Shown here: in pieces, positions 1-64,000 of the stretch
Layout of the letters: every line of letters begins with the position of its first letter
How positions within the stretch are numbered: the first letter of the stretch is position 1
NCBI GenBank assembly: GCA_014904985.1
Contig: MU128946.1
Coordinates: 140,109 to 204,108, forward strand
DNA: 64,000 nucleotides
DNA from: Hydnum rufescens UP504
Lineage: Eukaryota > Basidiomycota > Agaricomycetes > Cantharellales > Hydnaceae
Direction: 5' to 3'
Notes under the pieces: model-generated
Seen by the model: only the letters and a program-made list of their open reading frames with translations
Told to the model about the DNA's origin: nothing
Database searches by the model: none
Translations under genes and position numbers: made by a program

Positions 1-821
1 CAGAGGTGCTGCGTGGGCAGCTCTGTCTCCTCAGAAGTGGTGTTGAGCACAGCATTGAGTACATTGCAACTCAACACTGGCAATTTCCAGGTTTTTTGCT
101 CAATAAGGCAACTCCCAGTCAGTCACCTGATGCTGTAGCTGGGGACTTGAAAATTTGCACAGAGTATGATGCCATTATGCACTAATCATGTGCCAAAAAT
201 TAGCCCAATCCATGCACTCAAAGAGGGGAACTGGGCAAGGGGGACTGGAACCACCAGAAGTTGCCAGAAAATAAGCACTGGGTGGATGAGTCTGAAATTT
301 GCACATATTAGGAGACTATTGGGATGCAAATCATATCAAAATTTCAGCCCAATCCATGCATTACTTGTGGAGATATGGGCCAAACAGGGTTGGACACTAA
401 AAATTGATTTCCTCCCCCTATAAAATAGCTGAGCACTTGAAAATTTATGCAGAGTATGATGTCATTATGAAGTAATTATGTGCCAAAAATCAGCTCAATC
501 CATGCACTCAAAGAGGGGGAACTGGGCAAGGGGGACTGGAACCACTGGCAGTTGCTGGAAAATAAGCACTGGGCGGATGAGTCTGAAATTTGGCATATAG
601 TAGGAGACTATTAGGATGAAAATCATATCAAAATTTCAGCCCAATCCATGCATTACATATGGAGATATGACCCAAACAAGTATGGACATTGAAAATTGAT
701 TTACTCCCCCTACAGTCAAGATATAAACTTGAAATTCTACACAGAGTAGAGTCATATAATGAACTAGATATATACCAAGAATAAGCTCAATCAGTTGAGT
801 TTGAGACATTCAACTCCCTCA
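1..821. repeat. ~288-bp direct duplication related to palindrome P3
   Basis: Two tandem, diverged copies run from about 145 to 430 and 433 to 715. Both carry the markers CAGAGTATGATG, CTGGGCAAGGGGGACTGGAA and AATCCATGCA in the same order. The same phrases recur inside both arms of the palindrome at 53590-57792 (for example around 54480-54760 and 56540-56890), so this is probably a fragment of that family. The first 140 bases show nothing I recognise, apart from a short likeness near 65-95 to the P1 inner arm (about 9340-9370). The short open frames here share no recognisable domain and I do not call them. Confidence 0.6.
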
Positions 822-1445
822 GACCATGGGTCTAGAGGTCAGACCCATGGGTCTAGGGGTCAAACCCATGGGTTTGGGGGTCAAACCCATGGGTCTAGAG
901 TCAAACCCATGGGTTTGGGGGTCAAACCCATGGTCTAGAGGTCAAACCCATGGTTTGGGGCAAACCCATGGTCTGAGGTCAAACCCATGGTCTAGAGCAA
1001 ACCTGTTTGGGGGTCAAACCCATGGGTTCTAGAGGTCAAAACCATGGGTTAGAGGTCAAACCATGGTTGGGTCAAACCCTGGGTTTGGGGTCAAACCATG
1101 GGTCTAGAGTCAAACCCATGGGTCTAGAGGTTAATACCCATTGGTGGGTCAACCATGGTATAGAGGTCAAACCCATGGTCTAGAGGTCAAACCCATGGTT
1201 TGGGGTCAAACCCATGTTTGGGGTCAAACCCATGGGTTTGGGGTCAAACCCATGGGTCTAGAGGTCAAACCCATGGGTCTAGAGGTCAAACCCATGGGTC
1301 TAGAGGTCAGACCCATGGGTCTAGGGGTCAAACCCATGGGTTTGGGGGTCAACCCATGGGTTTAGAGGTCAGACCCATGGGTTTAGAGGTCAGACCCATG
1401 GGTTTAGAGGTCAAACCCATGGGTCTAATGCTCTAACTCATGGGT
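822..1445. repeat. Minisatellite, ~21-bp unit centred on CCCATGGG
   Basis: About 29 head-to-tail units with the core GGTCAAACCCATGGGTCTAG. Units vary between TCTAGAGGTCA and TTTGGGGGTCA and some have 1-3-bp deletions. The core holds the palindrome CCCATGGG. Degenerate units continue to about 1555. Because 21 is divisible by 3 the array stays open in several frames, which explains the repetitive open frames here; they are not evidence of a gene. From 1556 to 1655 there is only a short inverted pair (GACCCTTTGGGTC-like at about 1568 and 1602). Confidence 0.9.
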
Positions 1446-1655
1446 CAGCAGGTCCCACCCATGGGTGGAGTCGCCCAGCCCATGAGTGTTATTGTCAATA
1501 CCCTGCCCTGACCATGCCAAAACCATGGTTTAGTGCTGTCCCCTCATGGGTCTGTGATAGGTTAAGGGACCCTTTGGGTCCTCTCCTGTACAGTAAAAGC
1601 TGACCCAAAGGGTGTCTAATCTATCTGCCTGGGCTGTCACAAACAGCTTGTTCAT

Positions 1656-3640
1656 GCATACTCAGCACTATTTGATGGCAAGCAAGTTAAGCCTGCCATT
1701 GACCACAATCAGCCACTACCCTCTGGAAAAGTGTGATTGGATGATATCGTAACACACCAGCAGATCACTGAAGAAAAATGCTTGCAAGACTATAGAAATC
1801 CAGCAGATCATCAAGGAAAGACAGATGACAGATTACAAGAATGCAGTCAAAGTGTGGGAGGGCAGGAACATGGACCTAGGGTCACTGGAGAAACAACAAG
1901 TGTAAGTAATTAATCCTGCCCCTAATTTCACTCTCATACTGAGTTTACTTTCCTAGGGCTTGTGACAACCTTAACCCATGGCTTGAGAAGGTCTTATTGA
2001 TGATACAGGAATGTACAGGAAAATCCTCAATGATTATTGTCAGTGGACCAGAATTGAAGAGCCAAGGCAATATGGTTGTGACATGGTAAGTCTGGTGTCT
2101 GCGTCTAATTCTTGATTTTATGCCTGAGATGTCCCAGTATGCACCAAGGTGTCATGCCAGGTTCCCATCCCATTGACTTCAACACATTGGCCAGTTCCCT
2201 TTTTACAGACATGGTTATTCCCAAGTACATTGAGTTCCTGAAGATAGTACACTGTATGCATACTCTTTAACTGTTCGGAATGAATTAGGACTCTCTTAAT
2301 TTTAATATGCCCTCAGCATGAAATGAGTGTGAGGAGAAATATGGCCTCCTTTCCAACACTTCTCCTTCAATGGATGTCGCAGACACCAAGAATGATGTCA
2401 ATCCAGATGAGGATGATGAAGTGAGCCATGTAAACAGTAATGATAGCACCAACAGTGAAGATGTCTGCCCCAACAGCCCACTGAAAACTCCTTATGTTGG
2501 TTCTACAATTGGCTTGAATGAAGATCCATGAGAGGACACCCTTGCTGATGATGCCACTGTGAACCAAAACCAGTGAGAAGATTCCGCCCCTGACAATGCA
2601 ATGGGCCTGAACCCAAGTTGGCTAGAGTGTGTCCCTGTTGACAATTCAATCACCTTCAGCCAAAACCTGCGAGAGAATGCCCCTGTTGACAGTGCAATCT
2701 GCTCAAACCAAACCCTGCAAGAGGATATCCCACTGATGGTGCTGTCAATAGTAGAGGACACGAATCTGAGCATGACATCAGGGCCAAAAGTGGTATGTTT
2801 AAACTGTAGTCTCTTTTCTTGCTAAAATAATTACCTTTGGGCTATCTGGTAGGACTGCAGCCCATGAACTAACAAAAACAGATGAAGTGTAAGACTCACA
2901 ATGTGGATCTTCATGATTCAACTGAGAATGGTGGCAAGTGGCCTCATCATTCAGATCACTGACTTCCTCTGTCATCCTCACCTTCGGCTGTCAATGTATT
3001 ACCATCAGTGCCTCCCATTCCAACTTCCACTCCCTTGTCTTCAGCCCTTATTTCTCTCCCTCTTGAATCCCTTATGTCCAGTGTGCCAAAGTGGCTGATA
3101 GACCATCTCAATGTCCTTCAGACCCTCACAGTTGGGGGAGAACAGTGGCAGTGGATTCTAGTGAAGTTGGTTGAGTTGGAACAACAGAGTGGCTTTGTCC
3201 AGGACCATGTGAGTCCTTTTTCCCTTTTAGGACCTCCACCTATTGATTTGTAAACAACAATTTGTAAGGCTGGAAAGCTCCCAACAAAAAATTGCCCACC
3301 TGCTGTTGGGGCATGGTTCAAGTATGCCCAAAGTGCTTGATTCTGTCCCCCTCCTTCTCCACCTAGTGTTTACTTGGCACTCTGGTGGAAGTGGTGGACT
3401 GCATGCCAGCCAGACTGGTGTAAGTCCTCAGCTGGGAGGCCCTCCCAACTCTCTGCTACTGACAGTCACAATAATTGGGAATGTCTCACCATTTGTGGTA
3501 ATAATGGTATTATTTGCATTGTATTCTCACTCCATTGGTGGGGATCTATGCTTGATCCAGGCAAACTGGAGGAATATGGATGTTTTGAACAGGCACTGAA
3601 GGATGTTGATACTACCTTTGGTGCATGCTTGGGTAGATGA
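1656..3640 (+). pseudogene. Remnant of a recurrent basidiomycete gene of unknown function
   Basis: Coding-like blocks are separated by short introns. A block at 1956-2084 reads as a tryptophan-containing segment ending in a VSGPEL-like motif, after an intron at about 1901-1955 (GTAAGT...CTAG). A block at 3090-3210 reads WLIDHLNVLQTL then a WQWILVKLVELEQQSGF stretch. A block at about 3374-3640 has LWWKWWTACQPDW, ICGNNGIICIVFSLHWWGS and EEYGCFEQALKDVD. This order (helical W-rich block, WW...QP.W, G.NG....SL.WW) matches, from memory, a lineage-specific protein that is repetitive in mushroom genomes; its function is unknown to me. Frames change between blocks and stops occur, so I call it broken. 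It lies directly upstream of, and on the same strand as, the KDZ transposase remnant, which suggests the two may have travelled together. Confidence 0.5.
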
Positions 3641-3689
3641 GAGAGTACATTTCTGAATCTCTCTTCCAATACTTTCTTTTATGCTAATT

Positions 3690-3950
3690 TGGATGATCCC
3701 ACCTATATATATATATATTCCTGGCCTTAAAAAATTCCCACATGATGATGATTCCACCCCCTCTTTATTTATTCTTGGCCTTACCTGCCCCTATGATGAT
3801 GATTCCACCCTTTCTGTATTTATTCTTGGCCTTACAATGTTACCCATATGATGATGATCCCACCCTATATTCTTGTCCTTACATACCCATATCCTAGTGA
3901 TTCCCCCAATATGTGTATCCTTGGCCTTATATGCCCACATTATGAGCTCA
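3690..3950. repeat. Short tandem array, 51-57-bp unit
   Basis: Four to five imperfect units carry ATGATGATGATTCCACCC followed by TTTATTCTTGGCCTTA. Successive cores start at about 3742, 3793 and 3848, and later units are more degenerate. A (TA)n tract precedes it at about 3705-3718. Confidence 0.75.
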
Positions 3951-4469
3951 ATTCTACGGATTTCTGAGACTAAACACCATGGGACCAGGGTCATCCTAAG
4001 CAGTACCCAAAGCTACTTGTGTGAGATCATAACTCTAATGCAGAACCTATTAGGGCACTGTGGTATCACTGCTAATATCCAGATTCATGAAATCTGAAGT
4101 CAAAGTCTTGCCTAAAGCTTCAAACACACCTACATGTTGATTTTCAAACATTCCTATAATTCTAGGAAAAACCATAGAATACTAGATATCCGAATTAGAG
4201 GTTTGGACCACAGGAAATCAGAGTATTTCACATTTCTCATGTGTCAAGTTCTGAGGATTGCAAGTCCAAATACAATGAGATGCTTTCAAATCCTGGGTTT
4301 TCATTGAAAGCATTTGGAAAACCTGAAGAATCAGAATAATCTGTTTTTCAATTTTAGACTGGCATGCTTTGACTCAATAGAGTTGAAGCTATGAGCTTGA
4401 ACCTAAGTTTGCATCCGGCCTCACCTCACCTCACCTCACCAACAGTCTCACTCTTTTGACCCCATTCAC
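3951..4469. other. Spacer without a recognisable gene
   Basis: AT-rich sequence with no long frame and no recognised element. The only distinct item is a simple (TCACC)4 tract at 4421-4440, about 50 bases before the first KDZ coding block. Confidence 0.6.
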
Positions 4470-7092
4470 TACCTTAAGACCCCCTCATGTGCAAGCAGAA
4501 GAATCACCCCCAGACTACTGTCATGCACAATTACGATGGTCATACCTCTACATGCATGGAACATATTGTTCCAAGAGTGGGGGCTCTGTCGACCTCCTCA
4601 ACACATATGGTGTTGATACCTAAATCTCTGGAGACAAGGGGAGAGGTCCCCTATCACTCTGACCTTCAAAGTACTGAGCTTGGCTTATTTGATGGTCATC
4701 AAGATGATGAAACTCTAGGAACTGTACATTATATTGGTGCCCCACATCCTCATAAATGTTACTGGGCTGTGGTATGTTATGAGTCAAGGTTTTGGGGCCC
4801 ATATTAAGTCTCACTAATTATTCTAGGATGAACTGCTAAAGACATGGATCCCTTATCGAGATGATTTCCTCAACACCATGCTCTGGCATGAAGGTCATGA
4901 AGATGCATTGATGACACCAGGGTGTCCTGACTGCAAGACTCCAGGAGAGAGCAGTGTATACTGCTGCAAGGAATGCTTCTTTGATGAGCTTGTTTGCAAT
5001 GTATGCTGTGTTCATCATCACACTAGACTACCCTTTCATTGTACAGAGGTGAGTTCCAATGGACTCTGTACACAATTAGTGGCATACTGACAACCAGTCA
5101 GCAATGGACAGGTCAACAATTTGAACCAGTGAGTCTTGTGAGTCTGGGCCTACAAATTCAGCTTAATCACTCCTCTGACGAATACAATGCATGTCTGAGG
5201 CCTAAGCCAGGTCCTTTGAAGTTCACCATTATTCACATCAACAGTCTCCACTACATTAATATTATCGTCTGTGGATGCTCCCAATCAAATGACTGTGGTA
5301 TCATCAACCAACTCCTTCATTGTGGGTTGTTCCCTGTAACTGTTCAACCCCCACAAACATGTGCAACATTCCAACTTTTACACCACTTCCATCTCCAGTC
5401 AGTTCAGTCCAAGGTCTCCACTATCCATTTCTATCAGGCATTGGAGAGGGAGACAGACAACTCAGGTCTCATGGATATAAAGGTATGTCATCAATCATTG
5501 TTGATCATGTTTGGTTTCTTAATGTTCTCTCTAGTTTCACTATTCATCCTTCCTCTGTATGGTTTGCATATGGAGACATCTCAAACTCTTGAAACAGGGA
5601 GGACATGGACATGACCCCTTGGGTGCAGAAGGGATGAGGAGAGGGGAGCTGGCACTTGTGTGCCCTGCCTGCCTGATTCCCAGCATGAACCTCCCTGATG
5701 GATGGTGGGAGGACCTCTCTAAATGGCATGTTGCAATTGATATGCATTCTAGATATGTTTTACCCCTCACCATAAATTTGTCTCCTCACAGTTATTTGTA
5801 CATGAAGATTACATCACAAGATGCCAACTTCCATCTAAGCCTATGCAATAAAGGCATCCATGACCCTGGTTTGGGGACCAGGTGGGCTTATTTCATTGAA
5901 GAACAAGCCTACCATGAATATCTGGCAAACTGTGGAAAACAAACAGAGGTATCGCCACCTTCCCCACTCTCAGTCCTGCATGTCTTACTAAATATCATCT
6001 CTAGACCTCAACCTGCACCAGTCTCTCAGCAATTGATCAAGCCAATTCGAAGAATTCGAGGGGACTGCAAGTCACAGGAGTTGGTGCTGTTGTCTGTGCC
6101 CACCATGGTTTTCTGCAACCAACTGGCATAGGGGACCTTCAGAAGGGTGAATGGCAAGTCTTTATGCATGTATTCACATTGTCTTGCCTAACATTTTTTC
6201 CACTGGAGATATGCCAACATGGATTATATCCTATTTTCTGGACTTCAAGGCTCAAATCTCTGGGATTTCCTCAATATGTATGACATCTGGTGCATGTACT
6301 ACAAGAATCTAAAAACACAACATGAGCAGCTTACACCTTCTCTTCAGTTCAACTTCGACACCATGACTTTCAATGGTGCTATACAAAAATTCCATCTCAA
6401 CACACATGGTGAATCATGCCAAATGAGGTTCTCTCTTAATTATTTGCCTGGAGTCAGACACACAGATGGTGATGGGATTGAGTGCGACTGGTCAAGTGTG
6501 AATGCTGCTGCCTGAAGTACAAAGGAAATGGGTGAAGGTTTGTGACACAATATGCTGGATGACATATGGGGCAATACAAACTATCAGAAGATTCTTGCCA
6601 TGGGTTAAGTTGAGCCTAACATCTTCATAAGCTTGTCCCTAACTATGGATTTCATTTACAGGTCCTCTGCTTGGGAAGAAGCTAAGAGAAGCAGTCCTCC
6701 AGGTGCAGACCCACAGTGAACAGCACGAGACTTTCTGCAAATTGATCCCCAGTAATTCCAAGGAGGAATGGACAATAATGATACAAGAGTGGGAAGAGGA
6801 CAAGAGTAAACCAGATCTGTATGTTGTAGAGACCATCTGTCTGTATCGTTATATCTCTAGGTCAGTTCTATACTAATGTTTTGTTCTTAGTTAAATCTCA
6901 AGTGGCAATAACCTTGGAGCTCATTGCTGCTGAGCATGATAGCTATTCTGCTGGTGAATTGGACATGGAAACAAGTCCAAGTGCTTTCATAAACATGGGA
7001 TTAGACATTGAAGATGCACAGTGGGTTGTCTGCAGGATTGTTCATGGCAATTTTATCCTAACATCTTACTTTTTTTAGATGTCATCTACATG
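4470..7092 (+). pseudogene. KDZ-family DDE transposase with CxC2-type cysteine cluster, decayed
   Basis: A multi-exon transposase of the Kyakuja-Dileera-Zisupton group, which moves its own DNA by cut and paste. The cysteine cluster at about 4890-5046 shows CPDC...CCKECF...CNVCCVHHH. Next come LGLQIQLNH, CGCSQ and the PQTCATF...FHLQSVQSKVS block (5140-5480), then WRHLKLLKQGGHGHDP, the DANF block (about 5820), VGAVVCAHHGF (about 6080), NMDYILFS (6219), YDIWCMYYKNL, QKFHLNTHGE...GVRHTDGDG and STKEMG (about 6515-6530). Introns I can read are 4772-4826, 5049-5101, 5482-5534, about 5950-6003 and 6154-6208. Two in-frame TGA codons around STKEMG, and one that would form across the last intron, fall where arginine (CGA) is expected. 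The frame is otherwise largely preserved, so decay is mostly point mutation. The C-terminal part (about 6661-7080) keeps the SPSAFINMGLDIED block. No terminal inverted repeats were found. Confidence 0.9.
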
Positions 7093-7157
7093 TTGAGACC
7101 AGCAAGCTGAAGTCATCTAGCACAGACACTCAGAGGGCTAATGTGGAACACTGCCAG

Positions 7158-7340
7158 TGTTGGAGGGATAAATCCCTACACCATAGAATCCTCATCTGAG
7201 GCCTATTTCCCTTACAAACGAATCAATTATATGTCACTGCACTCATTTAAATTTATCATCATTGTTTATTCAAGAAATCAATTGGATTCCTACCCCTTTC
7301 CAACTCATAATATCACCTCATTCCTTTACCATGTCCCAAC
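7158..7340 (+). mobile_element. LTR family A, 5' tip only (A1)
   Basis: Starts TGTTGGAGGGATAAATCCCT, the signature start of family A, in which AGGGAT..ATCCCT forms a small hairpin. Only about 183 bases remain. They end where palindrome P1 begins, and the rest of the LTR is not found beyond P1, so this copy was truncated rather than simply split. Confidence 0.75.
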
Positions 7341-7887
7341 CTGGTCAGCCACAAATGTACATCTAGTTAGATACAATGTGCCTTGCATTTACATAGTCTA
7401 ACTAGATGTTTTTAGGCAGGGGCCCCTGGGGCTTATGGGGGTGATTTTGGACCCTGACACAGGGGCCCCTGGGGCCCCTGCCTCCCACCTTCGAGTGCAG
7501 CAGGGGAGCTGACAAATATAGTATTGGGGGGGGATCAAATACCCATGTCAGCAGAGGCAGATGGATATCTTTGGGTGGGCTTGGTGCCTTCAATGGGTGA
7601 GCAGGCTATACTGGCTTATCAGCAATTGGGATTGTTTATTTATTACTGTTTGTTCTCATTATTACACATAATTATGCATGTATTATTATTATACTATTAT
7701 ACAGCTTATCCCCCCTCCCTCCCCTGGTATTCAATGGGGGGTTGCTGTTTATATTCAGTGGGGTTGCGGGTTTTTGTTTGGCAGGGTTGCAGGTTTTTGG
7801 TCGGCAGATTGGCAGAGGGTGGATTGTGTTCACAGGGGGAGGGGGATTGGTTGGAGGTAGGTGTGGGCCATGGGGTCAGAAGAATAC

Positions 7888-9253
7888 CTAGAATAATAAA
7901 CAGTAGGTTAGTGAAAAAAAGATAAAGCCATGCAAAAGGAGCAGCCTGTGCTGCTCCTTTTGCACAATCATACTTCTAGCTTGAAATACATACCTTAAAA
8001 AATTACCACACCCACTTTGGTGGGTGTGGCTTGTGTGGGTTCTTGGCATTGTGTCGTTTCATGTCTTCATTGGGTGTGGTTTTTGTCATGTGTGGGGGTC
8101 TTGTTCGGAATGAGGTTGTTTGTGGGCCATTGTTTGCAGGATTCAAGTCTGGGGGGAGGGGGATTGATGGGGGCCATGGGGACCTCAAATAATGAACATT
8201 AGTAAAAAAAAGAAAAGGTACACAAAAGGAGCAGCCTGTGCTGCTCCTTTTGCATGGTTATACTTGTAGCTTGAAATACTTACCTTACAAATTACCACAC
8301 CCTCCAAAGTGGGTGTGGCTCATGTGGGTTCTTGGTGCTGGGTTGTTTTGTGTCTCCATTGGGTTTGGTTTTTGCCATGTGGGGGGTCTTGTTTGGCACA
8401 GGGTCTTTCATGGGTCCTGCTTGGTGGGCTGTTGCTTTAGGGGGGGATTCGTTTGGCAGTCTCCATTTTGCCATTCATTCTCATTCAGTGGCTCTTCATT
8501 TCATTGGTGGAGGTTCAGGCGAAAACCTAGAAAAATTGAGCATTAGTTAGACATCAAAACCAGCACAAAAAGAGCAGCACTCACTGCTCTTTTTGTGCTG
8601 TTGGGGGTACAAACAATACTTACCCTATATAGAACCACACACCTGCTATGGTGGGTGTGTGGTTCATTGGGTGCATTTTTGGTGGCAGTCCACTGTGGTT
8701 TTCAGTGTCATTTCATGTTTTTGTTTGGTGGGTTTGTTGGTGTGCGGGTTATTGTTTGGCGGGTGTCCTTTCTATTCGTTCTTGTATGGCACATCTTCGT
8801 TCCAGTTCAGACAATCACCTAGGATAATAGAAACATATTAGTTAAAAATTAAAACAAGAACTGATGCAAAAAGAGCAGCATTTGCTGCTCTTTTTGCACT
8901 GTTGGGGTATATCATGTTACTTACTTTATATGGAACTGCACACCTGCTTTGAGGGGGGTGTGGTTCATATTGCCATTCAATCCTCATGTTCTCATTGTTT
9001 ATTGCATCTTCAGTTGGTGTGTTTTTGGCTGGTGTTTTCATTTGGTGTATTTTCAGTTGGCATATAGCCATTTGGGCCCTGACTGTCCAGGCCCTTGCCA
9101 TCTGGCCAGCTTCCATCTGGTACCTTGGAGCAGACCATGACCTAAAATAATAAAAGATATATTAGTAAAAATAATTCAAAGCAGCACAAAAAGAGCAGCT
9201 TTTGGTGCTCTTTGTGCACCATTGTACCTACTAATGAAAAAAAAAAACTCACC
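7888..9253 (-). other. Left-arm array of five intron-like stem-loop modules
   Basis: Read on the minus strand, the intron-like units lie at 9142-9253, 8819-8924, 8527-8623, 8184-8283 and 7888-7993 (97-112 bases). Each starts GTGAGT, GTAAGT or GTATGT, usually after AAG or AGG. Each holds a central stem-loop (CAAAAAGAGCAG...CTGCTCTTTTTG, or CAAAAGGAGCAG...CTGCTCCTTTTG in the two outermost), then CTAAY or ACTAA and a T-rich run ending in TAG or GAG. Just upstream of each donor is a second hairpin of the form CCACACACCC...GGGTGTGTGG. Sequence between modules is low-complexity and gives no convincing protein. Confidence 0.8.
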
Positions 9254-9608
9254 TAATGGCCACACACCCACAGTGGTGGGTGTGTGGTCCTGTCTTCCTT
9301 ATTTGGGTGGCCACCTTATTGGTGGTGGCGTAGTTGTGATGCAACTGAACACCGGCAATTGCTGGCATCCAAAAAGTGCCCAAGTGCCTGGCACCATGAG
9401 TATAGTGTGAATTAGTAGCAAGTAAATAGATGTAGAATAAATAATAAATAATAAATATCTTCCCCAAAAAAAATGAACACCATCACAATCAGTCAGAGTT
9501 CAAAGAGCATGATATGATACATTGCAAAGTGGATTGGGTGATTTCTATGGTTCAGAACTGGCCCAAATCTAGATATACTGGTGGAATACATGAATCCTAT
9601 GTGGGCGA

Positions 9609-10975
9609 TGTTGGAGGGATAAAACCCTACTACATAGATTCCGCTTCAGGACCCAACTACCTCCTCAAATGAATCCAATTTATTCAACTCCAATCCTTCA
9701 AATACCTATCATTCCTTTGATTGCCATATGACCTGGATTTCAATTCTCCAAGACCCATTTTATTTCTCTTTCCTCCACCTTGTACATGAGACATTTATTT
9801 GTCCATCTCCAAGTCCTCAACAGACTACCTCAAATTGTAGTTACTTCAAGCCCAGCCAACTGTGGCTCAGGCAATTCAACTTGCCCTGTTTGTTTGGTAC
9901 ACAATCCATTATGCATTGCTCATTGCCTCGGCAGGGATATACGAGGCCCAATTATATAATCAAGATTGCCTAATCCTTTGGATCCAACTTGCAGATTAGT
10001 CACATGTTAAATAGGGGCTATTCCCATACTCTCAAGGTGTATTTCATGAATATCTCCCTCATTTTTGATCAGATCGGCTCGAAAGATAGCGCCCAGAAAG
10101 CTACGATTAATACCTATCCAACGGTACCACATACGCGTTTATCGGATGCGAACTGCATCCTCCAGGTCGATTTTACCTCATGTTCCACACTATCCTTCAG
10201 TATTTCATGAATATCTCCACCAGTTTTGATCTGATTCGTTAGTAACGACCACCCCTGGAAAGACGCTAAAAATCCGCATCAAATGGTACTGAGGGAAAAA
10301 CAAGCAGACTAGAACTCGGCTTTCTGTAATTTAGTCTCCTCATGTCTCATTTCACTTTTACCTCCACTTTTCTGATTACTAAAGGCAATTATGGTTCCGG
10401 CACCCTATGTCTGATGGAGGGTACGTCTAGGGCGACCAGTTCCACCTTTCCCCAAGGGATTCTGTTCAGTAGGAGAGGAGGAATACCTTGGTTAAGCCAT
10501 ATTCCCCTATTCTGACTTGTTAATTGAATATCTCCTTCAGTTTTGAAGCTTTTGACTCAATCTCTTTTTCATCATTTTAGCCTTAACTCCACCTTTCTGC
10601 TGATTTCCATTGAATTATTCCAAGATGTATATTAAGTGCAGGGGATGCAAATTTTGATTGATTTCCCCCTCCTCCTCAGTCTTTGAAGTCTTGAAGGACA
10701 GCTGTTGGTATCAGGGTGACTTCCAGAATACACCTAGTATTGTTCACACTTTGGATAGGCTCTCAAGAGGAGAACCATCAGTGTGGTTTCTGAATTAAAA
10801 TCCTTCATTCATTCATTGTTAGAGCAAGCCTGCCCTAGCAAGACAATTTCCCAACCTCAAGGCCTTTCATTCAATTGGACCTTAACCTGCAGATTGACTC
10901 CATGGCCCTCTCCTTTTGTCCTTGATTCAACAATCTTGGACTGTGGCATAGTCTCTTAGGAGATTCCTGCCGACA
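9609..10975 (+). mobile_element. Solo LTR of family A (A2) nested in P1
   Basis: A 1367-base unit starting TGTTGGAGGGATAAAACCCT and ending CTGCCGACA, flanked by GCGA on both sides (9605-9608 and 10976-10979). Removing it restores the inner arm of P1 (GTGGGCGATTAATTATT against the reversed right arm), which confirms it as an insertion. It carries two or more copies of the ~150-base internal module shared with LTR family F (about 10040-10290). CpG is still frequent from 10070 to 10450, so this copy is young relative to its surroundings. I call it an LTR from its TG...CA ends and the absence of coding sequence; no internal region of this family is seen anywhere in the window. Confidence 0.85.
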
Positions 10976-11021
10976 GCGATTAATTATTTTGGATGTTCTC
11001 CGCATTTTTCAATTTTTCCTG

Positions 11022-11051
11022 CCTTCAATTCCCGAAATAGGGAATTGAAGG
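11022..11051. other. Central hairpin of P1
   Basis: CCTTCAATTCCC, loop GAAATA, then GGGAATTGAAGG. The pairing continues outward, with mismatches, through GAAAAATTGAAAAATG and AATAATTAAT. This is the symmetry axis of the 6.65-kb element, between bases 11036 and 11037. Confidence 0.9.
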
Positions 11052-11639
11052 TGCGAAAAATTGAAAAATGCAGAGAATGTCCAAAATAATTAATCACCCA
11101 CATAGGATTCATGTATTCCACCAGTATATCTATATTTGGGCCAGTTCTGAACCATAGAAATCACCCAATCCACTTTGCAATGTATCATATCATGCCTCTT
11201 TGAACTCTGACTGATTGTGATGGTGTTCTTCATTTTTTTTGGGGAAGATATTTATTATTTATTATTTATTCTACATCTATTTACTTGCTACTAATTCACA
11301 CTATACTCATGGCACCAGGCACTTGGGTCCTTTTTGGATGCTGGCAATTGCTGGTGTTGAGTTGTGTTCTTCCTCACAACTACACAACCACCACCACCCA
11401 ATAAGGTGGCCACCCAGATAAGGAAGACATGACCACACACCCGCTGCCATGGGTGTGTGGTCATTAGGTGAGTTTTCTTTTATGAGTAGATACAACAGCA
11501 CAAAAAGAGCAGTGAAAGCTGCTCTTTTTGCACTGCTTTGAATCATTTTACTAACACATCTTTTATTATTTTAGATCATGGCCTGGTCCCAGGCACAGTG
11601 ATAACTCACCAAATGATGAGGCCCCAAATGGCAAGGGCC

Positions 11640-12060
11640 CAAACAGCAATGTGACACACCAATGCACCCAATGACAATGCAATAACATGCCAATGTGATA
11701 TGCCAACATGCCAAACACCAACATGCCAAACACCAACATGCCAAACACCAACATGCCAAACACCAACATGCCAAACAGCAACATGCCAACACCAACATGA
11801 CATGCCAACACGCTGAATGCCACACACCGAACACCAACACGACATGCCAATGTGCTGAACACCAACACACCAAACACCAACACAACACACCAACACACTG
11901 AATGCCAATCTGAATGCCAACACAACATGCCAATGCACCAAACAGCAATGCAACATGCCAACATGACACGCCAATGTGACACATGCCAACACAACACACC
12001 AACGCACCAATGAGTGCCCAAATGTGACACATGCCAACACAACACACAAACACACCCAAT
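11640..12060. repeat. 15-bp microsatellite-like array within P1
   Basis: Near-perfect units of CCAAACACCAACATG at about 11705-11790, degenerating outward to 12060 into CAACACACCAACACG-like units. The multiple-of-three period leaves long open frames on both strands (HQHAK on plus, VFGML on minus). I regard those as repeat artefacts, not proteins. Confidence 0.8.
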
Positions 12061-12214
12061 GAGTGGCCCAAGGAACCATACACCCACTTCAGGTGTGTGG
12101 CATTTATATAAGGTGAGTCCCCCCAGTAGATACAGCCACGCAAAAAAGCAGCAAAAGCAGCTCTTTTGCACTGCATTCACTTCTTTACTGACCCACTTTT
12201 TTCTATTTAGGTCT

Positions 12215-12833
12215 ATGGTTGCCACAGTCAGGTTTTGGTCAGGCTTTGCCCAATTTGGGCAAAATCTAAACCTGACCAGGTTCCAAAATCATCCATGAGG
12301 GCAAAACCTGAACCTGGTTTAAACCTGAAACCTGAGGTATGAGGGAAGCCAACATTTTCAGGGGGTTCTACAAAATATCTGCACCCTCTGCTCAAGTATC
12401 TGCCTCTGCCACTCCCTTTACATCCTGCTTTGGATTCACATCTCCTTCCTACCCCCCTTTCACTTCAATTTATTGCTCACACCTCTTCTGGAGATGGTAT
12501 TTAGTCACTACATTCCGTCATGTGACTTGTGACCTGTGTCATTTGATGGCCAAGTCATGTGACTTCTGACTCCAGAACTATAGTCACATGTGTAAATTGC
12601 CAGATTTGGTGCCAGAATAGTGGTCAATTTACATGGAATGGAACCTACACCCTACCTTTCAGGTTCAGGTTTCAACCTGGTTTCAGACTGGTTTTTGGAT
12701 TCAGGGCAAGGGCAAAACCTGAACCTGACCTGAAGAAAATGAAATGAAACCTGACCCCAATGGAACCTGACCTGGGTCAGGTTCAGGTTTAAACTCAGGC
12801 TCCACAGGTTTAAACCTGAGCTGCAGCATCCAT
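12215..12833. mobile_element. TIR element G1 (non-autonomous DNA transposon candidate)
   Basis: A 619-base element with imperfect inverted ends (ATGGTTGCCACAGTCAGGTT and the reverse complement of AACCTGAGCTGCAGCATCCAT), flanked by an exact 10-base duplication ATTTAGGTCT (12205-12214 and 12834-12843). The interior is rich in CAGGTTTAAACCTG palindromes and codes for nothing recognisable. A second copy lies at 44699-45324 and a partial copy near 48060-48206. A 9-10-base duplication fits Mutator-like elements among known superfamilies, but no transposase is present to confirm this. Confidence 0.8.
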
Positions 12834-13124
12834 ATTTAGGTCTTTGCCTTTTACACAAATGAATACCAATGCAAAAACCCCCCACAATGTCACGTATTGA
12901 AACCTGAGCAGTAATACATGGCAAACTGCAGTATGAACACCCATGCAAGAGCCTGTATGACCAAAACAAAATACCACACACCCGCCACCATGGGTGTGTG
13001 GTACTACAAGATAAGTCTTGTTTTATTTTATTTTTATTTTTATGGTGCAAAGAAGAGCAGTGTAAGCTGCTCTTCTTGCACTGCTTTTATTTTTAACTAA
13101 CAACCTCTTATTTTTCTAGATCTT

Positions 13125-13330
13125 GGACTGGAACCCCCATGAACCCCTGACCCCAAACCTGCTGCCCAAAACCCTGCAACTTCAAACCCAAGCGAAACCC
13201 TGCAACCCCAAATCCAAGCAAAACCCCATGACCCCAAACCCAAGCAAAACCCTGTGACCCCAAAGCCACTGAATAAAGGCCCACAACTCCAAAGCCACTG
13301 AATGAAGGCCCACAAGCCAAACCCCATGAA
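13125..13330. repeat. Low-complexity ~24-26-bp repeats between P1 modules
   Basis: Successive phrases of AACCCCAAACCCAAGCAAAA and AAGCCACTGAATGAAGGCCC. They fill the spacer between the third and fourth right-arm modules. The minus-strand open frames across them are composition artefacts. Confidence 0.65.
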
Positions 13331-13992
13331 CAAAAACATGACAACACACCCAATGAGTGGCCACACGAACTGCACACCCGCTATGGCAGGGGTGTGGCTC
13401 TATACAAGGTGAGTCCCCCAGTGTATACACTTGTGCAAAAAGAGCAGCAAAAGCTGCTCTTTTTGCTGCTCTTTTTGTGCTGGTTTTACTACTTAACTGA
13501 CATATTATCTTTGATTCTAGATTGTGCCACAGACACCACCCGAGCCCCAAACCAACAATGAAAACCTCTGCACCCACAAGTATTGGCCCCTGAATGGAAC
13601 CCCATGTCACCCTAACAGATAACCAGGCACAAGCCTGTACAGACATCCACATGACTGGCACACTGTGAGGTACACACACCCCAGCACAGGTGTGGTACTA
13701 AAATGTATGTTCCCCCCCCTCCCCAATGATGCTAATCATGCAAGAAGAGCAGCCTGTGGCTGCTCTTCTTGGGTGCATGGGTGAGCCTGTGGATGTAAAT
13801 AATCATATAATAATAATAACAATAATAAATATATAAATAAATAATCCTATAGCTGGGGCCCCAGCAGCCCCTGGCCTGCTGGCTGATTGTATTGCAGGGG
13901 CCCCTGGGGGCCCCCTGGTAAGACCATCTAGTTAGATATAATAAATGCAAGGCTCATTATATCTAATATGATGCAGAAAAGTGGCTGACCAG

Positions 13993-14960
13993 CCTGTACT
14001 CGATAAGCTCATCTGGATTTGTGATTTCCCATGACATAATCTTCCTTTGCCTTTGTAGGGCCATTGACATGGTAGGATCATCATCATAGTAATTCCCAAC
14101 AGCCTCTTGAGTGATTGGCTCAGTGTTTTCATGGAAATGGTACAGCTGAAGCCACTTCCAGGCTATTGGCCTTCACAAGATGACTCCATCTGGTTGTTGG
14201 ATGACATAGGCTCCAGATGGCCTTCTCTGCACTATAATGAAAGGCCTGAACCATTTTGCTGTTCCCTTTGAACCATGCTGATTATATAATGCTTTGTTAT
14301 ACACAATAACCCACTCTCATGGATGGTAATCACCAGTGGCCACTTGTGCAGCATGTTTCCTATTGAACACATTGGCAGCCTTCAAGCAGGACTTTTCAAT
14401 GGCCTGGACCACATCATCAAGTGATTTGTCATGCTTGCTATCTGCAGAATCCATAAGGTGAGAAGCTCCTCTGATGACTTGACAGAAGGCCAGTCAAGTG
14501 AGTGAAAGGTTTTATCTTTTACATCATAGGGCATTAACAGATGTTGACCATAGAGCAGGTAATAGGGCATGTATCTGGTATTTCACTTGACAGTAACCCA
14601 GTTGGCCCATACTGTGTAGCCTAGATAGTAAGGCGAATCATAGATATGAATTCCATGTATTTTCCATATGGCATTAATCCAAACCACATGTCCCCATTCC
14701 AATTTCCCATTCACTTGCAGATTATAAGGTGAAATTTGTATGACTGGCACCTTGTATTTGTCCATGAGCAGTTGAACAGCAAGCACCCTTGAATTCAGAT
14801 CTGTTGTCTATCATTAGTTGAAAGAAGAGCATCTGAAAGTGCCCCCTGAGGATCATAGTACTCTAGGCACAATGTGAAAACACTGCTGAGCCTATCCATA
14901 ATACCAGTGATCATTGAGATGAGACCTCCCCAGACCCTTTCCCTGGCTCTACAATGACTG
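13993..14960 (-). pseudogene. Gypsy-3: integrase fragment of a Ty3/gypsy polyprotein
   Basis: On the minus strand a DNRSEFKG block (about 14780-14800, matching the DNG.EF catalytic motif of gypsy integrases) is followed by VPVIQISPYNLQVNGKLEWGH (the third catalytic residue region) and WINAIWK. Then come PYYLLYGQHLLMPYDVKDKT and a C-terminal stretch to the P1 boundary. The same domain order occurs in gypsy-4 (29387-29935), so the two are relatives. Stops and frame changes are frequent. The 5' part of the element, its LTRs and its reverse transcriptase are absent. It abuts P1 at 13992 and runs into the FunK1 remnant near 14960. Confidence 0.8.
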
Positions 14961-14989
14961 TCAGTAATACAAAAATCTAATTCAGGTGA

Positions 14990-17270
14990 ATTGTAACTTG
15001 TGACTACACTCTTGTTGGCCAGGGAACCATTGTGGTTGAAGGCACACCCAATGATCCTGATCTAAAAGGCCAGGATCTCATGGTCAAGATACACTGGCCC
15101 TCTACAGACTGAGTGAGTGAAGCCAATATCATCAATGCAACATGCACCTGTGCAGCAAAGAACAACCCACCATCCCTTACCACACCCTGACTGTTGTAAG
15201 TGGGAAATGAAGGGAGGAATCTAGCCACAGTCCATGATACAGAATTGAGAACAAAGAGAGGGGATCACAGGATCAATCTAAGTGTTCAGGCCCTTGGAAA
15301 GGAGCAGTCTTTGGATGGGAAAATGTACTGCCTTGATAGAGACTATCTAACCAGTGAATGAAGGGATCAGGTCACACCCTAAGTCCTCCTGTTGAGAACC
15401 CATCAAAAGTGTGATCAGTAGTGGTTGTGTTGTGGAGCTTACCCTTAGCCCAGTGAGAGTTTCTCAAGCCTTCAAAACTGGGGGTGAGGGGAAAGACAAT
15501 GGAAATTCACATCTCCTCCACTTAATATATATCACAGAAAGGTGCTATGGTGAGCAGTGGAAAGGTGGAGTTAAGGTGAAAATGATGAAAAAGCAATCAA
15601 GGCAAAAGCTTTAAAACTGAAGGAGATATTCAATAATTAAGTCAGAATAAGGGAATATGGCTTAACCAAGTTATTATTCCTCTCCTACTGGGAAGAACCC
15701 CTTGGAAAATGGTGGAACTGGTTTCCCTAGATGTACCCCCCATCAGACACAGGGTGTCAGAACCATAATTGCCTTTAGTAATCAGAAAGGTGGAGGTAAA
15801 CATGAAATGAGTCATGGGGAGACTAAATTACAGAGACCTGAGTTCTAATCCATTTGTTTTTTCCTTGGTACTATTTGATGTGGGGCTTTAGCATCTCTCC
15901 AGGCGTGGTTGCAGCTAATGAATTGGATCAAGGCTGGTGGAGATATTTTCAAAATACTGAAGGATAGTATGGAACACAAGGTAAAATTGACTTGGAGAGT
16001 GCAGTTTGTGTCCAATACACATGTGTTTGGTATTGTTGGATAGGTATTGATGACAGCTTCTGGGAGCTATCATTCCAAGTCAATATAAACAAAACTGACA
16101 AAGATATTTTGCATTTACTCCTTGAGAGTGTTGCAATAACCCTTATTTGACATGTGACTAATCCACAAGTTGGATCCAAAGGATTAGGCAATCTTGATTA
16201 TATAATTGGAACTCCTATATTTCCCTTAAGGCAATGGCACAGAACAATGGATTGAGTGTCAATGAAGAGGGCAAGTTGAATTGCCATAGCCACAATTGGC
16301 TGGACCTGAGGTAAATACAAATTCAGGTGGTCTGTTGAAGACCTGGATATGGACAAAAAATGTCTTGTATACAAGGTGAAGGAAAAATGAGTGGGCCACA
16401 GTTTTGAGGGAGGGGAATCCATGCCATTTAATAATAAAAGGAATAACAAGCAATGGAGGAGGCAGAATTGAATATATTGGATTTGTTTGAGGAGGTAGTA
16501 GGGTGATGATGGAAATTCTATGCAGTGGGGGTTTATCCCTCCAACACTGTACTTCACACACAAGATCACTCAATGACTGCTGCCTCTTTTTATGAGGCCA
16601 GAACCTGGACCCTGAGGGTGATTATCATGGAGCACTTCCACTCAAAAGACAAGATGAGTACATTAGATGAATGTGTCAAAGTCATGATTGATGTTGTTGA
16701 ATGTAGGCATCTTGACATCATGGTACATCCTTACACTCCATCCAGGCTACCAGGCACTTTCTAAAGATGCCAAGACTCTTCATCATGATATTAGCCAAAA
16801 TAACAGTATGCTCCAACATGATAGAGGGGGCCAAGTGGATGGTGTCCTCATCAACTTTGACCTTGCAACTATCATGGACCCCACCAACATATTGTTTCAT
16901 AGTAGTCCCAACTTGTATGAAATCAACAGGACTTGGCCATTCATGACAAGAGATTGCCTTGTGATGCAAGGTCAAGTACACTGGGAGTGACACAATCTAT
17001 AATTGTTCTTCTGGCAATTACCATATTTATTGGTCATTATCATGAAGGGAAACTAATTAATGAACCTCCATTCAAGGAATGGTATGAGTACAACTGTAAT
17101 GGAAGCACTCTCACCACCCCCAAGGGGGCCTTCCTGGCCACAGTGGACTCCTTCTGTCCTACTCAACCTTTCAAAGATCTGCAACATACATGGGTACACT
17201 CACTAAGGCTGCTGTTCTTGGATGGAATCATGGTACCTGGGTTAAGCTAGCAGGTGCTGGGAAGGAAAAG
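14990..17270 (+). pseudogene. FunK1-type fungal protein kinase remnant, split by a solo LTR
   Basis: A fungal-specific kinase in two parts. The N-lobe (about 14995-15190) reads GQGTIVVEGT, LKGQDLMVKIHW and VSEANIINATC, with the family's glycine loop and lysine strand. After the LTR (15195-16546) the C-lobe continues: VIIMEHFHSKDKMSTLDECV (about 16630-16680), the catalytic loop LHHDISQNNSML (about 16775; the family HRDIS..N, with HRD now HHD), GVLINFDLATI (about 16840; the DFDL metal-binding motif), GHYHEGKLINEPPFKEW (about 17035) and FKDLQHTWVHSLRLLFLDG (about 17170). Frames shift at 16761 and near 16987 and stops occur, so it is inactive. FunK1 genes are greatly expanded in Agaricomycetes, which supports the taxonomic guess. 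The true 5' start is not visible. Confidence 0.85.
15195..16546 (-). mobile_element. Solo LTR of family A (A3) inside the kinase gene
   Basis: A 1352-base unit on the minus strand, from TGTTGGAGGGATAAACCCCC (reading down from 16546) to CACTTACA at 15195. Both flanks are CTGT (15191-15194 and 16547-16550). Joining across it links the two kinase parts, so it inserted into the kinase gene. It is more CpG-depleted than A2 or A6, so probably older. Confidence 0.9.
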
Positions 17271-17840
17271 TATGACCATGAGACTCAGGGTGGGGTGGTC
17301 ACACATGAGACTTTCTTGATGATCTTGAAGAGATTGGGAAATAGCTTGCTCAGTCTGCAATTACCTCAACTCAAACTTTGATGAATGATTCCACCAGATC
17401 ACTGGCCCAGCATCAGGAAAATCATTTACTCTCTGAAGGTGGGATGTATCTCTGAAGACTCTGAACCTGTAGAAGAGGGTGTAGTTAGAATAGGCTGAAG
17501 AGGAGAATGACTCAAATATCCCACAACCAAGAGATTCAAACATCCCACAATTCAAACTTTGCACACAGACCTCCAGAGGCACTATATACCTCTAGGTTGT
17601 TTCAACAAAATCCCCCCCCATACATATTACCCAGTGCTTATGTATGGAGCTTATGTAACATTTTCTATAGGCAGCTTATGTAATATAATGATTATGTATA
17701 AATATTAATGGTTGTGTAATATTTTCAATATAATTAATTATTATGTAATATTACCATAGCCTATGTCACATCTCCACATATGAATCCTTATGTAATATTG
17801 CTATGTATGGCAGCATATGTAATTCATTTTCCAGTACTTC
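17271..17840. repeat. Kinase 3' tail, then interspersed TTATGTAAYAT repeats
   Basis: From 17271 to about 17594 I see no recognisable coding beyond the kinase. From 17595 to 17840 the motif TTATGTAATAT or a close variant recurs eight to nine times at 20-35-base intervals (for example near 17647, 17671, 17728 and 17790). Spacing is irregular, so this is a degenerate array rather than a clean satellite. Confidence 0.55.
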
Positions 17841-18934
17841 CAGTACTTCAGAAGGCTGGAAGAAGGCTATGGAATGTAAGAAACCAAAGTGAGGATTGAG
17901 TTTGGTGCTCAAAACCTTGCCTTAATATCTTAAGGTGAAACAGGTACTTCCCTCCCTATTTACCTGGGAATGCCTGTAGGCTTTTTAGAACAGTACTAAG
18001 AAAGGTAGCTACCTGCACTGGCAATAAGAATGTTTGAGACAAACTGTTGCAGAGTTAGTCAAGTGAGCAGGGTTTCAGAAGAGAGGATTATACTGTCCTC
18101 AAGCAGTTGCCAGCTGGTAGATGAGAGGAGCTGCCAGTCCTCAAGATGGGTGTGAGCCAGGCACTGAGGGGTTTGGCTATCCTCATATTTTCAGGTAGGT
18201 GGGGTGTCTCAGAATTCAGTCTTTCTTGTGCCAGCTGGTTGTTAAGCTGAGTCCACAGAAATCTTACAAGGTCTAGGTGTTGACCAGGGAATACCTTCAC
18301 ACAGCTTCACAAAGCACTGTCTGGCTCATAGTGGTAAGAGGGAAAGAAACTATCATTATTGGGGGTGTGATGTACAGATTGTTATATGCTAGCCCAGAAC
18401 TCCTGAGTAGCACATGGTATGGATTTTTATTTTTAGATGGGTTCCAGACCTGGCCAGCTTCTTCCTATTATGGAAAGCTCCACCCAGCCTGGAAGGTCCT
18501 TGATCTATTTATGAGATTTGCTAGGGAGTTTAGACAATGACATGTTTCAGGTGATGTAATTTCCTTTAGTCAATGACTCATAGGTTCTTTGTCATCCTGG
18601 TTTCTGTCCATTGTCCATCTCCAAGTCTGCTTGTGTATATAGGAAGCCTAGCTGAGGACTTAAGGTCCAAATAATGAGAATTAGGCATTTTCTTACCCTA
18701 AGTTTCCTACCCTTCTACAGTGTAGTCTTGCATCATGGGTTCCCATTCCATTTCATCTGGTGGGTGTTCCTTGGCTGATTGTGGGGGTGTTTCATTTGGC
18801 ATGTGGGGTTTTGGGGAGTCACATTTGTGGCCCCCATTTGCCCAGTGCATCATCATCTTTGGGGCTTCCATTTGGCAGGTCTTCATTTTCTCATGAGTGG
18901 TTCATGTCAGGATCAACTTGACATTTGCTTCTGC
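17841..18934. other. Intergenic stretch, no recognisable gene
   Basis: An 87-codon plus-strand frame at 18277-18540 and an opposing minus frame at 18088-18300 show no family I recognise. From about 18720 to 18930 the sequence (GTGGGTGTTCC, TTTGGCATGTGGGG, CATTTGGCAGG) resembles the low-complexity spacers between left-arm P1 modules, so it may be a P1-related fragment. It ends at the start of an LTR. Confidence 0.45.
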
Positions 18935-20505
18935 TGTGGAATATAAAAACATCCAGTATCAGAAAATGCAAAATCACACCACTTCCAGCCTTTGGATGAT
19001 CACATGACCAATTACAAAATTAATTATGGCTATGTGCAGAAAATGAATTCATTCTATAACTCTATCAGTTTTGATCAGAGATATACACCCATATAATGCT
19101 TGGAAAGCTATGATTCACACCTTTCTAATGGTACCAAACACAAGTCAAATGGACCAAAACTGCACTCTCCAGACTGATTTTACTATCAAAATCTGGAATT
19201 TCCAGTATAAAATGAATTTCTCTATCAGTCCAGGTCCAATCATCTTGGAACCACCATGCCTAGAAAGATGTTAAGAATCCACATCAAATGGTACTGAGCA
19301 TGCAAAGAACAGATCAAAACTGCACTCTACAGAACAATATTACTATCAGAATCAACACCCATTAGTATTTTACAAATTTCTCTGTCAGGTCACATCTGAT
19401 CTGCTTGGACCCACTGCAACCAGAAAGCTATTAAAAATCCACATTGAATAGTACTGAGCATGCCTATTATGGATACAAACTGCTGTCTCTGCATTGAACC
19501 CCACCACATGCACTTGTTCCTATTATTAACCAGTAACAAAAACATCTTAACCACTGGACTACAAACAAATTAATCTCCAAGAACTCGGAAATATCCTTTG
19601 ATTTCATCTCTCATTGCCACAAATAGCTTCTAGAACTTCACAGATAAGAAAGATAATGCCTCCTTGACAACCCTTTTGTCCTGTTTATGAGTGACTCACC
19701 TTCCTTGACAACCCTTTTGTTCTGTTTAATGACTCACCTTCCTTGCAACCACTTTATGAATGACTCACCTATCATGCAACCACCTTATGAATGACTCACC
19801 CTCCTTGACAACCCTAGTGTTCTCACCTATGACTCACATATGACTCACCTAGGAGTGAGTCATATTCTTTAAACACAGCCACCTTCAGAAAGGTATAAAA
19901 GCTGGTAGATTTTCCTGTATCCCCCCATCTCCTCACTACTGGGAATATACTACTGTCTACAAATCTGCTTGCATCTGAAGAGAGTACTGATCTGAAGCCA
20001 TCTGGAGCTAAGTCATATACAAGGTAGACTAAGTCACTGGAAGCCCTCTACACAAAATATTGAGCCAAGGATAGTTGCAGGACCTAAGGTTAGAGTTGCT
20101 GGACATCCAAGGAAAGGTGAGTAATAACAAAGTCAAGTCAGAAGAAGAAAGAAACACATTGACACACTGAATCAAGCTTAAAATAGTCTACAACCCTCTT
20201 AGAATCTGCATTTTGACCAGGAGGACACAAATAGGCACACACAAATATCAATAAACAGTCCAACACAACACATATAAGCCTTTCATAAGCATCTCATGAT
20301 ATATCATTGACTATAGCTAGTCCATACTACAATCTTATCCACCACTGAATACCACATACAACTTGTTAGAGAGTGATCAACTGTCAGAGTGAACCAGCCC
20401 ATTGAATAACAACAGAAATACAGTCTCCCATCTACACACTGGCTGAACCAGAGTTTGATTTAACAGTCATTGGAGCTCCCAATCTTTCTTCTATACTGTA
20501 ATAGG
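18935..20505 (+). mobile_element. LTR family F, nearly complete (F1)
   Basis: Starts TGTGGAATATAAAAACATCC and matches the reversed 5' LTR of gypsy-4 (35324-36889) throughout, ending at TTCTTCTATACTG, about 15 bases short of that LTR's end. The first ~530 bases hold three tandem ~150-base modules (about 19040-19190, 19200-19345 and 19350-19500). A GAGTGACTCACC/GTGAGTCAT-rich array occupies about 19685-19865, and a TATA-like TATAAAAG lies at about 19895. The 3' end is cut where an inverted partial copy begins. Confidence 0.85.
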
Positions 20506-21034
20506 TGTGCTCAGTATCATTCAATGTGGATTTTTAATAGCTTTCTGGTTGCAGCAGTTCTGAGCAGATCAGATGCAAACTGACAGAGGAATTCATAAAA
20601 TACTAATGGGTGTTGATTCTCATAGTAATATTGTTCTGTAGAGTGCATTTTTGATCTGTTCTTCATGTGCTCAGTACCATTTGATGCAGATTTTTAACAT
20701 CTTTCTAGGTATGGTGGTTCCAAGAGGATTGGATGTGGACTGATGGAGAAATTTGTTTTTTTACTAAAAATTCCAGACCCTGATAGTAATATTGGTCTGG
20801 AGAGTGCAGGTTTGGTCCATGTGACTTATGTTTGGTACCATTAGAAAGGTGTGAATCATAGCTTTCCAAGCATTGTATGAGTGTATATCTCTGATCAAAA
20901 CTGACGGAGTTATAGAATGAATTTGTTTTCTGCACATAGCCGTAATTAATTTTGTAATTGGTCATGTGATCATCCAAAGGCTGGAAGTGGTGTGATTTCA
21001 CATTTTCTGATACTGGATCTTTTTATCTTCCACA
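20506..21034 (-). mobile_element. LTR family F, 5' third, inverted (F2)
   Basis: Reverse complement of the first ~530 bases of F1, ending TATCTTCCACA at 21034. With 18935-19465 it forms an inverted repeat of about 530-base arms around a ~1.0-kb spacer. I cannot tell whether it is a separate truncated insertion or a fold-back rearrangement of F1. Confidence 0.8.
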
Positions 21035-23110
21035 GATGGTGAACACTTTTAATTGCAGCCCCTTGCAATGTCTTTTCATCTTCTTCTGTCTTATACAACT
21101 GAACCCAAATTGCCTTTCCTTGTGTAGTACCACCTTTCCATCCTTCAAACCAAAGCGAGATCTCCTGCAAGTTTATACTTCAACTTCAGTGATAGAAGTT
21201 GCTTATTGTTGGGTATGGATCTTTTAATATCCATGTTTTCAATAGGTTTTTCTTTGTATAAGTGTCAGGGCCACACTGTGATGAGGGCACCAAACAAATA
21301 TAAACACAAATAATTCTGGCTAAGTCTGGTGTAAGTCTGGCTAAGTCTGCAAGAATCTGGGCAAGAAGGAGATAAGGAGGTTAGAGATGTCGGAGGAGCA
21401 GTCCAGCAACCCAGAAGGGACTAGGCAGAAATGAGCACAGTGGTCCTTAAGCTCATGGAGTCGACTGGAAAATACTTGGAGCTGTAGTCCAGAGTAACAG
21501 TGGAAATCCTGAGATTATGTAATATGAACAAGGAATACAAGAAGGCTGACCTGTAGTCCGGAGTAACAACAGAAATCCTGAGAGACCAAAGCTGAGGTCT
21601 CTGGACTTCACTGCTGGACTATGTACACATGATTGCTATACTACGGGGAGTGATCACTAAACAGGAGATGGTTACAGGGGGGAAGGAACAGGAACACAGG
21701 CAGGGGGAAAGTGGACAGGAACAGGAATGCATGGGAGTGTACCGGAAGCAACAGGAAATGAAAAGGAAATTAAATTAAATCGGAAGCAAACTGGAAGCAA
21801 ACCAAACTCAGGGGAAGCAGGGGTGGAGTGGAATGGACAGAGGGAGGGGAGTTCTGGAATAGACCAGAGTGTATCGGAGTTGGCAGGAATTGACCGGAGT
21901 AGATTGGAAAAAGGGGTGGGACCCTGACAATAAGTCCAAATTATTATGCGAATACCCACTTTGGATTACATTGTTTGGGTGTAGGTCAAGAGAATCTGTG
22001 GAGAAAGTTCAATGAGGCACAGATATGTTCTCTGGAACATGAAGAAGAAGGACAAATTCAATTTTGAGGTCATGACGTAACAAGGGTCAATTGTTGAATG
22101 GTTCTCTGAACTTGTACATTGTCCAATTGACTCTTTTTGCTTTTAAACACCATCAAATGCAACTTGGGGATTTGGGAAATAATGGATGATCATATGGGAT
22201 TTGAGGTGGGTGACTGGTTTGGGATAAAGATCATTGAATTGCCAGTAAATGATTGTGTGAAATTCCAATGGCATGGTGAACACTTTTAATTTGTGCCTTG
22301 GAGATAGTCATTTGATTTGCTTTTATGTCATTTTTGCATCCATAGGTCTGTGATCATGTGTCAACTTTTAATTTCACTTAGGCTTCCCATGGGCTCGGAT
22401 TCCTTCATTGATTGACAGGGTCACTTGTTTTCATATTTTGCTATTGTTTCCTTTTTATATCAATGTCATCAGGTGGAGGTGGAGGTTTATTTCATAAACA
22501 GTTATATGATGATAGGGATCACATGGGTGAAATATGGGTGGGCACACCCTTCATCCTCCAAGTCTCCAAATACTATGATAAAATGAGTGATCTGAATGAG
22601 GTGACCATCTGAACTGAAATCTTTGATTTGGACTTGATTCAGGCACAGTGAAATAGAAATGTTCATTGTTGTTTTTGGCATCAGGATAAAATACACCAAA
22701 TTCCCCTACTCATAGCAATAGAAAGGGTGAATCATGGGTCATTATGAACACTTTTAAGCTGATTTCAGTTTCTGGTGTTGTCACAAAGTCCTGACACAAA
22801 AGAGGAATTTTGTTGGCAGTTGAATTTGAATTATTGCTTGAGCTCTCGATTTCACCTATGTTTCTGCATGCTTAATGAGTGTTTTCAATGATTGTGGTTT
22901 TTACATACTGATTGAGCTCATAGCTTTCAAGTTTGAAGTAGAGTGGTTTTCAAGACTATGAACAAAGGTGTTTGATCCGCATTTTTTAATGACTTTTGTG
23001 TCCAGTTGTTTGGTTTCTGGCAGATGATTGAATTTGCAATTTCTCATCCCCCCTTTTTCCTCTAATGGCATTTTCATGATGGAGGAGGATTTTATTTTTA
23101 GAGGCAACTC
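21035..23110 (-). other. Decayed sequence with weak minus-strand coding signal, split by an LTR
   Basis: Apart from the solo LTR at 21263-21929, I recognise no family. Minus-strand phrases such as SRFGLKDGKV and CIRQKKMKRHCKGLQLKVF (about 21040-21170) look protein-like, and plus-strand phrases around 22470-22610 (GEIWVGTPFILQVS, YYDKMSDL) do too, but frames are short and broken. A host or element gene was probably here before LTR C landed, because the flanking sequence continues on both sides of it. Confidence 0.35.
21263..21929 (-). mobile_element. Solo LTR of family C (the gypsy-2 family)
   Basis: Reads TGTCAGGGCCACAC...GGGACCCTGACA on the plus strand, 667 bases, with mirrored ends TGTCAGGG/CCCTGACA. 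It closely matches the 3' LTR of gypsy-2 at 58758-59363 in the same orientation. Both flanks are ATAAG (21258-21262 and 21930-21934), so it is a clean solo LTR left by recombination between the two LTRs of a former element. Confidence 0.93.
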
Positions 23111-24420
23111 AATGATGATGATGATGGTTTATTTGGGAGGGCAGTGTAATGAAGTGCCTCCTGGGTTCAGGAGGGCACCCATTTGTTGTACTTGGACAAA
23201 GCAAGTCAACAGGGGAGGGAGTAGGATAAGGGAGAATAGGAGGAGAAAGAGTAATCACACTGCCCTCAGCACTAGCTTTGGACAGAGGAGCTGGACACAG
23301 AGCTAAGCACTGGCTTTGCTCTGAGTCCAGGGGAAAAGAGTGCAAGGGAGTGGAAGGAATGGTGAAAGGATATAAAGTAGTGACTGGCCAAGTGGCACAG
23401 TCACTAACTAAGGAGAGAGTGGGGGGTCAGTGAGAGGAATGGACTATCCTACTCACTGCTTTCCCAGCTAGTGTCCAAAGGCACAGGTCCAAAGGCAGGG
23501 AGAGGACTAGTATTGATGGCTACTAGACAGGCCAACCAGATAGGCAGATAGAAGCAGAGTAGAGACAGATATTCACAGTTTCTCACTAGGTGATGAAGGT
23601 CCAGGCAAAGGTTAACTATTGATTCTGTGGAATCTGCTGTATATACATGACTTTTGAGTCCTAACTTAATTATGTAATACACTATATTACAGGCAGTGGG
23701 TGAATGTAGGAAGGTAGACTGTTCTTCTATCAATGTTCCCATATATGATTGTCCTTATCTCCACCCTCACATGAAAATTGGAGTCATCGGAGTAGTCTTG
23801 GGTTATGCAGTATGATTCAATGTGGGTGATCATATACATTTGGTTCGTGGTTGTCATGCTGGGGCAAAAGTAATCTCTTCATCTGATGTGAAGATTTAGA
23901 ATAAGGTCATTTTGGTCCCTGACATGCTGTACAAAGAAGATAATGTGTCCTATTGTATCCTCTGGGATGTATACATCATCAAGGTTGGATGGGAGTTCTG
24001 TGTGGCTTTCAGAAATGCTGTTGATAAATGCATTGGTAGGCATGATGGATGATGTTCTATCCCTTTTCAGGTAAGCATTGTGTAGGTCATAGGTTTTTCA
24101 TTGACTTATGTTTTTTAGAGTCATGCAGATGGGATGGGGAAGGGAGTTTGTGTGAGAAGTGCTTTTTGTGGATGGATTGAGATGGTCTAGACTTGAGAGG
24201 ATCTTCAGATTTTCAGGGCACCTGGTTTGGGTTCAGTTTTGGGTTTGGTGAATTTTTGATTAATTGGCTGTTGTTTTGTTTACTGGTTAAGTCATGAGTC
24301 TTCTAATTAGTATGGTTTTGTCATTATGGACTTGTGGAATTTTTTGTTTTATATGGGCTATGACTTTGTTTCTTTATTTTTCTTTTGATTTTGATTGATT
24401 GAAAAAAAATTTTTTTTTTG
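23111..24420 (-). other. Unassigned region with a possible minus-strand exon
   Basis: From about 24075 down to 23775 the minus strand reads as a nearly open peptide (phrases SIMPTNAFINSISESH, DDVYIPEDTIGHIIFFVQHV, then one stop and MYMITHIESYCITQDYSDD). It ends at a GTGAGG that could be a donor, and no family is recognised. From 23145 to 23760 the sequence is purine-rich with a TATA-like GGATATAAAG at about 23368 and looks non-coding, possibly an LTR remnant, though I found no matching ends. Near 24400 there is an A9/T9 inverted run. Confidence 0.3.
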
Positions 24421-25087
24421 ACAAGTTCAAAGTAACCATAGGGTGAAGTCAAACACATTTTTAAAGGCAGAACAGGAATTCAGGTTTTAATTAGGAGTTC
24501 CTAGGCAAGCTCAGACACTTTTAAGACTTTTTAGAGAGAGAGAAAAAAAGAAAAGATAAGGTTTTTCTTGGCCAATAGGTGACATGTTTGGTACATTTGG
24601 AGTTGAAGCATATGGGAGGGAACATTCAAGGCACAGAGCTTTATAGTTAAGGATGAGACCAGTGAGAAAGAGAAAAAAAAAGACAGAAAGGAATGGGGGA
24701 AGGATTGGATGACTATGAAATGTGGGGTTACAAGGTACGAGGTTATGCAGCATGAGGTTGTGAGGCATGAGATTGCGAGGTGTGAGATGTGGACCTAACA
24801 ATGAGGAGCTGTGAGGTATAAGAGGCGAGATATGAGGCACAAGGCATAAGATGTGGACCTACAAGGAGCTGCAAGGTATAAGAGGCAAGATACAAGGTAT
24901 GAGGTATGAGATGTGGACCTACAAGCTGTGAGGTGTAAGAGGCAAGATATGAGGTATGAGATGTGGACCTACGAGCTGCAAGGAATGAGAGGTGAGATAC
25001 GAGGTATGAGGCATGATGACTATGAGATGAATTGTTCATGAGTTGTATGTTGTGAAGAACAGGACAGGTTAATCACACTGTGTTGGG
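24421..25087. repeat. Minisatellite of ~50-66-bp units (24720-25030)
   Basis: Cores of GAGATGTGGACCTA at about 24785, 24849, 24911 and 24960 alternate with AGGTATAAGAGGCRAGATA. The unit length varies. Minus-strand frames rich in SYLASYTSQL are products of the repeat. From 24421 to 24720 there is no recognisable gene. Confidence 0.75.
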
Positions 25088-28004
25088 CTACCACCTGTTT
25101 GAGTTGATGTTGGAATCCTCAGTTGCTGGATTAGATGGAAGATCTGTGAGCTTGTATGGGGCTGCTGGGTCTTTCTTGAATTCAGCCCATTTGTTGTCTA
25201 GGAGGTTGTATTGGATGTTGCGTATGTGTCTAGTGTAGTGAAGGACTGCTCGATCATCAGGCACAATTGTTAGAAAGGAGGCATCCATTTCATGGAGAGA
25301 TGATGCAAGCTGGGATATTGTGGGAGCAATACAACAATGGAGGGCAAAGGCTGCAGAAGGTGTGTCTAACCTACAGTATGATGTTGTCATATAATATTGG
25401 CTGCATGGATAAAGATATGGGATAGTCTGTCAGTCTGTGATACATGATGGAATGCAGAAGGATAGAGAAGGTGATCATGCCAGTTAGCAATGCATTCTTC
25501 ATCACAGGCTAACTTGATGTTGCAATTGTCGAGTATCTTGGATTTTGTTCTGAGGTTGGCCTCTTGCTGATGAAGAGTGGACGAGAGAAGTGCAAGGGGT
25601 GGCATGAGAGAATTGATTTGCATGTTATGATTGGCAACCATGCAACTTAGCTGGGCTAGAAGATCTGCATGTTGCTTTATGTTGTAAGCAGGAAATGAAG
25701 GGAGGAATCCAGCCACAGTCCACAATATGGAATTGAGAATGAAAAGAGGGGACCACAGGATCAATCTGAATGTTGAGGCTCAAAGGAAGGAAGGTCTTTT
25801 GGTATAGAAATCTAATGCTGTAAGCAACACCTGCTCAAGCAATAGAACAAAGAATGAATCTGAGTCACAATACCACACCCTAAGGCTCTCCTCCTGAGGC
25901 CCTAGACAAAGTGCAGTAGTCTTGGTGGAATTCACCCAAGGAACCAGTGGCAATACATCAGTGCCACAAAACTGGGGATGGGGGAAGACTATGGAAATTC
26001 ACATCTCCTGCACTTAATATACATCACAAAAATATGCTATGGTAACCAGAAGAAAGGTGGGATTAAGGCAAAAATGATGAAAAAGAAATCAATTCAAAAG
26101 CTTTAAAACTGAAGGAGATATTCCAAAATCAAGTCAGAATAGGGGAATATGGCTTAACCAAGCTATTCCTCCTCTCCTACTGAACAAATCCCTTGGGGAA
26201 AGGTGGAACTGGTTGTCCTAGATGTACCCTTCATTGGATATAGAAGGGGCAGAGAATAATTGCCATTAATAATCAAAAAGCAGAGGCAATAATGGAATGA
26301 GACATGGGGGAGTTAAATTGTAGAGGGCCGAGTTCCTATCTGATCGTTTTTCCCTTGGTACCGTTGGATGCAGACTGTCGACAGCTTTCTAGGTGTGCTT
26401 GTTGCAAATGAATTGGATCAAAACTGATGGAGAAATTCAAAAAATACTGAAGGAAAATATGAAACACATAGTAAAATTGATCTGGAATGTGCAGTTTTGA
26501 CTCGTTCAACTTGGGTTTTGTATCATCTAAAAGGTGTGAATTGTAGCTTTCTGGGCACTATCTTGCTGAGTCGATCCAATCAAAACTGATGGAGATATTT
26601 GACATTTACTCCTTGAGAGCCCCACCTTAGCCCCTATTTATCATGTGACAGGTCCATGAGTCAGAATCAAGGCCCAGGTAGTCCATTGTGTTACATAATC
26701 ACAATTCATTAGAGTTGCCCTTGAGGCAACAGGAAGCATGTATCAGAAGTGGAGACTGATTGAAGGTCAAACAAAGCAAGCAAGTTGAATTGCTATTGCC
26801 ACATTGAGGTATGGCATAAAAAGGTGGAATTTAGGGTGGCCTGTTGAAGTGCCATGGATGAACAATAAATTGGCTTGTGTACAATTGAAGGAATGGCATG
26901 GATTCATGGGTTTTAGATGTATGGGATTCAGGCTTGTTCTCAAATGAATGATGGCATGGGAATTGACATCTGGATTGACATAGAAAATGGTTCATTTAAT
27001 TGAAAAATCATCCTCAGATGGGGTTTGCATGTAGTAGGGATTGGTCCCTCCAACAATGTCTTCATTACACTTGTCTTCATATTCTTGCTGGACTTCATCT
27101 AGTCACTGTGCAGTGTTGTGCTTGTGATCTATGATTGCTTGTCTGTATGAAGGCCATGCACAGTATGAGTTGGCATTTTTTCTGGGTCATGGGATACTGA
27201 TTGGTCACTTATAAAAGTTGCAAGGAGCATGAGGAGGGAGTTTTGATGAATAAGATAGATGGGATGAGAGGTGGGATGATGGATGAGAAGAGTTTGTCAA
27301 GTTCAAAGTGAGTGAATTTGTGGAGGAGTGGAATATCTCACATAGTTGCTGAGCAGTTGGAGACCTAGTTTGACTTATGGTTTCTTTCTTGGGAGTCCAA
27401 TTCATCTTGAGTTCTTGTTGTAACATGAATAGGTCACCTACAGCCATATCAGGAGGGAATGATTTGAGAGGAATTGCAGTTTGAACAGATGATGGCAGTC
27501 ATGAGTCGAAAGCATTCCAGGTTTCAGAGCTTTTTGGTTGATCTTCCACATCATTTTGACTTTGTTTAGCCTTTTGTTCAGCTATGAGATGGTCAGGGAA
27601 TGATATGGTGGACTGAACTGGTCTGGCTCATGGATCAGTGGTCTGATGGTGTAATGTGAGATGTGGGTCAAGTGCAAATGGACATTGGAGCCTACAGGTT
27701 GGCTGGGGTTAGACTGTTCATCGTTATTGTATATTTTTACAATTTGATTCAAAGATGAATTGACAGAATCAGGCCAGAAGCTCTGTGTTGTGTTAGTATT
27801 ATATAGATGTGTTGATGTAGATGTTTGTACCTCATCCAACTTGTCTTTCTCCTTTGGTGAAGAGCTAAAGAAGATTTCTTCCTCAAGTTTGAGTTCAGTT
27901 AGCTGCATAGGAGGCACAGGTGAAGGGGTGGGTGTGTTGATGTATTGGAATGTATAGTCAGGAGTCGAGGTTGCAGTAAGGTCGAGGGAGGCAGAGTTGG
28001 ACAT
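25088..28004 (-). pseudogene. Unrecognised gene remnant split by a solo LTR
   Basis: Minus-strand coding blocks run in order. A Ser/Thr-rich N-terminal block (28004-27582, starting MSNSASLDLTATSTPDYTFQ) is followed by a block at 27447-27205 (MAVGDLFMLQQELKMNWTPK). A segment reading LDEVQQEYEDKCNED ends at the LTR and continues after it as IKQHADLLAQL (25680-25387, helical, ending DRLSHIFIHAANI). A last block (25390-25088) reads IRNIQYNLLDNKWAEFKKDP. The sequence joins in frame across the LTR (25683-27055) once the ATGT duplication is removed. I do not recognise the family. The region at 46800-47490 looks like a paralogue: GQTQADKFSCIFTLAADI and LKLYENEWMELKDD are similar to the last two blocks and in the same order. 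Confidence 0.55.
25683..27055 (-). mobile_element. Solo LTR of family A (A4)
   Basis: A 1373-base unit, minus strand, from TGTTGGAGGGACCAATCCCT (down from 27055) to TGCTTACA at 25683. Flanks are ATGT on both sides (25679-25682 and 27056-27059). It interrupts a minus-strand coding block that is continuous without it. Confidence 0.92.
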
Positions 28005-28566
28005 AGTGAGGATTTGTGGAGTGGTTCAGATGATGGTCAGCTGGTACTTTTTTGTTAGCAGATTGTCTGTGCTTTTATACCTGTCATTCTCACCCATGCC
28101 TGAGCTTGATGACCCATTTTCCATCATGGGACAGGAATCCTAAGCAAGATCAGATGATAGCTAGCTGGAAGAGTTATCTTTAGGTCATTGTGTGAAGTGT
28201 TGTTCATAGATACAAGTAGGCCCAAAGGAAAAGAGAAAGAGAAGGTGATAAGTGATAATTTACATGATTTAAGTTATGGGGAAGCAAGAGGGGGCAATTG
28301 TTGACAGTGGTGATTATCTAGACATTGCAGAAGGAGGATGGGGGCAAGGGGACATTGATTTTGTGACACAGTCTTCTTTTTAAAGGTGGTAGTGTCAATT
28401 TTTCATGGTATGGCACATTCTGTGACTCAACACCTCATGGCCCCAGTGACAATCACAGGATTTTCTTAGTCCCATGGCATTGGAATGATCTTAGATCCCT
28501 ATGGTTACCAATAATTTTGTGATGTGGCTTCAGTTGAAATAATTTCAGGGATTTCCTTTTTAAGAC
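28005..28566. other. Spacer between gene remnant and gypsy-4
   Basis: No open frame of note. I looked here for a 3' LTR of gypsy-4 (a start like TGTGGAAGATAAAAAC on the minus strand) and did not find one, so that end of the element appears lost. Confidence 0.5.
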
Positions 28567-29061
28567 TTAAATTTCTATATCTAGACTTTCTTCAGATGAG
28601 TTGTAATAAGATTCAGTAATTTGGGGTTCTTCTGTGTGACTTCCTAGAATTTCTTGAAGAATGTTCCATTGCCTCCACTCCACTGATTTGGCTTCCCAAT
28701 AGCCCCACAAATCTGTGGCTCTTGGTGGTGGCCAAAGATAGCTACTTAATTGATTTTCTGGTGTGAGGGATACTGGTGGATGCTGTTTCTTGATAATAAT
28801 ATCTCTGTTGAATGTCATAGCATGTCCTGCATTTTTTGTGTACTTGTCTGCATCTTCTTGAATTGATCCCTCATCTATGGCACTGTGGCTCTCATTCCTG
28901 GCAACATCTGTTGTGGCTATATGGTGCACATATGATACTTTTTTAAACAATTTCTGGTGAATGGTCCATTGATTAGGGTTCCATCTAATTCTTCTAGTTG
29001 GTAGTGGGGATGGTGATGCCAAACCCAGTATGGTCCAATCCACTGTACCTCCCCCTTTCAT
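28567..29061 (-). pseudogene. Gypsy-4 C-terminal extension
   Basis: A 164-codon open block downstream of integrase, with no chromodomain signature. It has a W-rich start (GTVDWTILGLASP), an acidic middle and YLWPPPRATDLWGYWEAKSVEW. In related mushroom gypsy elements a block of this kind follows integrase, but I do not know its role. The beginning of the block is cut off from integrase by stops between 29061 and 29387. Confidence 0.5.
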
Positions 29062-29386
29062 CCATGTTGCATTAGTAATATGGAATTAAACACCAATACA
29101 ATTGTACCTGCTTGGTAATCCCCATTTACTAGTACATTTTCATTTCGTCTCACATAATCCTGAGCACTCTGAATTCTTGCTTGGAGAACATCATTCAAGG
29201 CAGTTTGAATGTCTTCATTGCAATGTGCTAATTGTATTCCACAGATAGCTAATAATTCTTCTGTAGTTCAGACTGCACCCCATTTCAATGTATACCATGA
29301 TGCATCTGTAATATCAAATGGGAACACACAAGTTTTCTGTAGAGTAGGTAATAGGGGGTGTGACCAGTTGTCCACTTTACCATTAC

Positions 29387-30000
29387 TCAGTCCACCCACA
29401 TACATGAATAAATATATTTTGACCATTGGCTTGGATATCCTTTACTAGTGATGAATAATGAATTAATCCAGGTCCTATGACCATGTTCAATCATTCCATT
29501 TGCTGCCAGGTGATATGGGGTGGCTTGGACAATTGGTACATTATATTCATCTGCCATAGTTTGGACTAATCTGTCAAACTCCACACCATTGTCTGTAGTG
29601 ATTTGTAATACACAGCCAAACTGGCACATGATGTCTTCAAATAGAAACCAGGCAATGTTCTTACTTGAGGCCTTATGTAACATTTTTGCTTCCAGCCATC
29701 CAGAGAGATCATCCTGGAGATCAATGATGTATTTGAATCTGTTAGACACTGGCATGTGAACCATGTCCATATTAAATTTATGTAATATTGTATTAACATA
29801 GGTTGGGCTCAATGTGATTTTTGGGTGGGTCACAGATCTTTGCTGGCACTCATGGCATGTCCAGCAATACCAAGCCACATAGGATAACATATTTGGCCAG
29901 TAAAATCTGTCTGATAATTTTTTGAACACCAGGTCTCATCCGTGGTGGCCAGATTTGTCATGTGCTGCCTTGCATGAGTGGGGTTGATCATCTGGGTTTT
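29387..30000 (-). pseudogene. Gypsy-4 integrase
   Basis: A degenerate HHCC zinc region (HDKSGHHG upstream, then CWTCHECQ) precedes the catalytic core. The first acidic residue lies in LQDDLSGW, the second in TDNGVEFD and the third in AANGMIEHGH. The core is 180 codons open (29929-29387) with a stop between the HH pair and the CC pair. It would insert the cDNA copy into host DNA in the nucleus; this copy lacks its flanking frame. Confidence 0.85.
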
Positions 30001-30689
30001 TGATAACTTTCAGTGGCAATTGACCAGTTTCAGGCCTTCTCCATAGGGTTTCTTGATACAAAAAATAGGGTTTGGTAGTCTGAATAAATGTTTTGGTGTT
30101 CTTGACTCCTGAGGGTATTTTTAAGTGGTTTAAGTAATTCTCAATCCTTTTCCAATAGTCTACTCCATCAGAATCTTTGAGTTTGTGTGGATGTTCTTTG
30201 ATTTCTGAGTCAATCTCTGAATGTTGTGAGACTGTATTGAAATTTCTTTGAGTTACTGAATGGGCTTGGCATGAAAGAGCTACAAATCCACCATTTCTTG
30301 ACATATTTTCTTGTGGTTTGAGTGATATTACTGTGTTATTTTGTCTGAATTCAATGATGTCTTCATAATGTTCCCTTTTTATCCTTGCAGCTGATAGTGT
30401 GGCTGCTGAGGAATCATGCAGAGTCCAGTCTTCATATTCTTCCAGGGATTGTGGTCCAGCAATATGATTTCCTAGTTCATCTAGTTCATTTTCTAAATTT
30501 TTTTGACAATTCCTCTGGTTTTGTTTCTGAGACAAGGATCCAGTCTTCATATTCTTCATGGGGTCTTGGCCCAGTAATAAAATGACCTGGTTCATCTGGC
30601 TCCAGTTCATCTTCTGATTCAACTGAGTGATTTTCATGTGCTGGGTGTCTAGATAATCCATCTGGACCTTGGTGTTTTGTGGCTGGAAC

Positions 30690-32350
30690 ATGGACCAATT
30701 CAAAATCAAACAGCTGAATGTAGGAGATCCATCATGACATAGCCGCATTTGGTAATCCCAGTGTATTAATGGTTTGCTTGAGAAATTTGGCATCTACTTC
30801 CACTCTAAAATGGATTCCCCAGAGATCATTCCTTTGTGCTTTGAGTGCTTTGAATAGTCCTTTTAATTCAATTTGTGGTTGGGAATACTTGGTTTCAGCT
30901 TCATTGTTGGTTACTGATCTGAAGACAATTGGATGATGTCCACCTTCCAGGGTTTGATATTCAATCCATCCTACTGCCATGATAGAGCTATTCACTGCAA
31001 GTGTTACAAGCCATAATCTGATGTTTGTTCATCTTCTTTTAACACTCTGGCTATATCAATGTTTAATGTTTTTCAAGCAGGAAGGTTTGTGGAAGCTTCT
31101 TTTAGTTGATTCATGGCTTCTTCTGCTTGATTGTTCTATTCAAATTCATTGGGAGTCTTCTTGGTGAGCAACATGAGAGGTTTTGCTATTTTTGCAAATT
31201 GCCGAATCCCATTTTGAGTGACTCCAACTGTTCCTAGGAATCTGCAGACTTGTGTCACATTGGTTGGACATGGCCAGTTCTTTATTTTTGTGATGATTCC
31301 ATGATGGGGTCTTCTTCCTTCCATTGAACAAACATTTCCCACAATGTGTACAAGGGGTGTTGTGAGCACTAATGTAGATCCTGAGGCTGTACATCTGGCT
31401 TCAATGAATGTAGCAAATAATTCATCAACAACTTGAGTGAATTCCCATATGTATCATCAAATTTTTGGATTTTCAGGTATAGGTTCATCATTGTACTGTG
31501 TTTTTGGTCCTTTTCCTGCCACATCATCCACAAAGGCTTCAGCTTTATCTGGAATCATAGGTCTGATCATATGCATGACTGTCTTCATGAATTCTTGCAT
31601 GGAATTTATATATCCTTGAGGTAGTGTTGTGAGCTTTACAGGTCCCAGTGGTGAGTCACTTGTTGTGAGTTCTTGGGATTCTTCTGCTAGCTGACGTCCA
31701 TCATACCCTGCATAGAGATCTACAACAATATAGACTGAATGCCCTACAAAGCTGTCTGCAAAGTCATTGATATTTGGTGGCAGCCCTGAGTCTTTTACTG
31801 AAACTGGCTGTAAATCATGAACAATATGAATGCCTCCTTTAGGCTTGGCCACAGCAAGTGAACAATAGGAGGACCATGATGTCTTATATTTCCCAGCTGC
31901 TAATTGATCTTTAATCATCTTGATAAGTGTTGCTACAATTGCTTTTGGAGGTCAAATTGGTGGTAATTCCCATGGGATGTGTGGAACTGTTTCCATGACA
32001 TAGTCTGGAAAGTATTCTGTTTTGAAGATTCCTCATTCTGATTCATCAAAGGCAAGACCCTTTTCTCTTTGAGCAACCATGTATAGAAGCAAATCAAGTT
32101 CTTCTTCTGAAAGAAAATCATTGGGAATGTTGTCAATTATTTTCTTGATATGTTCAGGGGTAAGCTTCTTGGTGTATTGAAAGTCTTTGAAGCTAGGTGG
32201 ATGTGTTGGAAGTAGGAGAGGTGTGATGGGAGGAAGATCTTTATAGGGAAGATGAATGACTGGGTTTTGAATGACTCCCAAGGGGATGGGGTTTTTCTTC
32301 TTATCCACAGTTTTATATTTCATCTTTTGGCATTTCTGATGGCCTGGCCA
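30690..32350 (-). pseudogene. Gypsy-4 reverse transcriptase and RNase H
   Basis: Reverse transcriptase (31918-31457) shows IKDQLAAGKY, GIHIVHDLQPVSV, VVDLYAGYDGR (first catalytic Asp), LPQGYINSMQEF and AFVDDVAGKG (the xxDD pair; canonical Y/F-x-DD). The thumb and connection blocks follow: VGNVCSMEGRRPHHG and FLGTVGVTQNGIRQFAKIAKPL (31369-31136). RNase H (30995-30690) shows AVGWIEYQ, NNEAETKYSQPQIELKGLFKAL, then HVPATKHQGPDGLSRHP. An upstream linker (32323-31933) is acidic and lysine-rich. Frames break at several points. Confidence 0.88.
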
Positions 32351-32699
32351 ATTCGATAGCTAAAGTCCTCCACTTTTTCTGGAGATTTTTGTCCAAAATC
32401 TGGTCTTAATTCATTATAAATGTGCACAAGATTGTCTTCAAGTTGATTTCCAAGTTTGATTGAGATATTGTGCAGACATGCTCTCCTTGTTAATGATAGC
32501 ATCTATGAGGTACTTGTTTGTGCCTGTATTGAAGTCTTTTGTACATGTTTCTGGGAGTCATAAGGCCTATGATAATTCCCTTCCAAATATTGGTATAAAT
32601 GCTGAATTCCCTTTTAATGATTGGTCAGATGGAGTTGCTTCTGTGTGATAATATTTGTAGTCTTGTGAGAGAGTTTCAGGTGCTGTTCTAACTAATGAT

Positions 32700-33400
32700 A
32701 CTCCATTTGATTTATATCAATATTTCAGCTGTGGTGGACCTGGATTGCTTCCTTCAAGTGACTGTTCTCCTGGAGGTATTGCTGATGCTTGAAGAACAAG
32801 TTTATTCTGCTTTCATTCTTCATTCATGAGAGCATGGAGAGAAATTGATGATCCTGTTGGATTTCCCTTTTCATAAACTTGAATGTCCATTCCATGGTTT
32901 CCATCTGTTGCTCCTTCATATTTGATTTGGGCACAAACTCCTACCAGCCATGGTTGTCCAAGTAGTATGTCATGGCCTTTGAAGCTTCCCTTTTTAACAA
33001 AGAAGTGATGATCAAATCTTATCCCTCCTATCTCAATTGGACCATTTCAACAGCATCCTATTAGGGGTTCTGGTCCACTATTGATTCCTTGTAATGACCA
33101 GTTTTGTCCATCATAGTCTATTGGGATGTTTAATCTTTTCTGGACTTCCTGGGAGATAAGGTTTAATCAGATCCTGTTTCGATCATAAGTAAAACATCCT
33201 TGGTTCCATTCTGACCCATGGCTTTAGCTGCAATTTTTCCTGTGTCCATAGCAAACAAAGGATTTGGTGCAAGGGATCCAACCAGATTTACTTGTGCTTG
33301 ATAGTTTTCTTGTGTTTGTGGATGTGTTTGTGGGGATAGATCTTCATACAAGTCTCTGTCCATCAAGGTTCATATATGGTCATAGTATTCATCTTGTTCT
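32700..33400 (-). pseudogene. Gypsy-4 protease region
   Basis: A retroviral-type aspartic protease is expected here. The minus strand reads DVLLMIETGSD at about 33200-33165, then broken frames with SLQGI-like and MTYYLDNHGW-like blocks down to about 32820. The active-site triplet is ETG where this fold normally has DTG or DSG. Asp to Glu needs a transversion, which deamination does not explain, so it may be ancestral to this copy or chance decay. Confidence 0.65.
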
Positions 33401-34116
33401 GCTTCATCATAAGAGTCATAATCAGAGACCTTGGTTGTGGGAAAACATGGTTTAAAGGTGGCATGATTAACTGTAAGGGGCTCTCAATGTTTAGGATTAT
33501 AGTCCCATTTCAGTTTAAGTCCAGCTGCAAATATTTTGGCTGCCCCATGTGCTGACCCAAGGAAGTCTCCAAGAGTTATTTCAACATTTGATTGAGTACT
33601 TTCTGTGCTATTTCTTTATCTTCACAGGCTTCTTGGAATTCTGTGGTAAAATGATATGTTGGAGGATTCTTTGGGATTCATTTCTCAGGTAGTGCCATTT
33701 CTATGTCTATTGTTTCCTCTGGAAGTGGTCCAGCCTTTTTAGGAGCAGGTTTTTCTGTTATTGGCTCATTTATTACTGAGGAGGGCAATATTCCTGCAGG
33801 ATGAGTTGGCTGTGGAGGATTTTCAGGGGCTGCTTGTTTTGGTTCTGAGGGTTTGGCTGAGTAACTGGAGTTTTAGCAGGTGTCTGGCTGTGTGGGGGTA
33901 CATCAACATACATTCAATTTTTAGGGCATTGTGTGGTTTTATCTCCCATTGGATTGTGACAATTATCTGGTTTACTTGTTTTGGTAGCTGGTGCAGATAT
34001 AAAAGGGCCTGCTGCTATTGCATATGAGTGTGTTCTAAAGGGCGACAATCCATTTTTGTCAACAATATGGATTCCTCCTGTTGTTCATTGATGGGTAGAT
34101 TCCTCTCTAATTCATT

Positions 34117-35261
34117 TTATGTCATCCACAATGGCTTGTTTGACCCTCCCTTTCCAGCTATTCCTTGTGGTAGTTGTGTATCATCCATTTTTACAAGCCT
34201 TCCTTCAATAGAGTACTTGATGATTCCCTGACAAACCATAGCTTGGGCATCTGGGCAGTTCTTCATTCCAACATTATGTGCTCTTGTTTTATCACAGAAC
34301 CAGCAAAGGGTTGTGCCAGCCAATGCATTAAGACCTTGGGAATGATTAGGTCCAAGTGGTTGATTGTTTGGATAGGTGGCCGGGCTTCCTTGAATCTGCA
34401 TTTCTGAATGATGAGGTTGTGTATATGGGTTTGGAGCTTGCCCCTTTTGCTGTGATTGTGCCATGTATATTTTCATTTCATTAAAGGACTGTGTGAGGTC
34501 ACTGATTTGTTCTGTTACATTGAAAAGTGATGGAATGATTGTTGGCTTTGGTTTGGTGGATACTTTCTTAATGGATATAGGTGATATGGCAACTGGTTCT
34601 TCTCCACTTTCACGATCAGAGTCACTGTAGCTCATGGTCTTTCCTTATTAAGATGTCTGAAGTTGTAATAAGATTCTTCTTTGAGTATGGTCTTCATTGT
34701 GTTGTATGCAGTAGTGCAGTCTAATGGTTTTGTGTCATCAAATCCTAGAACATAGTGAAACAATGGGAGTACAATCTTCTGGAGATGTCATGGAATCCCT
34801 TGCCAGAAAAGGTCATCTCAGTCTTGCTCAGCTAGGACTTTCTTCTCATCAAGGCATTGTACTTGTGTGATGAACTTGCAATAGTAATCATCTAGATCTG
34901 CTTCATTGATAATCATTCTCTTTTGTTGGCAGAAGTCTGCTAGTCATTCTTGTGTATATCTTTGTCTTCTGTCTGTCTGTCCATAACGTTTTCTGAGATG
35001 GGTTGCCAGAGCTTCAAATGTAGTAGGATTCTTCACTTCTGGGAGATTCTTCAGCAATTCAGCTTCTTTGTTGCTACAGAATCAAATAATGTTCTTGCAT
35101 TTCCTGTGATCATCATAGAGAGCTTCATCACAGCAGGCTTCATAGTCAAGGAGAAAATTATCAAGGTGTTTTCCCTTAAGATGTGGAGCATCTCTACCTG
35201 TAGGCCATGGCATTGCTCATGGATTTACTTTGGCCATTGTTTCTGAATTGGTTGATGTCAT
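34117..35261 (-). pseudogene. Gypsy-4 gag with Cys-rich knuckle
   Basis: A start codon at 35261 (MTSTNSETMAKVNP) lies ~60 bases inside the LTR. The capsid-like block includes LDNFLLDYEACCDEAL, ELLKNLPEVKNPTTFEALATHL, RKRYGQTDRRQRYTQE and VLAEQD.DDLFWQGIP, with several TGA or TAG stops. A second frame (34635-34117) has a Ser/Asp start, a proline/glutamine linker and CWFCDKTRAHNVGMKNC, which looks like a CxxC...H...C knuckle. Gag would form the cytoplasmic particle that packages element RNA. Confidence 0.8.
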
Positions 35262-35323
35262 TATGTTGTTAGATTGAAATGTTTTGGAAGAGGTGAAAGG
35301 TGTATCAAAGTGAGAATTACCCC

Positions 35324-36889
35324 TGTAAGGACCACCAGTTATAGAAGAAGGGTTGGGAGCTCCAATGACTGTCAAATCAAACTCTGATTCAGCCAGTGTG
35401 TAGATGGGAGACTGTATTTCTGTTTTTATTCAATGGGCTGGTTCATTCTGATGGTTGATCACTCTCTAACAAGTTGTGTATGGTGTCAATGGAGGATAAG
35501 ATTGTGGTATGGACTAGCTATAGTCAATGATATATCATGAGATGCTTATGAAAGGCTTATACATGTTGTGTTGGACTGTTTATTGATATTTGTGTGTACC
35601 TATTTGTGTTCTCCTGGTCAAAATGCGGATTCTAAAGAGGGTTCTAGACTAGTTTAAGCTTGATTCAGTATGTCAATGTGTTTCTTTCTTCTTCTGACTT
35701 GACTTTGTTATTACTCACCTTTCCTGGGATGTCCAGCCACTCTAACCTTAGGTCCTGCAACTATCCTTGGCTTAGTATTTCATGTAGAGGGCTTCCAGTG
35801 ACTTAGTCTTAACAACCTTGTATATGACTTAGCTCCAGATGGCTTCAGATCAGTACTCTCTTCAGATGCAAGCAGATTTGTAGACAGTCGTATATTCCCA
35901 GTAGTGAGGAGATGGGGTGATACAGGAAAATCTACCAGCTTTTATACCTTTCTGAAGGTGGCTGTGTTTAAAGAATATGACTCACTCCTAGGTGAGTCAT
36001 ATGTGAGTCATAGTGAGACATAGGTTGTCAAGGAGGGTGAGTCATTCATAAGGTGGTTGCATGATGGGTGAGTCATTCATAAGGTGGTTGCATGATAGGT
36101 GAGTCATTCATAAAGTGGTTGCAAGGAAGGTGAGTCATTCATAAACAGAACAATAGGGTTGTCAAGGAGGCATTATCTCTCTTATCTGTGAAGTTCTAGA
36201 AGTTATTTGTGGCAATGGGAGATGAAATCAAAGAATGTTTCCAAGGGAGATTAATTTGTTTGTAGTCCAGTGGTTAAGATGTTTTTGTTACTGGTTAATA
36301 ATAGGAACAAGTGCATGGGGTGGGGTTCAATGCAGAGACAGCAGTTTGTATCCATAATAGGCACACTCAGTATCATTTGATGCATATTTTTAATAGCTTT
36401 CTGGTCACAGTGGTTCTGAGCAGATCGTATGCAAACTGACAGAGAAATTTGTAAAATATTAATGGGTGTTGATTCTGATAGTAATATCATTCTGTAGAGT
36501 GTACTTTTGATCTGTTCTTCATGTGCTCAGTACCATTTGATGTGTATTTTTAACATCTTTCTAGGTGTGGTGGTTCCAAGAGGATTGGACATGGACTGAC
36601 TGAGAAATTCATTTTTTACTGGAAATTCCAGATTTTGATAGTAATGTTGGTCTGGAGAGTGCAGTTTTGGTCTGTTCAACTTGTGTTTGGTATCATTCAA
36701 AAGGTGTGAATTGCAGCTTTCTAAGCGTTATATGGTCATATGTCTCTGATCAAAACTGACAGAGTTATAGAATGAATTCAGTTTCTGCACATAGCCATAA
36801 TTAATTTCATAATTGGTCATGTGATCATCCAAAGGCTGGAAGTGGTGTGATTTCACATTTTCTGATACTGGATGTTTTTATCTTCCACA
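35324..36889 (-). mobile_element. Gypsy-4 5' LTR (F3)
   Basis: A 1566-base LTR, from TGTGGAAGATAAAAACATCC (down from 36889) to CCTTACA at 35324. It shares every landmark with F1: three ~150-base modules, the GTGAGTCAT array (about 35985-36145), a TATAAAAG box (about 35938) and GTCTCCCATCTACACACTGG. Promoter and polyadenylation signals for the element should lie here. Confidence 0.88.
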
Positions 36890-37501
36890 ATGGACATCTC
36901 AAGTCACAACCCTATCTCACTGCCTATTTTGCCTATGCAGGAAGAAGAAGATGAAATGATAGAGGTCAAGAACAAGGTTGAAGAGTGGTAATGTTATAAC
37001 ACCATATCCATACACATTGACAACCAAATCTTATGCCAATAATAGGGAAGATATGTGTCCTTGAAAGCAATTCTCATCTCAATCACTCCATGACCTCAAT
37101 ATTACATTTCTCATTCCCATTCTCATCCCACTCTCCTTTCTCCAACCTCGCTTCAACCCATTGCTGATTCTGTTTTGTGAATCATTATCTGCCAATCCCC
37201 CTCCTTTCCTCCTCTTTCAATCCAAGCAAATGTGCTCAAGTAATCTGTACAACCACAATGTTTCTTTTTTTTCTTCTGAGTGAATGCACTCAAGTCCTTG
37301 TACAACAGTTGCCTGTTGATTCACTGCTGCCTTACAGGTGATCCTTTCAACCCATCTCTTGTCACATTTTTTCTTTCTTTCTTTTCTTTCAAACCCAAGT
37401 GAATACACTCACATAAATGTACAATAAACCCAACATTCAACACATCGAACATGTCGTCTGCACTTTCCATGATATAAAAAAAAAGGGGGAGGGATATGAA
37501 C
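36890..37501. other. Spacer with three diverged ~85-base repeats
   Basis: Immediately after the LTR, ATGGACATCTCAAGTCAC opens a 33-codon frame ending VEEW-stop, possibly a gene fragment cut by the LTR. Between 37200 and 37430 the phrase family CTTTCAAxCCAAGxGAATxx...CTCAxxTxxxTGTACAA occurs three times. No larger gene is seen. Confidence 0.4.
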
Positions 37502-37959
37502 TGTTAAGGGTTGTACTTGAGGTGAAAGATATGATGACGTAATCAAGTTGAATACAAGGAAATGCCCTTAAGGCGATTGATGAGAGAGTCGCAAAGTGGG
37601 GATGACGTAAGTCATGAGAGACGAGTACATACGAGGAAGACCAGCTTCTTGAGACTTAATATGCAAAGGTTTTAAGATGAGAGTCACAAGCGATAACTGA
37701 GATTGTGAAAGGGGAATTCAATCAGTTGACAATATATTCTCGATCTTCTAAAGAGCAAGTGTACATCAAGTAACTACTTATACTATTAGAGATCAAAAGG
37801 GTTTATGGATAAAGGGGTGTTGAATAAAGGAGGGATGTATATAATAGGAAATGCTGAAAGAGGAAGGCACAATGGTGGCAAGGGGGAAGGTCATGTGATG
37901 GCGCGATTGGCTTGGTTATTCTGTGTACGTAAGCGAGGTTACGAGTACAACTTGTAACA
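37502..37959 (-). mobile_element. Gypsy-1 3' LTR (family B)
   Basis: A 458-base LTR whose two ends are imperfect mirror images (TGTTACAAGTTGTACTCG at the element-sense start; the far end reads back as TGTTAAGGGTTGTACTTG). A second, truncated family-B LTR is at 58214-58495. Confidence 0.85.
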
Positions 37960-37960
37960 G

Positions 37961-37975
37961 TACCCCCCCTTTGAG
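37961..37975 (-). promoter_or_regulatory. Polypurine tract of gypsy-1
   Basis: On the minus strand CTCAAAGGGGGGGTA sits directly upstream of the LTR start. This is the expected position of the plus-strand DNA synthesis primer and fixes 37502-37959 as the 3' LTR of a minus-strand element. Confidence 0.8.
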
Positions 37976-38054
37976 CGCAAAGCCCTCAAAGTGCATAACT
38001 TGAGTTTTATGAGGTGGGTGTTTTGGCAGTTTCAGCGGTTGCCATGGTGGTTAC

Positions 38055-38061
38055 TATAAAG
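38055..38061 (+). promoter_or_regulatory. TATA-like box for the antisense gene
   Basis: TATAAAG, 48 bases upstream of the proposed ATG at 38109. It lies between the LTR and the gene, so the gene could have its own promoter or use LTR sequence. Confidence 0.4.
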
Positions 38062-38108
38062 GACAGGTTTGTCATGCTCGCTTCTGATTCCATACCATCA
38101 TCATCGAT

Positions 38109-39231
38109 ATGGCTGACGAAGCCATTCTTTCTTTGATCAAGACAAAGGTGGGGATGGAGATTCTCCAGACTGAGGAGGTGGTTGCGACCGCAAAGGTTGA
38201 GTTGGCAAAGTGGGAGGTGAGTGATGACAACTTTTTTTTTCTGTTTTCTGTAGGTTGCACTGATTTGTGGTAAAGTGGCAGATGCACCTTCAAGGTCAGC
38301 TGCCTGAGGTTTCATCTCTCATGCCTGAGATGGGGTTGGCACTTGCAGCTTGGCATCTGTGCATCGAACAGATCAAAAATGACATGGGCATTCGATGTGC
38401 CCAGGAGGCAGTGGTGTGCGCATTAGAGGAGGCACGTTGTCTTGATGCTGAGGCACGGCGCAATGCTGAGGATGCTGCTCAGCGTGCAGCTGAGGCAGAG
38501 GTGCCAAGGGGTGCATTGAAAGATGTGCCTTTGGTTTCGAGCAAGGATGAGGGGTCATTGATGGTGACTAAAAATTCTTGAAGTTGTGATGTCACTGACG
38601 TGGGTTTTTTAGTGCGATTGGTGCATGTCTGTGCATGCTTGGTGGGTGATGGGTGGCAAGAAGGGGGAGGAGCCTTTGTGTGTGTCTGGTCTTCAGTTCC
38701 GCTGTCAAGTGTGCACCAAGTGGAACAAGAAGTGTTCCCTTGTGCTGGTGAACCATTGGCACTTGAAGTGGGGTGCTGAGGGCAACAAGGAGCCTTCACA
38801 GTCCTCCAGGTGATGACATGTTGTGTCGCCTGAGTCGAAGGGTTCGCCCTCTTCGTGCAGGCAAGGCTGAGGAGGAGGTGCCTGGGGGGGCACCTGGGGT
38901 TGTGCCTGGGGTTGCACCTGGGTTGTCTGCAGGCAACTTGATCCAGTGGATCAAGGCACTCCTGAAGCATATGGAGGAGACGTGGGCCAATGACCCAACA
39001 CCTGAGTTAGTGCAATGTGTGGTTCTCACACAGTGGGCAGCTGCTGAGGCATCTGCAGCAGTGGAGATGGAGGAGGTGAGGGTGCGGGAGTTGGAGCAGG
39101 GGTTGGCTGTGGTGAAGTCGTGGGTGAGTGTTGCATGCAGTGTGCAACAGTGATGGGGGGATATTGCAGCTTATGCCAAGGCGGGGCAGGAGATCGCGAG
39201 GGAGCAGCAAGATTTAAGGGACAATGAATAA
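38109..39231 (+). pseudogene. Spliced antisense gene inside gypsy-1 (cysteine-motif, helical protein)
   Basis: Exon 1 (38109-38216) reads MADEAILSLIKTKVGMEI... and stops at GTGAGT. A 65-base intron (38217-38281) has CTGAT near its 3' end and ends GGCAG. Exon 2 (38282-38563) continues in phase with an Ala/Glu/Arg-rich helical stretch (QEAVVCALEEARCLDAEARR). A 49-base intron (38564-38612, CTGAC, TTTTTTAG) leads to exon 3 (38613-38810) with CDWC...CVSGLQFRCQVCTKWNKKC, a zinc-cluster-like set of cysteines. A further block (38814-39231, different frame; link unresolved) has APGVVPGVAPG, a helical W-rich part and EIAREQQDLRDNE-stop. One in-frame TGA at 39151 follows CAG and precedes TGG, where CGA would read through. 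CpG-rich and codon-like, so real coding sequence. Its stop faces the pol stop tail to tail. Function unknown; a DNA-binding or regulatory role is only a guess from the cysteines. Confidence 0.6.
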
Positions 39232-39460
39232 AATAAAATATTTTCATTTTGTCTTCTGCTGTCAGAGGTCTGAGAAGGAAAAGAACAAGGGAAAAAGAAG
39301 GAAAAGAAGAAAAACGTTGAAGGTGAGAGAGACATGTGAGGAGAGTGACAGCAAGAGAGAAAGAGAGAGAAATGTGGAGAGAGGAAGAGAGATAGAGAAA
39401 TATGGAGAGAGGAAGAGAGGTATGGTTGCAAAAGCATGGTGTCATGATTGTTGTGATTTA
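39232..39460. other. Purine-rich convergent intergenic tract
   Basis: AATAAAATAAAATATTTT follows the antisense stop and could act as a polyadenylation region. It is followed by a GAGAGAGAAAGAGAGAG-type purine run (about 39330-39425) that separates the two convergent genes. On the minus strand it is a C/T-rich tract after the pol stop. Confidence 0.45.
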
Positions 39461-41769
39461 TACTGCCAGGTCGAGTACTTCTCGTCCTGGTTTTTTGGGG
39501 TGTGCGCAATGAAAGTCCATTACTGCTTCATGAGCATTGGCGAGTTCTGCTGCTGGGAGCCAGCTAAACTCATCGTTGGTGTGCTCATAGCCAGACCATC
39601 ATATGCGATAGACTAAGCTGTTACTGTGACAGCAACAATCGATCTTGCTGTCGATGATTTTGGCAATTTAGTATTCAAGTTCGCCATCGATTTTGACAGG
39701 TGGGGGGGTGGTTGGGTGCGATTGGGGAAGGGATCAGGGTGAATGGGCTCAAGTAGTCGCACATGGAAGATGTTGTGGATTTGATTCATGGCACGAGGGA
39801 GACCAAGGCGATATGCATGTGTTGAAACTTTCTCAGTGACTGGGAAGGGACCAAGTTTCTTGTGGTCCAGTTTCTTTGATGGTCGCTTTGTTTTGATGTT
39901 GTGCATGTCGAGCCATACCTGATCGCCAATGTTGAGAGTGGGGAAAGGAGGTTGTGCTCCAGCTACTTGCTGTTCATTTTGTTGTCATGTGATCGCTGAG
40001 TTGGTCACAAACATAATTGTGGATGTTGTGAAGGTCAAGTGTGGCTTGGTTGGCCTCAGTTGAAGGTACTGCTTTGATATTGATCTCGAGGTTGGGGTGA
40101 AAGCCTTTATTCACAAAGAAGGGTGTCACGTTTGTCGCGGTGTAAGCAAGAGAAAATGGGGGAATCTCTGCCACAGTCCGCGATATGGAATCGAGAACGA
40201 AGAATGGGGCCACCAAAATAATCCGAATGTTCAGGTCCGAGTGTAGGAGGGTCTTTAGGATAGAAGATAATCCGCTGTCAGCAGTAGTTGCCCAAGCAGA
40301 TGAATAAAAGGGAAATTATGCCACAAATCCCACACTCCAAGGTCCTAGTCTTGTGGCCTTAGACAAAGTGTAGTAGTAGCAATGTCCTCAGATGGAATTC
40401 GCCCAGGAATCCAGCAGCAATACTTCAGTGCTTCAGACTGGGGAGGGGGAAGACAATGGAATTTTCAACACAATTCGCTTAATATACAACCCGGCTATGA
40501 GATCAAATATCCGATGGAAGCAGGGAGATAGGGGAAATATGTAGAAAAAGGAATCAAGTCAAAAGCTTCAAAACTGACAGAGATATTCAATTTACAAGTC
40601 TGGGGATAGGATAGAGCATAAAATGACTATTTCTCCTTCCCTTTTTGGACAGATTCCCTTGAGGAATGGTGGAATGAGTCGTCCTGAACGTCCTATCCTT
40701 CGGATATAAGGCTGCCAGACAATATTCGATATTTGAAAATTGGAAGGGGGAATGATGTTCTCCTGAGACAAGGGGGAAATTCGTATGTAGAACACCGAGT
40801 TCTTCTTTGTTCGTGACGCCCTTCATACCGCTGGATGGGAATTTTCAATACCTTTCTAGGCGCGGTCATTTCATGCAAATCCGATCAAAACTGACGGAGA
40901 AATTCGAAAAATACATGTTCTTATTATGAATGAGCAGGTGAAATCGTTCCAGAAGCCTCAGTTCTGATCCGATGAACACGTAATCGATATCATTCGATAG
41001 GTATTGATCACAGCTTTCAGGGCGCTATATTTACGAGTCGATCGGATACGAATTGACTTCGAAAAGCGGAAAATACTCCTTAAGAGCATGGATTCCATAG
41101 TAAAATCGTTCTAGAACGTGCAGTTTCATCGGATTGACTCGTACTTGGTATCGTCGGATAGGTATGAATCGTATCTTTCTGGGCGCTACTTTCCTGAGCC
41201 GATCCGATCAAAACTGACGGAGAAATTTAATGAATACTCCTTGAGAGTGCCACATTTGCCCCTATTTGATTATGTAATGCATCCGCGAGTAGGAATGAAG
41301 GCCCAGGTGTGTAATCCATCGTATTACATAATCACCATTTGTTAGGATCGCCCTTAAGGCAGCAAGATCCGTATGAGCAGATTGAAGGAGAATTCAAGAC
41401 AATATACAGAAGGGCAAGTTGAATTGCCAGGTCCACCATATCATGGCTTATGGTAGGGCATAAATGAATACAGTCCCTGTGGCCTGTTGAAGACCCCAGG
41501 AGATTGACTCGTGTACAAGGAAATGAGCATTCCATTTACATCTTTTCAGGCATATGGAATTCATGCTCATCCATGAACAGACGAAAGGCTTGATATTGGA
41601 ACGACATATTGGTACATTTTTAATTCGTTCATCGGAAAATTCGACGCTGAAATGGAACTCTATGTGGTAGGGATTTTTCCCTCCAACAGTGGAGTGCTTG
41701 GTGTTGTTGTATGCAAACTCTGCAAGGGGGAGAAGTAGCGCCCAGTTGTCTTGCAGGTAGTCAGCCTAG
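39461..41769 (-). pseudogene. Gypsy-1 pol: integrase C-terminus and chromodomain, interrupted
   Basis: Minus-strand reading: [16 protein letters not shown] then KHS (41769-41693), a break at the nested LTR (41688-40141), then TNVTPFFVNKGFHPNLEI (about 40133-40080). The SH3-like tail follows: RPSKKLDHKKLGPFPV, AYRLGLPRAM and IHNIFHVRLLEPIHP (39906-39720). A chromodomain-like segment comes last: SKID, then NSLVYRMIWL, EHTNDEFSWLPAAELANAHE and PKKPGREVLDLAV-stop (about 39680-39461), with frame changes. The YNN...HS...P.F family signature is rebuilt when the LTR and one GCGG/GTGG copy are removed. Chromodomains of this class steer integration to marked chromatin. Confidence 0.88.
40141..41688 (-). 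mobile_element. Solo LTR of family A (A6) nested in gypsy-1 integrase
   Basis: A 1548-base unit, from TGTTGGAGGGAAAAATCCCT (down from 41688) to TTGCTTACA at 40141. Flanks are GCGG (40137-40140) and GTGG (41689-41692), identical except for one C-to-T at a CpG. It has three ~150-base modules at about 41090-41250, 40930-41080 and 40780-40920 carrying TCCGTCAGTTTTGATCGGAT and GCGCCCAGAAAG. CpG-rich, so the youngest or best-preserved family-A copy here. Confidence 0.92.
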
Positions 41770-43735
41770 GGCAACAACTGTGACCCTTGAAGGCCCATTT
41801 CTAAGGTTTTCAAACCTACCCTTCAAGGTCATTTTCATAGCAAGTAAGTATCTACTAGGAAGACATTATAGCACCTGCTAGGCACCTACCAGTACCTGCT
41901 ATGGACATCCCAGCACCTGCTATGAATATCCCAACACTTGCTACACACCCACCAGCACCTGCTATGGGTGCCCCAGCACATGCTATGGGTGCCCCAGCAC
42001 CTGCTATGAATATCCCAGCACCTGCTATGGACTTCCTATCACCTGCTATGGGTGGCCTAGCACCTGCTATGAGTATCCTAGTACCTCCTAAAAGGGTCCC
42101 AGCAGCTGCTATGGACCCCCCAGCAGCTGCTATGGGTGTCCCAGCATCTACTATGGACATCCCAGCACCTGCTATGGATCCACCAGCACTTGCTATGGAC
42201 CCCCTGGTACTTGCTTTGGCTTCCCAGCACCTGCTACAGGTGTCTCAGCACCTGCTAGGGACCTCCTATCACTTTCTATGGGTGTCCTAGCACCTGCTAT
42301 GGGTATCCTAGCACCTGCTAAAGGTGTCCCAGCACCTGCTATGGGAATCCCAGCACCTGCTGTGGGCCCCCAAGCACTTGCTATGGGCCCTCACCACTTG
42401 CTATGGGCCTTCAAGCACTTGCTAGAGACCCCCAAGCACTTGCTAGAGACCTCCAAGCACTTGCTGTGGATGTCCAAGCACTTGCTGTGGATGTCCAAGC
42501 ACTTGCTATGCACTGTGGCTGCCAAACACTTGCTAGGGACCTTTAAGCACTTGCTAGAGACCCCCACACACTTGCTACAGATGGCCTAACACTTGCTAAA
42601 GCCATCCAAACACTTGCTACAGACCTCCAAACACTTGCTACAGATGGCCTAATGCTTGCTAAAGCCAGCCAAACACTTGCTACAGACAGCCAAACACTTG
42701 CTATAGACCTCCAAACACTTGCTACAGATAACCTAACACTTGCTACAGACAGCCAAACACTTGCTACAGATGGCTAAACACTTGCTATAGCCCTCCAAAC
42801 ACTTGCTACAGATTACCAAACACTTGCTACAGAAGGCCAAACACTTGCTGCAGACCTCCAAACACTTGCTACAGATGGCCAAACACTTGCTACAGGCCTC
42901 CAAACACTTGCTACAGATGGCCAAACACTTGCTACAGGCCTCTAAACACTTGCTACAGATGGCCAAACACTTGCTACAGGCCTCCAAACACTTGCTACAG
43001 GCCTCCAAACACTTGCTACAGGCCTCCAAACACTTGCTACAGGCCTCCAAACACTTGCTACAGGCCTTCAAACACTTGCTACAGCTACTCAGACCTCCAA
43101 ACACTTGCTCCAGATGGCCAAACACTTACTATAGGCCTCCAAACACTTGCTACAGACTACCAAACACTTGCTACAGATGGCCAAACACTTGCTATAGGCC
43201 TCCAAACACTTGCTACAGATGGCCAAACACTTGCTATAGGCCTCCAAACACTTGCTACAGGCCTCCAAACACTTGCTACAGACCTCCAAACACTTGCTAC
43301 AGATGGCCAAACACTTGCTACAGGCCTCCAAACACTTGCTACAGACTACCAAACACTTGCTACAGACTACCAAATACTTGCTACAGACTACCAAATACTT
43401 GCTACAGACTACCAAACACTTGCTACAGATGGCCAAACACTGGCCAAACACTTGCTATAGCCCTCCAAACACTTGCCACAGATCTCCAAACACTTTCTAC
43501 AGACTACCAAACACTTGCTACAGATGGCCAAACACATGCTACAGGTGACCAAACACTTGCTACAGCCCTTCACACACTTGCTGGAGACATCCAAATACTC
43601 ACTAGAGTCCTCCAACCTCTTGTTGGAGACATCCACACACTTGCTAGAGTCCTCCAACCACTTGCTACTAGAGCCCTCCAAACACTGACTACAGACTGCC
43701 AAACACTTGCTACAGACTCAAACACTTGATGTAGA
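41770..43735 (+). repeat. 1.9-kb minisatellite of 21-bp units
   Basis: After a leader with GTGACCCTTGAAGGCCCATT (41781), about 88 units follow. They grade from CACCTGCTATGGACATCCCAG-like (41870-42360) to CAAACACTTGCTACAGATGG-like (42400-43720). The constant 21-base period keeps a 308-codon plus frame and a 130-codon minus frame open, giving 7-residue peptide repeats (KHLLQAS or SKCLEAC). There is no sign of a start context, introns or terminus, so I treat these as repeat artefacts. Leader and units recur inverted at 50340-50700. Confidence 0.93.
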
Positions 43736-44341
43736 GTTTATCTAGTAGCTCTCTGACCCTGCATGGCAGATGATTCAAAGCTTGTAGTGGTTGGTTTGCT
43801 GCTGCCACTCACCCAATGACTGGACAAGGGTGCTCACTTGGCCATACTTTAGCCCAAATGGACACTGATTGTTCACATGGTGTGACCTGACAGTACTGAT
43901 ACTGTCATGAACCTGAGTTTGGGGACCATAGTGGATGCATGATGATGGACAGGTTAAATCCATGAGCTTGCTTGAAGTCCATAACAATGCAGTACACAAT
44001 CAGGCATGATGTAGTTGGTGCTTATGATCATGTAGTGAGTCTCCAAGGTAATGTCAAGTGTGATGTCTGAAACCTGGTCTGAACAACAATACAAACTGTG
44101 CCAAGACCCATGTCAGGTGATTCATGGCACCTACTATGGGGCAACCAGCAGCTGCTTGCTAGAGCCCTCCAAGCATTTGCTACAGAACTCCAAACACTTG
44201 CCATAGATCTCCAAACACTAAACACTTAGTAGGGGTCCTCAAACACTGACTAGGCATCTCCAAAACATTTCCTAGGAATCAAAAAACACTTGCTAGGGAC
44301 CTCCAAACACTATGGGGTAGGGGGGATTCCCTGCTATGTGG
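43736..44341. repeat. Unassigned 400-bp insert and further minisatellite units
   Basis: From 43736 to 44140 the sequence is unique, with a 74-codon minus frame (43999-43775) of no known family. From 44141 to about 44310 the 21-base units resume in worn form (CCTCCAAGCATTTGCTACAG, CTCCAAACACTTGCCATAG). The unique block therefore either inserted into the array or is an old interruption of it. Confidence 0.6.
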
Positions 44342-44698
44342 TGTTGGAGGGATAAATCCCTACACCATAGAAACCCCATCTGAGGCCAATTTTACAAACA
44401 AACAAACAAACAAATTGATTGCCCATCTGACCCTTAATTTTCACATTGTTCATTCATTGGAGAAACAATCCAAATTCTACACATCTGAAAACCATCATTC
44501 CATGTCATTCCTTTGCCTCAAGGGCAAAGAATTGTGATTATGTAATGATGCAGACTGTGCCTGGCCTTTGTTCTGGACCCACAGACCTGTCACATGATTC
44601 AAAAAGGGATTATGTCACTCTCAAGGAGTATTCTTCTAATTATTTCGTCAATTTTGATCAGATCAACTCAGAATGACTGCACCCAGAAATATACAAAT
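44342..44698 (+). mobile_element. LTR family A, 5' part (A5)
   Basis: Starts TGTTGGAGGGATAAATCCCT and runs for 357 bases to the start of TIR element G2, within the first ~150-base module (TTTTGATCAGATCAACTCAG...GCACCCAGAAA). The remainder is not found after G2. Confidence 0.8.
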
Positions 44699-45324
44699 AT
44701 GGTTGCCATGGTCAGGTTTTGGTCAGGTTTTGCCCAATTTGGGCAAAACCTAAACCTGACCAGGTTCCAAAATTGCCCATGAGGGCAAAACCTGAACCTG
44801 ACCTGAGGTTCAGTCTCATTCAGGTCAGGTTCAGGTTTAAACCTGGTTTAAACCTGAAACCTGAGGTATGAGGGAAGCCATCATTTTCAGAGGGTACTAC
44901 AGAATATCTACACCCTCTCCTCAAGTCTCTGCCTCTGCCACTCCCTTTACATCCTGCTTTAGATCCACATCTCCTTCCTAGCCCCCTTTCACTTCAATTT
45001 ACTACTCACACATCTTCTGGAGATGGTATTTAGTCACTACATTCTGTCATGTGACTTCTGACTCCAGAACTATAGTCACATGTGTAAATTGCCAGATTTG
45101 GTGCCAGAATAATGGTCAATTTACATGGGACGGAACCTACACCCTGCCTTTCAGGTTCAGGTTTAAACCTGGTTTGAGATGGGTTTTTGGATTCAGGGCA
45201 AGGGCAAAACCTGAACCTGACCTGAAGAAAATGAAATGAAACCTGACCCAATGGAACCTGACCTGGGTCAGGTTCAGGTTTAAACTCAGGTTCCACAGGT
45301 TTAAACCTGAACCACAGCATCCAT
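44699..45324. mobile_element. TIR element G2
   Basis: 626 bases, collinear with G1 at 12215-12833. Ends are ATGGTTGCCATGGTCAGGTT and AACCTGAACCACAGCATCCAT. Flanks (ATATACAAAT and ATGTGTGGTA) do not match, unlike G1, so one flank was probably lost together with the rest of LTR A5. Confidence 0.85.
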
Positions 45325-46199
45325 ATGTGTGGTATCATTTGTGCAAATGGCTACAAGGGTCCAAGACAGAGTGAGCTTTGTTAAAGAATGCAAGGTACAA
45401 GTAAAAAGCTTCAAACCAAAAGCAGCAACTGCCACTAGCTAATAGCAAAATGGGCAGACTAAATACTATGACTAATAGGCTGACTAATGAATGCAACTAT
45501 AATATACTTTGTTACAGACTCTGGGAAAGATCTATCACTCCAAACATGGTAAGGGCCAGAATAACTTTGGCTATGAATGTGGGGCCTTCCAGGAATATAC
45601 TTTGATATCAAATTCCATTGACTTGGGCAATAAAGTAGTTCATTAGGCTGACATGTTGTCCATCCAGGTAAAGTGCACTGATGTTTCCTAATCTCAACAA
45701 AAGATATGGTGAATTTTGATTGCAGGTGTAAATGCATGTGTCAATACAATCTGAGCAGGGGGTGTCCAATAGATTCAATCCATCAGATATTTGCCTAGTT
45801 GGGAAAGAATTCAGAGTCTGCTTGACAACCTTTGTTCTTGGCTTACAAGTAACATGGAATTCAAGGTATGCCTTGCTATGATTATTTTTCCTTATTTTTC
45901 ATACCTCTCTGAGTCCTTAAATTCAACTGATTTTTCTACAGGTTTCAATATTTAGACATTCTAGGGCTAGGGCACTTTGCCTTTGCTAAGGGTAGTACTT
46001 TGCTTTTGTAGGGTAGCTTTTTTTTATGATGGCAGAACTTTATTGTCCTCAGTCATGTAAGAACACATGTTTTGTAACTAAAAGTTCATACTGGCTTGAC
46101 AAAAGAGGAAAGGGAGAATAATGTGTCCTCATATGTTTTCATATTATAGATAGATCAAGTTGAAAGAAGAGGAAGACTCAAATTAAAATTCAGGAATCA
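45325..46199 (-). other. Unassigned region with a membrane-protein-like minus frame
   Basis: Minus strand 45737-45459 and onward reads LGNISALYLDGQHV, FIAQVNGI-stop, FLEGPTFIAKVILALTMFGVIDL and later hydrophobic runs (LVSLLVIVFSLPILLLASG). It looks like part of a decayed protein with membrane segments, but I cannot name a family. From 45750 to 46199 nothing is recognised. Confidence 0.3.
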
Positions 46200-46640
46200 T
46201 GAGATGTGAGAGACTTGGAATAGGTCTCAAAAGTTGAGGACAGGAACCAAAAGAGGTGAGACTCAAGACAGATCATGGGAGTTGGAAGGACTTAAGGAGA
46301 TAGATTGCAAGAGGTGTGAGAACTGAAAGAGAGTGGGGAGCTGGTAGAGATTTGAAAAAAGGAGCTTGCAAAGTGAAAAAGTACTCATGAAGCAGCATAG
46401 GGATTGCAGAAAGTGCAAGAGACTTGAAATAGATCTTGAAAGTTGAGGGTGGGAATCAAAGAGACTCACACGAGTTGGCAGGGATTGCAGGAATCAAGAC
46501 TTGAAATAGATCACAGGAATTGCAAGAGATTGCAAGAGGTATGAGAACTGAAAGAGGATCATGGAGCAGGTAGAGATTTTGGTAAAAAGAGCTCAGGATT
46601 ATAGTAGCAACTCAACTCATTCCATACCATCTTGCATAAG
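46200..46640. repeat. ~213-bp direct duplication, purine-rich
   Basis: Copy 1 starts GAGACTTGGAATAGGTCT (46209) and copy 2 GAGACTTGAAATAGATCT (46420). Both run through TTGCAAGAGGTRTGAGAACTGAAAGAG and GGTAGAGATTT. Smaller phrases repeat inside each copy. Confidence 0.6.
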
Positions 46641-46699
46641 CCTCTGTCACTCAGTTTTTTCTTTTAAAGATATTTTTTATATCATTCTGAATGTATATG

Positions 46700-47500
46700 A
46701 TGTACATTGATCCTTGACAATGGGGAGTCTGGAAGTGGGGAGTCAAGAAGTGAGAACAGATGGGAATTTATTTATTTTTTGTTTTTTAGAGAAAATGACC
46801 AAAAAAAACAGACTGGGAACTCAATGGCAGTGGAGGAAGAGAAAAGTGGGAAGGGAGGAAAGCAAGAAAGAGGTGAACCAGAAAGAGATGAACAAGGAAG
46901 ACAAAAAAACAACTGGGGAGAGGCAAAATTTGATGAGGTCACCACAAAGAACCAAGATTGATTGAGACCATGGAAGGTTGGCATATTTGTACTCACTCTT
47001 GTCATCCTTGAGTTCCATCCATTCATTTTCATAAAGTTTCAGCTGAAGACTTTGTACAACTTGAGAGTATCATGCAATTGATTTGGGATTGGGGGTGAAA
47101 GTGCAGACAGAGGGGTGTGGTTGGGCAATGGCCCTAGCAAGTCCCAATAAATGAGGTGTGAATTGACAGTGGAGTTTGAACACAAAAAACAGGTTAGAAC
47201 ATTCCTCTTCTTAGGAGACAATATCTGCAGCAAGGGTGAAAATGCAAGAAAACTTATCAGCCTGTGTTTGTCCTTGGCCAGCCATAGCTTTCACATACAT
47301 ATTGATGGAATCCTGATGATTTTTGTTGGTCTCAAATTCAATCTCCTTCATTTTGTGACATTGGTCATTGAGGGACTGAGTTTGGCAAGTGAGTGCAGCT
47401 GTGACATTGTTAATCACTGTAATTTTGAATTTGTGGGAGTTGAGTGTGTGATGGGGAAGGGAAAGAATTTTCATTAGATCATCCATGTTGGATTTTCACT
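46700..47500 (-). pseudogene. Second copy of the unrecognised gene family (compare 25.1-28.0 kb)
   Basis: The minus frame 47486-47211 (91 codons) ends KAMAGQGQTQADKFSCIFTLAADIVS. A second block near 47080-46970 reads VQSLQLKLYENEWMELKDDKSEYKYANLP. In the remnant at 25.1-25.4 kb the equivalents are VSQTDRLSHIFIHAANI and IQYNLLDNKWAEFKKDPAAPYKLTDLP. The order is the same and residues agree at conserved spacing, so these are two copies of one family. Function is unknown. Stops separate the blocks. Confidence 0.5.
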
Positions 47501-47551
47501 TGTCATAAATAGCTCACATGAATGGATTCAATTTGGTCATGGTGGTTGCTC

Positions 47552-47937
47552 TATTACTTTGAAGTGAAGTAGACCATAAAACTGTGAGCACATTGTGGGA
47601 CTGGATTTTCTGAGACATTCATGGAGGGCACAATCTTGTCACTAGGCCCTTGATTGCTGCCAATTTGTAATTCTGGGGTCTGAGTGCATTGAGGGGTTGG
47701 ATCTTCTGAGACATTTGTGGAGGGCATGGCCCTTGATTGCCACCAATTGGCAATTCTGGGGTCTGAGCATCTTGGGGGACTGAGACATTCATGGAGGGCA
47801 TGATCCCCTTGTCACTAGGCCCTTGATTGCTGCCAATTTGCAATCTCCTGAAAAGTTTATATTGACTATACATAGTCTATGTATAGTCAATATAAATTTG
47901 CAAGAGGTTTTATGGTCTACTTCACTTCAAAGTAATA
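47552..47937. mobile_element. 386-bp element with perfect 31-bp inverted ends
   Basis: Left end TATTACTTTGAAGTGAAGTA (47552 on) and right end its exact reverse complement (to 47937), with 31 matching bases. Inside are three direct copies of a ~95-base phrase (TGAGACATTCATGGAGGGCA ... CCTTGATTGCTGCCAATTTG), the middle one shortened, and then a 41-base palindrome. No target duplication is evident and it is too short to code, so it is MITE-like. Confidence 0.75.
47856..47896. other. Perfect 41-base palindrome
   Basis: Arms TTTATATTGACTATACATAG and its exact reverse complement around a single central T. It lies between the last internal repeat and the right inverted end of the 386-bp element. 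AT-rich, so it could extrude as a cruciform. Confidence 0.9.
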
Positions 47938-48059
47938 TATTTCTCCACAAAGGAACCTGCTTACATAATTCTGGAACTTGCCAGAATTGCCAACACATTC
48001 TATATTATGGTTAAAATCAGTGTTCAGCTCAGATATTTCCCATATCTGAAGGGGTTCAT

Positions 48060-48206
48060 GATGTCAGGTAACTTGGGTGAAACCTGAACCTAACCTAACA
48101 TAGGTTTTCTTCAGGTTAGGTTCAGGTTTTGCCAATTGAGGAGTTTTGGGTTTTGATTAAGTTCAGGTTTGCCCAGATGGGGCCTGAACCTGACTTTGGC
48201 AACCAT
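48060..48206 (-). mobile_element. TIR element G3, fragment
   Basis: CAGGTTAGGTTCAGGTTTTG and CCTGAACCTGACTTTGGC, ending GGCAACCAT, which is the reversed start of G1 and G2. Only one end is certain. The other end and most of the interior are missing or degenerate. Confidence 0.6.
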
Positions 48207-48215
48207 AGTGTTCAC

Positions 48216-48887
48216 CAGACTCCTACCCATTCATTCGGCAGATACCTCATTTCTCCGAGAAATAACCGAAAAAGAGAAATGAGTTATCTTGCTGAACGAC
48301 TGGCACAACTTGTGTTGTGCCTTGTTGTTTCCGAGAATTTATCGACTCTCGTCTCAAGGAAAGGGTTGTTTGTGAAGTACTCCAGAGGTACCAATCCTTA
48401 GGTATAAACATGCAAATATAATGTAATACATGGAATTGAGGAATAAATGATAATACAAACTGAACTAAGCCTACACTACAGCAAATTTTAGTTTGACCTG
48501 CTCGGTACACCCGCATTCTTTTTGTTGACATCAGTATTCACATGGCACATGAATACTGATGTCAACAAAGAGAACGCGGGTGTACCGAGCAGGTCAAACT
48601 AAAACTTGCTGTAGTGTAGGCTTAGTTCAGTTTGTAGTCCCTTCCAATTTTATCATTTATTCCTCAATTCCATGTATTACATTATATTTGCATGTTTATA
48701 CCTAAGGATTGGTACCTCTGGAGTACTTCACAAACAACCCTTTCCTTGAGACGAGAGTCGATAAATTCTCGGAAACAACAAGGCACAACACAAGTTGTGC
48801 CAGTCGTTCGGCAAGATAACTCATTTCTCTTTTTTGGTTATTTCTCGGAGAAATGAGGTATCTGCTGAATGAATGGGTAGGAGCCTG
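48216..48887. mobile_element. P2: 672-bp fold-back element with 9-bp target duplication
   Basis: Starts CAGACTCCTACCCATTCATT and ends in the near-exact reverse complement AATGAATGGGTAGGAGCCTG. The arms are ~330 bases and meet near 48546-48552 (TATTCACATGGCACATGAATA). AGTGTTCAC flanks both sides (48207-48215 and 48888-48896). Both arms keep many CpGs (CTCCGAGAAATAACCG, TTATCGACTCTCG), so it is recent. Each arm can encode the same 40-residue peptide, which is a consequence of symmetry. A 9-base duplication is typical of Mutator-type transposition; no transposase is present. Confidence 0.88.
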
Positions 48888-48896
48888 AGTGTTCAC

Positions 48897-49567
48897 TTGG
48901 TCATATCCAAATTAAGGTTCAACTTTCAGGGGTCACCAGGTGGGGGCTTGGGACCCAGTTGGGGACTCATAAGTATGAATAATGGTGTGGTACTCACCTT
49001 AGACTGGGTTCCCAGGAAGTCCATAGTGGGTCTCATCATGAAAGAACTTAGCCTATTGCATAGCATGCTGCTCCAGCAGCACACAAAGGCATGAGTTCTG
49101 AAGAGGCAAAAAGTTACATTATCAGAGCTTGCTGGGTAAGCTAGTACTACAATCTACACTATTATGTAAGCAGAGAATCTAGCTAAACCCAGGGCAGCAC
49201 CAAACTCCCTGTGGGAGAAGCTTTCCACTGGTTATATGAAGAAAGGTGGAAAGAAAGGGAAAAGAAAGGTTCTAACAATAAAAGAATACAGGACTGGTGG
49301 GATAAGATGTAATGATGGAAGACTCTGTAGTTGCAGGAATTCCATGCTACTAATACATAGTAGTGCAATTTATCAGCTTTGTCATCTTTGTCCAATCTGA
49401 TGCTATCAATAAGGTGCCAGCCTTTCTCCCCTATCTCACCAGGGCATTGAGGGATTGGTTTTCTCTTTCAGTTGCCATTGTCATCATAAATTTTGAGCAT
49501 GGGTATGTATGGCAAATTTCAGTGGAAGAGTGCACACCTGAAAGTGGGCAGTGAGCAATGTTGAGAT
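48897..49567. other. Unassigned spacer
   Basis: No recognised gene. Short frames (49363-49554 plus, 49395-49183 minus) have no known motif. This continues the pre-insertion sequence of P2, from AGTGTTCACTTGGTC. Confidence 0.5.
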
Positions 49568-50072
49568 TGTCAGGGTGACACTGCTGTTGAGGCCACAAAC
49601 AGAAAGAGAGAGAAGAGGTGAATTAACCACACACACCTATCACAGTGGAAATCCTAAGCATACAGCAACAACCAAACAGCTATGCACAAGACTTGCACCT
49701 ATTGCAGTGGAAATCCTAAGAGATCAAAACTGAGGATCATCCAACTGTGAAGGGCTATAAATACTATTCCTTTGGTCACTTTTGTCTCTCTTTCACATGT
49801 GATTGTCCTCCATTATATTCTTATCTAACTTCCTTCACACTTCATACATTTGCCTCACCCTCGCATTCCACATTGACCATTCTAGTATTTAGTACTTTTT
49901 CCACCAATCTATATACATGTCCCAACATCTTCCTCAGTAGACCCATTGCTCATTGTCTCTCACCCAAGGAAGCCTTGAATACATCTCTGAACAGTCAGAG
50001 AAATGCTGCAACCTATCTTCATGTTCCCTCATTGTCTCAGATATGTCAATCCCTCCAAATGAGCTCCTGACA
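49568..50072 (-). mobile_element. Possible diverged relative of LTR C
   Basis: Starts TGTCAGGGTGACACTG and includes CAGTGGAAATCCTAAGAGATCAAAACTGAGG, which parallels CAG.GGAAATCCTGAGAGACCAAAGCTGAGG in family C. A plausible end is GAGCTCCTGACA at 50072. Flanks (GAGAT/ATCTG) do not form a direct duplication, so the limits are uncertain. Confidence 0.45.
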
Positions 50073-50339
50073 ATCTGTCCAAAATATTCATCTCAGTAAA
50101 TCACTTCTACCAATATCAATCATATACCTTTGATCCTAGATATTCAACAGGTGACAAATCCCTCACAAGCACATCCTGATCCACACTTTTGATGTTGTCA
50201 GGTATTTCTCTCAACTCCACCATCAAAGGGTATGTCCCTGATTGCTTTCAAAACTCATACTGCTCCATTGTGTGATGCAGAGAGTTCACCTTTGTGGTCA
50301 TCTGATGTCCAAGCCTCATCATCCAGCCCCACAATTCTA
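50073..50339. other. Spacer without recognised features
   Basis: C/T-rich plus strand, no convincing frame or element. Confidence 0.4.
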
Positions 50340-50705
50340 ACACCCAGTGAAAGCCCCACATGTATTTCATAGTAGGTGATATGAATTTAATAGTAGGTGA
50401 ACAGGATTTGATAGTAGGTGGACAGGATTTGATAGTAGGTACTAGGAATTTGATAGTAGGTGAACAGGATTTGATAGTGGGTGCTATGGATTTCATAGTA
50501 GGTACTAGGAATTTCATAGTAGGTGATATCCAGTCATTAGTAGGTGATGTGGATTCCATAGTAGGTACTAGTTATCTACCATAGCAGGTGGTACAGGATG
50601 TCATTCTGTAGCATCCAGGAATAGCAGGTGATAACCTGCTACCAAGATACTCTTCAAAGGGGGGGTTTCATACATTGAAATTGGACCTTCAAGGGGTCAT
50701 ACTAG
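50340..50705 (-). repeat. Second, inverted copy of the 21-bp minisatellite unit
   Basis: Ten to twelve units of GATTTGATAGTAGGTGAACAG-type sequence. Read on the minus strand they become ACCTACTATGAAATCC, matching CACCTGCTATGGACATCC of the array at 41870. The flank at 50676-50700 (reversed: TGACCCCTTGAAGGTCCAAT) matches the leader at 41781. So this is the same repeat-bearing unit in opposite orientation, much shorter. Confidence 0.8.
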
Positions 50706-50917
50706 TTTCCCTAAGCTGTAGAAACTCTGTCAAGAGGACTCTACTTATCCAAATCACCTCCCTCACTCTATATACTCCCAATCTCCCACTGACAATCACA
50801 CAATGATCACTGAATATCAAACAATACCCATGGAAGACACTGTTAAAACCTCCCTTTCCACCACAGCAGTCTTCTAGAAGCTCCTGAAACACAGGGGGCT
50901 CTATCCTCTGACACATC
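50706..50917. other. Unassigned flank of the copia insertion
   Basis: No gene recognised. It ends with the target copy ACATC at 50913-50917. Confidence 0.5.
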
Positions 50918-51040
50918 TGTCAGCGGATTGGGTCCGCAGACGATCCCGATCGTATCCTGTCCATATTTAGATACGTGGCCCCGTCGTGTATATACGTATT
51001 ATGTAACGTATTCGGCTCTTGCCAACCAGTTTTTTCAACA
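50918..51040 (+). mobile_element. Copia 5' LTR
   Basis: TGTCAGCGGATTGGGTCCGC ... TTTTTTCAACA. It differs from the 3' LTR only by three G-to-A changes, each at a CpG. GGTTATGGGCCC follows directly and is the candidate primer-binding site; I could not assign the tRNA. Confidence 0.9.
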
Positions 51041-51105
51041 GGTTATGGGCCCATGCGCCCTGTAGCATATACCACCTTCTAAGCTAGTACCTGCCACCCG
51101 CCACC

Positions 51106-51936
51106 ATGTCAAATGTTAATGCCCTCCTGGCTGCTGTAGCCAAGTTGTCTGGAGCAGATAACTACTATGACTGGGCTTTTCAGATGCAGCTCATCATGAT
51201 GCACTCAGGCTGCTGGGGGGTTGTTAATGGCTCGGTTTCCAGACCCCACCACACTGATCTCGCGCGTCTTGAGGATTGGAATGCCAAATCTGCAGACGGC
51301 TATACTGCTATTGGCCTGACACTGAACCCGGACCAAACGATTCATATTCGTAACTGCGCTGATGCACCGTCGGCATGGAGTGCCCTCGAACAACTCTATT
51401 TGCGAAACTCGGCTGCCAATCGAATTGCCATTAAGCAGCGAATGCAAAACACACGGCTTGCCCCTGGAGACACAGTAGGGGACTACCTGAATACCATCAC
51501 CACCTATGCGAACCAACTCCGATCCATGGGGATCACTGTGAGTGATCAAGATATCACTGACATCCTCCTTGCAAACCTCCCCCCCTCCTACGACTCTGTT
51601 GCCACTGCCCTCATCATCCGTCATGGGCGACCTACCATATCCGAAGTGTCAGCTGCTCTCCTCGAGTATGAGATGCAGCTAAAAGAGGGTGAACTCAATT
51701 ACCGAATCACTGCGAATGTTGCCAAAAGTGGCCGTGGGAACCCTAGTGGAGTAAAGACCCCGGCGGACTTGAAGTCAGCAAACTCAAAGCCGGCAGACGA
51801 CACCAAGAAGGGTAACCGTTGTTACCGCTGTCAACAGCCTGGCCACTTTGTGCGTGACTGTATGGCCCCTGCCCCCATTCATGCCGAAACTGCTACCGTT
51901 GCAGTTGCCAATAGCAAATCTATTGAGCTGTTCTAA
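51106..51936 (+). CDS. Gag polyprotein of a non-autonomous copia element
   Basis: A 276-residue intact frame. Residues ~10-110 resemble the N-terminal copia gag domain (LSGADNYYDWAFQMQ, then WSALEQLYLRNSAANRIAIK). Residues ~110-200 match the UBN2-type gag core (MQNTRLAPGDTVGDYLNTI, LLANLPPSYDSVATAL). A Lys/Ser-rich linker leads to one CCHC zinc knuckle, CYRCQQPGHFVRDC, at residues 239-252, which would bind element RNA. The ATG context is CCACCATGTC, good for eukaryotic initiation, 65 bases after the LTR. The frame ends ELF-stop with no pol fusion, where copia elements normally continue into protease. Gag should assemble cytoplasmic particles. Confidence 0.93.
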   Translation: MSNVNALLAAVAKLSGADNYYDWAFQMQLIMMHSGCWGVVNGSVSRPHHTDLARLEDWNAKSADGYTAIGLTLNPDQTIHIRNCADAPSAWSALEQLYLRNSAANRIAIKQRMQNTRLAPGDTVGDYLNTITTYANQLRSMGITVSDQDITDILLANLPPSYDSVATALIIRHGRPTISEVSAALLEYEMQLKEGELNYRITANVAKSGRGNPSGVKTPADLKSANSKPADDTKKGNRCYRCQQPGHFVRDCMAPAPIHAETATVAVANSKSIELF

Positions 51937-52434
51937 AAGAGTACTCGGATGTACTCACATCATGTTTTCTTTTGGGTGGGATGGAGGTGGTGCCCAGGCG
52001 AGGGGATTGCCATGGATCCGGCTCATCGATCGGGGTGCGTGGAGGGGATTTGGATGTCCAGCTCTCGGCACATGACACTATCAAGACATCCACCATTACT
52101 CGCGCGAGGGAGATTGGAACTCTCGGCTCACGGTACTTGCGATTGTGGGGTAATTATTGCCATGTCTCTGTTCTTTAATCCAGTGGGAGTATATACCTGC
52201 TGCCTCATCTTTTCTGTTCTTCATCTTTTTGTCTCGCTCATCCCAGTCCATTTGCTCCAGTGGGAGTTCTCTGCTCAATATTGCATTTTTTCACTCAAGT
52301 GGGAGCAAATTGCCTTTTATTTTCTTGCCTTTTCCTACTTCAGTGGGAGCACTCCTCTTGTCCCCCCCATTTTTCCTTGCATTCTCTTTGTTTATTGCTA
52401 CACCCCACCCGATCATTATCGCTGCGAGTGGGAG
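51937..52434 (+). promoter_or_regulatory. Copia 3' untranslated region with five AGTGGGAG boxes
   Basis: AGTGGGAG occurs at 52182-52189, 52259-52266, 52298-52305, 52342-52349 and 52427-52434. The last touches the 3' LTR and is in the polypurine-tract position. The spacers are C/T-rich. Frames from 51949 to 52430 are open but resemble nothing and cross the LTR, so I do not call them. A residue of protease (SSSRHMT at about 52060) is possible but weak. Confidence 0.7.
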
Positions 52435-52557
52435 TGTCAGCGGATTGGGTCCGCAGACGATCCCGATCGTATCCTGTCCGTATTTAGATACGTGGCCCCG
52501 TCGTGTATATACGTATTATGTAACGTATTCGGCTCTTGCCGACCAGTTTTTTCGACA
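52435..52557 (+). mobile_element. Copia 3' LTR
   Basis: 123 bases ending TTTTTTCGACA. It retains 14 CpGs, whereas the 5' copy retains 11. It carries a TATATA-type box (GTATATACG). Confidence 0.9.
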
Positions 52558-52562
52558 ACATC

Positions 52563-53589
52563 TCCCTCATCACCCCAAAATTTCCAAAGAGAACTATCAA
52601 GAATTCAATACCTTGACAGCTCCCTCCCCCCTCCCCCCATGTGTGCTTGAATTGAAAATAATACTTACTGTTCACAATACAGCCCATCCAGCAACATGAA
52701 AATCCCTTGGTAAATTTTGCCATGCTCCAAACAACACAGACCTGTCCTCCTTTCTCCTAACTCGCATCCCCCACCCAGAACACTACCTTTGAACCATCAA
52801 AATTCATTTGCTGTCCCTGCCATCAGGCACTACACTGGTAGATCTACTAGGGTTGCACCCCAAGTTTCACATTATCCCTTAATTTGTCATTGGCAAGCAT
52901 CTAAATCTTCCCATACAATTCAGACCATCAGGCACACTGCAAGCAATCCCCCATGCTTTTCCTGACTCCCAGCTTGACTGCACTTCCCTCATCCTTCAAC
53001 AGAATCCTCCAAAATCCACCCCTTCCCAAATCTAGTTTCCACTCACCTTTAAGTTGCTCACTTTTCAATTCAAATCATGTCCCTGGTCAAAATAGCTGGG
53101 CACCAGGTTCCTGGTTTCTACTACCTGTTTGGGCTGAGTTATGTTGTTGCCTCTGAACATCATGTGCAACCCCCAGGGCCCCCACTTCTGGGGTCTTCAG
53201 GCCATTTCTGCTCCCCACTGCCCACAACTCATCTCACAGCCTAATCAACCTACTAATTCTCCAAATCAATCATTTTCAATCAAATCCATCTCCCTCATTT
53301 CCACTACTGCTGCCCCAAAGCTGGGCATGCCAATACTCCTGGTCTGAGCCAGGTCATCAGATCCCATCTCTGCATCTTATGTAATCCATCTCACCTAGAC
53401 TCTTGGGCATTACTTAGCATGAAACTCTCCTGTCTACTCCAGTATCCCGCACTAAACTTCTTACCCCATAAGCTGGGTAAAAAAAAACACACTTCCCCCC
53501 TGTCCAACTCCTCACCCCAGCAGCCATTTTGAAAGCATACATGACAGAACATCCATTAACTCACTGCACCACCTCCCTGAGCTTTTTTC
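52563..53589. other. Unassigned flank between copia and P3
   Basis: C-rich plus strand with short proline/serine-rich frames of no known family, so probably non-coding. It ends with CTTTTTTC (53582-53589), the candidate target copy of P3. Confidence 0.5.
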
Positions 53590-53797
53590 CACCTAACACA
53601 CCCTCAAAAAGGTACCTCTTAGGTGGGTTCCAGTTGCATTGGTGACCTAAGAGGTGGTTTTTATATAGGCATGTGCAGCACCTAAAGGTGTTCAAAAGAT
53701 GAAAATTTTCTAAGTCCCTATAATAGGCATGCCTATCTGTGCCCACAGGTGAGGTGCACTCTAGGCTTTTTAACTATTTGATAGGCATTCTGGGGTT

Positions 53798-53997
53798 GAT
53801 TTAGGCATGCCTAAATCAGTTGTGTCTAATGATGTCTAGAGCTTAATTATTGACTTTGAATTGAAGAGGCCTATCTAGGGTTGATTTAGACATGCCTAAA
53901 TCAGTGATGTCTAGTGATGTGTAGAGTCAGGTGCTGCTCCAGGGGTTTTACAATGACTTGATGGACACCCTGCAGTTGATTTAGGCATGCCTAAATC
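53798..53997. repeat. Left-arm set of 20-bp palindromes
   Basis: GATTTAGGCATGCCTAAATC, a perfect 20-base palindrome, at 53798-53817 and 53978-53997, with a one-mismatch copy at 53883-53902. Each is followed by CAG(T/C)TGTGTCTAATGATGTCTAGAG-type sequence. Confidence 0.85.
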
Positions 53998-56900
53998 AGC
54001 TGTGTCTAGTCATGTCTAGAGCTTGCTATATCTCATTAGAGTTTCCTGGTGTGTCCATGAGGGCTTAGTATGCAGTGTGTCTACTAGTGGATAAATTAGA
54101 CCAGGTTGACCATCACCAGGAGGTGTCTAATTGTGTGCCTAAGCAAGTCTGAGCATGTCTAGGGCTGTCTAAGCTTGTCTGGGCATGTCTAGGTGTCTAG
54201 GCAGGTAACTTGGGACTGAGTTTAGTACAAATATTATGTAATTATCCCTAAATGGTATCCAGTTACATAATACATGTATCCTATCTTAAAAAAATGCCAA
54301 AATGCGGAAATTAAATGAAGCACATCCAAAGAATATTTAGGCATCCAGCCCAATGGTGGCCAGGACCAGGGGGAGCCTGGGATGGATGGATGGACCCCTG
54401 GGGACCCTGATAAAGCAAAAAAATCAGGCCCAGGGCCAATGCTTAATCCCTGAAACAATGAGGGCAGGAAGAACAGCTCTGGAACCACTGGAAGTTGCCA
54501 AAATATAAGTGCTGAGTGGATCAGTCTGAAGTTTGGCACATGACTAGAGACTATCTGGCATAAACCATATTAAAATTCGAGCAAAATTCATGCATTAGTT
54601 ATTGAGATATGAGGCAAACAAGTTTGGATATTGAAAATTGATTTCCTCCTCCTGTAGAATAGCTGGGACTTGAAAATTTACAGGGAGCATAAAATATAGT
54701 TTACTAATTATGTGCCAAACATTATCCAATCCATCCAGGCTAAGGCAGTGAACTGGACAGGGGGTACCAGAACCACCAGAACTTTCCAAAAAAGAACCAC
54801 TGTGCAGATTGCTCTGAAAATTGGCACATGATTAGAAGCTGCTTAGGAAAAAATCATAGTAAATATTTCAGCCATACCCATCCACTAGTTATGGAGTTAT
54901 GGGCCAAACAAGTTTGGCATTGAAAATTAATTTACTCCCCCTACAGACAGGATCTGAACTTGAATTTTACATGGGGTATGGCCATATGATGAACTACATA
55001 TGTGCCAAAAATCAGCTTTTTTTGTTTACTTTTAGGCATGCCACTCCCCTGACAGGAAAAAAGGGAACAAAACCCTACCATGAATGTGAGCCACTCCACC
55101 TCAGGCCTAAACTGGGTGGAATAAGCTTTGATTAGTATGACCCTGACTATATCCCAAAATAGAATGAATTGGATGTGTGGAAGTGCCTGAAATTGAGGGG
55201 GAGGGGGAGGAAGGTCAAAAGGGAATTACATCAAATGTAGAGCTGGGGTGGCTCTGATATTATACCATGAGTCTAGCCACATATATAGGGAGTACACATA
55301 CCAAATTTCACTATATACTGTACCTCCAACCCCCAAATTGAATAGATCTAGAATATTTCTTGAATAACTCAATCAATATTGCATGGGATGTTCTGAAATT
55401 TGAATCATACACTGTTACATACTACTACTACAGATAGCAACAACTTTCATACAGATTGGATCACTGAGTGAAGCAGGGGGAGGGGAGAATCTTGGTCATG
55501 TGACCAATGTCAAAAGTGCTTAGAATGGGCTGAAATTTTGGGCCTGAGCCTTAAATGGTGACCAGCTGTGGCCTACAAATAATGGGAGTGATTGGAGCTC
55601 TGGAAGTGCCCCAATTGGAGGGGGTATGTCAGTGAAACTTGAAAATATATGGAAACTCTCACACGGAGTTGATGAAATTCACTTGGTCACAAAGCATTAT
55701 ATCCAAATTCAGATTCATCCAGTGTGAGTTCATAATATTTCAAGTTCACTGACATACCCCCTCCAATTGGACTTCCAGAGCTCCAATCACTCCCATTATT
55801 TGTAGCCACAGCTGGTCACCATTTAAGGCTCAGGCCCAAAATTTCAGCCCATTCTAAGCACTTTTGACATTGGTCACATGACCAAGATCTCCCCTCCCCC
55901 TGCTTCACTCAGTGATCCAATCTGTATGAAAGTTGTTGCTATCTGTAGTAGTAGTATGTAACAGTGTATGATTCAAATTCAGAACATCCCATGCAATATT
56001 GATTGAGTTATTCAGAAATATTCTAGATCTATTCAATTTGGGGTTGGAGTACAGTATAGTGAAATTTGGTATGTGTACTCCCTATATATGTGCTAGACTC
56101 ATGGTATAATATCAGAGCCACCCCAGCTCTACATTTGATGTAATTCCCTTTTGACCTTCCTCCCCCTCCCCCTCAATTTCAGGCACTTCCACACATCCAA
56201 TTCATTCTATTTTGGGATATAGTCAGGGTCATACTAATCAAAGCTTATTCCACCCAGTTTAGGCCTGAGGTGGAGTGGCTCACATTCATGGTAGGGTTTT
56301 GTTCCCTTTTTTCCTGTCAGGGGAGTGGCATGCCTAAAAGTAAACAAAAAAAGCTGATTTTTGGCACATATGTAGTTCATCATATGGCCATACCCCATGT
56401 AAAATTTCAAGTTCAGATCCTGTCTGTAGGGGGAGTAAATTAATTTTCAATGCCCAAACTTGTTTGGCCCATAACTCCATAACTAGTGGATGGGTATGGC
56501 TGAAATATTTATATGATTTTTTCCTAAGCAGCTTCTAATCATGTGCCAATTTTCAGAGCAATCTGCACAGTGGTTCTTTTTTGGAAAGTTCTGGTGGTTC
56601 TGGTACCCCCTGTCCAGTTCACTGCCTTAGCCTGGATGGATTGGGATAATGTTTGGCACATAATTAGTAAACTATATTTTTATGCTCCCTGTAAATTTTC
56701 AAGTCCCCAGCTATTCTACAGGAGGAGGAAATCAATTTTCAATATCCAAACTTGTTTGCCTCATATCTCAATAACTAATGCATGAATTTTGCTCGAATTT
56801 TAATATGGTTTATGGCCAGATAGTCTCTAGTCATGTGCCAAACTTCAGACCGATCCACTCAGCACTTAGATTTTGGCAACTTCCAGTGGTTCCAGAGCTG

Positions 56901-57376
56901 TTCTTCCTGCCCTCATTGTTTCAGGGATTAAGCATTGGCCCTGGGCCTGATTTTTTTGCTTTATCAGGGTCCCCAGGGGTCCATCCATCCATCCCAGGCT
57001 CCCCCTGGTCCTGGCCACCATTGGGCTGGATGCCTAAATATTCTTTGGATGTGCTTCATTTAATTTCCGCATTTTGGCATTTTTTTAAGATAGGATACAT
57101 GTATTATGTAACTGGATACCATTTAGGGATAATTACATAATATTTGTACTAAACTCAGTCCCAAGTTACCTGCCTAGACACCTAGACATGCCCAGACAAG
57201 CTTAGACAGCCCTAGACATGCTCAGACTTGCTTAGGCACACAATTAGACACCTCCTGGTGATGGTCAACCTGGTCTAATTTATCCACTAGTAGACACACT
57301 GCATACTAAGCCCTCATGGGCACACCAGGAAACTCTAATGAGATATAGCAAGCTCTAGACATGACTAGACACAGCT

Positions 57377-57576
57377 GATTTAGGCATGCCTAAATCAACT
57401 GCAGGGTGTCCATCAAGTCATTGTAAAACCCCTGGAGCAGCACCTGACTCTACACATCACTAGACATCACTGATTTAGGCATGTCTAAATCAACCCTAGA
57501 TAGGCCTCTTCAATTCAAAGTCAATAATTAAGCTCTAGACATCATTAGACGCAACTGATTTAGGCATGCCTAAATC
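57377..57576. repeat. Right-arm set of 20-bp palindromes
   Basis: The mirror set at 57377-57396 and 57557-57576 is perfect; 57472-57491 has one mismatch. The mismatch is in the corresponding unit of both arms (GATTTAGACATGCC on the left, GGCATGTCTAAATC on the right), so it predates or was shared by arm formation. Confidence 0.85.
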
Positions 57577-57800
57577 AACCCCAGAATGCCTATCAAATAG
57601 TTAAAAAGCCTGGGAGTGGCACCTGTGGTGGGCACAGATAGGCATGCCTATTATAGGGACTTAGAAAATTTTCATCTTTTGAACACCTTTAAATGCTGCC
57701 TAGACATGCCTATATAAAAACCGCCTCTTAGGTCAAAGGCCAATGCAACTGGAGCCCACCTAAGAGGTACCTTTTTGAGGGTGCATTAGGTGTTTTTTTC

Positions 57801-58213
57801 AATGTCCTCCTCCCTCAGTCCTTTAAAACCCAGTTACCAAAAACCGTGTCAATGCTTACAACCACACTATCTCTCAAACTCCACCTGGCCAATCTCCAAA
57901 CTTTCTTTGCTCTCTCTGACACCTGAACCTACTTTACAAACAATATCTTCTTTGGTGTTTAAACAAGGTGCAAGTTTACTCTATTCTAATCAGAGCATCC
58001 TGGCATGCATGTCTCATTGTTTGCAAGTGCTGTCACTTATTACCTGTGCTCTGCCAGCTCCATGATTCTTGAGCTTTCTCCCCCAGTCTGTTTATGGATG
58101 GAATCCTGCTGGCTTTTCAGGCACACTGTGCTTCACTCTCCTTGTTTTTTTTCCCCCTGCTGAGGTATTTGGCTGCACTCTGGCCAGATTCTTTTCTCAG
58201 AAGGTTATGTTTT
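57801..58213. other. Unassigned spacer right of P3
   Basis: C/T-rich sequence. The open frames at 57790-58065 and 58069-58353 begin in P3 or run into the LTR and show no family. Confidence 0.5.
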
Positions 58214-58495
58214 TGTTACAAGTTGTACTCGTAACCTCATACATAAGTACATTATGTGACCTTGTGGTCTTGCTACGTAAGTGCCACACATCCACCTCCA
58301 CCATCCTTAATAATCCCCTTACCAATCCTCCCTTGATCTTAGTATATAAGTAGCTACTGTTCATACTCTAGCTCCTTAGAAAATCAAGAATATATGTATC
58401 TGTGATTGTCTCTTCTCACCAATCCTCCTTTTGTCTCAAGTCTCCCTGAGAATTCAATTCTACTGCTTCATTCCTCCACTTCTGCAACATTACAT
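58214..58495 (-). mobile_element. LTR family B, partial (B2)
   Basis: TGTTACAAGTTGTACTCGTA at 58214 is identical to the reversed end of LTR B1 (37959). It follows B1 loosely through TAGTATATAAGTAGCTAC (B1 reversed: TAGTATAAGTAGTTAC) and AGAATATAT. It is cut at 58495 by LTR A7; the rest may lie beyond the window. Confidence 0.75.
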
Positions 58496-58757
58496 TGTTG
58501 GAGGGAAAAATCCCTACCACATAGAGTTCCCTTTCAGTGTCGAATTTTCTGATGAACAAATTAAAAATGTACCAATATGTCATTCCAATGACAAGCCTTT
58601 TGTCTGTACATGGATGAGCATGAATTCCATATGCCTGAAAAGATGTAAATGGAATGCTCATTTCCCTTGTACATGAGTTAATCTCCTGGGGTCTTCAACA
58701 GGCCACAGGGACTGTATTCATCTATGCCCTACCATAAGCCATGATATGGTGGACCTG
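58496..58757 (+). mobile_element. LTR family A, 5' part (A7), interrupted by gypsy-2
   Basis: Starts TGTTGGAGGGAAAAATCCCT and matches A6 reversed up to CCATGATATGGTGGACCTG. The same LTR resumes at 63913 (ACCTGGCAATTCAACTTGCC), just as A6 reads through without a break (about 41420-41450 reversed). Confidence 0.92.
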
Positions 58758-59363
58758 TGTCAGGGCCATGCTGCAATGAGGGCACCAAACAAATATAAAC
58801 ACAAATAATTCCAGCTAAGTCCAGTGTAAGTCTGGCTAAGTCCACAAGAATCCAGGCAAGAAGGAGATAAGGAGGTTAGAGATGTCAGAGGAGCAGTCCA
58901 GCAGCCCAGAAGGGACTAGGTGGAAATGAGCACAGCAGTCCTTAAGTTTGTGGAGTCGACTGGAAAATACTCAGAGCTGTAGTCCAAAGTAACAGCAGAA
59001 ATCCTGAGAGACCAAAGCTGAGGTCTCTGGACTTCACTGCCAGACTACTTATACATGATTGCTATACTATGGGGGAGTGATTGCTAAACAGGAGATGGTT
59101 ACAGGGGGGCAGGAACAGGAACACAGGCAGGGAGAAAGTGGACAGGAACAGGAATGCATGGGAGCATACTGGAAGCAAGAAGCAACAGGAAATGAAAAGG
59201 AAATTAAATTAAATTGGAAGCAAACCAGAAGCAAACCAAACTCAGGGGAAGCAGGGGTGGAGCGGAATGGACAGAGGGAGGGGAGTTCTGGAATAGACTG
59301 GAGTGTATTGGAGTTGGCAGGAGTTGACTGGAGTTGATCAGAAAAAGGGGTGGAACCCTGACA
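58758..59363 (-). mobile_element. Gypsy-2 3' LTR (family C)
   Basis: 606 bases with mirrored ends TGTCAGGG/CCCTGACA. It matches the solo LTR at 21263-21929, which is ~60 bases longer in part through a repeated GAAATCCTGAGA phrase. Confidence 0.92.
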
Positions 59364-59380
59364 TCACCCCCCTCTTAGGA
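59364..59380 (-). promoter_or_regulatory. Polypurine tract of gypsy-2
   Basis: On the minus strand CCTAAGAGGGGGGTGA sits immediately before the LTR. Confidence 0.8.
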
Positions 59381-59399
59381 CCAATTGTCCTGATTGGTC

Positions 59400-61018
59400 A
59401 GAGGAGCAGGGCTCAATGGGCTGACCAGTCTGGGAGGTGTGGAGGCAGTTCTGTTAAAAGTGGGCATGGCCAGAACCCAATGGAGGAGAATTCAATGGTG
59501 CTGATCCACCTTGGAGCTTCCAGATGGTCATGATGATACTCCACAACAACTTCCCAGGCATTACCTAAGTCAGTCTCTGGCAGCCACTGATTTTCTGAGG
59601 GTGGATAATCTTTCCACTTCACCAAGTACTGGAGTCAACCCTGGAAATAGCAGGAGTTTTCAATCTGTTCAACTTCATACTCTTCCTCTCCACCTTGCAG
59701 GACCAGAGGGGGTGGAGGATGTGCAATGCAATCTCCAATCAGGTCTGGTCAGAAGGGTTGGAGCTTGGAGACATGGAATACTGGGTGGACTTGCATGGAG
59801 GAGGGGAGTTTGAGCCAGACAGCAGACTGGGAGATCACCTTATCCACCTTGTATGGGCCTAACCACTTGTCCGAAAGTTTCCAGGCTGGGCAGTCAATGG
59901 AAATGTTGTGGGCATCCAGCCATACCAAGTCTCCAACTGCATACACTGGGGCTTCCATCTGGTGAGCATCATAGTGATGAGCCATGTCCTCAGCTGCTTG
60001 GCAGAGGGCAGACTGGGCTTCCTCAGAGGTTTTCTGCATCCATGTGACGAAGTCTGTGGCTGCCTCAACAACTCCACAGTAGATTGGTTCAGTGCTGAGG
60101 TGAGGGTCTTGGCTGGAGTCAAGGTGAAATGGGGTCTCATGGGTGGAGGAGTGAATCCAGTTGTTGTATGCAAATTCCACCATAGGGAGCCAGTCTGCCC
60201 AATCATTTTGTCAGTGGTTGACAAAGATCTGGAGGTACTGCTCAATCTCCTGGTTGACTCACTCCATCTGTCCATCTGTCTGTGGGTGGTATGCTGTCAA
60301 CACATTTGCCATGATTCCAAGGAGGGAATTTAGTTCCTTCATGAACTTGGAGGTGAAGGTCATACCCTGGTCACTAATGATTGTCTCTGGGAGTCCATGA
60401 TGTCTCCATACATTGTCTTGGAAGAGGCAAGCAACACCAGCAGAGTCAACTGTTGTGGTGGTGGGCATGCTGTGAATTCATTTGGAGAGTTGGTCAACTA
60501 CAATCATGATGCTGTCAAATCCATGGGACTCTGGGAGTTCTGTGATCATGTCCACAGATATGGCTTGCCATTGGTGGTCTGGGACTGGATTGGGATGGAG
60601 TGTTCCAGATGGTTTGGATGGGAAAGTCTTGGTTTGGTTACAGGTGTCACAGGTGGAAACATAGGTTGCAACATATTGTGACATCCCTGGCCACCAGTAG
60701 TTGCCGAGATACAAGTTTGTATGTCTTCCATTGTCCAGGGTGGCCCATGGTCGGAGTGTTGTGGTGTTCATGGACTAAATCATGACAGAGTTTGGAGTCC
60801 AGTGGAACATAGATGCGTCCACAGAAGAGAACCAGAGATCCTTGGAGTTCCCAATCCTTCAGGTGTGCCTTTGGCCCATCTCCATTTAACTCCTTGATGA
60901 TCTGGATGACTTTGTCATCAATCTCTGTTGCCCTCTTGATCTGAGCCATCAAGCTCTGGCTAGGTCCCTCCACTGCCACAACCTCTGAGGTGTCCAGAGC
61001 CTGGGACTGGAAGGCCAT
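59400..61018 (-). pseudogene. Gypsy-2 integrase and chromodomain
   Basis: The zinc region has H...H (LVHEHHNTPTMGHPG) and CDTCNQTK (about 60960-60630). The catalytic core shows VDMITELPESHGFDSI (first Asp), ISDQGMTFTSKF (second Asp) and TAYHPQTDGQME (Glu) down to 60259. Then come EFAYNNWIHSSTHETPF (60180), DLVWLDAHNI, KWLGPYKV and QVHPVFHVSKLQPF (59752). The chromodomain (59625-59500) has VKWKDYPPSENQWLPETDL. Frame breaks occur near 60470, 60250 and 59750. Family knowledge: this chromodomain class binds modified histones and directs insertion. Confidence 0.9.
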
Positions 61019-62415
61019 GGGCTTCAGTAGGACTACATCAGAGTTGTCAGAGTCTCCCCATGGGTGATTTGCTTGTCATGAGAGGGCATCTGGCTTCCCA
61101 GACTGGGATCCAGAGTGGTGCTGGAGGGTGAAGTTGAACCAGGAGAGGACAATATTCCACCGGGCTTGTCTCCAATTCAGCTTCTGTGCAGTCTGGAAGT
61201 ACTGAAGGTTCTGATGGTCTGTCAGGATCTTGACTGGATGTGGGGAACCCTCTCAGTAGTGTCTCCATGCCTCTAGAGCTCTGACAATGGCCAGGAGTTC
61301 CTTGTCATAGATGTCATAATTCCTCTCAGCTTCTGACAGACTCTCCAACAGGAAGCCTACTGGATGCCACTTCCCATCCTCCTGGAGTTGTGAGAGTACT
61401 GCTCTGGTTGCATATCCAGAGGTGTTGGCTTCTACTCAGAAGCATCTGGACTTGGATGGGAAGACTAGGATCGGTGCAGAGGTGACCAGGGTTTTCAACT
61501 TGACAAAGGCATTGCATTCAGCATCAGCCCATTGGAAGGGGGCATCTTATCAGGTGAGGTCATTCAAAGGCCTGGCAACTTTAGCAAAGTCCTGAATGAA
61601 CCAGCAGTAGAAGTTGATGAACCCCAGGAATGATTGTGTCTCCTTCAATTTTTTGGGCTCTGGCCATTCCACCATGCCTGCAACCTTAATCAGGTCCATC
61701 TCCACATGATCTGGAGTGAACACCAGCCCCAGATACTCAATCCAGTCCCAGAAGAACTCACACTTATCCAGCTTCAGGAAGAGTTTGTTCTCCCAGAGTG
61801 TCTGTAAGATCCCATGGACTCTGTGGACATACTCCTCTCATGCCTTGGTGAAGCTCAAGATGTCATCCAGATACATGATACACACTCCATTGTCAATCCA
61901 TTCTCGGAGGACATCATTGATCATGTTTTGGAAGGTGCCTGGAGAGTTGCAAAGTCCAAAGAACATGACCAAGGGTTCAAACAGTCCTCAGTTGGTCTGG
62001 AAAGCTGCTTTCCGTTCTTCTCCCTCTGCCATCTGGATATTCTGGAAGCCCCACCACAAGTCCAGTTTCCCAAACACCTTGGCTCCCCAGAGTTGGTCAA
62101 TGACATCGGAGATCAGAGGTAAGGGGTATGCATTCTTAATAGTGATGTCATTGAGTTTCTGGTAGTCCTGGACCAGCCAAAAACCTCCATCTTTTTTCTT
62201 CACAAAGAAAACTGGGGCAGCCATAGGGATTTGGAAGGGCAGATCCAACCAGAGGCCAGGTTTTCCTTCAGGAAGTCATTGAGTTCCTTTTGCTCAGCCG
62301 GGGAGAGTGGGAAGAGTTTGGCTGGGGGAGGTAGTTGGACTCCCTTTTTAAACTCAATGTGGTGATCCCATGGTTTCTGGACAGGGAGCTGATCAAAGGA
62401 GTCCTTGGAGAACAC
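61019..62415 (-). pseudogene. Gypsy-2 reverse transcriptase and RNase H
   Basis: Reverse transcriptase starts near PWDHHIEFKKGVQLPP (62370) and has PMAAPVFFVKKKDGGFWLVQDYQKLND (62220-62150), VFGKLDLWWGFQNIQMAEGE (first catalytic Asp in KLDL), [15 protein letters not shown] and [11 protein letters not shown] (YLDD at about 61866-61877). The thumb follows, with FLGFINFYCWFIQDFAKVARPLNDLT (about 61570-61650), then RNase H with TLVTSAPILVFPSK and later [19 protein letters not shown] and [16 protein letters not shown] motifs to about 61100. Position 62240 and several others shift frame. Confidence 0.9.
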
Positions 62416-62599
62416 ATCTCAGAAGTTGTGGAATTCCTCTGGGACAAGCTCCTTGAAGGACTTCACTGGCTCATTTGCTTTGGCTTTCACAGCCTCCACC
62501 AGTCTCTGAGAAGGGGTGCTCATTGCTCGGATGATCTCAGAGTGCTCAGCATCACTGGGGAAGTAAGCTGCAAAGATGGCATCTCCTTTTTCCAGTGTC

Positions 62600-63060
62600 A
62601 GGGACTCGTTATGGTCATTGGCATCATCCTCTGTAGGAGTGGGAGGTGTCTGGGGTTCTTCCAGTGTCTTCCTGGAGGTTCTCCCTCTTCAACACTCCAC
62701 ATTCTGCATCTTCCAGATCACTACACAACAGTCAGATGGACACCAGGTCAGTGTGACTTCCCCAGTTGTCCAGTCAATCTCCAGGTTGTGATGGTGAAGC
62801 CATGTGTGCCCTATGATCAGCTGGGTTTTCCCCAGTCTGATCACAGAGAACACTACCTGCTCAGAGTGATCATTGATTTGGAGGATGACCTCAACCTCTT
62901 CACAGACTGACCCCATTTCATTCAGTGTTCCATCAACATTGTAGACCAGGATTGCAGATGCAAGGGGTCATATGTCTAGGCCATTCTCCTTTGCAAAGGT
63001 TGGGTCCATGAACATTCCGGTTGCTCCAGAGTCCAGTAGGGCCTTTCAGCACAGATTGCT
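62600..63060 (-). pseudogene. Gypsy-2 aspartic protease
   Basis: The active-site block ALLDSGATGMFMD (63047-63010) follows a stop. Then come VDGTLNEMGSVCEEVEVIL and VIRLGKTQLIIGHTWLHHHNLEIDWTTGEV, the flap-to-C-terminal pattern of gypsy proteases. The catalytic Asp-Ser-Gly is intact. Confidence 0.88.
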
Positions 63061-63738
63061 CCAGTCCATGGTGATTGGATTTTCACCTTGACCTCTGTGG
63101 CTCATCTGGGGTCTTCAGAAAGGAGGCAGATAGAGGGGGAGGGTTATAGACAGGGTCAACCTCAGTTGATATGCTTTCAGATTCATCACTCTCATCATCA
63201 GAGAAGGACATGTCATTTCTGACTCCATATGTACAGTTTTTGAGAGGAGAGAATCTGTTGGTCAGGCAGGACAATCCTTCACTGCTGACTGTTGGGAAAA
63301 TCCTGCAGAGGTAATCCCTGAGCTTCTGAGGTGTCCTTTGGAGCCAGGAATAGTTTCCATAACTCCTCACAGATGATTGCTCCAATGTCTTCCATGGTGC
63401 AGACAAACTGATGGGGTTTCCATGGGTGTGGGCAGTCACAGGAGATGTGCCCTAGCTCTTGACAGTTGTAGCACTGTTGTGCCTCCCTGTTCCGAGTTGA
63501 GTCCATGTCCATTGGGCAAATGGGGCAGGTGTGGGCATTGTTGTCACAGTGGGTGCTGCAGCAGCTCTGGAGGTGGCCAGGGGTGCCATCCAAGGTTTGT
63601 CCATTGGTGCAGGTGGGCTTCTGGCAGTGTATGGGGTGGTTCCAGACATAGCCTGCCAGAAGTGGAGATACAGGTTGTCCAGATGTTTGGCCATGTCTTG
63701 CCATCCTCAAAACATGGAGCATAACCAAGAAAGCAAAC
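63061..63738 (-). pseudogene. Gypsy-2 gag, 3' part, fused to LTR remnant
   Basis: One CCHC knuckle, CYNCQELGHISCDCP, lies at about 63475-63430, with an upstream stretch MARHGQTSGQP...NGQTLDGTP. The 5' part of gag is missing. The frame runs back directly into LTR sequence at about 63739, so the apparent 215-codon open frame (63926-63279) is an accident of the deletion joint. An acidic linker (DDESDESESISTEVDPVYNP, about 63190-63140) leads to the protease. Confidence 0.85.
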
Positions 63739-63912
63739 AGGAAATGAAAAGGAAATGAAATAAATTGGAAGCAAACTGGAAGCAAACCAAACTCAGGGAA
63801 GCAGGGGTGGAGTGGAATGGACAGAGGGAGGGAGTTCTGGAATAGACCAGAGTGTATCGGAGTTGGCAGGAGTTGACCAGAGTAGATTGGAAAAGGGGGT
63901 GGAACCCTGACA
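63739..63912 (-). mobile_element. Gypsy-2 5' LTR remnant
   Basis: About 174 bases matching the 3' LTR between about 59190 and 59363 (GGAAATGAAAAGGAAAT to CCCTGACA). The remaining ~430 LTR bases, the primer-binding site and the start of gag are deleted. Confidence 0.88.
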
Positions 63913-64000
63913 ACCTGGCAATTCAACTTGCCCTTCTGTATATTGTCTTGAATTCTCCTTCAATCCCTTCAAATCAATCCTGCTGCCTTAAGGGTGACTC
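63913..64000 (+). mobile_element. LTR A7, continuation after gypsy-2
   Basis: ACCTGGCAATTCAACTTGCC continues the family-A LTR interrupted at 58757. It matches A6 reversed through CTGTATATTGTCTTGAATTC and GCTGCCTTAAGGG, and leaves the window. Confidence 0.9.

What the first reader, a model, noticed from the sequence alone, without database searches (positions are those of the whole stretch)
7888..13772. Ten intron-like modules share a stem-loop whose two arms vary together
Seen in the sequence: all ten modules have a donor-like start (one mutated to AT), a central stem-loop and a CTAAY tract; nine end in an acceptor-like AG. The stem changes in matched pairs: CAAAAAGAGCAG with CTGCTCTTTTTG, CAAAAGGAGCAG with CTGCTCCTTTTG, CAAGAAGAGCAG with CTGCTCTTCTTG. 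A second hairpin just before the donor also varies in matched fashion (CCACACACCC/GGGTGTGTGG, CCACACCCAC/GTGGGTGTGG). Sequence between modules is not conserved. Covarying hairpins inside and beside splice sites suggest selection on a folded RNA or DNA, such as introner-like spread or a structured non-coding transcript. I know of no described family with this layout.
Basis: partly seen in the sequence, partly recalled or inferred. Interest (0 to 1): 0.9.

Follow-up and report, generated by a model that had tools for sequence, protein, structure and literature searches.

The report
Palindromic fungal transposon carrying intron arrays
The ten modules are intron-like units inside one copy of an abundant, apparently non-coding jumping gene of a fungus, whose two mirror-image arms each look like a gene built of structured introns and unusually U-poor exons; why a mobile element would keep such introns is a new and testable question.

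Summary
The ten modules form two divergent five-module arms (minus strand 7880-9292, plus strand 11430-13790) of one copy of a repeated DNA transposon, window 7337-13996. I estimate about 6,000 core hairpins genome-wide (10,756 strand hits, reversed control 4), in arrays in the listed part. Of 20 facing end pairs checked, 14 have an exact 8-bp target-site duplication and 2 more have one mismatch; the window copy has none. One module-bearing copy (L018) has both ends matching the mapped end of KDZ-transposase elements and an exact 8-bp duplication. So this is most likely a non-autonomous, fold-back KDZ-type transposon. Each arm resembles a non-coding gene: T-rich segment, U-poor exons (9.9% T), introns with GTRAGT, CTRAY and AG. 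Both stems covary, and 213 of 213 modules found with hairpin 2 masked still form it (24 of 213 when shuffled). Introner-like spread is not supported; selection on folded RNA is likely but not proven. Best mechanism, inferred: hairpins and U-poor exons keep the transcript well spliced, which may protect the element from nuclear surveillance. No RNA data were available.

The parts
7337..13996 (.). Whole transposon copy, ends CAACCTGGTCAGCCA.. and ..TGGCTGACCAGCCTG; no target-site duplication in this copy
   Evidence: related ends genome-wide; TSD in other copies
7337..7500 (+). Left terminal repeat with GGGGCCCC-rich subterminal part
13820..13996 (-). Right terminal repeat (79% to the left one over a 95-column match)
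9137..9292 (-). Module L1: exon-end hairpin, donor, intron hairpin, branch-like site, acceptor
8810..8966 (-). Module L2
8520..8665 (-). Module L3
8175..8321 (-). Module L4
7880..8032 (-). Module L5
11430..11580 (+). Module R1 (predicted intron 11468-11574)
12072..12216 (+). Module R2
12972..13126 (+). Module R3, AT instead of GT at the donor
13364..13527 (+). Module R4, with one arm of the intron stem repeated in tandem
13667..13790 (+). Module R5, incomplete: no branch-like site or acceptor after the stem
10978..11095 (.). Central palindrome of the element (118 bp, 86% to its own reverse complement here)
11093..11596 (+). Conserved region leading into the right arm (inferred promoter and first exon); inverted copy at 9120-9609, 87%
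9120..9609 (-). Conserved region leading into the left arm
9610..10975 (.). Unrelated repeat that has split the centre; related copies at 15383-16546, 25712-26649 and in part 40524-41267
12214..12834 (.). Second inserted repeat, in the exon after module R2; copy at 44698-45326

Best explanation
The feature is one copy of a high-copy, non-autonomous, fold-back DNA transposon, very probably moved by KDZ-type transposases. From a central palindrome two outward-facing, non-coding transcription units run to the two ends. Each well-preserved unit has about four to seven spliceosomal introns that carry a hairpin of about 18 bp between donor and branch site, and each donor is preceded by a second hairpin at the exon end. 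Shown: mobility (8-bp duplications), divergent palindromic layout, no open reading frame above shuffled controls, conserved splice signals, covarying stems, U-poor exons. Inferred: the arms are transcribed and spliced; the intron hairpin shortens the effective intron from about 105 to 65 nt; and together with U-poor exons it keeps splicing efficient, which stabilises the transcript or spares the locus from surveillance of intronless or badly spliced transcripts, keeping it open to a transposase supplied in trans.
For: Element and mobility: ends at 7337 and 13996; 115 and 102 genome hits to two end patterns; 14 of 20 exact 8-bp duplications plus 2 with one mismatch, and exact ones in L025 and L018. 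Layout: minus-strand then plus-strand arrays in 19 of 20 fetched regions by my reading. A palindromic copy of 2,852 bp, arms 95% alike. KDZ link: three KDZ copies stop at the same base; the module-bearing copy L018 2007-6933 matches that terminus at both ends (71% over 168 and 79% over 90 columns) and has an exact 8-bp duplication; other arrays have ends matching its outer 74 bp at 73-76%; at least 154 KDZ matches in the genome. Splice signals on 150 aligned modules: GT 136, CTRAY 144 (14 when shuffled), AG 127; median intron 105 nt, 65 without the hairpin, from the 114 with both GT and AG. Structure; with hairpin 2 masked, 213 of 213 modules have at least 9 of 13 Watson-Crick pairs (24 of 213 when the stretch is shuffled) and 195 have at least 12 (0 shuffled), with compensatory variants at pairs 4, 5, 8, 10, 12 and single cases elsewhere. 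Exons: T 0.099, A 0.358, C 0.338; 132 of 137 cores below 0.2 T, against 0.363 T in introns (exons outside 60-450 nt were dropped). Arms: T peak of 0.40-0.46 at 200-300 nt from the centre, then U-poor, in 10 of 10 arms profiled. Stop-free stretches: 15 of 34 arms above and 19 below the shuffle mean, none above its shuffle maximum.
Against: No RNA data, so transcription and splicing are unproven. The protective role is borrowed from other systems. G.U and A.C mismatches are equal at the two CpG pairs of hairpin 2 (54 and 57) and in hairpin 1 over pairs 1-13 (102 and 98); at the A-U pairs of hairpin 1 A.C even exceeds G.U (32 and 18), so resident copies seem to decay neutrally and selection would act on source copies only. 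GNRA loops fall to 10 of 35 among modules with intact CpG pairs. The window copy, L011, L023 and L042 have no duplication, nor do 4 of the 20. The commonest end types (CAACTCAG.., CAGCCTGG..) resemble the KDZ end only in about the outer 15 bp. The other end and the TSD of the KDZ element were not found.
Confidence: 0.62

Rival explanations
1. The introns are the product: the arms are host genes, like snoRNA host genes, whose exons are throw-away and whose introns release a small structured RNA (hairpin 2).
Against: The exonic hairpin 1 is conserved as well; the stem is short for a usual Dicer substrate (recalled); Rfam gave only sub-threshold matches on modules, such as mir-15 and SpF25 at 8540-8615; U-depletion of exons is not explained.
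Confidence: 0.2
2. The palindromes work at the DNA level, as cruciforms or paired binding sites of a transposase or silencing protein, or their arms are kept alike by arm-to-arm copying; the splice-like motifs are incidental.
For: Both stems are DNA palindromes, the whole element is palindromic, and pairs such as G-C to C-G change on both sides without a wobble intermediate, as arm-to-arm copying would give. Mismatch asymmetry for RNA is weak: G.U 13 and A.C 3 at A-U pairs of hairpin 2 in a rough count with 27 of 213 rows out of register, but the reverse in hairpin 1 (18 and 32).
Against: Ordered donor, branch and acceptor motifs in the same orientation outward from the centre; U-poor exons on the outward strand of both arms; the module profile has no hit in the 2,342 bp of KDZ copy held in L088.
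Confidence: 0.2
3. Introner-like element: each module is itself mobile and spreads into genes.
For: Carries both splice sites; thousands of copies.
Against: Duplications flank the whole element, not modules. The 53 hairpins listed on C1 lie in 8 clusters of two or more; of the 4 listed on C2 one (7610) stands alone. Modules are nearest to the same-order module of another locus in 90 of 106 cases.
Confidence: 0.03
4. Remnant of a captured or transposon protein gene whose introns are still recognisable.
For: Multi-exon look; U-poor exons also have few stop codons, which all contain T. Fifteen of 34 arms have a stop-free stretch longer than the mean of their shuffles.
Against: None of 34 arms exceeds the maximum of its 30 shuffles and 19 of 34 are below the mean.
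Confidence: 0.05

Closest known systems
KDZ (Kyakuja-Dileera-Zisupton) DNA transposons of Agaricomycetes
   Same: 5'-CA..TG-3' ends, 8-bp target-site duplication as reported for Zisupton, end similarity to KDZ copies of this genome
   Different: No transposase found in the element; long mirror-image arms; intron arrays. Kyakuja families are reported with 7-bp TSDs and no TIRs (PMC12730594, passages and section 19 read)
Fold-back (FB, Galileo-type) transposons (recalled)
   Same: Long inverted arms made of internally repeated units
   Different: Here the repeated unit is an exon hairpin plus an intron, and the arms look like transcription units
Introners
   Same: Repeated intron carrying its own splice sites; some have TIR and TSD (PMC9860276, passages)
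   Different: Here introns are passengers of a non-coding element, not inserted one by one in genes
snoRNA host genes (recalled)
   Same: Unconserved non-coding exons with conserved structured introns
   Different: Mobile, palindromic; the hairpin at the exon end is conserved too
Stwintrons of Hypoxylaceae
   Same: Sequence-similar fungal introns in many copies (listing and abstract starts only)
   Different: A nested intron defines them; none was noted here, but it was not searched for

Membership tests
KDZ-type non-autonomous DNA transposon | Target-site duplication of fixed length (8 bp for Zisupton) | tested here: met
   Of 20 end pairs: 14 exact, 2 with one mismatch, 4 none. Outside that set: L018 and L025 exact; window, L011, L023 and L042 none. 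In all 16 exact of 26
KDZ-type non-autonomous DNA transposon | Ends shared with an element that encodes the transposase | tested here: met
   L018 2007-6933, with 8 modules of score 50 or more inside, matches the KDZ terminus at both ends; that terminus is fixed by three KDZ copies. Only one copy was tested at both ends; the commonest end types agree mainly in the outermost bases, and the other KDZ end was not found
KDZ-type non-autonomous DNA transposon | Mobilised in trans by the KDZ transposase | not testable with these tools
   needs an excision assay
Fold-back transposon | Long, internally repeated inverted arms making up most of the element | tested here: met
   L042 arms 95% over 1,428 columns; L013 93% over 1,227; other copies have diverged arms
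Spliceosomal (U2-type) intron | Donor, branch-like site and acceptor at normal spacing | tested here: met
   GT 136, CTRAY 144, AG 127 of 150 aligned modules; the 150 were chosen by profile score and a stem motif
Spliceosomal (U2-type) intron | Removal from a transcript | not testable with these tools
   no RNA-seq available
Introner | Single introns inserted at unrelated places in genes | tested here: not met
   arrays within one element, duplications at its ends; host genes were not annotated, and only the first 100 rows were listed
Known structured RNA family | Match at an Rfam gathering score | tested here: not met
   17 matches with E up to 0.5 in 7300-14000, all below gathering; 11 of 17 on the central palindrome

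The most novel reading that the evidence does not exclude
A class of DNA transposon that makes no protein but carries thousands of purpose-built, structured introns in U-depleted transcripts so as to pass as a well-spliced host gene and escape nuclear RNA surveillance or RNA-triggered silencing.
Probability: 0.35. Interest if true: 0.92.

Novelty: new variant of a known kind. Interest (0 to 1): 0.75.

Why it matters
Cut-and-paste transposons need transcripts only to make their proteins. A protein-less element that nevertheless preserves splice sites, two covarying hairpins per intron and U-poor exons implies selection on its RNA. In human cells HUSH silences A-rich intronless transcripts and introns protect from it (PMC8770142, passages); in Cryptococcus removing introns lowers mRNA, cumulatively with intron number (PMC3744415, abstract). 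This family would offer a natural, high-copy test of whether mobile elements evolve introns against surveillance, and many natural variants for studying how hairpins next to splice sites affect splicing.

Tried and rejected
Coding origin: 34 arms of 17 loci were spliced in silico and compared with 30 composition shuffles each; 15 exceed the shuffle mean, none the shuffle maximum. The comparison is crude: donors were chosen by a simple score, and CpG decay creates TGA.

hAT as the mover: hAT domains are present (90 matches); their ends were not examined.

Relatives elsewhere: a scan of viral contigs with the stem found 5 stretches; the module profile matches them only over the hairpin, at 21 to 24.5 bits, so I take them for unrelated hairpins. 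No other fungal genome could be searched, and the organism was not identified; a protein search on a copia gag gave no organism.

Tetraloops: GNRA 70 of 150 and UNCG 26 of 150 are far above base-composition chance (2 to 3% and 1.4%), but the copies are related and the excess is weaker for GNRA in modules with intact CpG pairs (10 of 35; UNCG 12 of 44), so I use it only as support.

Stem-core invariance: it was exaggerated in the 150-module alignment because my first selection required the core motif. A profile with hairpin 2 masked removed that bias: 223 of 259 full-length hits keep GAGCAG..CTGCTC exactly; 213 modules passed the score cut of 50 used. In one search the stem position was chosen for best pairing, so I added a shuffled control.

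The pair counts of hairpin 1 include a 14th column pair that is no pair (75 A.C); the figures given here leave it out.

Not every facing end pair was checked for a duplication; one on C16, for example, was left out.

Literature: the layout was not found in the searches; this covers only the open-licence library.
Full report
What is there. Five lie on the minus strand between 7880 and 9292 and five on the plus strand between 11430 and 13790, pointing away from each other. Read outward, each has a hairpin at an exon end, a donor, a second hairpin, a CTRAY branch-like site and AG; the last plus-strand module lacks the branch-like site and acceptor after its stem.

It is a family. The window lies in a 63.2-Mb assembly of 539 contigs. 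A DNA search with one module gave 57 matches, 40 of 2,131 first-look candidates being scored. A strict core pattern gave 5,364 forward and 5,392 reverse matches, with 3 and 1 for the reversed control. Many hairpins match on both strands: 57 distinct places account for the 100 listed rows, which suggests about 6,000 hairpins. This is an estimate from contig C1 and the start of C2. The 53 places on C1 lie in eight clusters of two or more; of the four listed on C2 one stands alone.

Layout. Twenty regions of 6 to 10 kb around good matches were fetched. By my reading 19 of 20 show arrays on the minus strand, a gap, then arrays on the plus strand; L009 shows one arm only, and L026 and L027 have interrupted centres. 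Seventeen of the 20 also match the window's central palindrome. In the window this centre is split by another repeat at 9609-10976, and a further repeat sits at 12214-12834. Modules are most like the module of the same order at another locus, 90 of 106 against about 24 for random labels (106 of the 150 aligned modules could be given an order). So arrays are inherited as units.

Mobility. The window copy ends at 7337 (CAACCTGGTCAGCCA) and 13996 (TGGCTGACCAGCCTG). Two end patterns have 115 and 102 genome matches. I took 20 facing end pairs, 3.4 to 7.7 kb apart, from the listed rows: 14 have an exact 8-bp duplication, 2 differ by one base, 4 have none. L025 (GCATGCAT) and L018 (CATACTAC) have exact ones; the window copy, L011, L023 and L042 have none. 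L042 is a palindromic copy of 2,852 bp with arms 95% alike.

Which transposase. The genome has at least 154 matches to the KDZ transposase domain and 90 to the hAT dimerisation domain. In L088 a broken KDZ gene is followed by a terminus CAGGCTGGTCAACCA; two other KDZ copies stop at exactly the same base. The module-bearing element L018 2007-6933 matches this terminus at its left end (71% over 168 columns, E 8e-19) and right end (79% over 90 columns, E 4e-16), and is flanked by an exact 8-bp duplication. The outermost 74 bp also match ends beside arrays in L016, L019, L020, L021 and L026 at 73 to 76%, E 9e-8 to 5e-5. The commonest module-element ends share with it mainly the outermost bases. 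The other end of that KDZ element was not reached. Zisupton is reported with 8-bp and Kyakuja with 7-bp duplications (PMC12730594, passages and section 19). A KDZ origin is thus well supported, though not shown by experiment. In the window a CxC2 domain, which accompanies KDZ transposases, is at 5027-5614.

A gene-like but non-coding arm. From the centre outward the T content rises to 0.40-0.46 at 200-300 nt and is then mostly low (0.01 to 0.25 per 100 nt) over the following exons, in the 10 arms profiled. The 137 exon cores have A 0.358, C 0.338, G 0.205, T 0.099, and 132 of them are below 0.2 T; introns have T 0.363 (exons shorter than 60 or longer than 450 nt were dropped). The low-T strand is the outward strand in both arms, so this is not a strand-neutral DNA effect. 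Stop-free stretches do not exceed the shuffle maximum in any of 34 arms; 15 are above and 19 below the shuffle mean. Near the ends the outward strand carries AATAAA-rich sequence (seen in L041 and L042).

Splice signals and structure. In 150 aligned modules the donor is GT in 136 and AT in 9, CTRAY is found in 144 (14 after shuffling), and AG in 127; in the 114 with both GT and AG the median intron is 105 nt, or 65 nt without hairpin 2. Both hairpins covary: 17 of 31 pairs changed on both sides, 182 cells against 81.6 in shuffles, no shuffle of 500 as high. Related sequences can beat such shuffles without structure, and the structure was drawn from these sequences, so I also searched with hairpin 2 masked: there are 259 full-length hits; 213 pass the score cut, and all 213 have a stem with at least 9 of 13 Watson-Crick pairs, against 24 of 213 when the stretch is shuffled; 195 against 0 reach 12. 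Fully paired variants occur at pairs 4, 5, 8, 10 and 12 in several modules and at pairs 3, 11-12 and 13 in single ones. Rfam gave no match at gathering score among 17 with E up to 0.5.

Results against an RNA reading. The CpG pairs of hairpin 2 show as many A.C as G.U mismatches (57 and 54), and so does hairpin 1 as a whole (98 and 102 over pairs 1-13); at A-U pairs of hairpin 1 A.C exceeds G.U, 32 to 18. At A-U pairs of hairpin 2 G.U exceeds A.C, 13 to 3, in a rough count. So old copies seem to decay without selection, and arm-to-arm copying at the DNA level could make paired changes too.

How it probably works. The shown parts are a mobile palindrome with two outward, intron-rich, non-coding units. 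The inferred part is that they are transcribed and spliced, that the hairpins bring donor and branch site to a normal distance and the U-poor exons hide few false sites, and that being well spliced stabilises the RNA or keeps the locus from being silenced. Precedents: introns protect transgenes from HUSH, which prefers A-rich transcripts, in human cells (PMC8770142, passages), and intron removal lowers mRNA in the basidiomycete Cryptococcus (PMC3744415, abstract). A link between stalled spliceosomes and RNAi in Cryptococcus is recalled; only listings were seen. None of this has been tested here.

Novelty. I found no such element in the paper searches. As a mobile element it is a variant of a known kind; its internal architecture seems new.

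Noticed in passing
window 53590-57792: A 4.2-kb near-perfect palindrome (96.8% to its own reverse complement), apparently a second fold-back element of another family.
   Followed up: partly
window 48185-48921: A further palindrome of about 740 bp, 91% to its own reverse complement.
   Followed up: no
window 9609-10976, 15192-16546, 25680-26649, 40141-41367: A dispersed repeat, one copy of which split the centre of the element described here.
   Followed up: no
window 5027-5614: CxC2 cysteine cluster domain (E 1.3e-33), associated with KDZ transposases, left of the element.
   Followed up: partly
window 51088-51936: Copia-type gag with zinc knuckle.
   Followed up: no
window 12972-13126; L015 4127-4301, L016 5319-5488, L026 2542-2708: These four modules have AT instead of GT at the donor and share the AAGAAGAGCAG stem variant, so this AT donor may be inherited rather than a fresh mutation.
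   Followed up: partly
window 41869-43730: Long tandem array with overlapping open frames of a short repeated peptide.
   Followed up: no
window 18935-20495 and 36889-35340: Two inverted copies of a 1.55-kb sequence, 91% alike; an integrase fragment lies between them at 29387-29935.
   Followed up: no
L088 (contig C142): A broken KDZ transposon has inserted into an arm of a module-bearing element, whose last module and end follow directly.
   Followed up: partly
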